Shown here in pieces: positions 1 through 64,000 of a stretch of 64,000 nucleotides of DNA; within the stretch, counting starts at the first letter, position 1, and every line of letters begins with the position of its first letter. The translations under genes were made by a program, and so were the position numbers. The DNA lies in NCBI GenBank assembly GCA_009885845.1, contig VFJW01000007.1, positions 1 to 64,000 of the forward strand. Direction: 5' to 3'. This DNA comes from Geobacter sp. (GTDB lineage Bacteria; Desulfobacterota; Desulfuromonadia; Geobacterales; Pseudopelobacteraceae). The notes under the pieces are model-generated. The model did no database searches. It was not told the origin of the DNA and saw nothing but the letters and a program-made list of their open reading frames with translations.

Positions 1-203
1 AAAAAGATATTCCCGGGCGGCCGCTGATTTATGGCACGTCAAAAGAATTCCTTGAAATTTTCGGGCTCAAGGATCTGAAAAGCCTCCCGACACTTCGCGA
101 AATCCAGGCTCTGGACGAACTGCCTCGTTATGAGCGCCAGGAGGAACTGCAACTTGAACCGGCGAAAGCGATTCCGGTTGAGAGTGATTTGCCGTTTGAG
201 TAA
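1..203 (+). CDS. scpB: ScpB, segregation and condensation protein B (C-terminal fragment)
   Basis: Only the last 66 codons are present; the 5' end lies before the window. The frame reads [20 protein letters not shown] followed by a leucine-rich turn (LPTLREI), the typical end of the second winged-helix domain of ScpB, then an acidic tail ending LPFE. ScpB is the kleisin-binding partner of ScpA in the Smc-ScpAB condensin that organises the chromosome. Recognition rests on this conserved C-terminal block alone. The gene is separated from the next one by about 200 bases containing a palindromic repeat, so the two are probably not co-transcribed. Confidence 0.85.
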
Positions 204-235
204 TCATTCAGCACCGTGCAAAATATTTCTATTTA

Positions 236-352
236 ACAGGGATGAAGGGGATGAAGACAAAATAGAATAAAGCTTTAATTCTTTGGGGTTACACAATAAC
301 GTCGTAATTTTTGATTTTAAAGGTTTATCCCCTGCATCACTTGTATCCCTGT
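236..352. repeat. Imperfect inverted repeat, 'acagggat' class
   Basis: The left arm (236-252) reads acagggatgaaggggat. The right arm (327-352) reads atcccct, a spacer, then atccctgt. The outer and inner blocks pair as reverse complements across a loop of about 74 bases; the right arm carries about 9 extra bases between its two blocks. The arms contain internal near-direct repeats (gggat/ggggat), the same design as the palindromes at 19447-19589 and 28563-28630. It occupies most of the scpB-MEMO intergenic gap. Confidence 0.6.
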
Positions 353-408
353 AAAAATGCTTTTGAACTTATAGTCATGCGTTGAATTGATGACAGGGGA
401 GGTCAGCC

Positions 409-1212
409 ATGCAACGACAGCCGGTCGTAGCAGGTCAGTTCTATCCGGGGAGTGAACAAAAACTTCGTGCTGCACTGTCTCAGCTGATTCCCGAAAATCC
501 TTCTCCGATTCCGGTAAAAGGAATTATCTCTCCTCATGCAGGTTATGTCTATTCCGGTGCGATAGCCGGCCAGCTTTTTTCTCGAATTATCATTCCTGAC
601 ACCGTTTTGATCATCGGCCCCAATCATCATGGGAACGGTGCAGCTGCTGCGCTTTACCCGGAAGGTGAATGGCTGACCCCACTCGGTGCGACGACAATCA
701 ACTCCCGCCTTAACACGCTTCTCCTTCAGCATTGTCCCTATCTCAGAAACGACAGTATTGCTCATCAGAACGAACATTCACTTGAAGTACAGCTCCCTTT
801 CCTTCAGTTTCTGCGTCCTGATGTGACCCTGTCAGCGATATGTATCGGACATGGGGAATATGCGCCTCTGCGTGATATTGGCTTGGGAATAGCCGCAGCT
901 ATCCGGGAATTCGGGAAAGAGGTTCTGATTGTGGCCAGTTCGGATATGACCCATTATGAATCGGCCGATTCCGCCCGGCAGAAGGATGAAATGGCGCTTG
1001 AGCGCGCGCTGGCGCTGGACGGCAAAGGATTGCTGGAGGTTTGTCACCGTCAGCATATTACGATGTGCGGAGTCGTGCCGGCGACCGTCATGATCGAGGC
1101 GGCACTTCAGTTGGGGGCGACTCAGGCTGAACTGATCGCGTACGGCACCAGCGGTGATGTGACCGGTGATAATCGACAGGTGGTGGGGTATGCGGCGGTG
1201 ACGGTGTTTTGA
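409..1212 (+). CDS. MEMO-family protein (AmmeMemoRadiSam system protein B type)
   Basis: A 267-residue MEMO1-family protein, structurally related to extradiol dioxygenases. Seen in the sequence: the N-terminal RQPVVAGQFYPG motif, ISPHAGYVYSGAIAG (residues about 41-55), GPNHHGNG, the EHSLEVQLPFLQ block and SSDMTHYE, which together carry the conserved histidine and acidic metal-site residues. A strong Shine-Dalgarno (ggggagg) precedes the ATG. In many bacteria this family is encoded with an AMMECR1-domain protein and a radical SAM enzyme; neither is adjacent here. The substrate is not known. Its stop codon lies 2 bases from the stop of the convergent histidine kinase gene. Confidence 0.85.
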   Translation: MQRQPVVAGQFYPGSEQKLRAALSQLIPENPSPIPVKGIISPHAGYVYSGAIAGQLFSRIIIPDTVLIIGPNHHGNGAAAALYPEGEWLTPLGATTINSRLNTLLLQHCPYLRNDSIAHQNEHSLEVQLPFLQFLRPDVTLSAICIGHGEYAPLRDIGLGIAAAIREFGKEVLIVASSDMTHYESADSARQKDEMALERALALDGKGLLEVCHRQHITMCGVVPATVMIEAALQLGATQAELIAYGTSGDVTGDNRQVVGYAAVTVF

Positions 1213-1214
1213 TG

Positions 1215-3716
1215 TCAGGCAGGCGAATTGTCCAGCGGCAGCGTAATGCGGAACGTGGTTCCGCTCAATCCATCACTCTCTACGGTCAATAAACCATGAT
1301 GCTCCTCGATGATTCGCTGGGTAATTGAGAGACCAAGTCCGGTGCCCGCTCCTTTTCGGGTAAAAAACGGCTCGAAGATCAACGGCAGATCCTGCTCGCA
1401 TATCCCCGGGCCGTTGTCATTAATCGCAACCGTAACAGTCGTATCATGGCACTCTGTTACAACGTTAATAACTCCGCCTGATTCAAGGACTTCGAGAGCA
1501 TTCTTCAGGATATTGATCAGCGCCTGACGTATCTTTTCAGGGTCGAATCTGAACTGCGGCAGCGGGGCATATGAAACCGTCAGGGTAACGCCCTGCTTTT
1601 CGGCCTGCCTGCGCATAAACAGCAGAATATCTTTCAACACCTGCGTAAGATCCCCCTCCCTGAAAGCGGTGCGCACCGGAGAAGAGTAGCTGAGCAGTGC
1701 ACTGATAAGCCGCTCAACCCGCTCAATCTCGGACAATGCCTTGGAAAGCATCTCTTTATCTTCAGCGTTAAATCCGGGTTTATCATGCAGATCATCGAGC
1801 AGGAGCGAAATCCCGGTCAACGGGTTGCGGACTTCGTGTGCTATTCCGGCTGAAAGTTTACCGAGCGAAGCCAGGCGGTCCAGTCGTATCGTCTCTTCGC
1901 GTAATCGTTCGCGTTCTGTTTCGTTACGCAGCGTTACGGTCAAGCCCATTTCTGCATCGGAGCCGATCGGAAACAGACCGAAATCGTAATAGGTCATCTC
2001 GCCGTCAATCAGCCTGCTCAATGGCTCCCGTCCGTATCCCTGATTCGTACGCAATACGGTATCTATGCGAGATGTAACATCCGGCCATGCTGCAAAAACA
2101 TCTGTATATATTTCGCCGAGACAAACGGTACAGGAAAGGAAACTCAACCCTACTCCGTTAATGGAGGTCAGAACGCCGGTGGGTGAAATGGTAATAATCG
2201 CGCTTGAAATACTTTCCAGGATGCTGGTTTTAAAATTGCGCTCATCAAGAATATCAATTCGGGAGCGCTGCAGCTCTTCAAGTGTTGCCAGAAGGCTGGT
2301 TTTTCGGGTCTCCAGTTCGTCGGCCATAAAATTGAACGTTCTGCCAAGTTCACCGATTTCATCTGCAGAGGTAATTGCCACCCTGCTGTGGATGTCGCCT
2401 TCCGCAAGTTTGTGGGCACCTTCAGTCAACTGAAGTAATGGACGGGTGATGCCGCGGGATAATCTCCAGGCTGAAAAGCCGGCCAGTAGTGACGTGATCA
2501 GTAGAATAACACCGCTCCGGGTGCGATGCTCCCCAAGTTGAAGGTTGATCAGGCGGCTTCCTTTGCGGGCGGCATCCTGAAACTGATCGAGTTGAAAACC
2601 GATGGTGATGCCTCCGAAAACGCCATATCGCTCATAATCGCCGCTGTCGAAAATGATCGGTGCGTATGCCATAATCTTCCTGGCGCCACCGACATTAGTC
2701 GTATCTACGAAGCCGGCCTTCTGCTTTCTGACCTGATCGGCAACCAGGGGGTAGTTTGGGTGAATAAATCCGGCATGATCGAGATTAAAGGGAATTCGTC
2801 CGCTCTCTATGTCTGATTTGACAGAATTTTTTGAATAGGGAGGAATCAGATGGCCGGATGCATCAAGCCCCCGGATGTCCCAGTATTTCGGATGAGTGAT
2901 GATCCACCCCTCATCATCGAACATGAAGGCGTAATTACCGCTTTTGTAGGAGGGAAATACCGTGGAAAAATTGTGTCCGGGATCGATATGCTGGGTAAAC
3001 TCCATGAGGTGGCGATGATCAAGCGAGACGACTACCACGCCGTTAAAAAAACCACGAGCATCGAACAGAGCGGCTGCAAGCCTGATAACACCCTGATATG
3101 ACTTGCCGTCAAATGCGTACTCCGGTTCATCAGCGCCGTTTAGCTGATCCTGTTTCGAGATATGGAATCCGGTAAGATGTGAGACATATACTTTGCCCGG
3201 TCGAGTACGAACTCTCGTAAAATAATCTTCGGTTAGAAACTTAGTTCGTGCGGGGACAGAAACATTCTTCAATTCCGCTGCCGGGACGACTGCGCCGTCC
3301 CTGATGACGAGCTGTTCCCGGCCATGTTTGTCAATCAGGGCTATGCTTCGGTACAAAGGTACCTGCTCGCGAATTTCAAGCGGGGCTGAAGCACTCCCGG
3401 TCCGGTACCATATTTCTCCCCGTCTGCTGGCATAAAAATTGAGCAGGGTCGATTGATCAAGTTGTGATCCGGAGAGAAATATCAGATCATTCTCGCAATG
3501 GCGCAGAAAATCAGCCATGCTTTCCGCTACCTGAGTCGCCCGCATCTGAAGTGACTCCGATGCCTGGGTATCTGCGGTGCCGCCGATTTCAGAGGTCAGG
3601 CGGGCGCTGGTTGATTCGAGGTTGAAAAACAGGATCAGCGAGGATGCCATCAAGGGGAGAAGTGACAGCAGCAGTGTTATGACGAGAATCTTTTTAAAGA
3701 GTGTAAGGCGCGGCAT
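1215..3716 (-). CDS. Membrane sensor histidine kinase (Cache-like, HAMP, PAS, HisKA, HATPase)
   Basis: An 833-residue transmembrane kinase. An N-terminal membrane helix (about residues 9-31) is followed by a long periplasmic region of about 360 residues with Cache-like features, a second helix (about 400-420), a HAMP domain (ITRPLLQLTEGAHKLAEGDI), a coiled coil, a PAS-like region with cysteines, then HisKA with the phospho-acceptor His at 627 in GIAHEVRNPLTG. The ATPase domain has the N box (NILKNALEVL), G1 (NDNGPGI) and G2 (GTGLGLSI). The layout resembles NtrB/AtoS-type kinases that signal to sigma-54 activators. No response regulator gene is adjacent, so its partner must lie elsewhere. It is convergent with the MEMO gene. 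The ligand is unknown. Confidence 0.9.
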   Translation of the reverse strand: MPRLTLFKKILVITLLLSLLPLMASSLILFFNLESTSARLTSEIGGTADTQASESLQMRATQVAESMADFLRHCENDLIFLSGSQLDQSTLLNFYASRRGEIWYRTGSASAPLEIREQVPLYRSIALIDKHGREQLVIRDGAVVPAAELKNVSVPARTKFLTEDYFTRVRTRPGKVYVSHLTGFHISKQDQLNGADEPEYAFDGKSYQGVIRLAAALFDARGFFNGVVVVSLDHRHLMEFTQHIDPGHNFSTVFPSYKSGNYAFMFDDEGWIITHPKYWDIRGLDASGHLIPPYSKNSVKSDIESGRIPFNLDHAGFIHPNYPLVADQVRKQKAGFVDTTNVGGARKIMAYAPIIFDSGDYERYGVFGGITIGFQLDQFQDAARKGSRLINLQLGEHRTRSGVILLITSLLAGFSAWRLSRGITRPLLQLTEGAHKLAEGDIHSRVAITSADEIGELGRTFNFMADELETRKTSLLATLEELQRSRIDILDERNFKTSILESISSAIITISPTGVLTSINGVGLSFLSCTVCLGEIYTDVFAAWPDVTSRIDTVLRTNQGYGREPLSRLIDGEMTYYDFGLFPIGSDAEMGLTVTLRNETERERLREETIRLDRLASLGKLSAGIAHEVRNPLTGISLLLDDLHDKPGFNAEDKEMLSKALSEIERVERLISALLSYSSPVRTAFREGDLTQVLKDILLFMRRQAEKQGVTLTVSYAPLPQFRFDPEKIRQALINILKNALEVLESGGVINVVTECHDTTVTVAINDNGPGICEQDLPLIFEPFFTRKGAGTGLGLSITQRIIEEHHGLLTVESDGLSGTTFRITLPLDNSPA

Positions 3717-3773
3717 TCCGGCTCCAGCGGTTCAATCCTGATTGTAATTCAATGAGTACAATGATACCTTATG

Positions 3774-3973
3774 CCAATTCCAGATCAAAGCGCTATCTTC
3801 GTTGGCTCGTCTTAGTGAGTTACTAATTAGTTTTTGCGGCTTCAAGCAGAAAATAATTAGACTAACGAACTATCCTGATTGTTAGGGCCAGGCTCCTCAA
3901 CATACTGGTTGTATGTCTACGTCGCCTCAATCATCGCCGCCTTGATTTCATCTTTGATTTGAAATTGGAATTG
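3774..3973. repeat. Palindromic repeat element, long copy (family shared with 6793-6917)
   Basis: The ends are inverted repeats: ccaattccagatcaaag on the left and, on the right, ctttgatttgaaattggaat read toward the end. The core (ggctcctcaacatactg, then gtcgcctcaatc, then cgccgccttga) is nearly identical to the copy inside the ABC permease gene. This copy has about 77 extra bases after ctcgtctt, including a nested small inverted repeat around taattag. It fills most of the region between the kinase start and the UbiD gene, so any UbiD promoter is in or before it. It carries no protein of its own and looks like a non-autonomous multicopy element. Confidence 0.75.
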
Positions 3974-4012
3974 TAGAGCGTCAAGACATCTTTTTTAGGC
4001 TGGTTTCGTACC

Positions 4013-5854
4013 ATGGGCTACAAAAATCTGCAGGAATGTGTGGCCGATCTTCAGAGGCGGGGTATGCTGCTGAAGATAGATGCGCCGCTTGATCCCTATC
4101 TGGAAATCGGCGCGCTGCAACGACGTGTGTATCAGGCAGGGGGGCCGGCGCTGCTTTTCACAAATGCGATCGGCAGCAGTTTCCCGCTGCTGGGAAACCT
4201 GTTCGGGACACTGGAGAGGACCCGATTTATCTTTCGCGATACGCTGGATGACATCCGTCGCCTGGTTGCGATCAAGATCAACCCGTTTTCCCTGCTCAAA
4301 CATCCGCTTGATATCGTAAAAGCACCCTTGGCGGCCTATCATCTCCTTCCTGTCGTTACCGAAAAAGCGCCGGTTCTGGAATGTTCGACGACCCTCTCAG
4401 GTCTGCCGCAACTGGTGTTCTGGCCCCGGGATGGTGGTGCCTTTCTGACTCTGCCGCAGGTGTACAGTGAAAGTCCGGCAGCCCCCGGTTTTGCCAGGTC
4501 AAATCTGGGTATGTACCGGGTTCAGATCTCCGGCAACAGCTACCAGGCTGACCGGCAGGCCGGGCTTCATTATCAGATACACCGTGGGATTGGTGCCCAC
4601 CACGCCGAAGCGATTGCCCGTGGTGACCTGCTCAGAGTTAACATTTTTCTCGGCGGTGCGCCGGCCATGACCGTAGCGGCGGTGATGCCGCTGCCGGAAG
4701 GAATGCCGGAGCTCTCCTTTGCCGGCCTGCTGGCTGGGCAGCGCATGCCGATGACCAGGGTTCCCGGGCATCTGCCGGTTTATTCCGAGGCTGATTTCTG
4801 CATCAGCGGCGTTGTGCATCCTGCCAGGACGCTGCCGGAAGGCCCCTTCGGAGATCATCTCGGGTATTACAGCCTGACCCATGAATTCCCGTATATCGAG
4901 GTTGATGCGGTCTATCACCGCCGGGATGCCATTTTCCCGTTTACGACCGTCGGCCGTCCTCCGCAGGAAGATACCAGTTTCGGGGCCTTTATCCACGAAC
5001 TGACCGGCCCGTTGATTCCGATTGTGGTGGCCGGGGTAAAAGAGGTGCATGCGGTTGACGCTGCCGGGGTCCATCCGTTGCTGCTCGTTATTGCCAGCGA
5101 GCGCTATGTACCGTATGCAGCTGTTCGCCAGCCTCAGGAGCTGTTGACTGTTGCCAACGCCATTCTCGGTCAGGGGCAGCTCTCGCTCGCCAAATACCTG
5201 CTGATCGCGGCGCAGGAAGATGCGCCTGCTCTGCACACCCACGACATCCCCGCGTTTCTGGGACACATACTGGAGCGGGTCGACTGGCGCACCTGTCTCC
5301 ATTTCCAGACCGCGACGACAATTGATACTCTCGACTATAGCGGCTCGGGACTTAACGAAGGTTCAAAAGTGGTGATCGCCGCTGCCGGTCCGGTTCGACA
5401 TAGGCTTGCTGTCGATATCCCGGCGGGACTTGAATTGCCGCCCGGATTTGGCCCGGTTGCTGTCTGTCTGCCCGGCGTACTGGCCATACAGGGCCCTTCG
5501 TCACTGCAGGGGCGGGGAGAAGGCGACCCGCAGCTCGACCAGTTCTGCAGTTTCTACCGCGATCGGGACTCTTTTGCCGGTTTTCCGCTGATCGTGGTCT
5601 GCGACGACAGTTTCTTCACGGCGAAAACCCTGAACAATTTCCTCTGGGTGACGTTTACCCGCTCCAACCCGGCGGTTGACATCTACGGTATTCGTCCCGA
5701 AACCCGCGGAAGACACTGGGGCTGCAGCGGCTCACTGGTGATCGATGCCCGCATCAAGCCGTTCCATGCTCCGCCACTCGTTGATGATCCGGCAGTAGAG
5801 CGTAAGATTGACGCTCTGGGCGCACCCGGCGCACCACTCTACGGGATAATCTGA
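4013..5854 (+). CDS. UbiD-family decarboxylase (menaquinone-type)
   Basis: A 613-residue protein of the UbiD family, prenylated-FMN-dependent (de)carboxylases acting on aromatic or unsaturated acids. The N-terminal NLQECVADLQRRGMLLKI block is typical. The catalytic region EGPFGDHLGYYS carries the conserved acidic residues Glu276 and Asp281, followed by TTVGRPPQEDTSFG. Length and content match the long UbiD forms of Geobacter-like bacteria that are often assigned to futalosine-pathway menaquinone synthesis; that role is inferred and no other mqn gene is in the window. The gene is followed 1 base later by an ABC-2 exporter, an unexplained pairing. The ribosome site is weak, and a palindromic element ends 40 bases upstream. 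Confidence 0.88.
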   Translation: MGYKNLQECVADLQRRGMLLKIDAPLDPYLEIGALQRRVYQAGGPALLFTNAIGSSFPLLGNLFGTLERTRFIFRDTLDDIRRLVAIKINPFSLLKHPLDIVKAPLAAYHLLPVVTEKAPVLECSTTLSGLPQLVFWPRDGGAFLTLPQVYSESPAAPGFARSNLGMYRVQISGNSYQADRQAGLHYQIHRGIGAHHAEAIARGDLLRVNIFLGGAPAMTVAAVMPLPEGMPELSFAGLLAGQRMPMTRVPGHLPVYSEADFCISGVVHPARTLPEGPFGDHLGYYSLTHEFPYIEVDAVYHRRDAIFPFTTVGRPPQEDTSFGAFIHELTGPLIPIVVAGVKEVHAVDAAGVHPLLLVIASERYVPYAAVRQPQELLTVANAILGQGQLSLAKYLLIAAQEDAPALHTHDIPAFLGHILERVDWRTCLHFQTATTIDTLDYSGSGLNEGSKVVIAAAGPVRHRLAVDIPAGLELPPGFGPVAVCLPGVLAIQGPSSLQGRGEGDPQLDQFCSFYRDRDSFAGFPLIVVCDDSFFTAKTLNNFLWVTFTRSNPAVDIYGIRPETRGRHWGCSGSLVIDARIKPFHAPPLVDDPAVERKIDALGAPGAPLYGII

Positions 5855-5855
5855 T

Positions 5856-6788
5856 ATGACGACCGCTTCAATCAGTATCCGCTCCCTGGCTAAATCCTAC
5901 GGTGATCTTACTGCTCTCGATTCATTTGACCTTGAGGTGGAGCAGGGCTCTATTTTCGGCCTGCTTGGCCCGAACGGTGCCGGAAAGACCACCCTGATCC
6001 GTATTCTGACAACGCTGATGCGTCAGAGTCGGGGAGATGCTTCAATTGAAGGGCTTGATATAAGAACAGAGGGGCGCGCCATCCGCTGTATGATCGGAGT
6101 GGTTTCTCAGGAGAACAGCCTTGACCGTTATCTGACCGCCCGTGAAAATCTGGAACTGCATGCCCGTCTGCACGGGATGGAAAAGCGGCTGTATAAGCGC
6201 CGGATTGATGACCTGCTTGAACTTATGGGTCTGTCGGGACGTCAGAAGGATTTTCCCGACACCTTTTCGGGGGGGATGCAGCGTCGATTGGTGATTGCCC
6301 GTGCTCTCGTGCATCAGCCACGGCTGCTTTTTCTTGACGAACCGACCACCGGACTTGACCCGCAGTCGCGCCGGGCGGTGTGGGAATATATCCGCTCCCT
6401 CGCCGGCAGCATGACGATTTTTCTGACGACGCACTATCTGGAAGAGGCTGAACAGCTCTGTGACCGGATCGCCATTATGGATCATGGACGCTTGATCGCA
6501 CTCGGAAGCACCCAGGAATTGAAGGATCGGCTGACCGGGGCCACTGTCTATGAAATCGAGTTCACCGGACAGGAGGCGGACCACTATGCCGCGCTGCTTG
6601 GTTCTATGTCATGTGTTTTGAATATCAGGCAGATAGACCATAAAGTTACGGTAACGCTTGAATGTTGGGAGTGCCTTTCTGAAATAGTTACCGCCCTGAA
6701 CGGAGCGGCTATCCGCCGTATTTCACTCAAGGAGCGGACGCTGGAAGATGTCTTTATCTCACTGACCGGCGAGAAGGTGAGAGAATAA
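5856..6788 (+). CDS. ABC-2 type transporter ATP-binding protein (DrrA-like)
   Basis: A 310-residue nucleotide-binding subunit. The Walker A GPNGAGKT is at residues 38-45, the signature FSGGMQRRL near 140, Walker B LLFLDEPTTGLDP just after, and the H-loop histidine in TTHYLEEAEQLCDR. The C-terminal 80 residues form the extension typical of DrrA/NodI-like exporters. It would energise export of a small hydrophobic molecule or a lipid-linked product together with the permease encoded next, whose ATG overlaps this stop (taATG). Its close spacing after the UbiD gene suggests one transcript. The substrate is unknown. Confidence 0.92.
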   Translation: MTTASISIRSLAKSYGDLTALDSFDLEVEQGSIFGLLGPNGAGKTTLIRILTTLMRQSRGDASIEGLDIRTEGRAIRCMIGVVSQENSLDRYLTARENLELHARLHGMEKRLYKRRIDDLLELMGLSGRQKDFPDTFSGGMQRRLVIARALVHQPRLLFLDEPTTGLDPQSRRAVWEYIRSLAGSMTIFLTTHYLEEAEQLCDRIAIMDHGRLIALGSTQELKDRLTGATVYEIEFTGQEADHYAALLGSMSCVLNIRQIDHKVTVTLECWECLSEIVTALNGAAIRRISLKERTLEDVFISLTGEKVRE

Positions 6789-7669
6789 TGTTATTCCAAT
6801 TCCAAATCAAAGCGCCCTCTTCGTCGGCTCGTCTTCGGCTCCTCAACATACTGATTGTATGCCTTCGTCGCCTCAATCCTCGCCGCCTTGACTGCATCTT
6901 TGATTTTAAATTGTCATTACGGGGTTCACTGGCAATCTGGCAACGTGATATGCTGATTCTGCGCCGCAGCATATTTTCGGAACTGGTGGCGGTTGTTGCC
7001 TATCCGTTGACCATGTATCTTGCCTTCGGCATCGGTATGCAGGGATATATCGGCATGGTGGAGGGCGTACCCTACAGTCTGTTTATCGCGCCGGGTCTCA
7101 TCACGATGACCGCCGTAAGTGCCGCGTATAATGAAAGCGTCTGGAGTCTCTGGTTTCACCGCAGAGTTCAGTTTACCATCGAATCGTATCGGGTGACCCC
7201 GATCTCGGTATCCGAAATAGTCATTGCCAAAATATTCACCGGCTTTACTCATGGCATCATCAAGGGGTGTGCCGTCGGGCTGGTGATCTTTATGATTACC
7301 CCCTTTCGATTTCCTCTCGAGCATCTTCTGCAGTATCTGCTGTTTCTGATACCCGGTTCGGCGTTTTTCTCCTGCGCCGGTATTATCAGCGGCACGGTTA
7401 TGGATAAACCGGAAACCATCGGCAAGGTTGAGGCGGTACTGGTCATGCCGCTGATTTTCATGTCCGGTCTGTTCTTTCCGCTTTCTTCCTATCCGTTGTC
7501 AGTGGTGCCATGGGTTCGTGCTCTGCCGACGACCGCGCTTTTTGATGGTGCCCGACGGGCGCTGGTTGCCGGAGATCTGCTGCCGTTATCTGTTCTGCAG
7601 GTTTCATTGTCGGCATTTTTGACGTTTGTAGCCGCAGTTTATATCTTCCGGTACAAAATGTCGGAGTAA
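6788..7669 (+). CDS. ABC-2 type transporter permease with repeat-encoded N-terminus
   Basis: A 293-residue membrane subunit of the NodJ/DrrB type with about six membrane segments; the family block RDMLILRRSIFSELVAVVAYP begins near residue 54. Residues 2 to about 43 are encoded by a palindromic repeat element (6793-6917) that sits a few codons after the start and keeps the frame open. This arginine-rich segment is not expected in the family. The ATG overlaps the stop of the ATPase gene, which argues it is still the start; a TTG just after the element is the alternative and would give a normal-length protein. It pairs with the preceding ATP-binding protein. Confidence 0.85.
   Translation: MLFQFQIKAPSSSARLRLLNILIVCLRRLNPRRLDCIFDFKLSLRGSLAIWQRDMLILRRSIFSELVAVVAYPLTMYLAFGIGMQGYIGMVEGVPYSLFIAPGLITMTAVSAAYNESVWSLWFHRRVQFTIESYRVTPISVSEIVIAKIFTGFTHGIIKGCAVGLVIFMITPFRFPLEHLLQYLLFLIPGSAFFSCAGIISGTVMDKPETIGKVEAVLVMPLIFMSGLFFPLSSYPLSVVPWVRALPTTALFDGARRALVAGDLLPLSVLQVSLSAFLTFVAAVYIFRYKMSE
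6793..6917. repeat. Palindromic repeat element, short copy inside a permease gene
   Basis: It begins attccaattccaaatcaaag and ends ctttgattttaaattgtcat, an imperfect terminal inverted repeat. The internal core matches the long copy at 3774-3973 closely, without the 77-base insertion. It lies directly after the first codons of the permease gene and is read through in frame. Confidence 0.8.
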
Positions 7670-7751
7670 CCGTAGTTCGTAAACACGAGGGATTGACCTG
7701 ATTTAGAAGGGATTGAGACAGGGTGGGGTGGGATTGGTTTTGTTGTTCCGA

Positions 7752-7787
7752 TTGCATAGTTAATATGACCATGCTACTATAGTCATA
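7752..7787 (+). promoter_or_regulatory. Promoter and likely autoregulatory operator of the toxin-antitoxin pair
   Basis: A -35 box TTGCAT (7752-7757), a 17-base spacer and a -10 box TACTAT (7775-7780) lie just before the antitoxin gene. A perfect inverted repeat TATGAC - 12 bases - GTCATA (7764-7769 and 7782-7787) straddles the -10 box. Phd/YefM antitoxins normally repress their own promoter, so this is the expected operator. Binding itself is inferred. Confidence 0.6.
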
Positions 7788-7806
7788 AATACGAGGGGGG
7801 CTCGCC

Positions 7807-8040
7807 ATGCCGCAAGCTGTATCCAAATCACAGTTCAAGCCACACAGCCTTGAATATTTCCGCAAAATTGAGCAGACCGGTGAAGAACTGATAATTACCG
7901 ACCATGGTCGTCCGGTTTTAAAGGTTGTGCCGTATATTGCCGATCCGGAAGAATGTTTCAAGGGACTCCGCAACACGGTGCTAAAATATGATGATCCCTT
8001 TGAACCTGTCGGTCTGGATGACTGGGAGGCGTTAAAATGA
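7807..8040 (+). CDS. Phd/YefM-family antitoxin
   Basis: A 77-residue protein with the Phd/YefM pattern: an N-terminal DNA-binding half (KSQFKPHSLEYFRKIEQTGEEL), then the conserved strand IITDHGRPVLKVVPY, and an acidic C-terminal tail that would wrap the toxin. A g-rich ribosome site precedes the ATG. Its stop overlaps the start of the PIN-domain toxin gene by 4 bases (ATGA), the usual arrangement for co-translation. It should neutralise the toxin and repress the operon through the inverted repeat found at its promoter. Confidence 0.9.
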   Translation: MPQAVSKSQFKPHSLEYFRKIEQTGEELIITDHGRPVLKVVPYIADPEECFKGLRNTVLKYDDPFEPVGLDDWEALK

Positions 8041-8432
8041 TTGTTCTTGATACTCACGCCTTGCTCTGGTGGGTTGATAATCCGGCGCAATTAAGCAAGC
8101 AAGCCAGTGAGGCAATTGCACTGGCAATGATGACAAAATCTGTATATGTCTCCTGTTTCACGTCATGGGAAATTGCCCTGCTTGTTGAACGGGGCAGGCT
8201 GAATCTGGCTCTTGATGTGAGAGACTGGCTTGCGCGCTGCGAACAATTGCCGTTTCTTACATTTGTCCCGGTTAGCACCTCTATCGCAGTTGCATCGGTT
8301 CGCCTGCCTGATTTTCCCCATGCTGATCCTGCGGATCGAATTATAACGGCAACAACGCTATCACTTGGGGCGCGGTTGGTGACAAAAGACGAGAAACTCA
8401 GGTCGTATCAAAACGTTCAGACGGTGTGGTAG
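8037..8432 (+). CDS. PIN-domain toxin (VapC-like ribonuclease)
   Basis: A 131-residue PIN-domain protein. The acidic catalytic residues are all visible: Asp5 in VLDTHALLWW, Glu45 in SWEIALL, and Asp97 and Asp100 in HADPADRIITATTL, followed by the family end GARLVTKDEKL. PIN toxins are Mg-dependent endoribonucleases that cut tRNA or rRNA and halt growth. Full length and an intact active site suggest it is functional. It is paired with a Phd-type rather than a VapB-type antitoxin, a combination common for this PIN subgroup. Confidence 0.92.
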   Translation: MIVLDTHALLWWVDNPAQLSKQASEAIALAMMTKSVYVSCFTSWEIALLVERGRLNLALDVRDWLARCEQLPFLTFVPVSTSIAVASVRLPDFPHADPADRIITATTLSLGARLVTKDEKLRSYQNVQTVW

Positions 8433-8552
8433 AGAAGATAATGAGGGGAGGGGGGACAGCATACGCAATTAATGTCAACCTGATTTTTTGATTATTCGCC
8501 GGGACTTCATCAAAGCTCGGCTGTGTACACCCCCCGATTCCACCCGTAGAAT

Positions 8553-9947
8553 TCAATCAGAACCCTCTATTTTCCTCGCCTTGTAAAAGCGCCCCTTGAT
8601 CTTGCTGCCGCCCAGGCAGGCAAGTGCCTGAACAGCACTTGATCGGACGATTGCCACGTACGTGTGGTTATCGAATACGTCGATCCTGCCGACTTCACTT
8701 CCTGTAACTCCCCCTTCGCCGGTAAGGCCTCCGAGGATATCGCAGGGGCGCAGTTTATTTTTGCGTCCGCCGTCAATACAGAGAGTAACCATGGAGGGTG
8801 CAGGTGGCCTGCCTGCGGCAACCGTCAACATTGACGCATCTCCTCTGGTCAGGTTGATTTCGAGGTTGTTTTCGATCGCCTGCACCCGCCTGGTTTCATG
8901 TGCCGTCACCAGGCTTATTGCCAACCCCTGCTCACCGGCACGTCCGGTACGCCCGATACGGTGAGTATACATTTCAGGATTCCGTGGCAGTTCGTAATTA
9001 ACGACCGCCGCAAGCTCTTTGATGTCGAGCCCGCGTGCGGCAACATCGGTTGCCACCAGTACCGAAATACTCCTGTTGGTAAATCGAACCAGCACCTGAC
9101 CGCGATCCCGCTGTTCCAGGTCACCATGGATAGCCAGTGACGCAAAACCCATTCTGTTCAGTGTGCCGGCCACCTCCTGACACTCTGCTTTGGTGTTGCA
9201 GAAAACCAGCGCTGATTCCGGGCGATAATGTCCGAGGATCCGAGCCACTGCTGCTGTCCGCTCACCCGGGTCCACTTCGTAGAGAATCTGCTCGATGGCA
9301 TTTTCATCATGGTTTTCATCGACAGTGACCTCGACAGCTTCGTGCTGAAGCGTTGCACTGAGCGCCGTAATTGCGGAAGGGTAGGTGGCAGAGAAAAGGA
9401 GGGTCTGTTTTTTGTCCGGGGTTGCGGCGATGAGCTCGCTGATCTCTTCCTGAAAACCCATGTCGAGCAAGCGGTCAGCCTCGTCGAGAACCAGCGTCTG
9501 CAGTGAATTCAGGTTGAGACTGCCCCTGCGCAGGTGGTCGAGGAGACGGCCGGGGGTGCCGACTACCACATGGGCGCCATGTTCGAGAGAACCAAGCTGG
9601 GGGCCAAAAGGAACGCCGCCGCAGAGGGTCAGTACCCTGATGTTTTCGGTAAAGCGCGCCAGGCGTCGCAGTTCCTTGCCAACCTGATCGGCCAGTTCGC
9701 GGGTGGGACAGAGTACCAGTGCCTGGACGCGGGAGGAGCTCACCTCCAGACGCGTGAGCAGACCGATCCCGAAGGCGGCTGTTTTGCCGCTGCCTGTTTT
9801 CGCCTTGGCGATCACATCCTTGCCGGTGAGAATCAGCGGCAGAGTGTGAGCCTGAACGGGAGTCATTGCGGTATAGCCGAGAGATGCAAGATTCTTGAGC
9901 ATTGGTGGCTTTATATGGAGTGAAGCAAATACGGTGGAGGTTGTCAT
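8553..9947 (-). CDS. dbpA: ATP-dependent RNA helicase DbpA (DEAD-box)
   Basis: A 464-residue DEAD-box helicase. The Q motif region (TAMTPVQAHTLP), Walker A AKTGSGKT (49-56), DEAD (VLDEADRLLDMG), SAT (LFSATYPS), ARGLDIK and the HRIGRTGRAG motif are all intact. The last 70 or so residues (VTLCIDGGRKNKLRPCDILG and following) form the DbpA RNA-binding domain, which in E. coli recognises hairpin 92 of 23S rRNA and acts in large-subunit assembly. The ATG overlaps the stop of the upstream deacetylase-like gene (ATGA), so the two are translationally coupled. Confidence 0.93.
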   Translation of the reverse strand: MTTSTVFASLHIKPPMLKNLASLGYTAMTPVQAHTLPLILTGKDVIAKAKTGSGKTAAFGIGLLTRLEVSSSRVQALVLCPTRELADQVGKELRRLARFTENIRVLTLCGGVPFGPQLGSLEHGAHVVVGTPGRLLDHLRRGSLNLNSLQTLVLDEADRLLDMGFQEEISELIAATPDKKQTLLFSATYPSAITALSATLQHEAVEVTVDENHDENAIEQILYEVDPGERTAAVARILGHYRPESALVFCNTKAECQEVAGTLNRMGFASLAIHGDLEQRDRGQVLVRFTNRSISVLVATDVAARGLDIKELAAVVNYELPRNPEMYTHRIGRTGRAGEQGLAISLVTAHETRRVQAIENNLEINLTRGDASMLTVAAGRPPAPSMVTLCIDGGRKNKLRPCDILGGLTGEGGVTGSEVGRIDVFDNHTYVAIVRSSAVQALACLGGSKIKGRFYKARKIEGSD

Positions 9948-10804
9948 AGGGGTACATTTGGATAGTTGCTGGCCGGATCATACACCCAGGCCATTCTGTA
10001 CATGTTGTCGTGAATTGCCAACACGGGGTCGAGCGGGTCCTGGTATCCACCGGCAAGGCTGGCAACTACAGGAACATTGTGATCAGCAGCAGTCGCGAAC
10101 AGAATCTGATCGCGCTGTTTCATATCACTTATGGACAATACACCCCCCAGTGGGTCATCGATATGCGGATCAGCCCCTGCGTTGTAGATGATGATATCCA
10201 CCCCGGCCGCCATTTCCTCCATCCGCCTGGCGAACGAGTTCTTCCACTGGCCTATGTCAGTTCTGGCCAATGTAATGTCCGGGCCAAATGAATAATGATC
10301 AATCCAGTCCCACTCAAGAGTTTGTATAATATTACTGGTGCCATTTCCCCAGTGCATGTCACAATCGGCGATGCCGACCCTTTTCGCACCCGCCTTGTGT
10401 GCTTCCAGCGCTGCAAGGGCAAGAAAGTTGAATGTACAGAAACCGCCTCCAAATCCGTACCCCGCATGGTTCGCCCCGGATGTCGGTGAAAGCGAAGTCT
10501 CGCCGGTGTGGTATGCATTCAGCGTTGCGGCAACCATGCTGCCGCTGACATACGGGAGCACCGTTGTGATCTTCGAGTTTCGATCCCCAAAGCCGTTGTT
10601 CAGTATGCCATTAAAGACGCCGTCCACATAATCGGGATCATGTACCTGTTTGAGCTGGTCACGTGTAACCGGATCGAAGCTGACTATCTGTATTTGACAC
10701 CCGAGGTTTTTCCAGCTTTTTACTGCCAGTGCCGGCTTCCGCGGGCTAGGGCTGTAGTATTTTGTTCCTGCTGCACTCTGCTCTTTTCTGTAAAATACTT
10801 TCAC
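9944..10804 (-). CDS. Histone-deacetylase-family amidohydrolase
   Basis: A 286-residue member of the arginase/HDAC fold. Visible motifs are SPTSGANHAGYGFGGGFCTFN (active-site His and glycine-rich loop), DCDMHWGNGT (zinc ligands Asp and His), YNAGADPHIDDPLGG (third zinc ligand Asp) and the late glycine motif SLAGGY. Bacterial members deacetylate acetyl-lysine proteins or acetylated polyamines; the substrate here cannot be told. It is the first gene of a two-gene unit with dbpA. Confidence 0.9.
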   Translation of the reverse strand: MKVFYRKEQSAAGTKYYSPSPRKPALAVKSWKNLGCQIQIVSFDPVTRDQLKQVHDPDYVDGVFNGILNNGFGDRNSKITTVLPYVSGSMVAATLNAYHTGETSLSPTSGANHAGYGFGGGFCTFNFLALAALEAHKAGAKRVGIADCDMHWGNGTSNIIQTLEWDWIDHYSFGPDITLARTDIGQWKNSFARRMEEMAAGVDIIIYNAGADPHIDDPLGGVLSISDMKQRDQILFATAADHNVPVVASLAGGYQDPLDPVLAIHDNMYRMAWVYDPASNYPNVPL

Positions 10805-11177
10805 TTTCGGTCTCCTCTGTCTGGGATGATGAAATATTGTAAGTGTGACTGATCTTCACTTTGATTTTTTGTATGAGTGAGGAGTTGGTCAGCTAATCAA
10901 CAGCGTTCCCTAATCTTTCCAATGTGTTTCAAGCCGGACCTGATGTCTCTGCCTTCGCCACCAACAGTTGAGACAGTTGACTTCAAAACATGTCGAAGAA
11001 CAATATCATATGGACACGTTAATATCAAAAATATAGTAATAAATATCCAACAATACCGTCTGCGGGAGACATGAGAATCAAAAACAAATGAGATAGTTCT
11101 TGTCTTTTTAGAATTATATGGTTCAATAGACAAATCCAAGTCAAAAGTTTCTTTCTGCTCTGAATCAGGATTCATAG
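10805..11177. other. Intergenic region between divergent HDAC/dbpA and ccoGIS units
   Basis: About 370 AT-rich bases separate two divergent units and should hold both promoters. A minus-strand reading frame of up to 95 codons spans most of it and would encode one hydrophobic segment, but it begins inside or next to the ccoG start and I could not support it as a gene. No strong hairpin terminator or known regulatory box was recognised. Confidence 0.4.
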
Positions 11178-12380
11178 ATGCCACTGCCCCGTATCACCAG
11201 TAAGCGCCAGTTCGTTCAGGCAATTTTGATCGCTGTTGCGCTGCTGATCCCTTTTGCAACGTTGTCCGGCAATCCGTTTCTGCGTATGGACATCGGGCGG
11301 ATGACGCTCTTTCTGGCAGGCATACCGCTCCGGATCGACCAGTTCTATCTTGTGCTGCTGGTGATCCTGCTTGCTGTCGCTTTGTTTCTGCTGGTAACAG
11401 TTGTACTTGGCAGGGTCTGGTGCGGCTGGCTCTGCCCGCAAACTGTTTTTAACGATCTGGCTGAACTGCTGGCCAGGAGTTTCCGTGTGAAGGTTTCGCC
11501 GGTAACCGCCCGGCTGATTGAGCATCTTGTGGCGCTGTTTATAGCCAAACTGATCGCGTTCAACCTGTTCTGCTGGTTTCTGCCTCCCCGGCAGGTCGCC
11601 GCTGACCTTCTCAATTTCCCTGATCATCAGCTCATGTTTGTTACCTTTCTGCTCCTGACGCTGTTCGGTTATCTCAATCTGATACTGGTCAGGCGGAGTT
11701 TCTGCCGCAGTTACTGCCCGTACGGCAGATTCCAGACGGCTCTGATGGATGCCGGCACCTTGAATCTGTCTTTTCTGGAAGAAACGCGTGATCGATGTCT
11801 ACGCTGCGACGCCTGCGTGCGCACCTGTCCGATGGAGATTGATATCCGCGCCGGTTTCCAGATTGAATGTATCGGCTGCGGCCGCTGTATTGATGCATGC
11901 CGTGAGGTTATGGAGAATAAACCGGCAGGAACCGGCCTGATTGATTACCGTTTCGGGTCGGTGAAAGGAGCGCGCTTCAGGCCGGGGAACACGACCGTCG
12001 TCCTGCTGTTTGTGACGCTGCTGCTTGCTGCCGGACTCGTCTGGGGAGTCGCGGGCAGGAGCCAGACCGCATTTGCTGTACAGAGAGTCGCAACTGCTGG
12101 TGTGCGACAGCTGCCGGATGGTTCCGTGGCTCAACCCTGGCGGGCGATAATCGGCAATCGCTCTGAGACCCCCCGGACCTATTCCCTGCAAATTGCCGGA
12201 GATTCCCCGAGCGATATTGAGCTGCTCGGCCAGACCCGCGACATTGTAGTGGCAGCTAATCAGCATCGCGAAGTCATCTTCATGATCCACGTTGCCAAAA
12301 ACAGTCACCAGACCGGAGCTTTTCTTCTTGAACTGGTACGTGACGGCCGGCAGGCAGCAACGGTAAAGGTTTCGCCATGA
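11178..12380 (+). CDS. ccoG: CcoG, cbb3 oxidase accessory iron-sulfur membrane protein
   Basis: A 400-residue polyferredoxin-like membrane protein of the CcoG/FixG/RdxA family. It has about five membrane helices, the VWCGWLCPQTVF motif after the second, a SYCPYGRFQ motif, and two [4Fe-4S] ferredoxin motifs (CLRCDACVRTCP and CIGCGRCIDAC), then a soluble Ig-like C-terminal domain. CcoG reduces copper for CuB assembly of cbb3-type cytochrome oxidase. An aggA-type ribosome site lies 7 bases before the ATG. The gene overlaps ccoI by 4 bases. The oxidase structural genes are about 30 kb downstream. Confidence 0.93.
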   Translation: MPLPRITSKRQFVQAILIAVALLIPFATLSGNPFLRMDIGRMTLFLAGIPLRIDQFYLVLLVILLAVALFLLVTVVLGRVWCGWLCPQTVFNDLAELLARSFRVKVSPVTARLIEHLVALFIAKLIAFNLFCWFLPPRQVAADLLNFPDHQLMFVTFLLLTLFGYLNLILVRRSFCRSYCPYGRFQTALMDAGTLNLSFLEETRDRCLRCDACVRTCPMEIDIRAGFQIECIGCGRCIDACREVMENKPAGTGLIDYRFGSVKGARFRPGNTTVVLLFVTLLLAAGLVWGVAGRSQTAFAVQRVATAGVRQLPDGSVAQPWRAIIGNRSETPRTYSLQIAGDSPSDIELLGQTRDIVVAANQHREVIFMIHVAKNSHQTGAFLLELVRDGRQAATVKVSP

Positions 12381-14803
12381 GCATGCTTCCGGAACATATC
12401 TGCAGCCACTGCGGCATCAGTTTTCGCTGGAAAGTGATCGGCAGCCGGGAAGACGATGGCGGTCAGAATATGTTCTGCTGCCGGGGATGCCAGAGTGCCT
12501 ATCATATGATCTGTTCTGCCGGTTTGAGTGATTTTTATCAGCGAACCGGCCGTGTGACTCCGACAGTGGCGGAGTCAATACCTTCAAGTTATACTGACAG
12601 AGATCTGTCTCAACATGTTATTTCAGAAGGTGATCTGTGCCGGATTGATGTCCTGGTGGGTGGTATCACCTGCCCATCCTGTGTCTGGCTGCTGGAGCGG
12701 ATGCTCACCCGTGTTCCCGGGGTAGAATATGTCAGCATCTCCTACAGCGGAGGGATCGCCTCTCTCCGTTTCGACCCGGTGTGCGTTTCACCTCTCGAAC
12801 TGTTCTCTGTCATCGTCCGCCTCGGGTATTCTCCGCGTCCCTATTCAGCCGACCAGTCGGAACAGGAAGCACGACGCGAACGGGATGATCTGCTTCTCCG
12901 TTTCGGTACGGCGCTATTTCTCTCCATGCAGCTGATGGCCTATTCCTATGCCCTGTATGCCGGGTATTTTCAGGGAATAGATGGCGCCATGAAACAGTTT
13001 CTGCAGTATGTTTCGCTGCTGGTGACCACTCCGGTCGTGTTCTATTCCGGCTGGCCGTTTATCGCCGGTGCCTGGCGTTCTCTCAAAGCCGCCGCTCCCG
13101 GCATGGATCTGCTGATTGCCCTGGGTGCGCTTTCAGCATGGTCCTACAGCGTCTGGGCAACGTTTACCGGCCAGGAAACCTATTATGAGAGTGCTGCCAC
13201 CATTGTCACGTTCGTTCTGATCGGTCGTCTGCTGGAACTTTCGGTGCGCCGCCGTGCCATGTCAGTCATCAGTTCACTGTATGCCGCCGCTCCGCAGCGG
13301 GCTACGGTGATGGTGGACGGCGTCAGTCATACGGTCGAAGTCGAGGTGATAAAGCCGGGCGACCTGCTGCTGGTTCGTCAGGGGGAACGTTTTCCGGTTG
13401 ACTGCCTGATCGTGGAAAGGGAGACGGAGGTTGATCAGTCGCTGGCTACCGGTGAGAGTCAGCCGGTCCTGCTGGTCTGCGGCGAAGAGGTTCGCTCCGG
13501 CTGTGTCAATGTGGCGGCTCCGGTGACGGTACAGGCGCTCAGACCGGCCGGCCAGAGCTATCTGATGCGGGTAGCGGCACTGGTGCAGATGGCACAGGCG
13601 GGCAAGCCGAAGCTGCAGCAGTTGGCTGATCGGGTCTCCGGCTGGTTCGTGCCGGCGGTTATTCTGCTGGCTCTGCTGGTGTGTGCGCTGCGGTTTCAAT
13701 ATTCAGGAGACAGCGCCGGTGCGGCAATCATGGCAGCTCTGTCAGTCATTCTGATCGCCTGCCCCTGTGCCATGGGTCTGGCGGTTCCGGCAGCGGTGCT
13801 GGCTGCCTGCAGCCGCTCGGCATCACTTGGCATTATCCTGCGGGGAGGCGATGTCATTGAACGACTGGCATCGGTCAACAGTGTGCTGTTCGACAAAACC
13901 GGCACAGTGACCTGCGGTCTCCCCGGTGTTATTCAACTTGATGCCTGTTCCGGGTATACCATTCAAGACGTGCTCCAGGCAGCGGCTACCGTCGAGGAGC
14001 CGGCTTCGCACCCGTTGGCGCGAGCCATTGTACGGTATGCTGCCGAACAGGGCTTTCAGCCCGAACCGTGTCGTAATTTCAGCTCGGTTCCGGGGCGCGG
14101 TATTTCCGGGATTCTCCTGACCGGAGGCGTGGTGCTGTGTGGAAGCCGGCTGTTCCTCCAGGAACAGGGGGTCACGGGAGAGATCGACCCGCCGTTCGAT
14201 AGTTTCGCCAGCGCGGTACTGGTTGCCATAGACGGGCATCTTGCCGGACGCTTCCTGCTCTCCGACCAACTGCGCGAAGGTGCCGCATCCGTGGTTTCCG
14301 GGCTTGCAGCAGAGCGGATGGAAATTGCTATTATCAGTGGTGACCATCAGAGTACGGTTGACCGCATCGCTGCAGATATCGGGATTTCAGAAGCCCGGGG
14401 GGAGATGACACCGGATCAGAAGCTGGCTCATGTCAGGTCGTTGCTGCAGCGTGGCCGGTCGGTGCTGATGGTTGGGGACGGTGTCAATGATGCTCCGGCT
14501 CTGGCAGCTGCCACGGTCAGCTGTTCGCTATCCGGATCAAGTGATATTGCGCTTGAAAATGCCGATGTGATCATCACCGGTGCCGACCTTTCGCGACTGA
14601 CAACCGCATACCGTATCAGCCGGGCCGCTATGGTTATCATCAAACAGAATCTCGCCTGGGCTTTCGTGTATAATATTATCGGCATTCCGCTGGCGATGAC
14701 CGGCCTGCTGACTCCTGTCTATGCTGCTGTTGCCATGACCGCCAGCTCATTGCTGGTGTCGCTTAACTCGCTCCGCCTGATGAGGTTCAATCACCATGGA
14801 TGA
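12377..14803 (+). CDS. ccoI: CcoI, copper-translocating P-type ATPase for cbb3 oxidase assembly
   Basis: An 808-residue P1B-type ATPase. The N-terminus has a cysteine-rich zinc-finger-like region (CSHCG, then CCRGCQ) typical of CcoI/FixI, then a heavy-metal-associated domain with GGITCPSCVWLLE. The catalytic core contains TGES, the copper-specific membrane motif ACPCAMGLA, DKTGTVT with the phosphorylated Asp, and GDGVNDAPAL. It exports copper to the periplasmic side for insertion into cbb3 oxidase. It lies between ccoG and ccoS with overlaps at both ends, indicating one operon. Confidence 0.94.
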   Translation: MSMLPEHICSHCGISFRWKVIGSREDDGGQNMFCCRGCQSAYHMICSAGLSDFYQRTGRVTPTVAESIPSSYTDRDLSQHVISEGDLCRIDVLVGGITCPSCVWLLERMLTRVPGVEYVSISYSGGIASLRFDPVCVSPLELFSVIVRLGYSPRPYSADQSEQEARRERDDLLLRFGTALFLSMQLMAYSYALYAGYFQGIDGAMKQFLQYVSLLVTTPVVFYSGWPFIAGAWRSLKAAAPGMDLLIALGALSAWSYSVWATFTGQETYYESAATIVTFVLIGRLLELSVRRRAMSVISSLYAAAPQRATVMVDGVSHTVEVEVIKPGDLLLVRQGERFPVDCLIVERETEVDQSLATGESQPVLLVCGEEVRSGCVNVAAPVTVQALRPAGQSYLMRVAALVQMAQAGKPKLQQLADRVSGWFVPAVILLALLVCALRFQYSGDSAGAAIMAALSVILIACPCAMGLAVPAAVLAACSRSASLGIILRGGDVIERLASVNSVLFDKTGTVTCGLPGVIQLDACSGYTIQDVLQAAATVEEPASHPLARAIVRYAAEQGFQPEPCRNFSSVPGRGISGILLTGGVVLCGSRLFLQEQGVTGEIDPPFDSFASAVLVAIDGHLAGRFLLSDQLREGAASVVSGLAAERMEIAIISGDHQSTVDRIAADIGISEARGEMTPDQKLAHVRSLLQRGRSVLMVGDGVNDAPALAAATVSCSLSGSSDIALENADVIITGADLSRLTTAYRISRAAMVIIKQNLAWAFVYNIIGIPLAMTGLLTPVYAAVAMTASSLLVSLNSLRLMRFNHHG

Positions 14804-14936
14804 AAGCCTGATTATTCTTATAGTTCTGTCGCTCTGCCTGGGGGCCGGGTGCTGGCTGATATTTATCTGGGCGGTCAAAAAGGGTGAATTTGAAGATGTA
14901 GAGAAGCCGAAACACCGTATGCTGGATGATGATTGA
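14796..14936 (+). CDS. ccoS: CcoS, cbb3 oxidase maturation protein
   Basis: A 46-residue single-helix membrane protein. The N-terminal helix LIILIVLSLCLGAGCWLIFIW is followed by the CcoS-like VKKGEFEDVEKPKHRMLDDD tail. The start ATG overlaps the end of ccoI by 8 bases. CcoS is needed for cofactor insertion into cbb3 oxidase. Its acidic tail is almost identical to that of the CcoQ-like protein at 47158-47301 (EEPKHRMLEDD). Confidence 0.9.
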   Translation: MDESLIILIVLSLCLGAGCWLIFIWAVKKGEFEDVEKPKHRMLDDD

Positions 14937-15034
14937 CCGGCCTGCAATCTTTATGCGTACAACAATAACATAGATCATTTTCAAATTATGTTTATACTGC
15001 GAAAAAAGGTACCATTAACCTGTAGAGGTAGAAA

Positions 15035-15265
15035 ATGAGAACCATAGGCAAAAGGGTAGAGCCACCGCCCACGGGCAAACCGTCTGCAGAAAACCTCATT
15101 CGTGGAGCCGCTATGAATGAAGCTTTGCAGAAGCTGCCCACCGGCACTACCACCTTTATTCCCAAGGGTAAGATATACCGGTTTGAAACGCACATTGAAG
15201 CCAACAGTTTTCAGGATGAATGTGTCATAACTGGTATTGTGAAGAACAAGTCCAGAAAAGGATAA
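15035..15265 (+). CDS. Small hypothetical protein, first gene of a nucleotidyltransferase pair
   Basis: A 76-residue protein with a good ribosome site (agaggtagaaa) before its ATG. I recognise no domain. The sequence is rich in short polar runs and contains PTGTTTFIPKGKIYRFETH, suggesting a small beta-rich fold. It ends 6 bases before the nucleotidyltransferase gene, a spacing typical of toxin-antitoxin-like pairs, so it may be the partner of that enzyme. The role is inferred from position only. Confidence 0.6.
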   Translation: MRTIGKRVEPPPTGKPSAENLIRGAAMNEALQKLPTGTTTFIPKGKIYRFETHIEANSFQDECVITGIVKNKSRKG

Positions 15266-15271
15266 CGTGTC

Positions 15272-15751
15272 ATGGAAGAGGAATATTGCCGACCAGCGAC
15301 CATTAACGATCTTTTGCACCTTATCCGTTCATTGAACGAAAAAGGTGCACAATATATCCTGATTGGCGGTTACGCCTTGTACGCACACGGTATTCATCGA
15401 GCCACCGAAGATATTGATATTCTTGTGCCGGCGAAAAGAGAAGCAGCTCTGCCGATCATTGAAGCGTTACTGGTGTTGCCGGACAAAACCGCCAATGAAC
15501 TCGAACCGGAATGGTTTGACGAAGGCGAAAATATCCGCCTGGCTGATGAATTCGTAGTTGATCTTATCTTGAGCACATGCCAGCAAACGTATGAAACCCT
15601 GAAGAAATATTCTGAAATAATAGAAGTTGACGGAGTTCCGATTACTACGCTTTCTATTGAAGGTCTCTTGCTCACCAAACAAAGTATGAGGGACAAAGAC
15701 GTGATGGATAGAAAGTCGCTTGAAAATATTTTGCAACGATTAAAACAATAG
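15272..15751 (+). CDS. Nucleotidyltransferase-fold protein (AbiEii/MNT-like)
   Basis: A 159-residue protein with the minimal nucleotidyltransferase signature: ILIGGYALYAHGIHRATEDIDILV, where the GG motif is followed by the paired acidic metal ligands (D-x-D), and a third acidic residue likely in EFVVDLILS. Proteins of this type act as toxins or antitoxins that transfer nucleotides to tRNA or to partner proteins, or as orphan enzymes. With the small gene immediately upstream it forms a plausible two-gene unit. No HEPN partner is present. Confidence 0.75.
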   Translation: MEEEYCRPATINDLLHLIRSLNEKGAQYILIGGYALYAHGIHRATEDIDILVPAKREAALPIIEALLVLPDKTANELEPEWFDEGENIRLADEFVVDLILSTCQQTYETLKKYSEIIEVDGVPITTLSIEGLLLTKQSMRDKDVMDRKSLENILQRLKQ

Positions 15752-15816
15752 CGAGAGGTTACGTTCGTTTCACTTCAACATTTCTGTAGAAACTAACGTT
15801 CTGTTTCCCTGCAAAT

Positions 15817-18800
15817 ATGACAAATTTTATGCGTAATATACCAATAAAACGCATCCTCAAAATCATGGTTTTGACCAGCACCAGCATTCTCCTGCTGGTG
15901 CTGGGCTGTCTTGCCCTGTTGCCAGCAATCGTTAACAATCAAGCCGTGCAGATTAAAATGAAACAAACCCTTTCTGCTTCCATGAAACGTCAGGTGACCT
16001 GGTCGAACCTTTCCATGACCTGGTCCGACGGTCTGACACTCTCCGGACTCAAACTGGGTGACGGGCCTGCTCCGCTTCTCAAAGCCGACGTTGATCAGAT
16101 TGTCATATCTCCCGGATATGGTCGCGGCGCCGATGGACGCTTTGGAATCGACCTCGTGGTCCGGATACAACATGTACAGATTGAACTCGCCCCCGGTCCG
16201 CCAAAACCGGCACCTCCACCAGCCAAAGATCCCCTGACCTTTCTGGCAGAGTCAATCCAGCGTATTCAGGATCTCGACTTTCCGTTACCGGTGGATCTGC
16301 GCGTTATGGTTGATGTGGCGCCGGTGCAGGTCACGTATCGAACCCCGATACCGGGGAATCAGCTGCAATTGCAGAATGTTGCGTTCCGTTTTGCCATGCC
16401 GTCGCTTGCTGCCACGCCGATAACGGCGGAATTAAACGGTCAGGTGTCGGTTGATGGTCGGGAATCGGGGAAAGTCCGCTTCACCGCCAAGGTGAGCGAC
16501 CTTGTGACAAAAGAGCGGCGAATTCATCTTTCGACGGCTCTGTTTGCCGTTGATGCCTTCGCACCCGGTACGAGCATCACGCTGAGTGGCGGGCTCAGCC
16601 AGACAGACGGTTTTGTCGCTCAATGTAAACTGAATCTCCCCGGATTACTGGCTGCTGCACAACCGTTTATCCCGCCCCAAACACCGAAACTGACTGGGAA
16701 CGTTGCCCTCCTGTTGCGAGCTAAGAGTAATTCGAGCAACGACCTGCGTGCCACTCTGATGCTTGACGGGATGGGCCTTGCTGCGAGCGGCGGTACGCTG
16801 AACAAAAAAACGGTTGGACCGTTTGATGTCATACTGCAGCAGCAGATTGCCACTGATCATGCCCGCCAGCGGGTTGATTTCCCCGGCGGCTCACTGTCCA
16901 TAACCGGACTGGCCGATGCTGCGTGGAACGCATCGGTGATCCGCCCGTCTGCTGCTGACCGTGTGCTGGAACTTCAGTTAGGTCCGGTGCGGATGGATCT
17001 TGCCCAGGTGTTTCCCCTGGCATCCCCGTTTCTCCCTCAGAATACCCCTGTCAAGGAACTTACGGGAGATGCGTCTATCCGTTCCTTGTCGGTTGTGTTG
17101 CATGGCCCCGGTAATAACGGCACTGCTTCTCTTGCCGGATTCGACATGACAATCCCGCGTCTCCGGCTGGCGCTCAAAAAGGGAGAACTAACCGCTGATG
17201 ATCTGCATCTGCTCCTTGAGCAAGCTGAATGCCCGCTTTATGCCAGATTACCAACACGGCTTACCGCCAATCTGCTCTGGAGGGTCAGCCGTGTCGGGCT
17301 TTCCGGTGACCAGCCGCTGGTTGTTCAGGGCGTGCGCGGAAAGTTTGGGCTGACGGTCTCTGATCTTAATCTGAAAAATACCGTGCCCCGCAAAGTTTCC
17401 GCCTCAGCTGTTATTGTGCAATCATTTGATATTGATACTCTTTCGGTTGGAACGATGGCATCGATTGGAAAAATACATGAGCAGCTCCGCTTTCTGGTCC
17501 GGATTAAGGATAATGGAGACATTGAAGCAGCGCTTCCCGAGTTTTCCGTGACGACTGCCGCTCTGCAGGGGACCCGATCCGGCAAACGATTCGGCCCGCT
17601 TCCTCTTTCCGCTTCTCTGACGGCATCTGATCTCCTTCTCCCGGCAAACAAAGAGAAATTCATGACTCTGAAGCGGGCAGAGGCGCACATTTCGGCGGGT
17701 GATTTTCTGCAATTGGCAGCTGAAGCGGCGCTTTCAGGAGCGACTCCGCAACGTGCCACTGCCAGAGGTTCTGTCCGGCTTGACTTGAGCCGCGCACTGC
17801 CTTTTGCCGCGCCGTTTGTACCGGCCGGTTTTACGGCTGACGGCGTTGCCACTGCTGACTGGGATCTGGCTGCACTGCTGCCGGAAAAAGCTCCGGTAAT
17901 CGAGAAGCATCCACTGAGGAATGCCAGAGTAGTTTTGTCCCTGTTTGACAAGTTTGAGTGCGGAATGAAGCTTGATGCAGTCTCTGCAACGGTTCCTTCG
18001 ACCAAAGGAGCGCTCACGGTATCAAGCCTCCGAACCAAACCTGATCTGCGGATTGTTTCAACAAAAAAAGGGGAATACATCGCGCTTGAAGGCGGGGTGC
18101 TGTTCTCCGGCGTGAGTGGGCTTCCGGGAACAGGCGGGAAACTTTCTGAACAGAATGGTTCTTTTGTGTTTAATGGCGGACTTACCGACTGGCGGGAGTT
18201 CCGCCTCACTGAAGAGTTGCGGGCCGACACTCCTGCCATTTTTCATGAATCAGAGTTGAACGTGAGTCGTATTGACGCACTGCTGGATGAAAAAACACCT
18301 TTTAATTCAGCGACGATGGTAAAGCGTTTGGATGCAACTCTGCTTGCGTCTGCTGGAGGAACATTCGGTCGCGACCTGAAGCAACTTCTGCCCGGAGTTG
18401 ACGTGGCCGGTACTATCAGCAGCGGCATTCGTATAGATTTGACCGCCGGCCGCGAACTTGCACTTCGCTACTCGTTAACAGCAAAAGATTTTGATGCGGT
18501 ATTTGCCAATGGCACAAAGCTTGAGGGATTGAACTCCAGTATTGGAATCAACCGGGTATATGCTTTGAATACCGCGCCGGATGCGAACTGGATACCGCTT
18601 TCAACATCACTTGTCCGGCCGACGGCGGTGATATCGGGTAATCCAGGTGCGGCTGAAATAGCAGGACGGATCCATGATGATCTGCGGGGTGATGTTCACG
18701 GGGCTCGTTCGTTCTCAATCCGGCGCGTAACGACCAAAGCATCAGGTGTGCCGCTGGTGCTTACTGCGCTGGAGGGTGATCTGCTCTTTACCCGGGAAAA

Positions 18801-19422
18801 AGCCGGGCTCAGCTTTTTTCAGACAGATCTGCTGGGAGGGACACTCCTCGCTCGCTCGGTTATCAACCTGAAGCCTGAAGTGCCGGTACTTGAAGCGGCC
18901 GGCTCGTTTTCAAATCTTGATATTGCATATCTGCTGCCTAAAGGTGCACAAAAACGGCAGACGGATCAGGATACCGAGCTCACTGGCGAAATAAGTCTTG
19001 CTGCACCGCTGACGCCGGATCAGCGTGAGTTGTTTGAACAACTGCGACTTGGGCTGAATGTGCGCAAAATCGGGGCTGATACCATAGAGCGGGCACTCTT
19101 CAGTCTCGATCCCTACGAGCGGAATGAACAACTGGTAAGGCAGCGCAAAACGCTTCGACTGGGGAACCTGAAGGTGCTGCACGCCAGTGCGGTTGATGGC
19201 GCTTTCAGCATGGAAGGTGTGGTTCAGATAAAAGGGGTGGCGGTTGACCTGCCGAAAGTGGAGCGCCTGCGTATTTCTGAATTGCCGCTTCGTCAGGAGC
19301 TGGTTAAAAACAGGGCTGCTATTATGTCACTACGTACTGTTCTTGATCTGGTGCGGGCCGATACGCTGGTTGTCAGCCCAAAAGGTGAACTGTCATTGAA
19401 ACGGAGGAGTTATGAAAAATAA
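15817..19422 (+). CDS. YdbH-like AsmA-superfamily protein (intermembrane lipid transport)
   Basis: A 1,201-residue protein with an N-terminal membrane anchor (about residues 15-37) and a long beta-rich periplasmic region of repeated short strands with little alpha helix, as in AsmA/TamB/YdbH bridge proteins that carry phospholipids between the inner and outer membranes. The C-terminal part (LRIGADTIERALFSLDP-like region, then LRTVLDLVRADTLVVSPKGEL) resembles YdbH. The assignment is supported by the next gene, a lipoprotein with a DUF1318 (YdbL) tail, because ydbH, ynbE and ydbL cluster in E. coli. The gene overlaps the lipoprotein gene by 11 bases. A second in-frame ATG lies 12 bases after the first. 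Confidence 0.7.
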   Translation: MTNFMRNIPIKRILKIMVLTSTSILLLVLGCLALLPAIVNNQAVQIKMKQTLSASMKRQVTWSNLSMTWSDGLTLSGLKLGDGPAPLLKADVDQIVISPGYGRGADGRFGIDLVVRIQHVQIELAPGPPKPAPPPAKDPLTFLAESIQRIQDLDFPLPVDLRVMVDVAPVQVTYRTPIPGNQLQLQNVAFRFAMPSLAATPITAELNGQVSVDGRESGKVRFTAKVSDLVTKERRIHLSTALFAVDAFAPGTSITLSGGLSQTDGFVAQCKLNLPGLLAAAQPFIPPQTPKLTGNVALLLRAKSNSSNDLRATLMLDGMGLAASGGTLNKKTVGPFDVILQQQIATDHARQRVDFPGGSLSITGLADAAWNASVIRPSAADRVLELQLGPVRMDLAQVFPLASPFLPQNTPVKELTGDASIRSLSVVLHGPGNNGTASLAGFDMTIPRLRLALKKGELTADDLHLLLEQAECPLYARLPTRLTANLLWRVSRVGLSGDQPLVVQGVRGKFGLTVSDLNLKNTVPRKVSASAVIVQSFDIDTLSVGTMASIGKIHEQLRFLVRIKDNGDIEAALPEFSVTTAALQGTRSGKRFGPLPLSASLTASDLLLPANKEKFMTLKRAEAHISAGDFLQLAAEAALSGATPQRATARGSVRLDLSRALPFAAPFVPAGFTADGVATADWDLAALLPEKAPVIEKHPLRNARVVLSLFDKFECGMKLDAVSATVPSTKGALTVSSLRTKPDLRIVSTKKGEYIALEGGVLFSGVSGLPGTGGKLSEQNGSFVFNGGLTDWREFRLTEELRADTPAIFHESELNVSRIDALLDEKTPFNSATMVKRLDATLLASAGGTFGRDLKQLLPGVDVAGTISSGIRIDLTAGRELALRYSLTAKDFDAVFANGTKLEGLNSSIGINRVYALNTAPDANWIPLSTSLVRPTAVISGNPGAAEIAGRIHDDLRGDVHGARSFSIRRVTTKASGVPLVLTALEGDLLFTREKAGLSFFQTDLLGGTLLARSVINLKPEVPVLEAAGSFSNLDIAYLLPKGAQKRQTDQDTELTGEISLAAPLTPDQRELFEQLRLGLNVRKIGADTIERALFSLDPYERNEQLVRQRKTLRLGNLKVLHASAVDGAFSMEGVVQIKGVAVDLPKVERLRISELPLRQELVKNRAAIMSLRTVLDLVRADTLVVSPKGELSLKRRSYEK

Positions 19423-20188
19423 AATAATTGAACCGGGAAAAGCATTCACCACGGAGACACGGAGGCACGGAGAAAGTCTTTGTAAGGAAATGCAGAAAAC
19501 AAATGAGTTATCAAGCTTCTTCAATAAGACTTTGGATTTGCCTAGAAAAATATCTTTAGATTCCTCCGTGTCTCCGTGTCTCCGTGGTGAGAGATCTTGC
19601 CGTTTAACATTTCCACTACTCCTTGGTCTGGCTCTCTTCCTCTCCGGCTGCACACTTGCCAAGCTTGATGTCAATGTTGTCAGTGAGCGGACGTCACTCG
19701 AAAATCAGGTGCTGGGTACGTACAACAGCCTGAGTGAGGATATGCTGCTGGTAGCCTCAGTGCGCGGGGTCTCGCCGACCGGCACAATCTATGCGCCGCA
19801 GCGACATACGCCGGAACAGGTTGATGCCACCCGGGCTATGGAAATAATCGCTTTCAATGCTGATGATATCGAGACCTTCAAGCGCTTCGGCTGGGTTGGT
19901 GAAAATCAGGATGGGCTGTTAACCCCCTTCACCCGTGAGCCCCCGAAGGTGGCGTCCGAGGAGCTGAAGTTGTTTGCCGCCAACTATAGTGAAGCTGAAT
20001 TTCAGCAGGTGGTGAAGGAGGTCAACCAGTCTCGCGAAACTTTGATTATTCGGGTCATACAGACCAATGAAAACTTTACGATGAAGGACCTGCCGTCTAT
20101 TCGCAAGGTATTTGCCAGGATAAACAGGCAGAACAGCGTGCCCGGAACCAGGGTTCAGGAAGCAGATGGCCGGTGGCTGACGTTATGA
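19412..20188 (+). CDS. DUF1318 (YdbL-like) lipoprotein with repeat-encoded N-terminus
   Basis: A 258-residue protein. A hydrophobic stretch LTFPLLLGLALFLSGC ends in a lipobox whose Cys is residue 80, not near 20 as usual. Residues about 12-60 are encoded by an inverted-repeat element and contain the peptides TTETRRHGE and SVSPCLRGE. The C-terminal third (about 180-258) matches the DUF1318/YdbL pattern: helices around VVKEVNQSRETLIIRVIQ, then IRKVFARINRQNSVPG and QEADGRWLTL. It likely works with the YdbH-like protein, perhaps covering both YnbE (lipoprotein) and YdbL roles. No in-frame ATG or GTG lies between the element and the hydrophobic segment, so export may be impaired unless a rare start is used. 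Confidence 0.75.
   Translation: MKNKIIEPGKAFTTETRRHGESLCKEMQKTNELSSFFNKTLDLPRKISLDSSVSPCLRGERSCRLTFPLLLGLALFLSGCTLAKLDVNVVSERTSLENQVLGTYNSLSEDMLLVASVRGVSPTGTIYAPQRHTPEQVDATRAMEIIAFNADDIETFKRFGWVGENQDGLLTPFTREPPKVASEELKLFAANYSEAEFQQVVKEVNQSRETLIIRVIQTNENFTMKDLPSIRKVFARINRQNSVPGTRVQEADGRWLTL
19447..19589. repeat. Inverted-repeat element, 'cacggag' class, inside a lipoprotein gene
   Basis: Two 26-base arms (19447-19472 and 19564-19589) are reverse complements at 25 of 26 positions, separated by 91 bases. Each arm is built of three near-identical units (cacggag, with caccacggagacacggaggc on the left). The element sits between the start codon and the signal sequence of the lipoprotein and keeps the reading frame open. 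Confidence 0.88.
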
Positions 20189-23100
20189 AACGGAATAGTG
20201 CTGTAATTACTGCAACAGGAATAACACTCCGTGTTTCAAATGCATTTTGTCGGACAGCAGTAATTTTGATGGTTCTTCTGATAACCTGTTCTTCTCCCGT
20301 AACGGCGTCTCCGCTGGGTGATGAACTGCTGGCACCCGCTGCACCCCGTCCGGCACCGCGCTCCCGTCCGGAAGTATCTCCCCGGCCTGAAATCTACAGC
20401 TCCCGTCAGGTTCTATATGTTACCCGTGCTGCAAACGGTTCCCGGATGGTCACCGTTGAACGGGGGGACAAGGGGGATGAGCTGTGGCTGTATTCTTTTA
20501 CTGCCGTTCCGGAACTGCCGCGAATGCTTCATGCAAGTCCGGTTCGTCTCGCTGCACCGGCTCTCAATCCAGCCGGAACGCTCATTGCATTTGTTGATGC
20601 TCAGGATGATGTAAAAGGTGATATCTGGCTGATTGACCTGACAAAATCAGATTCAATTATCCGCAAATTGACCGGTCGGGAGTCTGCCGATGATGCGCCG
20701 GTATTTACCGTTGACGGATCGGCTCTGGTGTATCAGCGCCAGATGCCGGGGAGCGAACTGCGGGAACTGGTCCGGTTTCATCTCCAGAATAATCGCAGCG
20801 AACCACTGAAATTAGGTATCGATGCCTCTTTTGCGGCCCCTGCGCCGGATGGGAACAGGTGGATGTTCGTGTCGCGCAGCTCCGATCCTGGTGGCGACCT
20901 TTGGATGTGGAACGAAAAAAGCGGACAACTCACGCAGGTGACAGGCGGCTCTGAACAAGACCTCTATCCTGCCTGGGAAAGTCCCGATACGCTGCTTTTT
21001 ACGAGGCAGTCTCCCGTCGGAGGGAATGCTGCAACCGGCCAGGAATCGGGACAGATCTACCGCCTGCAGCTCAATAGATCCGGCGATGACGGTTTCCCGT
21101 TTGTTTCTCCTCTGACCTCTGTAGCGCTGATGGCAGTGGCGCCGCTTCCTGCGGCGGACCGTTTTTACTTTGTTGCCGGTCTCGCCGGTGGCGGGCAGGT
21201 GATGTCCCTTCCGCTATCCGGAGAAATTCCGGATCGTCCGACCGCTTCGGAACAATGGACTCTTGCGCGTATTATGCTGGAGCGTCAGCCCCCGGATCCC
21301 GCTCATGCACGGCTGGCTGTCGCCCGTGTTCTTGCGCGGGAGGAGTCGCCGACGCAAGAAGGCGCGTTAGCCGGACTGGCGCTGGCCGGTCTCATGGAAC
21401 AGGCTGGTGAAATTGTGCGTGCAGAGGATCACTACAGGTTTGTGGCGCAGCGTTATCGCCTCTTCCTGAGAGAAGCGGCTTTGGCAGAAATCGCCCGGAT
21501 CAGGGTCCGGACGGCTCAGCGCTTGAGTGATGTTGTTTCGCAGCAGCGGCGGCGGGAGATACTCCACGAGGCCGAACAGGAGATGAAAACCGCGGCAAAG
21601 GGAAAAGGTGCTGACGCGACAGCACGCTATCTGATCGATACGTCACGGCTTCTGGCTGATTTTGGGGGAGGTGCAGACGATCTGCTGGCTGCAATCGGAT
21701 TTGTTGAACAGGTGGCACGTCTTACTGAGGCTGACCGGTCGCTCAAAGCGGAGGCCGCTTTTCGGCGTGCTGTTTTGCTGGTGAAACTTGAAAAAGGGGA
21801 GGGGTCACTGGCGGCACTGGTTGACGTCGCCACTGCGTACGGCGATCAGGAAGAGTGGGCTGAAGCGGCTATAGCAGCTGTTCTCGACCAGGTTTCCCCG
21901 CGTGAACGCGCTGATCAGGCGGCTCTTTCGGCATTGGCGGAGCGGTATCGGGCGACTCTTCCCCGTCTTGCGATGGGAGCCTGGAACCGTCAAGGTGACG
22001 TTGCCTATCGGGCGAATGAGTGGGCCAAAGCAAAGGATGCCTATCGCACGGTTCTGGAGAAGTTTCCTCCTGTGTCATCTCCGACCGCTGCGGCACGCTT
22101 TGCCCTCGCGGAAGTGCTTTATCGCGAGGAACGCTATGCGGAAGCCAAGTCGCTGTATGAAATCGAGATGAACGAGCGACCTGAGGATACGCCGCTCTAC
22201 CAGTTGGCCCGCTCTGCCTATATACGCAAAACAGTCGCGGCGGGTGAAAACCTGTATCGCCTGGGAGAAATCGCCGCCGCCCGTTCGACCTTCCTCGACC
22301 TTATCCGCTATGTCGGGCGGAGCGTTGAGGCCCACCGCGGCTACATCAAGTCGGTTGCTGCCATGGGGCAGGCTGCGGAATTGCTCGACTTGTACCGCAA
22401 GCTGTTGAACTCCTATCCCGATGATCCGGTGTTGCTGTATGCCACCGGTCTGACACTGACCTACCTGCCGGGCAAGGAACATACTGACGAGGCGGATCGC
22501 CTCATCGCATGGGCGGCAGACCGGATGCCGTCATCGGAATACCCTCCCCAGACCAGAGGGTATCTTGCTGAAGTTGCCGAGACAGTGCATGGTGAGCGGG
22601 GTGGTCTGGAACGGGCACTAACATTCTATCGCCGTGCCTGGCTGCTCAACCGTCCTCTGGAGCAGCCTGAAAATCGTGCCAACCTCGATCTTAACATCGG
22701 TAATATTGCTTTTCTGCTCGGCAGTAAAGCAACCGCCTGGAAGTTTTACCGCCAGAGGCTTGACTCAAAGATTCCCTTTGATAATCCTGATACGGAACTG
22801 ATTTTTCAACAGCGCTACGCTGCGACCGCATTTCAGATGCGTGAAAAAGAAGCGCCGGTAAACGGATACCTGAGGGCGCTACACCTGGTTGAGTCACGCC
22901 TCAATCCATCCAGCCCGCTTGATGCGTTCGGCCGTCTGTCGCGGCGGGTCGTTGAGCGGCTGTTTTCCGGAACAGAGCGGACTTCAGTGGCGGAGTCTGC
23001 ACTGAACCAGCAGCAGGCGATTACCGCCGAACTTGAACATATGGGTGCCTCTCCACCGGAAGCACCTCCTTCGGCTGGATGGAACATATTCGATAAATCA

Positions 23101-26100
23101 ATGCGCGCACTGGTTGAACGGCAACGGGCGCAGCTGAATGCTGCACCTTCATGGAACAAAGATGCGCACAAATTTGCTACAGAGCTGAACGGCATGCTGG
23201 CTGCCGTGGAAAAAGAGCTGGACGCCGTTCCCCGTCTGGTGGAAACGGCTGCTGAGATCCATGATCGTCTTGCACTGGCATACCTTGAAGCGGATCGCTA
23301 TACGGCCGCCCGTGAACAGTTTGATGCCGCTTTTACGTTGAATCGGGGACTCGGCTTCAGTGGAAACCTCGCCTCCAACCGCCGCTCAGCCAGTATTGCC
23401 GCCTATAAGGAAGCACATGCCGCATCCGGTGAGGAACAGCAGCGCCTGTTACGCATGAGCCGTGACGGCTTCAAGGAGATGCTGACGCTGCTTGCCGCGT
23501 ATCCTCCCGCGTCAAAAGCACCGGCAAAACGAAGCGGCGGACTGGTGGAGCTGACTTCTAACATAGCTCTTGACAAGGGTGGTTCAACCGATGCCGCCTT
23601 CGGCTTCAGTGCCGTGCAGGAACAGCGCCTGGCCGAAATATATCTGGCCCGTATCCAATCCGAACTGGGTGATCCGGCGGCGGCTTCCGCTCTGTTACGG
23701 AAACAGCTGAAACAGTATCGGTCCGATAACAGTAAAATAGCCGTGCATGATCTGTACGGGGTCTCGCTGCTTTTCCATCGTACCGCACACGTTGATTATG
23801 CGTTGGGTGACCTGAAAAATTCAGCGTCCGGTTTTCATCGTTCGACCCTTCTGGCACTGCAGGCCGGCAATCCGGTCAGTGCCATGCTCAATCTGATTAA
23901 CTGGGGTCAGTTACTGACCGCTGAAGAGAAGCCGGGCGATAGTGCCGATTTTTTAAACGCTGAGGCGCAGGTATCCCGACTGGCGAACTCTTCTCGTACC
24001 GCTCTTCCGTCTCTCGTATATGCCCGTTATTATAGTGATGCCGGTTCGCTTCTTGCCCGTCTGGCACCGATCGCAGCCGATGATGGCAGTCGTCAGGCTC
24101 TGCTTTACAAGGCGCTTCAGCGGTGGGACCAGGTGCTTCTTCTTGCAGCTGATAGCAGAGACGTGGACGTGCTCCATCAGCAGCAACGGCAGCGGGCGGT
24201 CGCTCAACTCAACCGCGGGGCTGTTCTCGAGGCACTTGGTCTTGCTGATAATGCAACTGCGGCCCGTACGGCCGCTCTTGTCGACGCCAGGCGCGCCGCA
24301 GCGTATTCACTTGAATGGCGCGCCCTCGCAGCTCTCGGTCGCTACGATGAGGCTCTTGAGCTGATCGGACAGTTGCCACTGACGGAGTATGATCTGCAGC
24401 GCGGCGAACTTATGGAACGTTTTGCCCCGAATCTGGAGAAGCTGGCTGCCAGAAACCCCGAACTGTCGTTTGCACTGCTGGAGCGTTTGAGTGAGTTGGA
24501 GCGGGTTCAACTGCTCGGGCGGGGCGCTCTCGGCCTCAATGATCCTGCTACCAGAGCGCAGTTCCGCGCAGCAGCCCCTCGTCTGGCAGAGATTGACCGG
24601 CTGCGGGATGCTCACGTAACGGTAGCAGCTTCCGATAAGCAGTATCTGCACCTGCGGCTTCAGCAGGAACAGGCGGCTGTAGATGATCTTTTCGGTGCAA
24701 AACTTGAACGGATTCCGTCATTTTACCAGTCGGGCGGAGATGGTGCGCTGCGCCTTGCTGCCGCCTCGGTTGCGTTGAGTGAACTGTCCCGTACCGGCGA
24801 CATCTCACAAAAACAGGCAGAAACGTTCAAGGCAGCACAGCAGCAATTCAACTCTCTTCAAGCTACATTTAACAAGGAATGTGCTGCCGGAAAGGGGGGG
24901 AAGCTCTGCCGTACCGTGTCACCGCAACCGGTTGAACTCATCGATGTCCAGGAAGCCCTCCCGGGCAGGATGCTGCTCCGCTTTACGCCGCTCGACAGTT
25001 TGCGCTGGCTGTTGTTTACGATCGGCGGCAGCAAGGGGATCGTATCCGAGGTGATTGATAAGCAGGCGCTTGACAGCCGGCTTTCTGCCGAGCCGCCGGT
25101 TCTGGCTGCGTACGAGGATCCCTCCCGGTTCAGCTCTGCCCCGGTTACCAGCTGGGGGTTGAGCGCCAGCCATCTGGTGCAGGCGGTATCCTTGCGTAAA
25201 CCGTTCCGGCGCCGGATTCTCGACCCGTCCGGATGGTGGCCGGCTGCCGAACCGTTCTCAAAACTGACCTCGACCCCGATGAACGAGCGTCTGAATGATG
25301 CCCATACTCTTGTCCTTCCTGCCCGGGCCGGCCTACTCCCGGAAGTGCCGTCACTTCCCGGCGGAAGCGGTTATTCGCTGCCGTTGTGGGAAGATGAGAA
25401 GGGTCAACGGCATCCGTTTGCCGGTCTGTCCGCAGCGGAAAATCTTTCGCTGGTAGTTGCACCATATGCCGGTTTCCGTCAGATGTACTCTCTGGGACAT
25501 CTGGCGGCGCTGCAGGGAGTGCCTTCGCTGCTACTTGCATCAACTGCTGCACCATCAGTTGATGGTGCAGCAGTTGAAACAAGGGCATTTGTCGAAGCGT
25601 ATGCCACGCAGTCGCTCGGTGATGCCCGTACTCAGCGCAAAACGGGCTGGCTGCTGCTCGGCGACTGGGGGCCTGATGCGGCAGAGGCAATCAAGCTGGG
25701 GAAAAGCCGGTTCACCGAATACGGCAAAGCGGGGATTCTGGCACACAACGCTGGTTCATATCCAAAGGCTCTCTCCCTGTTTGAAAATGCTCTGGCAATT
25801 GTCGCAGAGAATCCTTCGTTGGCAAAACAGCGCACCCCGCTGCATCGGTATGCCCGCGAAAGTGCTTTTGCCGCCGGATTCACCGATCGGGCAATTATTC
25901 ATGCTGATGCACTGGTCACGGGGCTTGCCAAAGAAAAACCGTATTCTGCTGAGCATGCTGATGCTCTGCTGCGTCTTGGGCTTTTACAGGGAAATGCCGA
26001 ACGTTTCTCTGATGCCGCCGGTTCTTTGAAAGAGGGTGTCGGCATCTTTGCAGATCTTGGCATGGCAAAAGAGCAGGCAGCGGCATTGTCTGACTTCGGC

Positions 26101-28542
26101 GTTGTGATGGAAAATTCGGTCAATTTTACGGCAGCCCGGACGTTTTTTGAGGAAGCCGCCGGTCTGCGTCGCACCTTGAAGGATGATATTTCTCTGGCCG
26201 AACAGTACCGGAATCTCGGCCGTATCCATGACCTTCGCCTCAATCAGTATGCAGTTGCCGAGCACTATTATGCCCAGGCCGGAGAACTCTATGCCTGGTC
26301 CGCCAACGGCGCGCTGGAGGCCGAAACACTCCTGGAACGGGGACGCTGCCAGCGTCTGCTCGGTAATTTTCCGGCCGCCGACAAACTCTATCGCGATGCG
26401 CTGACAAAAGTCGGCGCGAAGGATCTGCGCACGAAGATGCGGATAGTGCTGGAGCTGGCCAATAACGCCTGGTTCCAGGGGCGTTATCAGGAAGCTTTCG
26501 ACCTGCGTGAACAGGCGGAAAAGAGTGCTCTTGCAGAAAAATGGCCGTTGGAACAGGTTATGGCGAAAAATACCGGCGGGTTGATCTGGTGGACGCTTGG
26601 TGACAATAAGCGGGCAGAGCTGGAGTTGCGTGGCGCCTTGGAACGTGCAGAAAAACTGGCGGTCCGGCGCGACGAAGTTGCGACGACGCTGAATAACATC
26701 GGTCTGGTTCAGCGTGAGTCGGGTGAATACCCGAAAGCACTTGAGACGCTTGAAAAAGCGCTTGCAATTGACCGTACGCTCGGCTCCCGCTGGGCAATAG
26801 CGTACGATCTGCGCAATCTCGGTCAGACCCGTCTGAAAATGGGGGATGCCGCGATCGCGTTGCAGCAGTTCTCAGAGGCAGGCACTCTGGCTGCGGACAT
26901 CGGTGACAAGGTCAATCTGGCCAAGATTTTTCTCGCTCGCGGTGATGCCGAAACTGTTTTGAAGCTGCCTGCAGCTGCTGCAGGAAGCTACCGTAAGGCA
27001 CTTGATATTGCCGATGCGCTGCTGCTGCGGGAAGTGCGCTGGCGGGCACTGCTCGGTCTGGCCCGACTTCAGACAAATGCCGGAGAGTCGGCCAAAGCGG
27101 TGGCTTCGTACCAACAGGCACTGGAAACGGTCGAAGGGCTGCGTGCGGAAATAAAGCTGGACCAGCTGAAGGATGGTTTTCTTGCAGACAAGATGGATGT
27201 ATACTCAGGACTTGTCGGTCTGCTGGTCAATCTGCAAAGGAGTGATGAAGCATTTGCCGTGGCAGAGCGCTCCCGCTCCCGTAACCTGATTGACATTCTC
27301 GGTCGGCAGCGGCTGTCGCTTTCCGGTTCTGCCGATCAGGAGTTGTATGACCGCCAGAACCTGCTGAAAGAGCAGATGCTCGAACAGGAAAATCTGTCGG
27401 TTCAGACGGTCAACCCGAAAGAACGGGCACGGTATGTTCAGGCGTTTGAAAAGCTGCAGGGGGACTATCAGGATCTGTTGATCGACATTGAACGAAAGCG
27501 CCCTGAACTGCTTGCGCTGGTAAAGGTAAAGCCGACTACTCTGGACGATATCCGTATGCTGCTGGAACCGGGGGTTGTCCTGCTTTCGTACTATCAACTC
27601 CCCGACCGGCTGCTCTGCTGGAAGATCGATCATGATCGCGCGACACTGACAATTCAGAATATCCCGTCCGGTGAGCTGGCTTCAAAAATCTCCTCCTATC
27701 GCCGGATGCTGCAGAATCTGGAGCCGCTTGAAAAACAGTCGCGTGAACTGTATGATCTTCTGGTTGCAGGGCCTCTTGCCGGAAGCGGGTCGATCCGTGC
27801 AGTCGGCATTGTCCCTCATGGAAGTCTCCATTATCTGGCGTTTGCGACTCTGAATGATGGCCGGGATTATCTGATTGACCGGCAGCAGCTGTTTTACCTG
27901 CCGACAGCATCGGTGTTGAAATATACTCTGGCGAGGCGCAGTTCCGCGAAAAAGCTCCACATACTGGCCGTCGGAAATCCGGATCTCGGCAATGCTTCGC
28001 TTGATCTCCCGTTTGCTGAACGTGAGGCAGGAACCCTGCGCTGGAATTATCCGGACGTAACAACCCTGACCAGAGAACGTGCCACTGAAAGCTGGATTCG
28101 GGAACATATCAGCGAATTCGGTGTTATTCACATAGCTTCGCATGGTGAATTTGACCCGGTCAATCCGCTCTTTTCAGCTATCAGATTGACAAAGGATAGC
28201 AAGGCGGATGGCAAACTTCAGGCAGAGGAGATTTTCGGTCTAGATATCCGGGCTGATCTGGTGGTACTGAGCGCCTGCCAGACCGGCCTCGGAGATATTC
28301 GCAGAGGAGATGATGTGGTCGGAATGAACCGTGCATTTATCTTCGCCGGCACGCACTCGCTTATGTCCAGTCTGTGGCGGGTCAGCGATGTCTCAACGGC
28401 GATCCTGATGAAACAGTTCTACCGCAATTATTTGACGTATGGAAAAGCAGAGAGCCTGACACGCGCCATGCAGCACGTGAAAAACCGCTATCCGCACCCC
28501 GGATACTGGGGAGCTTTTGTCCTGACCGGGGATTATCAGTAG
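20185..28542 (+). CDS. Giant exported propeller/TPR/CHAT-domain protein
   Basis: About 2,785 residues. An N-terminal signal or anchor segment (TAVILMVLLITCSSPVTAS) is followed by a TolB-like beta-propeller (about 50-350; repeats such as LNPAGTLIAFVDAQDD and DIWLIDLT), then long arrays of TPR helices. Near 1530-1830 there is a region resembling a CHAT domain without a clear Cys-His pair, then more TPRs (about 1840-2330). The C-terminal CHAT peptidase domain has His2653 in IASHGEF and Cys2698 in LSACQTG, the expected caspase-like dyad. CHAT enzymes are often separated proteases activated by TPR sensors. The ATG overlaps the preceding stop (ATGA); a GTG 12 bases earlier is an alternative start. 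An export signal on a CHAT protein of this size is notable. Confidence 0.88.
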   Translation: MKRNSAVITATGITLRVSNAFCRTAVILMVLLITCSSPVTASPLGDELLAPAAPRPAPRSRPEVSPRPEIYSSRQVLYVTRAANGSRMVTVERGDKGDELWLYSFTAVPELPRMLHASPVRLAAPALNPAGTLIAFVDAQDDVKGDIWLIDLTKSDSIIRKLTGRESADDAPVFTVDGSALVYQRQMPGSELRELVRFHLQNNRSEPLKLGIDASFAAPAPDGNRWMFVSRSSDPGGDLWMWNEKSGQLTQVTGGSEQDLYPAWESPDTLLFTRQSPVGGNAATGQESGQIYRLQLNRSGDDGFPFVSPLTSVALMAVAPLPAADRFYFVAGLAGGGQVMSLPLSGEIPDRPTASEQWTLARIMLERQPPDPAHARLAVARVLAREESPTQEGALAGLALAGLMEQAGEIVRAEDHYRFVAQRYRLFLREAALAEIARIRVRTAQRLSDVVSQQRRREILHEAEQEMKTAAKGKGADATARYLIDTSRLLADFGGGADDLLAAIGFVEQVARLTEADRSLKAEAAFRRAVLLVKLEKGEGSLAALVDVATAYGDQEEWAEAAIAAVLDQVSPRERADQAALSALAERYRATLPRLAMGAWNRQGDVAYRANEWAKAKDAYRTVLEKFPPVSSPTAAARFALAEVLYREERYAEAKSLYEIEMNERPEDTPLYQLARSAYIRKTVAAGENLYRLGEIAAARSTFLDLIRYVGRSVEAHRGYIKSVAAMGQAAELLDLYRKLLNSYPDDPVLLYATGLTLTYLPGKEHTDEADRLIAWAADRMPSSEYPPQTRGYLAEVAETVHGERGGLERALTFYRRAWLLNRPLEQPENRANLDLNIGNIAFLLGSKATAWKFYRQRLDSKIPFDNPDTELIFQQRYAATAFQMREKEAPVNGYLRALHLVESRLNPSSPLDAFGRLSRRVVERLFSGTERTSVAESALNQQQAITAELEHMGASPPEAPPSAGWNIFDKSMRALVERQRAQLNAAPSWNKDAHKFATELNGMLAAVEKELDAVPRLVETAAEIHDRLALAYLEADRYTAAREQFDAAFTLNRGLGFSGNLASNRRSASIAAYKEAHAASGEEQQRLLRMSRDGFKEMLTLLAAYPPASKAPAKRSGGLVELTSNIALDKGGSTDAAFGFSAVQEQRLAEIYLARIQSELGDPAAASALLRKQLKQYRSDNSKIAVHDLYGVSLLFHRTAHVDYALGDLKNSASGFHRSTLLALQAGNPVSAMLNLINWGQLLTAEEKPGDSADFLNAEAQVSRLANSSRTALPSLVYARYYSDAGSLLARLAPIAADDGSRQALLYKALQRWDQVLLLAADSRDVDVLHQQQRQRAVAQLNRGAVLEALGLADNATAARTAALVDARRAAAYSLEWRALAALGRYDEALELIGQLPLTEYDLQRGELMERFAPNLEKLAARNPELSFALLERLSELERVQLLGRGALGLNDPATRAQFRAAAPRLAEIDRLRDAHVTVAASDKQYLHLRLQQEQAAVDDLFGAKLERIPSFYQSGGDGALRLAAASVALSELSRTGDISQKQAETFKAAQQQFNSLQATFNKECAAGKGGKLCRTVSPQPVELIDVQEALPGRMLLRFTPLDSLRWLLFTIGGSKGIVSEVIDKQALDSRLSAEPPVLAAYEDPSRFSSAPVTSWGLSASHLVQAVSLRKPFRRRILDPSGWWPAAEPFSKLTSTPMNERLNDAHTLVLPARAGLLPEVPSLPGGSGYSLPLWEDEKGQRHPFAGLSAAENLSLVVAPYAGFRQMYSLGHLAALQGVPSLLLASTAAPSVDGAAVETRAFVEAYATQSLGDARTQRKTGWLLLGDWGPDAAEAIKLGKSRFTEYGKAGILAHNAGSYPKALSLFENALAIVAENPSLAKQRTPLHRYARESAFAAGFTDRAIIHADALVTGLAKEKPYSAEHADALLRLGLLQGNAERFSDAAGSLKEGVGIFADLGMAKEQAAALSDFGVVMENSVNFTAARTFFEEAAGLRRTLKDDISLAEQYRNLGRIHDLRLNQYAVAEHYYAQAGELYAWSANGALEAETLLERGRCQRLLGNFPAADKLYRDALTKVGAKDLRTKMRIVLELANNAWFQGRYQEAFDLREQAEKSALAEKWPLEQVMAKNTGGLIWWTLGDNKRAELELRGALERAEKLAVRRDEVATTLNNIGLVQRESGEYPKALETLEKALAIDRTLGSRWAIAYDLRNLGQTRLKMGDAAIALQQFSEAGTLAADIGDKVNLAKIFLARGDAETVLKLPAAAAGSYRKALDIADALLLREVRWRALLGLARLQTNAGESAKAVASYQQALETVEGLRAEIKLDQLKDGFLADKMDVYSGLVGLLVNLQRSDEAFAVAERSRSRNLIDILGRQRLSLSGSADQELYDRQNLLKEQMLEQENLSVQTVNPKERARYVQAFEKLQGDYQDLLIDIERKRPELLALVKVKPTTLDDIRMLLEPGVVLLSYYQLPDRLLCWKIDHDRATLTIQNIPSGELASKISSYRRMLQNLEPLEKQSRELYDLLVAGPLAGSGSIRAVGIVPHGSLHYLAFATLNDGRDYLIDRQQLFYLPTASVLKYTLARRSSAKKLHILAVGNPDLGNASLDLPFAEREAGTLRWNYPDVTTLTRERATESWIREHISEFGVIHIASHGEFDPVNPLFSAIRLTKDSKADGKLQAEEIFGLDIRADLVVLSACQTGLGDIRRGDDVVGMNRAFIFAGTHSLMSSLWRVSDVSTAILMKQFYRNYLTYGKAESLTRAMQHVKNRYPHPGYWGAFVLTGDYQ
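25540..25577. repeat. Perfect 38-bp palindrome inside the CHAT gene
   Basis: Two 18-base arms (tcaactgctgcaccatca and its exact reverse complement) are separated by gt. It lies in the coding sequence of the degenerate CHAT region and encodes ASTAAPSVDGAAVE. It would form a very stable hairpin in DNA or mRNA. Confidence 0.92.
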
Positions 28543-28562
28543 TGCAAGAACCATTGTTTCAC

Positions 28563-28630
28563 GCGACGACGCAACGACGCAACGCTTTAAAACAAATTAA
28601 AAGATTTTCGTCGCGTCGTAGCGTCGTCGC
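28563..28630. repeat. Inverted-repeat element, 'gacgacgc' class
   Basis: Arms 28563-28584 and 28609-28630 pair with about two mismatches across a 24-base loop; each arm consists of tandem units of gacgc/aacgacgc type. It begins 20 bases after the CHAT stop codon and could also act as a transcription-stop or mRNA-stabilising hairpin, though no clear T-run follows. Confidence 0.75.
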
Positions 28631-28736
28631 TTAGAAGCGCCTACTTTTGGTGCGTGAGTAAAGCTTTTCCGGGGTTTTTGCGTACACAATTTGTATCTTA
28701 ATTCAAAGTGAAGCATCTGAACAAAGGAGATCCACC

Positions 28737-29267
28737 ATGAAAATTACACGTAGTACGGTAGCTGTACTGGTTCTCCTGCTGATGGCGGTCACAGCCTTGG
28801 CGGAGGAAAAACGCTGGGTGTCCAGTGAAGGGACAACGCTGAAATCCGAGGCGTCTGCAACGTCAGAGAATGTTGCCGATGTGCCGGTAGGTACCGAAGT
28901 TACGGTTGTTGAATCCGGAGGTCGCTGGCTGAAAGCCAGGACTGGTGCGGGAAAAGAAGGGTGGGTGTATGCAGGCCGGGTTGCCGAGACACCGCCTGCT
29001 GTTGAAGTTTCCGGCGGAGAAGGTGGCCTCTTCGGTGACACTATGCAAAAGAGTCAGATCAATACCGCCAAGGCAGATAGCGCCCGCAGCATCCGCGGCC
29101 TCTCGCCCGAAACAACCCAGTACGCAAAGGATCGCGGCACTCCGGAAGTGTATAAGAAATCCCTCGATATCGTATTGCTGCGTAAAGTCAGTTCCAAGGA
29201 GTTGAAAGCTTTTCTGAAAGAGGGAAAAATAGGCGAATACGCCCTGGTTCAGGGAGGTAAGAAATGA
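28737..29267 (+). CDS. Exported bacterial SH3-domain protein
   Basis: A 176-residue protein with a cleavable signal peptide (residues 1-22, VLLLMAVTALA) and one bacterial SH3 (SH3b) domain at about 27-85 (LKSEASATSENVADVPVGTEVTVVESGGRWLKA and GKEGWVYAGRV, written in parts). The rest is polar with no known domain. SH3b domains usually bind cell-wall peptides or partner proteins. A strong aaaggagatccacc ribosome site precedes the ATG. Its stop overlaps the start of the M48 protease gene by 4 bases, so the two are co-translated and may act together in the periplasm. Confidence 0.85.
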   Translation: MKITRSTVAVLVLLLMAVTALAEEKRWVSSEGTTLKSEASATSENVADVPVGTEVTVVESGGRWLKARTGAGKEGWVYAGRVAETPPAVEVSGGEGGLFGDTMQKSQINTAKADSARSIRGLSPETTQYAKDRGTPEVYKKSLDIVLLRKVSSKELKAFLKEGKIGEYALVQGGKK

Positions 29268-30136
29268 AAAAATTTATTTTTATGGCGCTTATAACTCTGA
29301 TGCTGTCAGCAACATTTGCTTTTGCCGGTCTCTTTGATCAAGTGCAAAAATTTACCAATCCGGACTCAAAGGAGAGCAAAATATTTTCCGGAGCAACCAA
29401 AGTATTATCAAGCTCGCAGGAAATCGACTATAAAACCGAGCGCTCAATTGGTGAAAGCCTGGCTCTCGAAGGTTTGCAGCGCTTCGGGAATCCGGTTAAA
29501 AGTGAGCAACTGCAGCAGTATCTGAATCTGGTCGGAAACGCAGTGGCTGCGAACAGCAAACGTGCAACTATTCCCTATCAGTTTGCCGTATTGGACAGTC
29601 AGGTGCAGAACGCCTTTGCTGTTCCGGGTGGAGTAATTTTCATCAGTCGCGCCCTGTTCAATCTTTTGAGTGATGAGGCCGAACTGGCCGCTGTTCTGGC
29701 ACACGAAATAGGACATGTTTCTGCAAAACACGCTCTGAAGAGCACCCAGCGTGCCCAGTTTTTTGAGGGTGTCGGAACGATCACCGCAGCCAGCATGAAA
29801 GGGGACACAGGGAAAAAATTCGCTTCAGCCATCGGCGATATGCAGGCCGTCCTGTTTGACAAGGGTCTGGATAAGGAAATGGAATTCGAAGCTGACCTAG
29901 CTGCCATGGAAACAACCTATCGTACCGGATATGATCCTTCGGCAATGATCAGGGTTCTGGAGAAGTTGCAGAAGCTGGAAGCGTCCAGTAAGGATAAAAA
30001 GGGGTCGTGGTTCTCGACGCACCCGCCACTTTCCGAACGGATTTCACGTCTGAAGGGCCAGCTGCAGAAATATCCCGATTACGCAGCTCAGGCGAGTGTG
30101 TCGGAGAGATTTGCGAAACAGGCGAAGCTAAAATAG
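29264..30136 (+). CDS. Periplasmic M48-family metalloprotease
   Basis: A 290-residue protein with a signal peptide (MLSATFAFA near residues 13-21). The zinc-binding HEIGH motif is at residues 147-151 and the third ligand is Glu209 in EFEADLAAM. The nearby NAFAVPGGVIFISRAL block is typical of the BepA/LoiP-like periplasmic group, which controls outer-membrane protein quality. There is no TPR tail as in BepA. Overlap with the SH3 gene and closeness to the exported CHAT protein place it in an envelope-maintenance cluster. Confidence 0.9.
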   Translation: MKKFIFMALITLMLSATFAFAGLFDQVQKFTNPDSKESKIFSGATKVLSSSQEIDYKTERSIGESLALEGLQRFGNPVKSEQLQQYLNLVGNAVAANSKRATIPYQFAVLDSQVQNAFAVPGGVIFISRALFNLLSDEAELAAVLAHEIGHVSAKHALKSTQRAQFFEGVGTITAASMKGDTGKKFASAIGDMQAVLFDKGLDKEMEFEADLAAMETTYRTGYDPSAMIRVLEKLQKLEASSKDKKGSWFSTHPPLSERISRLKGQLQKYPDYAAQASVSERFAKQAKLK

Positions 30137-30247
30137 TGTTTTTGTCGCGTTACTGCATATATTCGCCTAACACGACCTACCGAGTGAATGAACGAGCTTT
30201 GCACGTTATTCTGTCTGCTGAATTGGCTGATTCCGCTTACTTTTGAT

Positions 30248-30278
30248 TTGACAGAATAATCCTTAAAAGTGTATACAG
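30248..30278 (+). promoter_or_regulatory. acnB promoter with GTGTATACAG site over the -10 box
   Basis: A -35 box TTGACA (30248-30253), an 18-base spacer and a -10 box TATACA (30272-30277). The -10 box is embedded in GTGTATACAG (30269-30278), the same 10-mer (inverted) that precedes the frdCAB promoter at 37566-37575. A repressor bound here would block acnB transcription. The regulator is unknown. Confidence 0.5.
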
Positions 30279-30338
30279 TATGCGATTTAATACGTCACTA
30301 TCACCGGAAGTATATATCCCACGAAGGAGGAACAGTAG

Positions 30339-32879
30339 ATGATTGAAGCGTATCTTGCACATGAAAAGGAGAGGGCGGCTCAGGGTATTCCCGCACTCCC
30401 GTTGACTCCGGAGCAGACTGCCGATCTTTGTAAATTACTGGTAAAACCGCCAAAGGGAAAAGAGCAGTTTCTGCTTGCATTGATAAAGGACCGTGTTTCT
30501 CCCGGCGTTGATCCGTCCGCCAAAGTGAAGGCAGAGTTCCTGGCCGGTGTTGTATCCGGCAAACTGAAATCACCACTGATAACTCCCGTTGATGCCATTC
30601 GTATGCTGGGTACTATGATCGGCGGCTATAACGTTGCTCCGCTGGTTGCCGCGCTGAAAGATAAAAAACTGGCTGACGAGGCTGCCTGTGCCCTGTCCGG
30701 CATCACGCTGGTCTACAATGCCTTTGATGAAATCACCAAGCTTGCCACCACCGGTAAAAATGCCGCTGCTGCCAAAGTACTCAAGTCATGGGCCGATGCT
30801 GACTGGTTTACTCATCGCAAGGGTGTGGCTGATACGATCAAGGTCAAAGTGTATAAGGTGGAAGGCGAGATAAATACGGATGACTTCTCCCCGGCCGGTG
30901 ATGCCTGGAGTCGCCCCGATATCCCGCTGCACTCGCTGGCTATGGGCAAAACCCGTTTTAAAGACGGCCTGGCAACAATTGCCAAATTCCGCAAAGAAGG
31001 GTATCAGGTTGCCTTTGTGGGTGACGTCGTCGGAACCGGATCTTCGCGTAAATCCGCCTGCAACAGTGTCCTCTGGGCGATTGGTGATGATATGCCCTGC
31101 GTACCGAACAAGAAGACCGCCGGCGTGATTATCGGCGGCGTCATTGCTCCGATCTTCTTCAACACAGCTCAGGACTCCGGTGCTCTGCCTCTTAAAGCTG
31201 ATGTGTCCGGGATGAATACCGGTGATGTCATCGTGATCGATACAAAAAAAGGTATTATTACTGATGAGTCCGGGAAGAAAGTTCTCTCCAAGCTCGCCAT
31301 TTCGCCCAACACTGTTCCGGACGAGTTTCGTGCCGGCGGGCGTATTCCACTGATCATCGGTCGTGCTGTCACTGATAAAGCACGCGCGATACTCGGTCTT
31401 AAGCCGACAAAAGTATTTACTCTGCCGGTCAATCCGAAACCAAAAGCCAAACAGGGCTTCTCGCTCGCCCAGAAGATGGTCGGCCAGGCCTGCGGTGTTG
31501 CCGGTATTCTGCCCGGTACCGCCTGTGAACCGAAAATGACGACGGTTGGTTCGCAGGACACAACCGGTCCGATGACCGCCGACGAGTTAAAGGAACTGGC
31601 CTGTCTCAAGTTTCAGGCTCCGATGTACATGCAGTCGTTCTGTCACACCGCTGCGTATCCGAAACCTGCTGATGTCAAGATGCACAAGAACCTGCCCGGC
31701 TTCACTGCCGAGCGTGGCGGTGTTGCTCTTCGTCCCGGCGACGGAGTTATCCACTCCTGGCTGAACCGTCTGCTGCTTCCTGATACCGTTGGTACCGGTG
31801 GCGACTCCCACACCCGTTTCCCGATCGGCATCTCTTTTCCGGCCGGTTCCGGTCTGGTGGCTTTTGCCGGCGCTATGGGCTTCATGCCGCTGGATATGCC
31901 TGAATCCGTTCTGGTACGCTTCAAGGGTAAACTGAACACCGGCATTACGCTGCGCGACGCCGTCAACGCCATTCCTTTCTGGGCCATCAAGCAGGGGCTT
32001 TTGACTGTTCCGAAGAAGAACAAGGTCAATATCTTTAATGGCCGTATTCTTGAGATGGAAGGTCTCCCGGACCTGACAGTCGAGCAGGCATTTGAATTGA
32101 CCGATGCCGCTGCCGAGCGTTCGGCTGCTGCCGGCTGTATCCAGCTTTCCGAGGCATCGGTTGCTAAATATCTTAAATCCAACGTTGCGCTGATGAAGAA
32201 GATGATTGCCGAAGGTTATTCTGACGCTAATACGCTGAAGAACCGTATCAAGGATGTAGAAAAATGGCTGAAAAAGCCGACACTGCTGAAAGCCGACAAG
32301 AGTGCTCAGTACGCGGCAGTCATTGAAATAGACCTGGCTGATATTAAAGAGCCGATTCTGGCCTGTCCAAATGATCCTGATGATGTCAAACTGTTGTCCA
32401 AAGTGGCCGGCACAGAAATTCAGGACGTGTTTCTCGGTTCCTGTATGACCAACATCGGTCACTTCCGGGCCGCTGCAGAGATCTGGCGTGGTCAGACATT
32501 TAATCCTGCTGTTCGCACCTGGATCTGCCCGCCGACCCGTATGGATCAGCAGCAGCTCAAAGATGAAGCTTACTTCGCGGTTTACAGCGCATTTGGAGCC
32601 CGCATTGAAATTGCCGGCTGTTCGCTCTGCATGGGTAACCAGGCTCGCGTTCCGGACGGGGTTAATATGTACTCAACTTCAACCCGTAATTTTGATGACC
32701 GTATCGGCAACGGTGCCAAAGTATATCTCGGCTCCGCCGAACTTGGAGCGGTAACTGCATTATTGGGAAGGTTGCCGAAACCGTCTGAGTTCTTCAAGAT
32801 ATACAAAGAGAAGATTGAACCGAACAAGGATAAAATTTATAAGTATCTGCAGTTTGATGAGATGCCTGAATTCAAGTAG
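30339..32879 (+). CDS. acnB: Aconitate hydratase B (AcnB)
   Basis: An 846-residue bifunctional aconitase/2-methylisocitrate dehydratase of the AcnB class. The N-terminal HEAT-like domain (MIEAYLAHEKERAAQGIPAL) comes before the swivel domain, the order specific to AcnB. The [4Fe-4S] cysteines appear in GSCMTNIGHFR and AGCSLCMGNQARV, and the substrate region in GTGGDSHTRFP. It interconverts citrate and isocitrate in the TCA cycle. A consensus aaggaggaac ribosome site precedes the ATG, and a strong terminator follows, so it is a single-gene unit with its own promoter. Confidence 0.97.
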   Translation: MIEAYLAHEKERAAQGIPALPLTPEQTADLCKLLVKPPKGKEQFLLALIKDRVSPGVDPSAKVKAEFLAGVVSGKLKSPLITPVDAIRMLGTMIGGYNVAPLVAALKDKKLADEAACALSGITLVYNAFDEITKLATTGKNAAAAKVLKSWADADWFTHRKGVADTIKVKVYKVEGEINTDDFSPAGDAWSRPDIPLHSLAMGKTRFKDGLATIAKFRKEGYQVAFVGDVVGTGSSRKSACNSVLWAIGDDMPCVPNKKTAGVIIGGVIAPIFFNTAQDSGALPLKADVSGMNTGDVIVIDTKKGIITDESGKKVLSKLAISPNTVPDEFRAGGRIPLIIGRAVTDKARAILGLKPTKVFTLPVNPKPKAKQGFSLAQKMVGQACGVAGILPGTACEPKMTTVGSQDTTGPMTADELKELACLKFQAPMYMQSFCHTAAYPKPADVKMHKNLPGFTAERGGVALRPGDGVIHSWLNRLLLPDTVGTGGDSHTRFPIGISFPAGSGLVAFAGAMGFMPLDMPESVLVRFKGKLNTGITLRDAVNAIPFWAIKQGLLTVPKKNKVNIFNGRILEMEGLPDLTVEQAFELTDAAAERSAAAGCIQLSEASVAKYLKSNVALMKKMIAEGYSDANTLKNRIKDVEKWLKKPTLLKADKSAQYAAVIEIDLADIKEPILACPNDPDDVKLLSKVAGTEIQDVFLGSCMTNIGHFRAAAEIWRGQTFNPAVRTWICPPTRMDQQQLKDEAYFAVYSAFGARIEIAGCSLCMGNQARVPDGVNMYSTSTRNFDDRIGNGAKVYLGSAELGAVTALLGRLPKPSEFFKIYKEKIEPNKDKIYKYLQFDEMPEFK

Positions 32880-32937
32880 ATTAAATTGATGAAAAGCAGA
32901 TGAAATACTTGAGGCACAGACGTTGATAGCGTAGAAT

Positions 32938-32974
32938 AAACCCCCGTCATGGATTTATCCCTGACGGGGGTTTT
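32938..32974 (+). terminator. Rho-independent terminator after acnB
   Basis: A perfect 12-base stem (aaacccccgtca paired with tgacgggggttt) closes a 12-base loop and runs into a short T stretch. It lies 58 bases after the acnB stop codon. Confidence 0.9.
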
Positions 32975-33019
32975 GCGTGTATGCTGCCGGCTTTGGATTC
33001 TAATAACCTAGGGGGAACT

Positions 33020-33613
33020 GTGCTCAACCATCTCAAGGGGAAATTTCTGGCCGGGATTTTTATTGTCATTCCGTTCGGCATCACAATATTTATTCTGAAG
33101 TTTCTTTTCAATTTTGCCGACGGGATACTGGGGAGTCATCTCGATAGCTTTATGGCTTTCAGCGGGCGGGGCGGGGGGCATATTCCAGGGATCGGCATGA
33201 TCACCGGCGCAGTCGTTATTTACCTGACCGGACTGGTGGCCACAAACGTGCTTGGGAGCCGTTTGCTGAAGTTGGGTGATACGTTGATGACGAGAATTCC
33301 TCTGGTCAAGTCGATTTATAGTTCCAGCAAGCAGTTGATCAAGGTTTTTAAAGATGGAGGTTCGTCCTATCGACGGGCGGTTTTCGTAGAGTGGCCCCGT
33401 CCCGGCGTTCGTGCTGTTGGATTTGTAACGGCTGAAGTTGAGCGGGATGGCGTGCCGTATGTTGTGGTCTACATTCCCACTATGCCGAATCCTACGTCCG
33501 GGTTTGCACTCTGGTTCCACGAATGTGATGTATTTGAGAGCGGCATGTCCGTAGAGGATGCGGTGAAATTTGTTGTATCGGGCGGAGTTGTGCTACCATC
33601 CGGGATAGAGTGA
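33020..33613 (+). CDS. DUF502-family membrane protein
   Basis: A 197-residue protein with two membrane segments near the N-terminus (FLAGIFIVIPFGITIFILKF and GMITGAVVIYLTGLVA) and the DUF502 block LMTRIPLVKSIYSSSKQLI, then FVEWPRPGVRAVGFVT and PNPTSGFALWF. The function of the family is unknown. I chose the GTG start because of the good ggggg ribosome site 5 bases upstream; an in-frame ATG 39 bases earlier abuts the acnB terminator and lacks one. Confidence 0.85.
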   Translation: MLNHLKGKFLAGIFIVIPFGITIFILKFLFNFADGILGSHLDSFMAFSGRGGGHIPGIGMITGAVVIYLTGLVATNVLGSRLLKLGDTLMTRIPLVKSIYSSSKQLIKVFKDGGSSYRRAVFVEWPRPGVRAVGFVTAEVERDGVPYVVVYIPTMPNPTSGFALWFHECDVFESGMSVEDAVKFVVSGGVVLPSGIE

Positions 33614-33691
33614 AGTGTGGCTGAGAAAGTAAATGCATTCAGTAACTCTGTTAATTTGTGCTATTATGAGCCAATAACAAAAGGAACTCTC

Positions 33692-34048
33692 ATGGATCAA
33701 TATAGTCATCACCATTCGGATTCTCCTGAAATGCTCTCTCTAATGGGCTACACTCTGGCTAGGGAGGCCGGTCAATTTCGGAAAGGAATTGAGTTATGTT
33801 TGAAAGCTATAGCCTTGAACCCTCAAAATATTGAGCATTATCTGCACCTGGGTCGAATTTATCTTCTCGCTAATAAGAAGGATTATGCTATCAAAACATT
33901 CCGGAAAGGGATCAAAATCCGCAAGGATGCCAGAATTCTGGAAGAGCTCAGGTTCCTTGGTATCCGTCGCCCACCGCCTGTTGCATCATTATCGCGAAAT
34001 CATGTGGTAAACAAGGTGACGGGTAAGATTCTCCACGCACTGACGTAA
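33692..34048 (+). CDS. Small TPR-repeat protein
   Basis: A 118-residue protein with about two tetratricopeptide repeats (SLMGYTLAREAGQFRKGIEL and HYLHLGRIYLLANKKDYAIK), followed by a basic tail. No signal peptide is evident. The start chosen has the aaaggaactctc ribosome site; an earlier in-frame start 75 bases upstream has none. It is likely a protein-interaction adaptor; no partner is evident. Confidence 0.8.
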   Translation: MDQYSHHHSDSPEMLSLMGYTLAREAGQFRKGIELCLKAIALNPQNIEHYLHLGRIYLLANKKDYAIKTFRKGIKIRKDARILEELRFLGIRRPPPVASLSRNHVVNKVTGKILHALT

Positions 34049-34078
34049 TCACAATAAATCTTTACCCGGGAGTTGTTC

Positions 34079-34609
34079 ATGTTTCACCAATCCAGTGCAC
34101 GGGAAATGTCTCCTCACAGTGGCACAAGACGTGTAGTGTCTCTTCTGCTCTGGCTATCACTGACAACCGGCCTGGCGGTTTCTCTGTTTACTGTCGTTGA
34201 GGAGTTGTGTCTTGCAACTGCGTGCAGAGACACTGCCAGTTTTACTTTCTTCGGAATCGGTATGGGATGGCTTGGCATTGCTTACTTCAGTATTATCCTC
34301 ATGTTACTCTGGAAACGCAAAAAGATTCCCCTGCTGGATTATCTGCTTGCCGCAATGGTTTTTTCCGGAATCGGTGCTGAGTTGCGCCTGCTCTGGATAC
34401 AAAAATTCATTATCGGCGGTTGGTGCCCACTCTGTGTCTCAATCTGCTGCGCTCTCTGCATAACTGCCATAGCACTGTTGGTCGAAAAAGGACAGGATGC
34501 CGGGTCAAATCAGGCTGGTGGAAAGAGCTTCCCCGGGTGGTTGGTTTTCGTGTTGGTCATGATTGCCTCTGGCTTGGCGATTGCTTATGTTGGAGTAAAA
34601 TCTCTGTAA
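34079..34609 (+). CDS. VKOR-family disulfide-forming membrane protein
   Basis: A 176-residue protein with about four or five membrane helices. The pair of loop cysteines (CLATAC) and the active-site CxxC in GGWCPLCVS match the vitamin K epoxide reductase family, which uses a quinone to reoxidise a thioredoxin-like partner and so drives disulfide formation in the periplasm. No DsbA-like gene is adjacent. The cysteine-rich helix SICCALC after the active site is unusual. A gggag site precedes the ATG. Confidence 0.75.
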   Translation: MFHQSSAREMSPHSGTRRVVSLLLWLSLTTGLAVSLFTVVEELCLATACRDTASFTFFGIGMGWLGIAYFSIILMLLWKRKKIPLLDYLLAAMVFSGIGAELRLLWIQKFIIGGWCPLCVSICCALCITAIALLVEKGQDAGSNQAGGKSFPGWLVFVLVMIASGLAIAYVGVKSL

Positions 34610-34705
34610 ATCTGTGCCGTGTACTTTGTATCGAGACGCTTACGATCCTTTTTTAACGGATGGAATCTGTTTAAATTATTATGCGCTTACCTGGAGATCA
34701 TACAT

Positions 34706-35767
34706 ATGGCATTTGAACCGACAGAATCATTATCAAAACAGCTGGAACGGCGTAATGAGGAATTCGCGTCAATGATCGAAATTGGCAAGGCATTGACTTC
34801 CTGCCTCGATATCCACGCTATTCTGGAAACCATTATGAAACAGGTTGAACGGCTGCTTAAGCCCAAAGCATGGTCTCTTCTTCTGGTTGACAGTCAATCC
34901 GGCGACCTGGTTTTTGAAATCGCGGTGTCTTCTGTCTCTGAACAGTTAAAGGGGATACACATCGAACGGGGCAAGGGTATTGCCGGATGGGTTGCGCTGC
35001 ATGGTGAATCTCTGCTGATACCGGATGTAAGCAAGGATGACCGGTTCGCAAAAAACTTTGACCAGCAATCGATGTTTACTACCCGCTCAATTGTATGTGT
35101 ACCGATGAAAATTAAAGATCATGTTATCGGAGTTATCGAGCTGATCAATAGTTTTGAAGAAATAGATTTTGATGAAAGCGATATTATGCTTATTTCTGTC
35201 ATTGCAGATTTTGCAGCCATCGCTCTTGAAAATGCGCGCAACTACGAACGTATCAGTGAACTGGTAATTACTGATGATCTGACCGGCCTGTATAATTCAC
35301 GTCATTTCGGGCATTTGATCGAGAGTGAAGTTAAGCGGTCAAGTCGTTATGGCACGGCATTTTCACTCGTATTTCTCGATCTGGATCATTTTAAAGGAAT
35401 TAATGACACTCACGGCCATCTGGTTGGTAGTCGAATGTTGGGAGAATTCGGCGCACTTGTCGGAAAACAGATACGATCTTCCGATATGGCTGCCCGCTAT
35501 GGAGGTGATGAATTTGCAATCATCCTTCCTCATACCGGAAAAGAGCAGGGTGTTAAAATGGCTTGCAAGCTGTTACTCGCCATGCGAGAGACGAGTTTTT
35601 TTTCTGACGAGAATACACCGATTGCGTTGACCGCCAGTTTTGGCGTGGCAACATTTCCGGATGATGCCGATAATCGGGCAGGTCTTATCAAGGCGGCCGA
35701 TATTGCAATGTATGACGCTAAAGCCGCAGGGAGGGCGGGTGTCAGAGGGTTTGTTATTGAAGTATAA
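34706..35767 (+). CDS. GAF-GGDEF diguanylate cyclase
   Basis: A 353-residue cytoplasmic protein. A GAF domain spans about residues 15-180 (LERRNEEFASMIEIGKALTS through NARNYERISEL), then a GGDEF domain (about 185-350) with intact GGDEF at 266-270 and an inhibitory-site RSSD at 257-260. It should make c-di-GMP and be feedback-inhibited by it. The GAF ligand is unknown. A ggag ribosome site precedes the chosen ATG, and a strong terminator follows. Confidence 0.93.
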   Translation: MAFEPTESLSKQLERRNEEFASMIEIGKALTSCLDIHAILETIMKQVERLLKPKAWSLLLVDSQSGDLVFEIAVSSVSEQLKGIHIERGKGIAGWVALHGESLLIPDVSKDDRFAKNFDQQSMFTTRSIVCVPMKIKDHVIGVIELINSFEEIDFDESDIMLISVIADFAAIALENARNYERISELVITDDLTGLYNSRHFGHLIESEVKRSSRYGTAFSLVFLDLDHFKGINDTHGHLVGSRMLGEFGALVGKQIRSSDMAARYGGDEFAIILPHTGKEQGVKMACKLLLAMRETSFFSDENTPIALTASFGVATFPDDADNRAGLIKAADIAMYDAKAAGRAGVRGFVIEV

Positions 35768-35790
35768 AAGTTGCCTGATTAAAATTAACA

Positions 35791-35828
35791 AAAAGGCTCA
35801 CCGGAGAAACTGTGTGAGCCTTTTTTTT
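35791..35828 (+). terminator. Rho-independent terminator after the GGDEF gene
   Basis: Stem aaaaggctcac / gtgagcctttt with a 12-base loop, followed by eight T residues. It also ends a few bases before the 3' end of the oppositely oriented tRNA-Leu gene. Confidence 0.9.
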
Positions 35829-35833
35829 GTCTA

Positions 35834-35919
35834 TGGTAGCGGAGGCCGGACTCGAACCGGCATGACCTTGCGATCGGCAGATTTTGAGTCTGCTGTGTCT
35901 ACCATTTCACCACTCCGCC
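35834..35919 (-). tRNA. tRNA-Leu (anticodon CAA)
   Basis: On the minus strand an 86-base class II tRNA with acceptor stem GGCGGAG, anticodon loop CTCAAAA within the GCAGA/TCTGC stem, a variable arm, T loop GGTTCGAGTCC and an encoded CCA end. The CAA anticodon reads UUG. The acceptor stem starts with a G-U pair. Confidence 0.93.
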
Positions 35920-36004
35920 GAGGGAGTTACTTATAATTCAGGTGGTAAAATACGTCAAGGAATAATGCCGGATAAAGGATGTGCGTAAAAAATAATTCAT
36001 GTGT

Positions 36005-36211
36005 TTATCCGCCAAGATATTTAGTTAATTCATCAGCAAGAGTGGTTGGATGCATAAAGCGGGCGGGTATTTTGTCATCTCCGAGAAAATCCCTTGACCA
36101 TGCCTGTCGTTTTGTCCAGGCCATCAATTTTTCCCAACCGGCCCAGGTTGAAAAATCCACCCCTTGAATATTAGTGATCTGCTCCAGGAATGTTTGTTCA
36201 TATCCTGCCAT
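36005..36211 (-). CDS. Small hypothetical protein
   Basis: A 68-residue protein rich in tryptophan (WAGWEKLMAWTKRQAW). A ggag ribosome site lies 5 bases before the ATG on the minus strand, and the coding composition looks real. No domain is recognised and there is no signal peptide. It lies between tgt and the tRNA-Leu gene, same strand as tgt. Confidence 0.55.
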   Translation of the reverse strand: MAGYEQTFLEQITNIQGVDFSTWAGWEKLMAWTKRQAWSRDFLGDDKIPARFMHPTTLADELTKYLGG

Positions 36212-36336
36212 AAATTCTCCATAGAGTGAATAGCCGGTCAGCGGTGTGAAGATAATACAAAACTAACATCTAAAAAAGAATTACAACTAAACAGTCCAGA
36301 GTTGCCGCCGGTTCAAGCAGTCCAGTGCCCGATATA

Positions 36337-37440
36337 TCAGCCGCGCAGATACTCTGACAGAAATTTTGCTTTATACTCAAGGAACCGACCTTCTCCAATT
36401 GCGTGACGAATCTCTGCCATCATTGCCAGATAAAAGTGGACATTGTGGATCGCGGATAAAACTGCCGAGAGAACTTCATTGGACACGAAAAGATGATGCA
36501 GGTAGGCTCTTGAGAAGTTTTGGCAGGTATAGCAACTGCAACTCGGATCAACGGGAAAAAAATCCCGCTTATAGTTTTTGTTGGTCAGGCGGATTCTGCC
36601 GCGACGGGTAAAAAGGGTGGCGCTTCTGGCATATCGCGTCGGAATAACGCAGTCAAACATATCAATGCCACGCTCAACACTTTCAAGTATGTCCTCTGGG
36701 AGGCCGACACCCATCAGATAACGCGGCTTGTCTTCCGGCAGATGAGGGGTTGTGAAACCGACTATCTTTTTCAGCAGTTCAAGTCCTTCGCCGACACTGA
36801 CACCTCCGATTGCGTAGCCAGGCAGATCAAGTTTGCGCATCTCTTTTGCACACATTTCACGCAGATCTTCGTACACACTTCCCTGAACAATACCGAACAG
36901 AGCCTGGCCGTTGTCAGTCATGGTATTTTGACACTCTTTCAACCACCGGATTGTTTTCAGGGTTGATTTTTCAGCATAAGAACGGTCACAGGGGTAGGGG
37001 ATGCATTCATCAAATGCCATGATAATGTCGGCGCCGAGATCCTGCTGGATTCTTGTCGCAATTGCTGGATCAAGATAAATCTCTGACCCGGTGATCTCAT
37101 GCTTGAAGAACACACCATCTTCTGTAATTCGTTTATTAGGAAGTGAAAATACCTGAAATCCACCGGAGTCGGTAAGGATGGGTTTGTCCCATGCCATAAA
37201 TTTGTGCAGTCCGCCGGCTTTTTTAACCAGACCTTCTCCCGGCTGCAAATGCAGATGATATGTATTTGAAAGGATAATCTGGGAGCCGGTCTCCTTGATT
37301 TGTGCCGGGGTAAGCGGCTTCATGGCCCCGTGAGTTGCTACCGGCATAAAAATAGGAGTTTGAATGTCGCCGCGTGCAGTAGTGACAATGCCGAGGCGGG
37401 CCGAGCAGGCGGGGTCTTTTTTAAGAAGTGAGAATTTCAT
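36337..37440 (-). CDS. tgt: tRNA-guanine transglycosylase (Tgt)
   Basis: A 367-residue queuine/preQ1 tRNA-ribosyltransferase, which exchanges G34 of GUN-anticodon tRNAs for preQ1. It shows the conserved LTDSGGFQVFSL with the catalytic Asp, FDCVIPTRYARSAT with the second Asp, and the zinc site C-x-C-x2-C ... H in CSCYTCQNFSRAYLHHL. Its length is normal for a bacterial Tgt. queA and yajC, often neighbours, are not in the window. Confidence 0.96.
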   Translation of the reverse strand: MKFSLLKKDPACSARLGIVTTARGDIQTPIFMPVATHGAMKPLTPAQIKETGSQIILSNTYHLHLQPGEGLVKKAGGLHKFMAWDKPILTDSGGFQVFSLPNKRITEDGVFFKHEITGSEIYLDPAIATRIQQDLGADIIMAFDECIPYPCDRSYAEKSTLKTIRWLKECQNTMTDNGQALFGIVQGSVYEDLREMCAKEMRKLDLPGYAIGGVSVGEGLELLKKIVGFTTPHLPEDKPRYLMGVGLPEDILESVERGIDMFDCVIPTRYARSATLFTRRGRIRLTNKNYKRDFFPVDPSCSCYTCQNFSRAYLHHLFVSNEVLSAVLSAIHNVHFYLAMMAEIRHAIGEGRFLEYKAKFLSEYLRG

Positions 37441-37827
37441 GGAATCTCCAAAAGCGGAACCGAGGGAAACTGCCGGTGTTTAACGCTGAAGTCTTAGTAT
37501 CAGAATGAGCGTTAAAATGCAATTTGTGAGTTCCGGATAGTGGTTTATGACGTTTTAATTGTACTCTGTATACACAAAATGGTTGCAATTTTTCATAACG
37601 ATGTTTAGTATCACTGCGGTTGAATCTATATGTATAACTGAACTTGCGCCACCAACTTCGATCGACGCATCCAGATACCAATCTCAAGGAGGTTTACGAA
37701 TGAAAGTTGTCTCCCGGTTTTGTTGGCGCGGACCCCCGAAAGTTTTATGACGGCCCTCCCGAATTCCCTGTTGTTTCAAAGAAATTTTTCATTGTGAAGA
37801 ATAAAACTATCTAAAGGAAGGAATGCT
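37441..37827. promoter_or_regulatory. frdCAB upstream region with promoter and GTGTATACAG site
   Basis: About 390 bases with no full gene. CTGTATACAC (37566-37575) is the inverted form of the site over the acnB -10 box. Eight bases downstream is a promoter-like pair: TTGCAA (37583-37588), 17 bases, TAGTAT (37606-37611). A short reading frame with a consensus ribosome site follows (37700-37750). The transcript leader is therefore about 210 bases. The site upstream of -35 would suit an activator, or a repressor of another start. Confidence 0.45.
37700..37750 (+). CDS. Possible 16-residue leader peptide before frdCAB
   Basis: The sequence aaggagg lies exactly 7 bases before an ATG that opens a 16-codon frame, MKVVSRFCWRGPPKVL. 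The ribosome site is one of the best in the window, yet the frame ends 77 bases before frdC. It could be a translated leader controlling the operon or a remnant of a longer gene. There is no further evidence that it is expressed. Confidence 0.35.
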   Translation: MKVVSRFCWRGPPKVL

Positions 37828-38517
37828 ATGCAACTCACCTCGTCATCCATCGGCAGAAAGATCCTGATGGCGATCACAGGCCAGGCCATGGTTCTGTTCG
37901 CTGTTGTACATCTGCTCGGTAACAGCTCCATCTTCGGGTGGCTCAATGGCGGAATCAACGCCTATGCCGTACACCTCCACAGTTTGCCGCTTCCGATCAT
38001 CATCGGATTCCGTCTGGCATTGCTGGCCATGGTTTGTGTTCACATCTGGTTTGGTATCCAGCTGACCATTGAAAACCGTGGTGGTCGTCCCCAGCAGTAT
38101 GCGGTCAAGTCTACTCAGAAGGCAACGTTTGCCAGTGAAAACATGATCTGGACCGGATCTCTGCTCGGACTTTTTCTGCTGTATCATCTGGCCCATTTCA
38201 CCCTCCAGGTGATAAGCCCGGAAACATCTGCGTTGAAGAATCTGGTGCCGTTACATAATGAAATGGTACCCAATGTTCTCGGCATGGTTATCGCCGGATT
38301 CAGGAATATCTTTGTATCATTCATTTATGCCGGAGCGATGGTTGCCCTGTTTCTGCATCTTTCACACGGCATCCAGAGCTTCTTCCAGACGATGGGGTGG
38401 AGCTGCGACAAGAGCCAGCCGATTCTTGTTAAATTCGGCACGCTCGTCGCTCTCGGTCTTTTTCTCGGTTATGTTACCATCCCGCTGACAATTTTTGCCG
38501 GCATTCTGAAAGGTTAA
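37828..38517 (+). CDS. frdC: Fumarate reductase/succinate dehydrogenase cytochrome b subunit (b558 type)
   Basis: A 229-residue membrane anchor with five helices, of the di-haem b558 type found in Bacillus, Wolinella and Geobacter. Histidines in the helices ([28 protein letters not shown]) supply the haem ligands. It passes electrons between the menaquinone pool and the FrdAB catalytic subunits. An aaaggaagg site precedes the ATG, and frdA starts 11 bases after its stop. In Geobacter the single FrdCAB enzyme works in both directions. Confidence 0.93.
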
Positions 38518-38527
38518 GGGGGTTATT

Positions 38528-40441
38528 GTGATACTTGATGGAAAATGTCCAACCGGACCTATTGAACAGACCTGGGACAAGCACCGTTTCGACCTGAAGC
38601 TGGTCAATCCCGCAAATAAACGGAAGTATAGCGTAATTGTCGTTGGTACCGGCCTGGCCGGTGGTGCTGCCGCGGCGTCTCTTGGTGAACTTGGTTACAA
38701 CGTACAGGCTTTCTGTTATCAGGACAGCCCGCGTCGCGCCCACTCCATCGCTGCACAGGGTGGCATCAACGCTGCCAAAAACTATCCGAACGACGGCGAT
38801 TCGATCTATCGCCTTTTCTATGACACAATTAAAGGCGGTGACTTCCGCGCCCGTGAAGCAGACGTCTGGCGACTTGCTCAGGTGTCGAACAACATCATCG
38901 ATCAGTGCGTAGCCCAGGGCGTTCCTTTTGGCCGCGACTATGCCGGTTACCTTGATAACCGTTCTTTTGGTGGTGCCCAGGTTTCCCGTACCTTCTTCGC
39001 CCGTGGCCAGACCGGCCAGCAGCTGCTGCTCGGTGCCTACTCGGCTCTTTCCCGGCAGATCAAGCTTGGTTCGGTCAAGATGTACGACCGTCGCGAGATG
39101 CTTGATCTGGTTGTCGTTGACGGTGTCGCCCGCGGTATTACGGTGCGTAATCTGGTAACCGGTGAAATAGAAAGCTATGCAGCTGACGCTGTCTGCCTCG
39201 CTACCGGCGGGTACGTAAATGTATTCTATCTCTCCACAAATGCTATGGGATGCTCGGTTACGGCCAACTGGAAAGCACACAAAAAAGGCGCGTATTTTGC
39301 CAATCCCTGCTACACCCAAATCCACCCGACCTGTATTCCACAGGCTGGCGATTATCAGTCCAAGCTGACCCTGATGTCTGAATCACTCAGAAACGACGGT
39401 CGCGTATGGGTTCCAAAGAAGAAAGAAGATTGCGGTAAGCATCCCGCTGAAATTGCTGAAGATGATCGTGATTATTACCTTGAGCGTAAGTATCCCTCCT
39501 ACGGTAACCTGGCACCGCGTGATATTGCTTCCCGTGCTGCCAAGGAGCAGTGCGACGATGGTCGCGGTGTCGGTCCTGGTGGTCGCGGTGTATACCTTGA
39601 TTTTGCCGATTCCATTAAACGACTTGGGGAAGATACCATCCGTGAACGTTACGGCAACCTGTTCGAGATGTATGAAAAAATCACTGATGAAAACGGCTAC
39701 AAACGTCCGATGCGTATGTACCCCGCTCCGCACTATTCAATGGGCGGTCTCTGGGTCGATTATAACCTGATGAGCAATATTCCCGGACTGTTTGTACTGG
39801 GTGAGGCCAACTTCTCGGTTCACGGCGCCAACCGCCTGGGTGCTTCGGCTCTCATGCAGGGTTTGGCCGATGGCTACTTTGTTATTCCATACACAATCGG
39901 TGGCTATCTGGCCACTGTCAAGCCGGGGCAGGTCAAGACAGACCATCCTGAATTCAAAAAATGTGAAGAAGATGTCACCGCTGAACAGAACAAGATGCTC
40001 GGAATCAATGGCAAAAAGACGGTCTTTGAATTCATGCGTGAAGTCGGCGGCCTGATGTGGGAAAACTGCGGTATGGCTCGTACCAAGGAATCTCTTGAAA
40101 CGAACCTCAAAAAGATTCCTGCACTGCGCGAAGAGTTCTGGAAGAATGTCAAAGTTACCGGCAGTGGTTCTGAACTCAATCAGCAGCTGGAAAACGCCGG
40201 TCGTACTGCCGACTTCCTCGAGTTCAGTGAACTTATGTGCAAGGATGCCCTGCACCGTAACGAGTCCTGCGGCGGCCATTTCCGTTCTGAATATCAGGAT
40301 GCTGGTGAAGCGCAGCGTGACGATGTTAACTTCTGCTATGTCGGAGCCTGGGAGTACAAGGGTGCCGATAAGGAACCGGAACTGCACAAGGAACCTCTGA
40401 AATTTGACAATGTACATCTCGCCATAAGGAGCTACAAATAA
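38528..40441 (+). CDS. frdA: Fumarate reductase/succinate dehydrogenase flavoprotein subunit
   Basis: A 637-residue flavoprotein. The FAD-binding motif [17 protein letters not shown] is near residue 37, the [15 protein letters not shown] block carries the covalent-FAD region, and QIHPTCIPQ, the [12 protein letters not shown] block and [14 protein letters not shown] are the active-site and FAD-cap motifs of the b558-type enzymes. It oxidises succinate or reduces fumarate on the cytoplasmic face. The last base is shared with the frdB start codon. Confidence 0.96.
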
Positions 40442-41199
40442 TGAGCGATCACAAGACCATGACTTTGACACTGATCGTGTGGCGCCAGAAAAATGCCAGC
40501 GATGCAGGTAAATTCGAAACCTATACTGCAAAAAACATCACCGATCACCATTCTTTTCTGGAGATGCTTGATTGTGTGAACGAAGATCTGATCCACGCAG
40601 GGAAAACCCCTATCGTTTTTGACCACGACTGTCGCGAAGGCATCTGCGGCATGTGTTCCCAGGTTATTAACGGGGCACCGCACGGCGGACAGGACCGCAC
40701 AACGGTATGTCAGCTGCATATGCGTAAATTCAAGGATGGTGATACAATCTACATTGAGCCGTGGAGAGCACGCGCATTCCCGATCATTAGTGACTTGATT
40801 GTGGATCGTTCCGCTCTGGACAAAATTATTCAGGCCGGTGGTTACACCTCCTGTCACACCGGCGGAGTCGCTGACGGTAACGCAATTCTGATTCCAAAAC
40901 CGGTTGCTGATGAGGCTATGGATGCCGCTGAATGTGTTGGTTGTGGTGCATGTGTTGCCGGTTGCCCGAATGGTTCGGCTATGCTGTTCACCGGAGCTAA
41001 AGTTTCCCAGTTGGCGATATTACCACAGGGTAAAGGCGAAGCTTCTGCTCGAGTGAAGAATATGACTGATACCATGACGGAATGTGGTTTCGGCAATTGC
41101 TCTAACCACTATGAGTGTATGGCTGCCTGTCCGAAGGGGATAAACGTCAAGTTCATTGCACGCATGAACCGGGAGTTTATCAAGGCATTGGTAGTCTGA
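40441..41199 (+). CDS. frdB: Fumarate reductase/succinate dehydrogenase iron-sulfur subunit
   Basis: A 252-residue subunit with an N-terminal plant-ferredoxin fold holding the [2Fe-2S] cluster (CREGICGMC and a later Cys), then [15 protein letters not shown] and [19 protein letters not shown] for the 4Fe and 3Fe clusters. It links the flavin site to the cytochrome b subunit. The operon ends with a strong terminator 28 bases after its stop. Confidence 0.96.
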
Positions 41200-41227
41200 T
41201 TTTATTCTATGAACTGATATTGAGCTT

Positions 41228-41261
41228 TCGGGGCGGCCTTTTTGGCTGCCCCGATTTTTTT
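41228..41261 (+). terminator. Rho-independent terminator after frdB
   Basis: Stem tcggggcggcc / ggctgccccga with a 5-base loop and one mismatch, followed by seven T residues. The start of the Cas6-like gene is only 15 bases after it, so that gene should need its own promoter or rely on read-through. Confidence 0.9.
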
Positions 41262-41275
41262 GGAGCTGAAATCCT

Positions 41276-42178
41276 GTGGGATTAGATTTTGTTCGCATAG
41301 AGTGTGAGGTTACTACTGATCCTCCCGCTCAATTAACCGCCGCACTTCATCAAGTGTTGCGTACATTTGAAGCAGAGTTCAAATCACTGTGCTGCCGGTT
41401 CCCGCAGGGTAACTGTGATGTCTGCAGCCAGCAGGTTGGGTGCTCCTACTGTAATATATTTAATAAAAAACTGTCACCTGATCCTGAAATTATACGACTC
41501 CACCAAAAACCATCATTACCATTTTCTTTATACATCAGAGGGATGGATGATAATACGTTGTCCAGTACTGTAGGTCTTGTCATTGTCGGCTCGGCGATAA
41601 ATTATATTGGATTATTTCACGCAGCGCTTTTGCGCATTGTTGAAACAGGGGTAAATTCTACCGGGCTGCCATATACCGTGCGTTCCCATAGCCTTGATCA
41701 TCAGGAAGTCAGGCATGACATTACACCTGCCGAGTTACTGTCCGGGAATATAGTTCTCCTTTCCGGTGAGCATATCCTGCAGAATACTGTTCATTCTGAC
41801 CACGCCGGATTGAGACTGGTTTCGCCGCTGCGTTTGCTAAGTAATGGCTCAATTACTCATCGTTTTGACTTCAACACGTTTTTTTGCAGTCAGTTACGTC
41901 GCTGCTCTTCATTATGGGCGTATTACGGTGTCGGAGAGCTGAATCTGGATTATGTACACCTGGCAAAATGCGCTCAAAACGTTGCTGTTTTTGACGACAA
42001 GATACAGTATACTCGTCCACCATGGTCTAATAGTTTGAGCCAGGCAGGTTTAACCGGTTCGGTTGAATGTGCCGGGCTTGTCGAGCCGATGTTCTCACTG
42101 CTGCTTCTCGGCAGTTATTTCAATGCCGGCAAGGGGGCATCATATGGATCAGGTTTTCATAAAATCGAGGTGATGTGA
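41276..42178 (+). CDS. Orphan Cas6-like RAMP protein
   Basis: A 300-residue protein matching the PF10040-type Cas6 group. The middle shows a cysteine cluster followed by a proline-rich turn (CSYCNIFN, then KPSLPFSLYI), and the C-terminus has GLTGSVECAGLVEPMFSLLL, then the glycine-rich loop AGKGASYGSGFHKIEV, typical of Cas6 RNA-binding RAMP folds. Cas6 cuts CRISPR precursor RNA, but no CRISPR repeats or other cas genes are seen here. The start is a GTG with a ggag site that overlaps the frd terminator tail. It ends next to a LolB-like lipoprotein gene and guaA. It may be a repurposed or remote-acting processing enzyme. Confidence 0.75.
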   Translation: MGLDFVRIECEVTTDPPAQLTAALHQVLRTFEAEFKSLCCRFPQGNCDVCSQQVGCSYCNIFNKKLSPDPEIIRLHQKPSLPFSLYIRGMDDNTLSSTVGLVIVGSAINYIGLFHAALLRIVETGVNSTGLPYTVRSHSLDHQEVRHDITPAELLSGNIVLLSGEHILQNTVHSDHAGLRLVSPLRLLSNGSITHRFDFNTFFCSQLRRCSSLWAYYGVGELNLDYVHLAKCAQNVAVFDDKIQYTRPPWSNSLSQAGLTGSVECAGLVEPMFSLLLLGSYFNAGKGASYGSGFHKIEVM

Positions 42179-42180
42179 CG

Positions 42181-42909
42181 ATGGTTAAAAATTATGTCAT
42201 TTTCAGACATATATTTGTTAAGCCTGCTCTTGCGGCATTTTTTATGCTGTTAGTAATGGTTTTTCTCTCCGGCTGCCAGTCATATCGCCAACCTGCCGAA
42301 GTTGAATATATGAGTGGTGTTGCTGTTGAAGCATTTTCCAGCAACGCGTCACTTTCCTATACAACCTCCGATCGGAGTACCTCCGGCAACGGGGTTCTCA
42401 TGTACCGAAAGCCGGATCAAATCCGGGCTGTCATTCTCTCGCCGTTTGGTTCAGTCCTTCAGGAAGTATACGTATCCGGAGATCAGATTACGATTATTGA
42501 TTCTGGAAACGGCACTGCTTTTAGCGGTTCTTACATGGATTTGCCTGTAAAAGGGAATATCAGTGGATGGCGAAACATACATTGGCTTATCGATATTGAT
42601 CTCCCTGAATCCTCGAGGCGCACAGTTGTCATTGAGAGAACCAATAAGTATGGCAACCAGGAAAAAGCTGCTTTTGAAAATGGCTTGTTAACTTCAAAGG
42701 CAACAGCAGAGGGTGGCAAAGTCAGATACGGCAGATACACCACGGTGAGAGGTGTGGCATTCCCACTTGAGATTTCATACGAAACCGTTGCAAAAGAAAC
42801 GTTTACTATTCTATTCGAAGATCCGGAAATTAATGCTTCATTTGCAGATGGTATTTTTACTCCAAATCTGAGTAAACTTCGCGTGTATCCGTTATCCGGT
42901 ATAAGATGA
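42181..42909 (+). CDS. LolB-like outer-membrane lipoprotein
   Basis: A 242-residue protein with a signal sequence and lipobox (MVFLSGC, Cys at residue 32), followed by a beta-rich domain (YMSGVAVEAFSSNASLSYTT and later repeats of short strands). It resembles LolB/DUF4292-type lipoproteins that receive or insert lipoproteins at the outer membrane; the similarity is at the fold-pattern level. A gaggtga site precedes the ATG, which lies 2 bases after the Cas6-like stop; a GTG 6 bases earlier overlaps that stop. Confidence 0.7.
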   Translation: MVKNYVIFRHIFVKPALAAFFMLLVMVFLSGCQSYRQPAEVEYMSGVAVEAFSSNASLSYTTSDRSTSGNGVLMYRKPDQIRAVILSPFGSVLQEVYVSGDQITIIDSGNGTAFSGSYMDLPVKGNISGWRNIHWLIDIDLPESSRRTVVIERTNKYGNQEKAAFENGLLTSKATAEGGKVRYGRYTTVRGVAFPLEISYETVAKETFTILFEDPEINASFADGIFTPNLSKLRVYPLSGIR

Positions 42910-42981
42910 CTATCTGGGTTCTACTCTGTTTAGATTCAATTTGTATCACAAAATTAATTCATCAATTTGAAAGTGAGAAAT

Positions 42982-44544
42982 ATGGCTACCGACATTCACA
43001 GTCAAAAAATCCTGATACTTGACTTCGGCTCCCAATATACCCAGTTGATCGCCCGTCGTGTCCGAGAAGCTCATGTTTACTGCGAACTGCACCCGTTCGA
43101 TATGGATCTTGCGGCAATCCGTTCTTTTGCCCCCAGTGGCATTATACTGTCCGGTGGTCCCTGTTCGGTCTATGACGAGGGGGCACCATCTGTCGCGGAG
43201 GAACTTTTTGAGCTCGGCGTACCGGTGTTTGGGATCTGCTATGGTATGCAGCTGATGAGTCGCCACTTCGGCGGTGAGGTCGTACCGGCTGGTAAAAGGG
43301 AATTCGGCCATGCTGAACTACTCTCTGTCGGTCAACCGGGCCCGATGTTTGACAGTTTTTTTGTTGATGGCAGTAGTCCGGTCTGGATGAGTCATGGTGA
43401 CCATGTGTCCCGTGTTCCGGATGGTTTTGATGTCGTTGCAGGGACATCTAACGCCCCGGTCTGTGTTATCCAGAATATCAGCAGAAATCTCTTCGGCGTC
43501 CAGTTTCATCCTGAGGTGAACCATACGCCGCGTGGCGAGCAGCTCATCGACACGTTTGTCCGGGCGATCTGCAACTGTAGCGGGCAATGGACTCCCGGCC
43601 GGATTATTGAGGATTCTATCGAACGGATCCGTCACCAGGTCGATGACGACACTGTTATACTCGGACTCTCCGGGGGAGTTGACTCCTCGGTTGCCGCCGC
43701 TTTGATCCATCGTGCAATCGGTGACCAGTTGATCTGCGTTTTCGTTGACAATGGTCTGCTACGTCTGGGGGAGGGTGATCAGGTTATGGCGACTTTCGCG
43801 CTGAATCTCGGGGTCAAGGTTATCCGGGTTGATGCAGAGGAGCGTTTTTTGTCAGCCCTGGCTGGCGTAAGTGATCCGGAGAAAAAACGCAAGATCATCG
43901 GCGGCCTGTTCGTTGATATTTTCGAAGAACAATCAAAACTGATTAAAGATGCCAACTGGCTGGCTCAGGGAACCATTTATCCGGACGTCATAGAATCTGC
44001 CGGCGCAAAAACCGGCAAGGCACATAATATCAAGAGTCATCACAATGTCGGCGGACTGCCTGAGTATATGAAGCTTACATTGCTCGAACCACTTCGGGAG
44101 CTGTTCAAGGATGAAGTGCGCGCTATCGGGGAAGAGCTTGGTCTGCCCCGTCAGATGGTCTGGCGCCACCCCTTTCCCGGTCCCGGTCTCGGTGTGCGTA
44201 TTCTCGGTGAAGTAAAAAAAGAGTACTGCGAAATTCTACGCCGGGCTGATGCAATTTATATAGAGGAACTTTACGCCTCAGGACATTATGACAAGATCAG
44301 TCAGGCTTTTGCGGTGTTTCTGCCGGTCAAAAGCGTTGGCGTCATGGGCGATGGCCGTACCTATGAGTATGTGGTTGCCCTGCGAGCAGTTGAGACCAAA
44401 GATTTCATGACCGCCGACTGGTACCCGATGCCGTATGAGGATCTGGCCCGCATCAGCGGTCGGATCATCAATGAAGTCAAGGGAATCAACCGGGTTGTCT
44501 ACGATATATCCAGTAAGCCTCCGGCAACAATTGAGTGGGAATAG
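42982..44544 (+). CDS. guaA: GMP synthase (glutamine-hydrolysing)
   Basis: A 520-residue enzyme converting XMP, ATP and glutamine to GMP. The glutaminase half has the nucleophile Cys in [10 protein letters not shown] and His/Glu in QFHPEVNHT; the synthetase half has the ATP-pyrophosphatase loop [13 protein letters not shown] and the C-terminal dimer domain ending [11 protein letters not shown]. The start was set at [20 protein letters not shown], where the family begins. guaB is not adjacent. Confidence 0.97.
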
Positions 44545-44826
44545 CCGTCCTCGGTATATAATGAGAGTATTTTTCTGTCTGTTGGTCGATGCCGGATTGA
44601 ATTGAAAAATGTAAAGTTTTTGTATTGACTTTTTCTTGGCACTCCATTAGAGATAAAAACAATCTTATTTGTATCGTTAAAATAATAAAATGCCTGTACA
44701 GTTTTTGTGTTACCACGACTTGTCGTCACAATTTTGTCTGTTATACTCACCACACAGTAGCGAAAGCCATTACAGTACTTAAAAATTACCCTTGATTCAA
44801 AGGATTTGACTTAAAGGAGCAGAAGC

Positions 44827-46227
44827 ATGAAAGCATCAACGCGGTATGTGGATGACTCGGTAAAAGGTTTCATCACCTGGAGCATCATCTGGGGAACGAT
44901 TGCGGTCGTCGTCGGCATTGTGATCTCCCTGCAGCTGGCCTGGCCACAACTGAATGTTGCGCCTTACCTGACGTATGGCCGACTCCGCCCGATTCACACC
45001 AATGCCGGTATTTTCGGCTGGGGCATCGGCAGCTTCATCGCAATGTTTTTTTATATCACTCAGAGGCTCACCAAAACGCCGCTCTGGAGTCCGAAGCTGG
45101 CACGGGTAACGCTCTGGATCTTTAACGTCGCCATTGCATCCGCAGCGGTGACGCTGGCCATGGGGATCAACCGCACCAAGGAGTACGCCGAGCTGGAATG
45201 GCCTCTGGCGATCGTTGTTGCCATCCTCTGGGTGCTTTTCTCGATCAATGTCTTTATGACGATCCTCAAGCGTAAGGAAGAGCAGATGTATATCTCGCTC
45301 TGGTACATCATGGCTGCGCTGGTCGGCGTTACGGTGCTGTACGTGGTCAACAATCTGGGGATGCCGCTCCATCTGTTTAAATCCTACTCGGCCTTTGCAG
45401 GAACCAACGATGCCAATGTGCAGTGGTGGTACGGCCATAATGCCGTGGCTATGGTGCTTACCGTACCTCCTCTTGCGATCTTTTATTATTTCCTCCCGAA
45501 AATCACCAATAATCCGATTTACAGTCACCGGATGGGAATTATCGCCTTCTGGAGTCTGATCTTCATGTACCTCTGGACCGGAGCACATCATCTGCTTTGG
45601 ACACCGGTGCCGGACTGGATTCAGACCGTTGCTATGGCTTTCTCGATCATGTTGATCGCGCCTTCGTGGGGCGCGGTTATGAACGGCTATCTGACCATGA
45701 ACGGCCAGTGGGAAAAAATGAAGTCCAATTATCTGGTCAAATTCATGATTGTCGGCATAACTTTCTACGGATTACAGACGCTGCAGGGTCCGATGCAGGC
45801 TGTTCGTTCGTTCTCGGCATTTATCCATTACACTGACTGGGTTCCGGGGCATGTCCACATGGGTACGATGGGGTGGGTTTCCATGATACTGTTTGGCGCC
45901 ACCTATTATGTAACAACAACGTTGAGTGATACCGAAATCTACAGTATCAAGCTTGCAAATGCTCACTTCTGGCTGGTTCTGGTCGGACAGCTGATTTATT
46001 CCATAACCATGTGGATTGCCGGAGTTCAGCAGGGAAGTATGCTGCTGGCCACCAATCCGGACGGAACGCTGCACTACAGTTTTATGGAAACTATGATCGC
46101 TATCTTCCCGTATTACAAGATCAGGGCGATCAGCGGTTTCATCTATCTGGCCGGATTAGCACTCTTTATCTACAACATCTACAAAACTTTTCAGAAAGGT
46201 GCGGAGTCATCCGTTGCCAAGGCGTAA
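44827..46227 (+). CDS. ccoN: cbb3-type cytochrome c oxidase subunit I (CcoN)
   Basis: A 466-residue, twelve-helix haem-copper oxidase subunit. Conserved histidines appear in RPIHTNAGIFGWG, WWYGHNAVAM (CuB/haem region), AHHLLWTP and DWVPGHVHMGTMGW, as in CcoN. It holds haem b and the haem b3-CuB site, reducing oxygen with high affinity in the inner membrane. It starts a ccoNOQP operon with an aaaggagc site before the ATG. The 282 bases upstream are AT-rich and should hold the promoter; no clear FNR box was found. Assembly factors CcoG, CcoI and CcoS are encoded about 30 kb away. Confidence 0.95.
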   Translation: MKASTRYVDDSVKGFITWSIIWGTIAVVVGIVISLQLAWPQLNVAPYLTYGRLRPIHTNAGIFGWGIGSFIAMFFYITQRLTKTPLWSPKLARVTLWIFNVAIASAAVTLAMGINRTKEYAELEWPLAIVVAILWVLFSINVFMTILKRKEEQMYISLWYIMAALVGVTVLYVVNNLGMPLHLFKSYSAFAGTNDANVQWWYGHNAVAMVLTVPPLAIFYYFLPKITNNPIYSHRMGIIAFWSLIFMYLWTGAHHLLWTPVPDWIQTVAMAFSIMLIAPSWGAVMNGYLTMNGQWEKMKSNYLVKFMIVGITFYGLQTLQGPMQAVRSFSAFIHYTDWVPGHVHMGTMGWVSMILFGATYYVTTTLSDTEIYSIKLANAHFWLVLVGQLIYSITMWIAGVQQGSMLLATNPDGTLHYSFMETMIAIFPYYKIRAISGFIYLAGLALFIYNIYKTFQKGAESSVAKA

Positions 46228-46285
46228 TCTGCCGACGGAACGCTGTAATACCTTACTTAAATTCACTACAGACGAGGACGATACC

Positions 46286-47161
46286 ATGTTGGAAAAAAAT
46301 CCCGTTATTTTTATCATTCTGGCTTTTGTCGTGATTATGATCGGCACTACAATTACCATGATTGCTCCATTCAAATGGATCAACAGCGACAGCGACAAGA
46401 TTGCAGAGGTCAAGCCGTACACTCCTCTGCAGCAGGAAGGGCGAGACCTCTATATGCGGGAAGGGTGCAACAACTGCCACTCCCAGACGGTGCGTACGCT
46501 GGCGGCAGATGTTGAGCGCTACGGCAACGGCGGCGGCTACTCGAAGTCGGGGGAGTTTGTCTATGATCGTCCCCACCTGTGGGGCTCCCGCCGCACCGGT
46601 CCTGACCTGGCCCGAATCGGCCTGAAGCCTCTGACTCCAGCCTGGCACAAGAAACATATGGAGAATCCGCAGTCTGTTGTTCCGGCTTCAAACATGCCGT
46701 CTTATGCGTTTTTGAATCAGCCTCTTGATACCACCTATTCCGAGCGGAAAATGAAGCTGCTTAAATTCCCCTATACCCAGGCTGACCTTGATGAACTCAA
46801 GGGCAAGAGTGAGATGGATGCCATCATCGCGTATATGCGTAAGCTGGGTACTGATATTCCGGTAAAGAATGCCGGTGCTGCAGTGCAGGCGCCAGTAGCT
46901 CAGAGCAATCCATATACCGATTTGAAGGCGGTTGAGGAAGAAGCCAAAGCGATTTACAAGCAACAGTGCGCTTCATGCCATGGTGAAAAACGCGAAGGGA
47001 CTCTCGGTCCTGCATTGAAAGGTTCCACCAAATCAGAAACCGACTTGTTTAAAATAATCTCTCAAGGGAGCACGGCAAACGGCATGCCGGCCTTCAGCAG
47101 TTCGCTGGACGAGCAGAAAATCTGGAAGCTGGTGACGTACATCAAGCTGGATACCAAATGA
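46286..47161 (+). CDS. ccoO: Diheme CcoO-like subunit of cbb3 oxidase
   Basis: A 291-residue protein with one N-terminal helix and the CcoO haem c site CNNCH (61-65), then MPSYAFL with the probable axial Met. Unusually, after a linker (about 193-215) it carries a second cytochrome c domain with CASCH (228-232) and a GMPAFSS axial-Met region. Ordinary CcoO has one haem; the extra domain resembles one half of CcoP. A gagga site lies before the ATG. Its stop overlaps the ccoQ start. Confidence 0.92.
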   Translation: MLEKNPVIFIILAFVVIMIGTTITMIAPFKWINSDSDKIAEVKPYTPLQQEGRDLYMREGCNNCHSQTVRTLAADVERYGNGGGYSKSGEFVYDRPHLWGSRRTGPDLARIGLKPLTPAWHKKHMENPQSVVPASNMPSYAFLNQPLDTTYSERKMKLLKFPYTQADLDELKGKSEMDAIIAYMRKLGTDIPVKNAGAAVQAPVAQSNPYTDLKAVEEEAKAIYKQQCASCHGEKREGTLGPALKGSTKSETDLFKIISQGSTANGMPAFSSSLDEQKIWKLVTYIKLDTK

Positions 47162-47301
47162 TGATTGACGCCCGCTTTGTTTTTTTATTGCTGACAGGTT
47201 TTTTGCTGGCGATTCTGGTTGCCATAGCTTTTGCAACCTACAACAGAAACCGGAAACAGAAACTTGAGGAGCCGAAACACCGAATGCTCGAGGACGACTA
47301 A
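47158..47301 (+). CDS. ccoQ: CcoQ-like small subunit of cbb3 oxidase
   Basis: A 46- or 47-residue single-helix protein (FVFLLLTGFLLAILVAIAF) with a charged tail ending EEPKHRMLEDD. The start is ATG at 47158, overlapping the ccoO stop, or the adjacent ATG at 47161. Position between ccoO and ccoP and its form fit CcoQ, which stabilises the complex. The tail is nearly the same as that of CcoS. Confidence 0.8.
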   Translation: MMIDARFVFLLLTGFLLAILVAIAFATYNRNRKQKLEEPKHRMLEDD

Positions 47302-47323
47302 TTCATATCCAAGGAGTTGATAT

Positions 47324-47815
47324 ATGTCAGAACAGCATGAGTATGATGGGATAAAGTATCGTGAGGAAAAAAGTTCCCCAAGCGTTTTTCGGATTCTTTT
47401 TGCTGTACTGGCTGTATGGGGCGTGATCTACATGGGATATTACCTGCTCAGCGGCTGGAGTTCGCAGGACGAAGCCGATGCGGCAAAAAAAGCGCGTGAC
47501 AGCCAGAAAAAGAGTGCCCATCTGGCAGCAGAGACAACCGGAGCCGGGTATGACGGGAGCGGTCACAAGGTGGAGGCGTATGTTGCCGTCGGCAAAAAGC
47601 TGTATGGGACTCTGTGTGTGGCGTGTCATGGTGAAAATGCCAAAGGGGGTGTTGGCCCGGATTTAACAATCTCAAAGTACAAATACGGCAAATCAAGGCT
47701 GGATCTTGCCAAAACCATCTCGGAAGGTCGTCCGGGCGGAATGCCTGCCTTCAGCAGTCAGGTTGACAAGGAGCAGATTGAGGGTCTTGTTGAATTTGTA
47801 CTCACGCTGAAATAA
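47324..47815 (+). CDS. ccoP: Monoheme CcoP-like subunit of cbb3 oxidase
   Basis: A 163-residue protein with an N-terminal FixP-like membrane helix (FRILFAVLAVWGVIYMGYYLLSG in two pieces) and a single cytochrome c domain with CVACH at residues 98-102 and the axial-Met region GGMPAFSSQ. Typical CcoP has two haem c domains; here one is missing, while CcoO has gained one. An aaggag site precedes the ATG. Confidence 0.92.
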   Translation: MSEQHEYDGIKYREEKSSPSVFRILFAVLAVWGVIYMGYYLLSGWSSQDEADAAKKARDSQKKSAHLAAETTGAGYDGSGHKVEAYVAVGKKLYGTLCVACHGENAKGGVGPDLTISKYKYGKSRLDLAKTISEGRPGGMPAFSSQVDKEQIEGLVEFVLTLK

Positions 47816-47820
47816 AACCT

Positions 47821-48486
47821 GTGAACTTACTGCTGGATCGGTATAGTGCATTGTTGCGTGAGGTGGATGACTGGTTTCAGCACTGCCTTGATCGATATCC
47901 TGACCTGATCGTCTGTCGCAATGGTTGTTCAGAATGTTGCCGCGGGCTCTTTGATATTACCCTGCTGGATGCATTGTATCTCAAGCGTGGTTTTGACACG
48001 CTTCCTGAAGTGCAAAAAACCGGATTAGTGCGTGAGGCTTTCCGGAGACTGGAACAGCTGACTCGTGAAAATCCGGCATTTATTCAACCATGGCTTTTGA
48101 ACGGAATCCCTGAGGAAGACTGGGATGCGCTCATGCCGGAAGAGGATGAAACTCCCTGTCTGCTGCTGTCAGAAACCGGTGGTTGTCTGGTCTATGATTA
48201 TCGCCCGATGACCTGTCGTCTGAATGGTATTCCTTTGATTGATGTTTCCGGGGAAGAGTTGTTCGATGAGTGGTGTACGCTGAATTTTACCGGAGATGAT
48301 CCGCGGCAGTTGTCGGATCTGCGCTTTGAATTCACGAAACTGTTTTCCCGCGAACTGCTTCTGTTTCAGGAACTGATCATCAGTCTGGCCGGGGTTGCAC
48401 GAAATGAGGTCGATCTGTTTATACCCGCCGCCGTCGTATTGGACCGTGAAAAAATCGGAGGGGCAATCACGAAATTACCTTCTTAA
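47821..48486 (+). CDS. YkgJ-family cysteine-cluster protein
   Basis: A 221-residue protein with the YkgJ metal-chelating pattern: CRNGCSECCRGLFD near the start and CLLLSETGGCLVYDYRPMTCRL in the middle. These cysteines are thought to bind zinc or an iron-sulfur cluster. It starts with GTG 5 bases after ccoP, so it is probably in the cbb3 operon, where a metal-handling function would fit. The function of the family is not established. Confidence 0.85.
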   Translation: MNLLLDRYSALLREVDDWFQHCLDRYPDLIVCRNGCSECCRGLFDITLLDALYLKRGFDTLPEVQKTGLVREAFRRLEQLTRENPAFIQPWLLNGIPEEDWDALMPEEDETPCLLLSETGGCLVYDYRPMTCRLNGIPLIDVSGEELFDEWCTLNFTGDDPRQLSDLRFEFTKLFSRELLLFQELIISLAGVARNEVDLFIPAAVVLDREKIGGAITKLPS

Positions 48487-48582
48487 TCAACCGCAACGAT
48501 ACATTTCCTCACTACGTGGTTTCCTCAGGTATGTTTTCTTTTGTGCTACTATTCAGATCATCACTCAAAAAGGACACAGTCG

Positions 48583-49437
48583 ATGTCGAATTGTCTGCCG
48601 TTTAATTCAACCTTGATCCGCAATATGTTTACGCCGCTTCCGCCTGGTCAGGAACCGGATCATTCTCCGGGGTTCTGGGCCATCCTGTCGGGTTCTTCTC
48701 TTCTTCTGTCTGCCGGACTGACACAGACGCAGCTTCCTGAAGGATCGCTGCCGCCCGGCATAGTTTCGGAAACGGAGCCGCTTAAAATCGGTCTCTGGCA
48801 GGGGAAACCGCTCCGTGCTGTACGGATTGCCCCGGATGTTCTGCCCCCAGCAGAGTATGAAGCGGTGCCGTTTCAGGGGCCGGATGCCCGGTTGGACAAC
48901 GTTCTGGCAACGGTCGCGGGGCGGGCCGCCCAGATCATGCATTGGGAGAAGCACAGTCGTTTCTGTTCGCATTGCGGTGGCGGGTTGAGCAGAATCACGG
49001 CCAGCTGGGGCAAACGGTGTCTATCGTGTGCCGACGAGCATTTCCCCCATATTCACCCCTGCATCATTGTACTGGTCAGGCGCGGAGCCGAACTGCTGCT
49101 GATCCGTAATGCCGCCTGGAATGTTGGCCGCTTCAGTCTGGTGGCCGGTTTTCTCGATTTCGGAGAATCCCTTGAGGAATGCGTCCAGCGGGAAGTGCGT
49201 GAAGAGGCGGGGATAGAGGTGACCAATATCCGTTATGTCGGGAGCCAATGCTGGCCTTTTCCCAGTCAGCAGATGATCGGGTTTCTGGCTGACTATGCCG
49301 GAGGGGAGGCAAGACCCGATGGTGTGGAGGTTGTGGAAGCTCACTGGTTCAGTGAAGACGCCCTGCCGCTGTCACCGGGGGGGAAGCGGAGTATTTCCCG
49401 ATGGATTATTGATACTTTCGGGAAGAGCGGGGGATGA
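48583..49437 (+). CDS. nudC: NAD+ diphosphatase NudC (Nudix hydrolase)
   Basis: A 284-residue enzyme. It has a zinc ribbon (CSHCGG ... CLSC), the PHIHPCIIVLV strand, the Nudix box GFLDFGESLEECVQREVREEAGIEV (split: the 20-residue limit), and the NudC-specific GSQCWPFPSQQMIGF, where the usual Pro is replaced by Cys. It hydrolyses NAD(H) and can remove NAD caps from RNA. The start has an aaaagga site; an earlier in-frame ATG lies 42 bases upstream. Confidence 0.9.
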   Translation: MSNCLPFNSTLIRNMFTPLPPGQEPDHSPGFWAILSGSSLLLSAGLTQTQLPEGSLPPGIVSETEPLKIGLWQGKPLRAVRIAPDVLPPAEYEAVPFQGPDARLDNVLATVAGRAAQIMHWEKHSRFCSHCGGGLSRITASWGKRCLSCADEHFPHIHPCIIVLVRRGAELLLIRNAAWNVGRFSLVAGFLDFGESLEECVQREVREEAGIEVTNIRYVGSQCWPFPSQQMIGFLADYAGGEARPDGVEVVEAHWFSEDALPLSPGGKRSISRWIIDTFGKSGG

Positions 49438-49459
49438 CTGACAGGCGTATTATTCTCCC

Positions 49460-49518
49460 TTGACACAACCCACCATCTATAGCTATCATTTGACATGTAT
49501 ATCATATGACAGGTGACA
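49460..49518 (+). promoter_or_regulatory. lexA upstream region with TGACA repeats
   Basis: TTGACA (49460-49465) with TATCAT 18 bases later (49484-49489) could be the promoter. The pentamer TGACA occurs four times (49461, 49491, 49507, 49514). LexA normally controls its own gene, so these may be part of an operator, but they do not match the E. coli or Gram-positive SOS box. Confidence 0.3.
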
Positions 49519-49523
49519 CTATC

Positions 49524-50132
49524 ATGCAGGCACTTACCCCCCGCCAACAACAGGTACATACGTTCATACAAGAGTTCATTGAGACCAACGGCTCTTCTCC
49601 CACGCTGCGCGAAATCTCGGCTCACATCGGCACAGCCGGAACTGCCACTGCCATAAGTCACGTCGAAGCCCTGCAGAAGAAGGGGTGTCTCCGGCGCCGG
49701 GAAGGGAGTTCCCGCGGTATAGTCATGCTCCAAAAACCTTCTGCGACCGTCTCTCTCCCCATAGTGGGCAGGATACGGGCAGGAATACTGCAACCTGCCA
49801 TTGAAGATATCACCGGCCACCTGAGCGTGGACAGCAGTCTGATCAGGGGGGAAGGGTGCTATTTTCTTACCGTTGAGGGGGACTCGATGATCAACAAGGG
49901 AATTCTCCCCGGTGATAAGGTGCTGATCCGTCCCCAGCAGGTGGCCGACAACGGCGAGATTGTAGCGGTCATGGTTGACGGCGATGCCACCCTCAAGCAG
50001 TTCTTCCGTGAGCGGGATCATATCCTGCTGCAGCCTGCAAACTCGTCCTACGAGGCGATTATCATCCGTCCAGGTCAGGGCGAGGTGACAATCGTCGGCA
50101 AGATGATCGGCCTGTTTCGCAGCGTGGAGTAG
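49524..50132 (+). CDS. lexA: LexA, SOS repressor
   Basis: A 202-residue LexA. The N-terminal winged helix starts LTPRQQQVHTFIQEFIETNG and has the recognition helix TATAISHVEALQ. The autocleavage site Ala86-Gly87 lies in VGRIRAGILQP, and the catalytic pair is Ser121 (EGDSM) and Lys158 (ATLKQFF), each offset by 2 from E. coli. It represses SOS genes until RecA-stimulated self-cleavage. The chosen ATG has an aggtga site; a possible start 18 bases upstream has none. Confidence 0.93.
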   Translation: MQALTPRQQQVHTFIQEFIETNGSSPTLREISAHIGTAGTATAISHVEALQKKGCLRRREGSSRGIVMLQKPSATVSLPIVGRIRAGILQPAIEDITGHLSVDSSLIRGEGCYFLTVEGDSMINKGILPGDKVLIRPQQVADNGEIVAVMVDGDATLKQFFRERDHILLQPANSSYEAIIIRPGQGEVTIVGKMIGLFRSVE

Positions 50133-50138
50133 GCAGCG

Positions 50139-50387
50139 GTGTCCGCAAAAGTACCCATACGCGTAGCAGCTATATTTTCGCCCGGCGGCACGGTCACTCC
50201 CAAATGGTTTGAGCTGAACCGGCGCAAGCACGAAGTGAAGGATACGACCTATTTCTGGCGCGACCGGATCGGCGAGGTTCCGCTTATGCATTATGCTGTC
50301 ACGGATGGTGAAGCTCTGTATGAACTGGTCTACAACACTGTCGACCAGACCTGGTCGCTGAACGGGCTTCAGGCAGAGCAGCCGTGA
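50139..50387 (+). CDS. Small hypothetical protein after lexA
   Basis: An 82-residue protein starting with GTG 6 bases after the lexA stop, so likely co-transcribed and SOS-regulated. It reads IRVAAIFSPGGTVTPKWFEL and has several aromatic residues (YFWRDRIGEVPLMHY), suggesting a small beta-barrel-like fold. No domain is recognised. An association with DNA-damage response is inferred only from position. Confidence 0.7.
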   Translation: MSAKVPIRVAAIFSPGGTVTPKWFELNRRKHEVKDTTYFWRDRIGEVPLMHYAVTDGEALYELVYNTVDQTWSLNGLQAEQP

Positions 50388-50612
50388 ACTTAACCTGCCA
50401 TTCTACTGCGACGATTCCCTGAATTCGATTACCATAATCTTCAGAATATAACTTGGCAGTAAACCGCTATTTTAGTAAATGCTCATTCTAATGGATAATG
50501 ACCCTCATTTCTGATATGAAGTGACACTGTAAAAAAATGGCCGTTCAATTGAATAATGCCATGAACGCCGTTTCTTGAATTATCATGCAAAAACCTTGGA
50601 GAAATCAACCTG

Positions 50613-53114
50613 ATGTCCAAACTCACCCTCAGCCAGCTTTCCAGCTTACTTTTCCGCGCCTGCGACGATCTTCGCGGCAATATGGATGCATCAGAATACA
50701 AGGAATATATCTTCGGCATGCTGTTCCTGAAGCGACTTTCCGACCTGTTCGACCAGGAGCGGGAACAGCTCGCCAAGGATCTCAAGGTAAAAGGAATGGC
50801 CGAGGCTGTTATCGCCGGTCAGCTCACCAACCCTGACAAATACACATTCTTTGTGCCGGTAGAAGCCCACTGGTCAACGATTCGACACCTGAAGACCAAC
50901 GTCGGCACTGCACTCAACAAGGCGTTGGAAGCGCTGGAGGATGCCAACGTTGATGCCCTGCAGGATGTACTCAAGGGGATCAACTTCAACAAGAAGATCG
51001 GCCAGCGATCGCTGGACGACGATACCCTCGCCAACTTCATCCAGAACTTTGAGAAGATCCCGCTAAGAGACGAGAACTTCGAGTTTCCCGACCTTCTTGG
51101 AGCAGCCTACGAATACCTGATCAAATACTTTGCCGATTCCGCCGGCAAAAAAGCGGGGGAATTCTACACTCCGGCCGATGTGGTGCGTACTCTGGTGGAG
51201 ATTGTCGATCCCCAGCCAGGCATGAGTGTGTATGACCCCACCTGCGGTTCTGGGGGCATGCTCATCCAGACCCGCGACTATGTCCGAGAATGCGGCGGTG
51301 ATCCGCGTGACCTGGCGCTTGCTGGTCAGGAAAGCATTGGCACCACCTGGTCAATCTGCAAGATGAATATGCTCCTCCACGGCATCGACCACGCCGACAT
51401 CCGTCAGGAAGATACGCTGCGACACCCGCAACACAAGGCTGAGAACAACGAGCTTCAACGCCATGATCGCGTCCTCGCCAATCCCCCTTTCAGTCAGAAC
51501 TACATCAAAAAGGACATCGACTACCCCGGCCGCTTTGCCGTCTGGCTCCCTGAAAAGGGGAAGAAGGCCGACCTGATGTTCGTCCAGCACATGCTGGCCG
51601 TACTCAATGCCGATGGCAAGATGGCCACTGTCATGCCCCACGGCGTGCTTTTTCGGGGAGGCGAGGAGAAAGCGGCGCGAAGGCACTTCATTGAACACGG
51701 TTGGCTGGAGGCGATCATTGGTCTCCCCGCCGGACTCTTTTACGGCACCGGCATTCCTGCTTGCGTGCTGGTGATGAACAAAAAGGACGCCGGTTCGGGT
51801 GACAACGTGCGCGACCACGTCTACTTCATCAATGCCGACCGCGAATACCGAGAGGGGAAAGCTCAAAACTTCCTGCGACCCGAGGATATTTCCAAGATTG
51901 TTCACGCCTATCGCACTATGTCAGACATCCCCGGCTATGCCCGCCGGGTACCGGTGAGTGAGATCAAAGCCGAGGATTTCAACTGCAATATCCGCCGTTA
52001 CGTGGACAACGCCCCGCCGCCCGAACCCCATGATGTGCGCGCCCATCTGCTTGGTGGAGTGCCGACCGTTGAGATTGAGTCCCTGTCCCGCTACTGGACC
52101 AACTACCCCGGTCTGCGCGAGCGGGTGTTTGTTCCTCGTCCGGTTTCGTTAATTCAGAATTCATCATTCAACATTCATAATTACGCGGACTTCTCAGAAT
52201 CCGCGTCTGATCGCCGCGCCCTGACCGAGCTGGTCAAGACCGACCCCGGCGTAGCGGCGGCACAGAGCCGTTTTCAGCAGACGTTGGATGCGTGGTGGAC
52301 GGAGAACCTGCCGTTGGTTGAAGACCTCGCACCCAAGAACGGCCAGAAGGGCAACGTCTATGAACTGCGCCGACAGCTTCTCGTCACCATCAGTGATACT
52401 TTCATCGGACAGAATCTGTTGACAGACCACCAGATTCGCGGCGCCTTCGCCCGGTATGTGGATGACCTGAAGGCCGACCTCAAATCCATCGCTGCCAGTG
52501 GTTGGGGAGCGGAACTGATCCCCGACGCTGATATCCTGGAGAGTCAGTTCCCTGATATTTTGGCCGACATGGATCAGAAGCGCCTGCGCTTGGCTGAATT
52601 ATCAGCTCTCTACGCCGCTGCCGATGAAGAGGATTATGAGGACAGCGACGACACCGGAATACTTCCCGCAGATGAGGTCAAGACACTCAAGGCTGAACTC
52701 AAAGAGTCCAATGCCCAGGCAAAGCTGGCGAAGCGCGAAAACCGGGATGCTACATCTTATGTCGCTCGTGCAAAGGAAGCTGAAGCGCGATTAGTCCGGC
52801 ACAAGGCACTGGAAGATGAGGGAAAGCTGTTGAAGGCTGAGTTGCGTGCAACGGAGAAAAAACAGGAAGAGCTTGTTGCCGCCGCACGGGAGAAGATCAC
52901 ACCGGAAGAAGCTAAGGCTGTGATTCTCGATCGTTTGCACCGTGTGCTGGTGCAAACCTATGAAGGTTATCTACGGGCCGATCAGCGGGCATGCCTTGCA
53001 GTGTTGGAGAATCTGCATGGGAAGTATGCTGTTACAGCAAAGGCTATTGAGGCCAGGCGGGATGAGTCAGCGGCAAAGCTGAAGGGTTTTTTAGTGGAGC
53101 TGGGGTATGAGTGA
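50613..53114 (+). CDS. hsdM: Type I restriction-modification DNA methyltransferase subunit HsdM
   Basis: An 833-residue N6-adenine methyltransferase. The HsdM_N domain ([20 protein letters not shown]) is followed by the SAM-binding motif [10 protein letters not shown] and catalytic ANPPF (Asn290-Pro-Pro-Phe293). The region near residue 515 contains a heptamer repeat translated as [11 protein letters not shown] charged coiled-coil tail (about 680-833) makes the protein longer than the roughly 500 residues of the classic family. It overlaps hsdS by 8 bases. Confidence 0.93.
52152..52179 (+). repeat. Heptamer tandem repeat inside hsdM
   Basis: Four consecutive 7-base units: ATTCAGA, ATTCATC, ATTCAAC, ATTCATA, followed by ATT. 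They are AT-rich within a GC-rich gene and encode a short polar stretch between two conserved HsdM blocks, so they look like an in-frame insertion. Confidence 0.8.
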
Positions 53115-54354
53115 GTGGACTTACAAGAGTCTAGACGAACTCATCCGAACTGGTCAGATAGAACTTGGAAGAGGCAATATCATTTCCAAGCTCGACATTG
53201 ATGCCTGTCCGGGACCTTACCCTATTTATTCATCTTCAGCGCAACGTGACGGCAAGTTTGGTGAATTCGGAAAGTTCATGTTCGACGAAGAACTTATCTC
53301 ATGGTCTGTTGACGGTGGCGGGAATTTCTTTTATCGTCAACAGCATAAATTTTCAGTCACCAATGTATCTGGCTATTTACGTATTCGAACAAAGGAATTT
53401 AACTATCGATTTGTTTATTATGCGCTTGCTCTCCAGCATCGTTATATTACTTTCGACTATACTACTAAGGCGCATCCTAGTGTAATCCGCAAACTCTATT
53501 CAATCCCATCAATATTTGAACCGCAACAACGCCGAATCGCCGAAATACTTTCAACACTTGACGAAACAATTGTGCAGACCGAGGCAATAATTACGAAGAT
53601 GCAGCAGGTCAAGACGGGTTTGATGCACGACCTGTTCACCTGTGGTGTCACCCCTGACGGCCACCTCCGCCCCACCCGCGAGCAAGCCCCAACCCTCTAC
53701 AAAAACTCACTGCTTGGGTGGATTCCGAAGGAGTGGGAGGTCGAAAAACTGGGTGATATCTTGCGGAGATGCGGCGGTTATCTTCAAACTGGTCCTTTTG
53801 GAAGTCAGCTCCATGCTCATGAGTATCAGATCGAAGGTGTTCCAGTCGTGATGCCTCAAGACATCAACGATGGATTGATTGGCACAGAGCAGATCGCCCG
53901 GATTCACGAGGCACGTGCCAATGAATTGGCGCGACATCGAATGAGTCTTGGTGACGTAGTCATCGCCAGACGAGGTGATCTTTCTCGAGCGGCAGCAATC
54001 TCCGAGTCAGAACAGGGCTGGGTTTGCGGAACAGGGTGCTTCTTGTTGCGCTTAGGACAAAGCACCCTTACGGCAGACTTTGCGGCTCAAGTTTATCGGC
54101 AAGATTTTGTGCAGCGACAGATCGCTGGCAGGGCAGTCGGAACCACAATGCCGAGTTTGAACAATTCAGTCATGGCCGGTTTATTTTTCCCTTTTTGTGA
54201 TTTAGACGAGCAGTTGCGCATTGTCGAGCGATTGGAAGGAATGGAACAGAGTATTCAAGTTCTTGCCGAGGGCTTGCTCATAAACAGACAAATCAAACAC
54301 GGCCTCATGCATGATCTTCTGACCGGTTGTGTTCGAGTCAAGGAGACTTGTTAA
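53107..54354 (+). CDS. hsdS: Type I restriction specificity subunit HsdS
   Basis: A 415-residue specificity subunit with the usual two target-recognition domains (about 1-150 and 200-360), each followed by a helical spacer ([22 protein letters not shown] and a similar second spacer near 370-410). It defines the bipartite recognition sequence. The first half is AT-rich compared with hsdM, which suggests domain exchange. Its stop is directly followed by the ATG of the Sir2 gene. Confidence 0.92.
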
Positions 54355-55269
54355 ATGTCAACAACATTCAACCCATCACCTGTGATTCCACCTGAAATTG
54401 AAAATGCCGCACAATCTGGTGAACTTGTTGTTTTTGTGGGAGCCGGAATATCGCGTCTAATTAAATGTCCGTCTTGGGATGGGTTTGCTGACCGAGTACT
54501 AGAACAACTTGTGCCAGAGGGAATTGACTACTACGAACTTTCTCAGATAAGGAGCATTTCTGATCCTAAAAAGCGTCTATCTATCGCAAAAATAGTGGCA
54601 CAAAAGAAGGGTATTAATATTGATTACAATTCTATTTTTGAAGTTACACTGAAACCAGATAATGTCTATGGTTATCTCAACGCCTTTAATTCATCATTCG
54701 TTACAACAAACTACGAGAAGTATTTAAAGCCATGTTCTCGTGAGAATGAACCAGAAGAAAACTGGAGATTTTACAAGCGCGAACATCTCCTTGGAGTGAA
54801 TCTCGATCGAAATGGAAATGTAGTACACTTGCATGGATGTTTGGACGCTCCCGACAGCATGGTGATCACTACAAGGGACTACTTGGATCATTATTCTAGT
54901 AAGGAAGTTGAAGTATTCCTGAAAGATCTCTTCAAGAGAAAGACGGTTTTATTCCTTGGATATGGCCTGGATGAGGTCGAAGTCCTCGAATACGTCCTGC
55001 GTCGTGGAGATGCGAGTAGAAAATCAGAGGGGGAGAGAGTGCGACGATACATTCTCCAGGGGTTCTTTAATGCAGAGATGGCCCTTTTTGACTTGTTTCA
55101 GGCCTATTATCAAGATTCATTTGCAACTAAGCTAATTGGATTTCCTAAGGATTATGGAGATTATGGTCACCAGGTAGAAATTCTCGCCTCATGGTCGAAG
55201 AAGCTGAAATTTGGAGGCATTTCCCTTGTCGATGAAGTTGCTGCTTTAGAGGATGAAATCCGTGGCTGA
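54355..55269 (+). CDS. SIR2-domain protein (defence-associated, NADase-type)
   Basis: A 304-residue Sir2-like protein. The NAD-binding loop VVFVGAGIS (Gly29-Ala30-Gly31), VTTNYEKYL, the catalytic histidine in HLHG (His160) and the FLGYGLDEVE motif are all present, so the NAD site looks intact. Such Sir2 domains in phage-defence systems deplete NAD+ on infection. The gene starts at the base after hsdS ends and overlaps the next gene by 17 bases, so the pair is probably one unit. It is AT-rich compared with hsdM and hsdR. Confidence 0.85.
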   Translation: MSTTFNPSPVIPPEIENAAQSGELVVFVGAGISRLIKCPSWDGFADRVLEQLVPEGIDYYELSQIRSISDPKKRLSIAKIVAQKKGINIDYNSIFEVTLKPDNVYGYLNAFNSSFVTTNYEKYLKPCSRENEPEENWRFYKREHLLGVNLDRNGNVVHLHGCLDAPDSMVITTRDYLDHYSSKEVEVFLKDLFKRKTVLFLGYGLDEVEVLEYVLRRGDASRKSEGERVRRYILQGFFNAEMALFDLFQAYYQDSFATKLIGFPKDYGDYGHQVEILASWSKKLKFGGISLVDEVAALEDEIRG

Positions 55270-58090
55270 GGAACTTACACCAAAACAGAAGAGTGCGATG
55301 CAGCGAGCTAAACAAAATCCTGATCTGCAGGGTATTTTGTTTCGAAAGGCTATTGGTGTGAACTGGTTCTCGGCATTTTTAGAAGCCGGATTCCTAAATC
55401 CTTCAGATATTCCACCTCCTGTGTCTGCAAAAGAGGAGGGATATGTAAGTATTCCGGCGTGGCCAATTACAGACTATCTTGTGGCAACGAGTGAAGAATT
55501 TAGAGATCCATTAAATGAGAGTTTTGCTTTCCAAACACTAGAATTTATCCGAGCTGCAACCATTTTTTCGAGGGAGCAAGGATTCGGCAATTATCGTGTT
55601 TGGTGGCAATTTTCTAAGATTATATGCAACATTTCGGGGCATTTAATAAGTTTGAAAGATATTGCCCTGATTGATACTTGGCTCGACGACCGCTTCGAGA
55701 GAGGGATAGTAGCGGAAACCCTTGGATGCAAATGGCTACTAATTCTTCTCAGTCTAAATGATGACCATAGCAGGGCACTTTCGATCAGCATCTTAGACGT
55801 CCTTTTCAAAATAAAGTTTGGTGGCGAGTCGGACGTTTCTTCGAGCAAGAAGAAGGCAACGTTACGCTTTGATAGCTGGTATGCGAAAAAAATAATTGAA
55901 AAAGTAGCTTGTAAGGCTGGATCGGTACTCGGAAGAGATGCAGTTCATATATTTCAAGTTCGACTAGAGACCATCTTGAACATGGATGATAATGATAAGT
56001 GGTCCTGTATATGGCGATCGGCTATTGAGAATCACGACCAAAATCATGGGGCTGATGATTCTGAAGATATTATCGTTGAAGCTTTTCGTGATTCTCTATT
56101 GGCATACATCGAAGCAGTGCCAAGCTCTTCTCTTGAATATGTTGAAGAGTTGCTGGGTAATAAATTCGAAACTATCAAACGTGTTGCAATTTACGCGATA
56201 GATCAGCAATTCCAATTCTTAAATAATTGTGCCGATCATGTTATCTCTAGAGAGTACTTTAATAACAGCAATTTCCGTCACGAGTTATGGCACTTCTTGA
56301 GAAATCATTATAAGGAACTCGGGCTGGTTCAAAAGAAATGTGTTTTGAGTATCGTCAATGATTTAATTGAAACTGATGAGAACGGCCAGACAAATGATGG
56401 TGCGACTGCATATCAACGGGCAATATGGTTTTCAGCAATTAAAGATATTGATGAAGAAACCGCCCAGTATTATCGCAACAATATTGAAATAGCAGGAGTC
56501 GAACCAAAGAATCCAGATTTTTCAAGCTATATGACCGTTAGCGATGTTGACTACAACTCCCCGATACCTATCGAGGAATTGCTGTCATTAGAAATTGATG
56601 ATCTCCTTAAACAGCTTTCAACGGTAAAGGATCAGGGTTCATTCAAAGAACCTAGTTTCAGGGGATTAGTAAAAGCCTTACAGCAGGCCATAAAAGCAGA
56701 ACCTCTTCGGTATCATGCGCTGTTGCATAAGTTCACAGCCACAGATCTGCCGTTTGTTAATTCGATTATCGAAGCATACCAGGAATTATGGGCAGAAAAG
56801 GCGCAGTTGCCTTGGGATGAAATATGGGATTCCTTGCTCAAATTCTGTCGAGACATCGTAAATCAGGATCGATTCTGGGTATCTGAAAATGCTAAGGAAC
56901 GAAGCTCATTTGTCGCCAACAGATACTGGGTTGTTGGTGCAATGGGACGCCTGATTGAGTCAGGAACCAAGTCAGATGATCATTCTTTCAACGAGAAATT
57001 ACTTGATGAGGCTGAAAATGTTCTATTAATACTCCTCGATAAGGAGAATGGCGAAGTGTTCAAGGTCGACACTGATGCCGTATCGTTAGCAATCAATAGC
57101 CCCCGGGGGCGCTGTATTGAGGCACTGATAAATTTGACTCTTCGTTCCTGTCGTTTGTCAGACAAGAAATTCGGAAACCATGTGGAAGCATGGAAACATT
57201 TTCAGCCTGTTTATGATGCTGAATTGATACGATCAGAAATTGGTGAGTATGAGTTTGCTACGCTTGTGAGTAATTACCTGCCAAATTTCATGTACATGTC
57301 AAATGATTGGGTTTTAGAGAATCTTGATAGGATCTTCGACCAGAGAATATATCAAAAATGGCTATGTGCAATGCAAGGGTACGCATATGTTGGTCGAGTC
57401 TACGAGGCAATTTACAAGCATCTTAATGAACAGGGGCACCTGATAAAAGCTCTTGATGACGAAAATATTAAAGGAAGGGTGAATGAAAAAATTATACAAA
57501 ACATCGCGGTTGCATACCTTAACAACTTTGAGACACTGGATGATGGGCTCATAAAACAAATAATCCAAAGAAGGCAGCAGTCAGAATTAAGCCACATGAT
57601 ATGGTTTTTTTGGACGTTGCGAAAAGATGGCGATGATAATACCAAGGCAAAAGTTTTTGCATTATGGCCGCTTTTCCTTGAAGTTATTGACACGAGCAAC
57701 CGCGAAGGTTGTTTGCTTGCATCGAAACTGTGTGATTGGGCTATATTTGTGGATGAAGTAACTGACGAAAACAAGAAGCTTATTCTTGCGGTGGCTCCAT
57801 TTGCGGAGGAGGGATATAACTCATATGATCTGCTTAGGAGTATTGCAAAAATCAGCGAACGGCAACCAATTGAGGCTTATGAGATATGGCTTCGACTTCT
57901 TGAAGGTGCGAAACCAGATTTTCCGGAGGAATCCATACGAGAAGCACTCACCAACTTTATACAGCTAGGGCATGACGGGCAACGAATGGCAAAACATATC
58001 GTTAGCGAGTACTTGAAAGGCGGTAATGAAAATCCTTTCCAGTGGCTAAGAGAGATAACTGCGGATGGTATAGATCGTTTAGCAGATTAG
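55253..58090 (+). CDS. Large helical protein of unknown function, partner of the SIR2 protein
   Basis: A 945-residue protein with no domain I recognise with confidence. It is predicted mainly alpha-helical (many amphipathic stretches such as EELLSLEIDDLLKQLSTVKD), without signal peptide or membrane segments, and has no clear nuclease or ATPase motif. It could be a HEAT-like scaffold or sensor. In some known systems a Sir2 domain is fused to a long uncharacterised region (DUF4020 is one I recall); here the two parts may be split. The GTG 9 bases after the ATG has better ribosome-site spacing and may be the true start. Confidence 0.85.
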   Translation: MKSVAEELTPKQKSAMQRAKQNPDLQGILFRKAIGVNWFSAFLEAGFLNPSDIPPPVSAKEEGYVSIPAWPITDYLVATSEEFRDPLNESFAFQTLEFIRAATIFSREQGFGNYRVWWQFSKIICNISGHLISLKDIALIDTWLDDRFERGIVAETLGCKWLLILLSLNDDHSRALSISILDVLFKIKFGGESDVSSSKKKATLRFDSWYAKKIIEKVACKAGSVLGRDAVHIFQVRLETILNMDDNDKWSCIWRSAIENHDQNHGADDSEDIIVEAFRDSLLAYIEAVPSSSLEYVEELLGNKFETIKRVAIYAIDQQFQFLNNCADHVISREYFNNSNFRHELWHFLRNHYKELGLVQKKCVLSIVNDLIETDENGQTNDGATAYQRAIWFSAIKDIDEETAQYYRNNIEIAGVEPKNPDFSSYMTVSDVDYNSPIPIEELLSLEIDDLLKQLSTVKDQGSFKEPSFRGLVKALQQAIKAEPLRYHALLHKFTATDLPFVNSIIEAYQELWAEKAQLPWDEIWDSLLKFCRDIVNQDRFWVSENAKERSSFVANRYWVVGAMGRLIESGTKSDDHSFNEKLLDEAENVLLILLDKENGEVFKVDTDAVSLAINSPRGRCIEALINLTLRSCRLSDKKFGNHVEAWKHFQPVYDAELIRSEIGEYEFATLVSNYLPNFMYMSNDWVLENLDRIFDQRIYQKWLCAMQGYAYVGRVYEAIYKHLNEQGHLIKALDDENIKGRVNEKIIQNIAVAYLNNFETLDDGLIKQIIQRRQQSELSHMIWFFWTLRKDGDDNTKAKVFALWPLFLEVIDTSNREGCLLASKLCDWAIFVDEVTDENKKLILAVAPFAEEGYNSYDLLRSIAKISERQPIEAYEIWLRLLEGAKPDFPEESIREALTNFIQLGHDGQRMAKHIVSEYLKGGNENPFQWLREITADGIDRLAD

Positions 58091-58135
58091 ATGCAACAGT
58101 GTATTAACATTTTATACTTTATTACGGAGTAGCCA

Positions 58136-59239
58136 ATGGAAAATCAAAATATTTCCTCTGAAATTTTGGAAAATGATTTTGACACTCAAGATGAGGATCT
58201 TTACGACGGTAAATTGCTTCCATTTTCACTACCTGAAGAGGTTGATATACGGGAAGATCATTTTACCGTATTTGAGCTAAACAGAAAGATGAAAGACGAT
58301 AAAATAGTATTAAATCCCGAATTTCAAAGAAATCTTGTTTGGAAACCTGAACAAAAGTGTAGGTTCATAGAATCAATACTTATGGGAATACCTCTACCGC
58401 CTTTTTACGTTTATCATGATCTTTCTGGAAAATATATCATGGTTGATGGGCTCCAAAGAAGCTCAACAATTGCAAGTTTTCTAAATGATGAATTTATGTT
58501 GGAAGAACTTAAAATATTGGTTGATTTGAATGGCTATAAATTTTCTAAGCTTAAATCACTACAAACACGCTTAGAGGACAAGAAGTTGCTGATCTACGTT
58601 ATAAAACCGTCAGTGCCAGGAGAGGTTTTATATGACATTTTCAATAGAATCAATACTGGTGGTACCCAACTGACTAGGCAAGAGATCCGAAACTGCATCT
58701 TCATTGGAAAATCCACTGCCTTGTTAAAGAAGGTTTCGGAAAAAGCATCCTTTATAAAAGCTATCGATGGTGGCATCTCGCCAACGCGAATGAAGGATAG
58801 AGAGGCAGTTTTGAGGTGCCTTGCTTTTATATTGTTATCGTATGATAACGATTACAAAAATGATATGGATGATTTTTTGGGTAGGGCTATGCGGATTTTA
58901 AATCAATTAACAGATTCTGAAATTTTAAACATAGAAGAGAACTTTGATAAAGTTATGACTCAAACTTACAAAGTATTTGGAAGGAGCGCTTTCAGGATTC
59001 CGACTGAAAATTCGCGAGGTCGCATCAACATTGCTCTTTTTGAAGTGGTCGCATATTTCTTCCACAAAAATAATATTAAATCAGAATCGGGTAAAACTGA
59101 GCGAATAAAAGAAAACCTTCGTCAGCTTTTGCAAGACGACAAGTTTGTAGATGCAATCCGGTTCTCAACTGGTGACAAAAAAAGGGTAATCAGGCGATTT
59201 ACAATGATCGAGCGACTAGGAGACATGAATGCTCAATAG
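58136..59239 (+). CDS. DUF262-domain protein (ParB/Srx-like, GmrS-type fold)
   Basis: A 367-residue DUF262 protein. It shows the family motifs VLNPEFQRNLVWKPEQKCRF, SILMGIPLPPFYVYHD and DGLQRSSTIASFL (Asp104, Arg108). DUF262 is the ParB/sulfiredoxin-like domain found in GmrSD enzymes that use nucleotide hydrolysis to attack modified DNA; the HNH partner domain (DUF1524) is missing here. A ggag site precedes the ATG. It overlaps the ATPase gene by 11 bases, which links them functionally. Confidence 0.9.
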   Translation: MENQNISSEILENDFDTQDEDLYDGKLLPFSLPEEVDIREDHFTVFELNRKMKDDKIVLNPEFQRNLVWKPEQKCRFIESILMGIPLPPFYVYHDLSGKYIMVDGLQRSSTIASFLNDEFMLEELKILVDLNGYKFSKLKSLQTRLEDKKLLIYVIKPSVPGEVLYDIFNRINTGGTQLTRQEIRNCIFIGKSTALLKKVSEKASFIKAIDGGISPTRMKDREAVLRCLAFILLSYDNDYKNDMDDFLGRAMRILNQLTDSEILNIEENFDKVMTQTYKVFGRSAFRIPTENSRGRINIALFEVVAYFFHKNNIKSESGKTERIKENLRQLLQDDKFVDAIRFSTGDKKRVIRRFTMIERLGDMNAQ

Positions 59240-60461
59240 AATAATATTAAAGAATTTAAAGTGCTTTCGAGAGGTGACATCGATTCCACTTTCTAAAATC
59301 AACCTTTTTACGGGCGTGAATGGTAAAGGCAAGTCAACGGCGATTCAATCATTGCTATTAATCAGGCAATCAGTAGAAATTAATAGAGTTACACAAAACG
59401 TGTATTTTAATGGGAATTGTGTTGAGCTTGGGACATTCAAAGACATCAAGAACGTAGATGTGCCAACAAAAGAACCGATCACCTTGACTTATGCTTTTAG
59501 TAGCGAGGAAGGTGAATTTAAAATCAGCTATAACCTTGCTTCTGATGAAGCGGATGATATGAGTGCCGCAATAACAAAGGTCTCAATAAAGGGTGTATTT
59601 AAAAACAAAGGCTTTGAAACTGTAATTTCGAAAAAACGTAAAAGCTACATTATTAAGCATAACGGTAAAGATCAGTTAATGCGGTGGTCAGATTTGTTAT
59701 TTAATAGAGAAGTTATCGGAAACGATCAGTACCTCAAGTTCATTAAGTCCCTGTTTAATCTAACGAAGATACATTATGTCTCAGCCGATCGATTGGGACC
59801 ACAGGATTTTTATATTAAGACAAATATATCTAGGTTTATAAATGTGGGGAATAGGGGGCAGTATACCGCAAATATTCTTGCATTTAAAAAAGATGACTTG
59901 GTTTCAGATGAATTGTGCTTAGAAGGATATCCAAAGTCTCTGCCCGACCAGACCGAGGGATGGCTCAGTACTATTTTGGGTGGCGGAAAAATTAGCGTCA
60001 GTACAACCGACGCTAGTATTGTTTTGGTTCAAATGAATTCAAATAGTGGTAAGCAGTTATTTAAACCAATGAATGTTGGATTTGGATACAGCTACATCCT
60101 TCCAATAATAGTCTCAGCTTTAATAGCTCAAAAAGATACTATTCTCATAATTGAAAACCCAGAAGCACATTTACATCCTCGTGCACAATCACAGCTTATA
60201 AAATTTTTAGCCCGAGTTGCATGTTCAGGGGTTCAAGTAGTTATAGAATCGCATAGCGACCATATTTTCAACGGTTTAAGAGTAGCTGTTGTCGATAAGG
60301 AGATTAATCTCCAGCATACTGATGTCAAGGTCACATATTTTACCGGGGGAGATCAATGTCTTGAAGAAATAGAAATTAAATCTGACGGTTCAGTTACAAA
60401 TTGGCCGGATGATTTCTTCGATCAGACCGATAAAGACTTCCGCATCATTTTTGGAATGTGA
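59229..60461 (+). CDS. SMC/RecF-like AAA ATPase with DUF3696-like C-terminus
   Basis: A 410-residue ABC-type ATPase of the OLD/RecF-like group. Walker A GVNGKGKS is at residues 29-36 and Walker B with switch is LIIENPEAHLHPRAQSQL, followed by VVIESHSDHIFNGLR. The C-terminal part ends TNWPDDFFDQTDKDF, as in DUF3696 proteins. No TOPRIM nuclease was noticed. It lies between the DUF262 gene and a gene of unknown function, with overlap or a 4-base gap, consistent with a three-component system in which this subunit senses or moves on DNA. Confidence 0.88.
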   Translation: MLNRIILKNLKCFREVTSIPLSKINLFTGVNGKGKSTAIQSLLLIRQSVEINRVTQNVYFNGNCVELGTFKDIKNVDVPTKEPITLTYAFSSEEGEFKISYNLASDEADDMSAAITKVSIKGVFKNKGFETVISKKRKSYIIKHNGKDQLMRWSDLLFNREVIGNDQYLKFIKSLFNLTKIHYVSADRLGPQDFYIKTNISRFINVGNRGQYTANILAFKKDDLVSDELCLEGYPKSLPDQTEGWLSTILGGGKISVSTTDASIVLVQMNSNSGKQLFKPMNVGFGYSYILPIIVSALIAQKDTILIIENPEAHLHPRAQSQLIKFLARVACSGVQVVIESHSDHIFNGLRVAVVDKEINLQHTDVKVTYFTGGDQCLEEIEIKSDGSVTNWPDDFFDQTDKDFRIIFGM

Positions 60462-60465
60462 TGAT

Positions 60466-61266
60466 ATGCATATTTTTATAAATGAACTGTCTTTAGACAA
60501 CCAGTTCCTCGCTATGGATGATTTTAAGACGTCATTGCGTGAAGTTTACACAATACTAGATGCTATAAATGCGATGAATATTGAAAAACACATTTTTCAT
60601 TCTGAGCTCCTTTGGTGCCAATCTGTCATGAATGGTGAATTGTTTAGCCAAGTTTTTAATAAGCTTCCTGATAAGTCACTACAAACAGCTTTTAATAACA
60701 TCTTAAAAAACAAGCTGAATTCGAAACCCTGGACTGCAACTAGAGTCCATCAATCCACGGATTCCTATAAATGTCGTAAAGTAAATGTCACGGATACTGG
60801 TATTGCAGAGGTAGCTGAGAGAAGCTATCGCGACGGTAGACGCAAATGCCTTTTAATTAATTTTTCACACTCACGTTTTTCAAGCAAGAAATTTAGAGTT
60901 TTAAAAGAAGGGGCTTTTAGAAAGTTCGTTGATGCAACTTCCACATGCGATGATTTTGGATTGTGGACTATTAATAATGGGTTGGCTACCCCGAGATATG
61001 ACACGACTTCAGTGAATCCTCCAAGAGATTATCACTCGGTTCTTTCTGATCCTATCCGATTTGCTAAAACCAACAAGCCACCAGTTCAAGGAAGAGCAGT
61101 TTATGAGGAGCTGTTGACTGGAAAGTTCTATTATGTTGATAACATGCATAGTGGCCAAAGTGCCCACCTGGAGATTTACGATTCTAATTCCAAACATGTC
61201 GGCGAGGCGACCCTAGATGGGAGACTTATTCCAGGGACTACTAAGAATAGGACGTTGAATGGTTGA
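60466..61266 (+). CDS. Unknown protein with colicin E3-like C-terminal segment
   Basis: A 266-residue protein. Residues 1-190 show no known domain (many Lys/Arg near 90-150). The last 55 residues, starting near GRAVYEELLTGKFYYVD, resemble the catalytic core of colicin E3-type ribosomal ribonucleases: Asp225 and His228 (DNMH), Glu236 in HLEIY after a 4-residue insert relative to E3, then KHVGEATLDGRLIPG, and Arg262. This is my pattern match, not a computed one. If right, it would be the toxic effector of the DUF262-ATPase set. The start was chosen downstream of the ATPase stop; an earlier in-frame ATG at 60409 overlaps it. Confidence 0.7.
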   Translation: MHIFINELSLDNQFLAMDDFKTSLREVYTILDAINAMNIEKHIFHSELLWCQSVMNGELFSQVFNKLPDKSLQTAFNNILKNKLNSKPWTATRVHQSTDSYKCRKVNVTDTGIAEVAERSYRDGRRKCLLINFSHSRFSSKKFRVLKEGAFRKFVDATSTCDDFGLWTINNGLATPRYDTTSVNPPRDYHSVLSDPIRFAKTNKPPVQGRAVYEELLTGKFYYVDNMHSGQSAHLEIYDSNSKHVGEATLDGRLIPGTTKNRTLNG

Positions 61267-61298
61267 TTTTTCGATTCTCTTCCAGCTTGGGGCGGAAA

Positions 61299-64000
61299 AT
61301 GTCTGAATACCTCCACGTAGAAAAACCGTACCTCAATCAGCTTGCCACCCTCGGCTGGACGGCCATCGACCAGGGCCAGGGATTTATCCCGTCCGCACCG
61401 ACGGCCAGCCTGCGCGATACTTTTCGTGAATGGCTGCTACCCGATGTCTTCCGCAACTCAGTGCGCAACATCAACCGCACCGCCGATGGCACCCCTTGGC
61501 TGACCGACCGCCAACTCGACGATCTGCGTTCTCAAATCCTGCGCCAGCCCAACCGAACCCTGCTGGAGGCCAACGAGGCGATACAGGCGCTTTTCCTCAA
61601 GGCTCAGGTGGATCGCAACGAAATCACCGGCGAACCTGACCCGGTGGTGCACCTGATCGACTTTGCCCACCCCGAACGCAACCAGTTCCACGCCATCAAC
61701 CAGTTCCGTATCGACACCCCCGGCCACGTAAAGAAATGCATCATCCCGGATATCGTGCTCTTTGTGAACGGCATCCCACTGGTGGTAATCGAAGCCAAGA
61801 TCGGCGACGCTACCACCGCTAACCCGATGCACGCCGCCTACGAACAACTGCTCCGCTACCGCAACGGCCGCAACTCGACGGCTACCGCCGGCTTGAATGA
61901 GGGTGAGCCCCGCCTGTTCCACACTAATCTCCTGCTGATCCGCACCTGCGGTGAGAAGGCGGAGTTCGGCAGTATCACCTCGGGTCACGAACACTTTTGC
62001 GCCTGGAAGGATATCTGGCCTGAGAGTAACCGGAACTATACACCACCTCTGGGAGTCGAACGTGAACAGGAACGGTTGATCCAGGGACTTCTCGCACCGG
62101 CAACGCTGCTTGATGTGTTGCGCACCTGCACGGTCTTCATGGATACCGACTCAGGCAAGCGGGTGAAGGTGGTCTGCCGCTACCAGCAGTATCGCGCCGC
62201 TCACCGGATTGTTGAACGCCTGCGTACCGGCAAGACATCAGAGGAACGCTCTGGCGTCGTCTGGCACACCCAGGGTTCGGGCAAGTCACTTACCATGGTA
62301 TTCGTGGCGCGGATGTTGCGGGCATCACAAGACCTTTCCGACTTCAAGATCCTGCTGATCAACGACCGCGTCGATCTGGAGGATCAACTCGCTGCCACAG
62401 CCAAGTTGATCGGCGGCAAAGTGAACGTCATCGAGAGCACGGCAGAATTGCGCGAGCACCTGAGTACCGATGCCTCCGACATTAACATGGTGATGGTACA
62501 TAAATTCATGGAGCGCGCAGAGGAATTGCCGCCAATAGTGGCTGAGGCGCTGGCCAGCTATCGCCCGCCGCCGTCCGGATCAACCTTTGGCGTGGTCAAT
62601 CCGTCCGAACGCATTCTGCTGATGATTGACGAGGCGCACAGAACGCAAGGCTCTGACCTGGGTGAAAACATCTTCGAGGCATTCCCCAACGCAACCCGTA
62701 TTGCCTTTACCGGCACCCCGCTCATCTCTGAACAGCACGGCACCAAACGCACGGTGAAGCGTTTCGGCGAATACATCGACACTTACAAGCTGATGGATGC
62801 GGTGCATGACGGCGCTACGCTGCAGATCCTCTATGAAGGGCGGACGGCGGATACTGCCATCAAAGACAAGCACGGCTTCGACACCAAGTTTGAAGACCTC
62901 TTCCGTAACCGGAGCGAGGAAGAACTGGCTGCCATCAAAAAGAAGTACGGCGCCAGCGGTGATATTCTGGAAGCTGAACAGCGCATCGCGGCCATTGCCC
63001 GCGATCTGGTGGCGCACTACATCGACAATATACTCCCCGACGGTTTTAAGGCGCAGGTTGTCTGTCATTCAAAGCTGGCAGCTATCCGCTATCTGACGGC
63101 GATACGTGACGCATTGGCCGAACGGCTGGACCGGGAGAGACTCAAGCCAAAGCCCGACGAAGAGCTGATCCGGCGCATTGCCTTCCTGAAGGCTGTAGTG
63201 GTTGTATCCTCCGACTCCACAAATGAACTGGCCGCCATTACCGAGGCGCGCAAGGAGGCGAAACGCTGGAACGCGGTGGAGAACTTCTGCAAGCCTTTTG
63301 ATCTGGATGACCCGGACAAGAATCTGACCGGAATCGCCTTTCTGATCGTCTGTGACATGCTGCTGACCGGCTTCGACGCGCCGGTTGAGCAGGTTATGTA
63401 TATCGACAAGCGCCTGCGCGAGCACAACCTGCTACAGGCCATTGCCCGGGTGAACCGGGTGACGAAGAACAAGCACCGGGGCTTCATCGTCGATTACATC
63501 GGACTGGCCAACCACCTGATGGAGGCGCTCAGCATCTATTCTGAGGAAGACGCCGAAGATATCCAGCAAGGACTGAAGAACCGGCTTACTGAGCTGCCGA
63601 TTCTGGAGGAACGCTACCAGCGCCTTCTGCAGCATTTCCGCGCTGCTGGAGTGGCGGAGATCGAGCTATTTGTTAAGGGTGAACTGGCAACACCGGAGGC
63701 TGACGTAGCCGTGGTACACGCGGCGGTGGGAGCGATGCAGGATATCAAGCGTCGAGCTGACTTTGAAGTCTACCTGAATAAGTTCCTCCAAAGCCTGAAC
63801 CTGATCCTCCCCCATGCGTCAGGGCATCCCTACCGGCCACCGGCGCGGCGTTTCGGCTATCTCCTCCGCATGGTCAAGGAACGCTACAAAGACGACTCCC
63901 TCGATATTGCCGACGCCGGCGAGAAGGTGAAGGCGCTGATCAATGAGCACCTGATCGACCTGGGGATTAATCCCAAGATCCCACCTATAGAATTGCTGTC
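61299..64000 (+). CDS. hsdR: Type I restriction endonuclease subunit HsdR (3' end outside window)
   Basis: The frame is open from the ATG to the window end (900 codons). It shows the nuclease site Asp151, Glu165 and Lys167 (PDIVLF ... VIEAK), the helicase Walker A TQGSGKS (Lys329), DEAH at 444-447, FTGTPLIS, and a late motif LLTGFDAPVEQVMYIDK followed by LQAIARVNRV. It cuts DNA after translocation by the HsdMS complex. It returns to the GC-rich composition of hsdM, so the five genes between hsdS and hsdR look like an insertion. Confidence 0.94.
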   Translation, partial: MSEYLHVEKPYLNQLATLGWTAIDQGQGFIPSAPTASLRDTFREWLLPDVFRNSVRNINRTADGTPWLTDRQLDDLRSQILRQPNRTLLEANEAIQALFLKAQVDRNEITGEPDPVVHLIDFAHPERNQFHAINQFRIDTPGHVKKCIIPDIVLFVNGIPLVVIEAKIGDATTANPMHAAYEQLLRYRNGRNSTATAGLNEGEPRLFHTNLLLIRTCGEKAEFGSITSGHEHFCAWKDIWPESNRNYTPPLGVEREQERLIQGLLAPATLLDVLRTCTVFMDTDSGKRVKVVCRYQQYRAAHRIVERLRTGKTSEERSGVVWHTQGSGKSLTMVFVARMLRASQDLSDFKILLINDRVDLEDQLAATAKLIGGKVNVIESTAELREHLSTDASDINMVMVHKFMERAEELPPIVAEALASYRPPPSGSTFGVVNPSERILLMIDEAHRTQGSDLGENIFEAFPNATRIAFTGTPLISEQHGTKRTVKRFGEYIDTYKLMDAVHDGATLQILYEGRTADTAIKDKHGFDTKFEDLFRNRSEEELAAIKKKYGASGDILEAEQRIAAIARDLVAHYIDNILPDGFKAQVVCHSKLAAIRYLTAIRDALAERLDRERLKPKPDEELIRRIAFLKAVVVVSSDSTNELAAITEARKEAKRWNAVENFCKPFDLDDPDKNLTGIAFLIVCDMLLTGFDAPVEQVMYIDKRLREHNLLQAIARVNRVTKNKHRGFIVDYIGLANHLMEALSIYSEEDAEDIQQGLKNRLTELPILEERYQRLLQHFRAAGVAEIELFVKGELATPEADVAVVHAAVGAMQDIKRRADFEVYLNKFLQSLNLILPHASGHPYRPPARRFGYLLRMVKERYKDDSLDIADAGEKVKALINEHLIDLGINPKIPPIELL

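Follow-up and report, generated by a model that had tools for sequence, protein, structure and literature searches.

What is the relationship between a type I restriction-modification operon and the five genes that interrupt it between hsdS and hsdR? The question is raised by the last part of the window, i.e. the whole stretch of 64,000 nucleotides that was analysed. The first-pass annotation had read there hsdM, hsdS, a SIR2 gene, a 945-aa ORF, a DUF262 gene, an ATPase gene, an unknown gene and hsdR, and had taken the five inner genes (the cargo) for two anti-phage modules nested in the operon, one formed by the Sir2 pair and the other by the DUF262 trio. The gene order and its coordinates hold, with two starts moved (to 60466 and 61299), and matches to the PADLOC Dsr1 and Menshen profiles lend support to the two putative modules. 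The genes are the following:

50613-53114, plus strand: hsdM, type I methyltransferase subunit, 833 aa (Pfam N6_Mtase 7.8e-97 and HsdM_N; PADLOC MTase_I 2e-244)
53107-54354, plus strand: hsdS, specificity subunit, 415 aa (Pfam Methylase_S 1e-15)
54355-55269, plus strand: SIR2-domain gene, putative NADase effector, 304 aa (Pfam SIR2_2 1.6e-18; PADLOC Dsr1)
55253-58090, plus strand: DSR1-like body, presumed sensor or scaffold, 945 aa (PADLOC Dsr1 1.2e-124)
58136-59239, plus strand: nsnA-like gene, DUF262/GmrSD_N protein, 367 aa (Pfam GmrSD_N 8.4e-26; PADLOC NsnA 7.4e-120)
59229-60461, plus strand: nsnB-like gene, ABC/SMC-type ATPase with a DUF3696 end, 410 aa (Pfam AAA_15 5.3e-25, DUF3696 3.3e-10; PADLOC NsnB 9.2e-109)
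60466-61266, plus strand: nsnC-like gene, 266 aa from ATG 60466 (PADLOC NsnC PDLC03889 2.6e-67)
61299-64000 in the window, ending at 64553, plus strand: hsdR, restriction/translocase subunit, 1084 aa (Pfam HSDR_N and SWI2_SNF2; NCBIfam hsdR 430 bits, above its cutoff)

The nsnC-like gene most likely starts at ATG 60466 and not at position 60409 of the ORF list, because the PADLOC NsnC match begins there (residue 20 of the longer ORF); the hsdR start is most likely ATG 61299 rather than the listed TTG 61263. The type I assignment relies on intact hsdM, hsdS and hsdR genes in one gene order with the cargo between them, a complete hsdR being read in L024; the NCBIfam hsdM model gives 205 bits on hsdM, under its cutoff of 242.75. 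A YgjP-like metallopeptidase gene lies 3' of hsdR. The uniform direction and tight spacing described earlier are confirmed: all genes from hsdM to hsdR lie on the plus strand, neighbours either overlapping or being separated by no more than 45 nt. The SIR2 ATG immediately follows the hsdS stop, the SIR2 and 945-aa genes share 17 nt, 45 nt separate the latter from the DUF262 gene, which overlaps the ATPase gene by 11 nt, and intervals of 4 nt and 32 nt precede ATG 60466 and the hsdR ATG respectively. One long operon comprising hsdM to hsdR and the cargo is plausible. A consensus scan of the plus strand found no promoter-like or terminator-like site in the cargo gaps and no promoter-like site just 5' of hsdM. 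It carries little weight, because of this last result and because its totals are close to the shuffled expectation.

The AT-richness that drew attention to the cargo is real. Whole-gene GC is 0.417 for the SIR2 gene, 0.413 for the 945-aa gene and 0.359, 0.370 and 0.389 for the DUF262, ATPase and nsnC-like genes, i.e. 0.36-0.42 against 0.557 for hsdM and about 0.58 for hsdR, with hsdS at 0.480. The codon-use check that had been proposed agrees: GC3 lies at 0.34-0.39 in the five cargo genes, whereas the mean is 0.55 (sd 0.07) in the 37 other window ORFs of at least 100 aa, a set that excludes hsdS (intermediate, GC3 0.47); hsdM reaches 0.658 and the portion of hsdR inside the window 0.714. Within the cargo, the lower GC of the DUF262 trio compared with the SIR2 pair suggests that the two differ in origin. 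Such an abrupt change of composition in a draft genome of 179 contigs could also be produced by an assembly that joined unrelated contigs, and the NsnC-hsdR junction was seen in the window only. A chimera is nevertheless hardly credible, as the genes overlap or abut, the order hsdS-SIR2-body recurs in an independent assembly (L003) and the same gap is also filled in a single-contig genome (G098). Elsewhere in the window, a single ORF of 2789 aa is present far upstream (20173-28542), as well as a tRNA-Leu (caa) gene on the minus strand (35834-35919). As to the host, a contig of G135, a genome of the same order, proved identical to the Geobacteraceae bin L006 over 5000 compared bases, so that the window probably derives from a member of that order.

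The first two cargo genes cover, one after the other, a single PADLOC Dsr1 profile (PDLC04166, 1227 positions): the SIR2 gene matches positions 7-301 (1.1e-58) and the 945-aa gene positions 307-1221. By sequence, they therefore constitute a two-gene form of a DSR1-like NADase defence: the 945-aa gene, which had been labelled as unknown, encodes the DSR1-like body, and SIR2 is left to a gene of its own. The NCBIfam Dsr1 model matches the two genes weakly (27.6 and 33.8 bits, cutoff 1400), so that the kinship with experimentally tested DSR1 proteins is distant, and the name attached to PDLC04166 is PADLOC's. The SIR2 protein has the catalytic Asn and His of a SIR2-type NADase domain, N119 and H160, both unchanged across 10 homologues; the histidine altered in the PDB chain KomC(H146N) is the counterpart of H160 in the alignment. 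The long C-terminal body typical of DSR1 is supplied by the 945-aa gene. The single polypeptide of DSR1 is not found here. Indeed, among the 19 members of a body tree, window counted, 14 have SIR2 on a separate ORF, one is fused to SIR2 (L073), three carry an N-terminal TIR domain and one has another N-terminus; this tree omits the partial L004 and the weak or differently split L091-L094 and L097. As SIR2 and body are on separate ORFs, the pair is best described as a two-gene relative that presumably works like DSR1.

Split SIR2 and body genes, which overlap or lie side by side, were observed in a Nitrosomonadaceae bin, in Anammoxibacter, in a Geobacteraceae bin, in Sneathiella, on a Vibrio coralliilyticus plasmid and in further genomes. 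This distribution over several phyla indicates that the split form is no local accident. PDLC04166 matches occur in 5 of 277 genomes of the class and 14 of 395 of the phylum (the window's genome being in both). The Vibrio coralliilyticus plasmid is the only one found with a body relative, and none was found in viral contigs or phage records. Of the three TIR-fused bodies (L082, L083, L084), that of L084 is immediately preceded by a SIR2 gene, and L083 has a SIR2-like piece at its contig edge. Two types of NAD-consuming domain, SIR2 and TIR, are swapped on one body, in support of SIR2 as the putative effector and the body as a putative sensor or scaffold. The AlphaFold model of the body (mean pLDDT 80.3, pTM 0.49) predicts a helical solenoid. 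It resembles generic HEAT/armadillo folds (best Foldseek E 4.6e-6, TM about 0.2-0.3), the best VIA match being the PP2A A subunit (Z 15.1, rmsd 5.2 over 349 residues). DSR2 is not among the matches listed in this structural comparison, which is no argument against a kinship with DSR2. At the level of sequence, the body matches none of the solved structures (E up to 1). No report of a two-gene DSR1 was found in the literature searched, in which subscription papers and preprints are sparsely covered, and the pair appears to be a new variant of a known system. Its effector is naturally apart from its presumed sensor, a situation in which activation can be tested by mixing purified proteins.

The three following genes are adjacent and in the DUF262-ATPase-NsnC order of Menshen, each matching the corresponding PADLOC profile. 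The DUF262 protein contains the motif VDGLQR in place of (I/V)DGQQR, the family motif according to the accessible part of a review which also lists a DUF262 gene in Menshen, reports that this gene is required for phage resistance in published members, and describes a predicted OLD nuclease in this system (PMC10952713). Here, no nuclease domain was matched by Pfam in the NsnB-like or NsnC-like protein: the former shows AAA_15/AAA_21 and DUF3696, with a match to an OLD-family PDB chain over 49 residues (2e-6), and the latter has no Pfam match at E up to 1. No claim is made about the fold of the NsnC-like protein, because it gave a pLDDT of 37.9 when folded alone. Membership of the GmrSD/BrxU type IV group was considered and rejected, as neither the DUF262 gene nor the genes next to it gave a DUF1524 match (E up to 1). 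Among the 141 genomes of the order, NsnA relatives (E up to 1e-40) are present in four, window's genome counted, and in the other three (L075-L077) they have NsnB-like and NsnC-matching neighbours in the same order. At E up to 1e-30 NsnA relatives appear on 28 plasmid records. No NsnC relative was found in viral contigs. The SIR2 pair and the NsnABC trio are each found elsewhere without the other. The combination had not been recognised by the first reading and no literature report of it was found either, with the same sparse coverage of subscription papers and preprints; each module taken alone is, on the other hand, recognisable by PADLOC.

The gap between hsdS and hsdR was then surveyed in relatives. 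HsdR searches (E up to 1e-150, with no more than two candidates scored in each genome) retained 14 of the 277 genomes of the class and 17 of the 395 of the phylum, three of them in both sets. The resulting 28 genomes, mostly drafts, and L003, found via its body gene, gave 29 operons. After removal of G001 (hsdR fragment), G250 and G414 (contig beginning just upstream), G526 (506 bases) and G404, 24 operons were left, including G146, with the hsdS end only, and G413, with hsdS in two ORFs. The gap holds 1.3-6.9 kb in 15 operons and 233-721 bp in three, and is tight (<30 bp) in six; without the window and L003, which both entered the survey through the DSR1 pair, large gaps amount to 13 of 22. 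A PADLOC defence or candidate gene was detected in all 15 large cargos (limits E 0.001 or 1e-5), the matches in G519 and G543 being to candidate (PDC) families only. The contents are as follows, under the names used by PADLOC or Pfam:

Window: DSR1 pair and Menshen
L003: DSR1 pair and AbiE
G098: SIR2-pAgo and RmrA-like (pair named via its 96.5% identity to the scanned G133 pair)
G133: SIR2-pAgo and TIR
G135: type III-A retron genes and Olokun
G160: REase-like, RmrA-like and AbiE
G260: PD-T7-3 and RmrA-like
G225, G146 and G398: GmrSD-like
G519: PDC-S22
G543: PDC-S14 and PDC-S32
G643: OLD
G539: Lamassu and AbiEii
G628: DRT1a

The comparison of relatives that had been called for thus reveals junctions that are empty or occupied by other genes; the five genes are not constant partners of hsd, and the hsdS-hsdR gap appears, from these sequences, as an exchangeable slot. 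The hsdM-hsdS junction served as control in 21 operons (G404 in): 18 overlap by ORF limits, an insert of about 1.2 kb is present in two (G643, G628), and in G539 an hsdM fragment lies in a gap of 353 bp. PDC-S22 was observed between hsdM and hsdS in G628 (L071, reverse complement 8506-9390) and between hsdS and hsdR in L060 (reverse complement 13859-14680). Cargo ORFs of 685, 168, 160 and 223 aa have no PADLOC match, and the slot is therefore a place to look for new systems. These results could also reflect a gap that simply tolerates insertions and lends its transcription to promoterless genes, with no cooperation with restriction. The diversity and interchangeability of the cargo systems are in keeping with such hitchhiking, as are the gaps devoid of plus-strand promoter-like sites in the weak scan and the traces of repeated recombination described below. 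However, defence or candidate genes in 15 of 15 large cargos indicate that selection acts at least on the type of cargo. This neutral reading, which is a possibility though somewhat doubtful, is compatible with the exchangeable slot except on the matter of cooperation.

Could the seven or eight genes instead form one integrated machine, in which methylation or recognition by HsdMS licenses the SIR2 and Menshen effectors in the manner of MADS? Overlaps and tight spacing run along the entire operon, the arrangement hsdS-SIR2-body, with the hsdS stop directly at the SIR2 ATG, is common to the window and L003, and body relatives follow an hsdS gene or fragment in L105 (7222-11856, an open ORF of 941 aa), in L109 (7439-12146, where the body covered by the Dsr1 profile is split at a different place) and in L073 (9048-13119, an hsdS fragment at a contig edge). 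Against this, the SIR2 and body pair occurs in L005, L007, L044, L074, L102, L103 and others, and the NsnABC trio in L075-L077, with no hsd in the stretches read, closely related hsd operons have other cargo, and 6 of the 24 surveyed junctions are tight. This makes an integrated machine quite improbable. MADS has a dedicated set of MAD proteins. Membership of MADS was rejected, the matches to the MAD2, MAD3 and MAD5 models being weak and far under cutoffs. The expectation that such genes also belong to defence islands elsewhere is borne out in part: the SIR2 pair is found near McrBC-type genes (Vibrio plasmid), and several body relatives come after other hsdS genes.

A looser form of cooperation is provided by PrrC, which is located within a type I locus and is triggered upon inhibition of the restriction enzyme by a phage, according to the available text of the report (PMC12707154). 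The modules might likewise be guardians that respond once restriction is inhibited, and their co-location with hsd in one operon fits this model. No sequence feature pointing to a contact with HsdR or HsdM was found here, however, and relatives of both modules exist with no hsd in the stretches read; such a role is unlikely, if a little less so than the integrated machine.

How do the modules enter the exchangeable slot? The operons nearest to the window (HsdR 87-93% identical) bear different cargo, and the edges of the slot are sharp: similarity stops within the last hsdS codons and restarts at the hsdR ATG. Between the window and the G098 operon, DNA similarity ends 27 bp before the hsdS stop. 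The SIR2-pAgo cassettes of G098 and G133 (L025, reverse complement 4336-7577; L026, 4431-7672) share 96.5% identity along 3242 bp, a length that takes in the last ~60 bp of hsdS, whereas the hsdM and hsdR segments of the same operons are 81-82% identical. The cassette must therefore have moved between backbones. A segment of L055 (reverse complement 12368-12528) is probably a decayed cassette, as it shares 76% identity with the beginning of the L026 TIR gene. In addition, a 5' fragment of hsdR, starting at about its start codon, lies within the cargo in 4 of the 18 gaps above 200 bp:

G160 (L054, reverse complement 4503-4766): hsdR nt 6-264 from the ATG, 92% identical, between two systems
G643 (L068, 14127-14322): 101 nt from 2 nt before the ATG, 90%, followed by a piece of the hsdS tail
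G628 (L071, reverse complement 14911-15010): 69 nt, 86%, preceded by an ATG of its own
G135 (L027, 7044-7104): 61 nt beginning 1 nt upstream of the ATG, 75%, forming the in-frame start of the Olokun A gene and lying between two systems

The first residues of the G628 fragment differ from those of the resident HsdR, and it may accordingly stem from another hsdR lineage. When the query was lengthened by 150 nt upstream, similarity still ended at about the start codon. With full HsdR proteins of eight operons as queries, every cargo match begins at residue 1, one match in another protein search beginning at residue 7; the full HsdM proteins of eight operons gave no match in cargos. DNA controls with hsdR beyond nt 500 and with hsdM (8 genomes each, the four positives not among them) gave no match at E 1e-4. 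A 27-nt match of nt 177-203 of another genome's hsdR in the G135 cargo (1.4e-5) is off this pattern and probably due to chance. These footprints are suggestive of successive cassette arrivals, each cassette landing in hsdR and the full hsdR being restored afterwards. No literature report of them was found, within the same coverage of subscription papers and preprints. DNA and protein searches found no footprint in the window's own cargo, so that the formation route of its stack is deduced from relatives. A more specific scheme has about an even chance of being correct. It supposes a recombinase-free bay where modules land in the first hsdR codons, homologous recombination restores the hsdR 5' end and modules stack between hsdR (hsdS) fragments, the newcomer being sometimes fused to the HsdR N-terminus (Olokun A in G135); the DSR1 body would be a general sensor that swaps its NADase partner (separate SIR2, fused SIR2 or fused TIR). 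For the swapping of defence genes without obvious integrases, a slot with sharp edges and hsdR leftovers offers a readable record of stepwise stacking.

Taken together, the locus is most probably a type I restriction-modification operon whose hsdS-hsdR gap is an exchangeable cassette slot, occupied here by two complete and separable anti-phage modules. HsdMS/HsdR would cut incoming unmethylated DNA. Should a phage escape restriction, the solenoid body may sense a phage component and activate the SIR2 subunit, which would consume NAD+ and halt the infection. Menshen would act independently, with the DUF262 protein as NTP-dependent sensor, NsnB as ATPase and NsnC as effector. The cargo is probably carried along by the operon's own transcription. 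New cassettes would be brought in by recombination involving the 3' end of hsdS and the 5' end of hsdR, an entry that in some relatives would leave an hsdR 5' fragment inside the cargo.

The presence of defence genes inside type I operons is established, and the view of restriction-operon gaps as hotspots for defence modules, advanced at the outset, has precedents in DarTG2, TgvAB and PrrC, as far as the accessible text of the three reports goes (PMC12255303, PMC11411939, PMC12707154). The individual systems are known, and so is their nesting in such operons; new variants are the split DSR1, the stack of DSR1 and Menshen and the footprints. Like DSR1, the first module has a SIR2 domain followed by a long body and spans one Dsr1 profile nearly end to end; unlike DSR1, it consists of two overlapping genes instead of one protein, and its NCBIfam Dsr1 match is weak. 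The second module has all the Menshen genes, NsnA, NsnB and NsnC, in the same order, but is positioned behind a DSR1-like module in a type I operon; the OLD nuclease of the review was not matched by Pfam in NsnB or NsnC. In EPEC, DarTG2 is inserted between hsdS and hsdR, a site considered a potential recombination hotspot (PMC12255303). The accessible text of this report describes the same slot and also a metallopeptidase gene downstream (M48 in EPEC, YgjP-like here), but another cargo of one module with a repressor gene upstream, and mentions no footprints. In Vibrio cholerae, TgvAB is found within a type I operon as a cargo active alone, and RloF is also mentioned in the part of the report available (PMC11411939). 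Judging from that part, TgvAB shares with the present locus defence genes in a type I operon, a DUF262 protein included, but it is a two-gene GmrSD-like system, whereas the DUF262 protein described here belongs to an ATPase-bearing trio beside a putative NADase pair.
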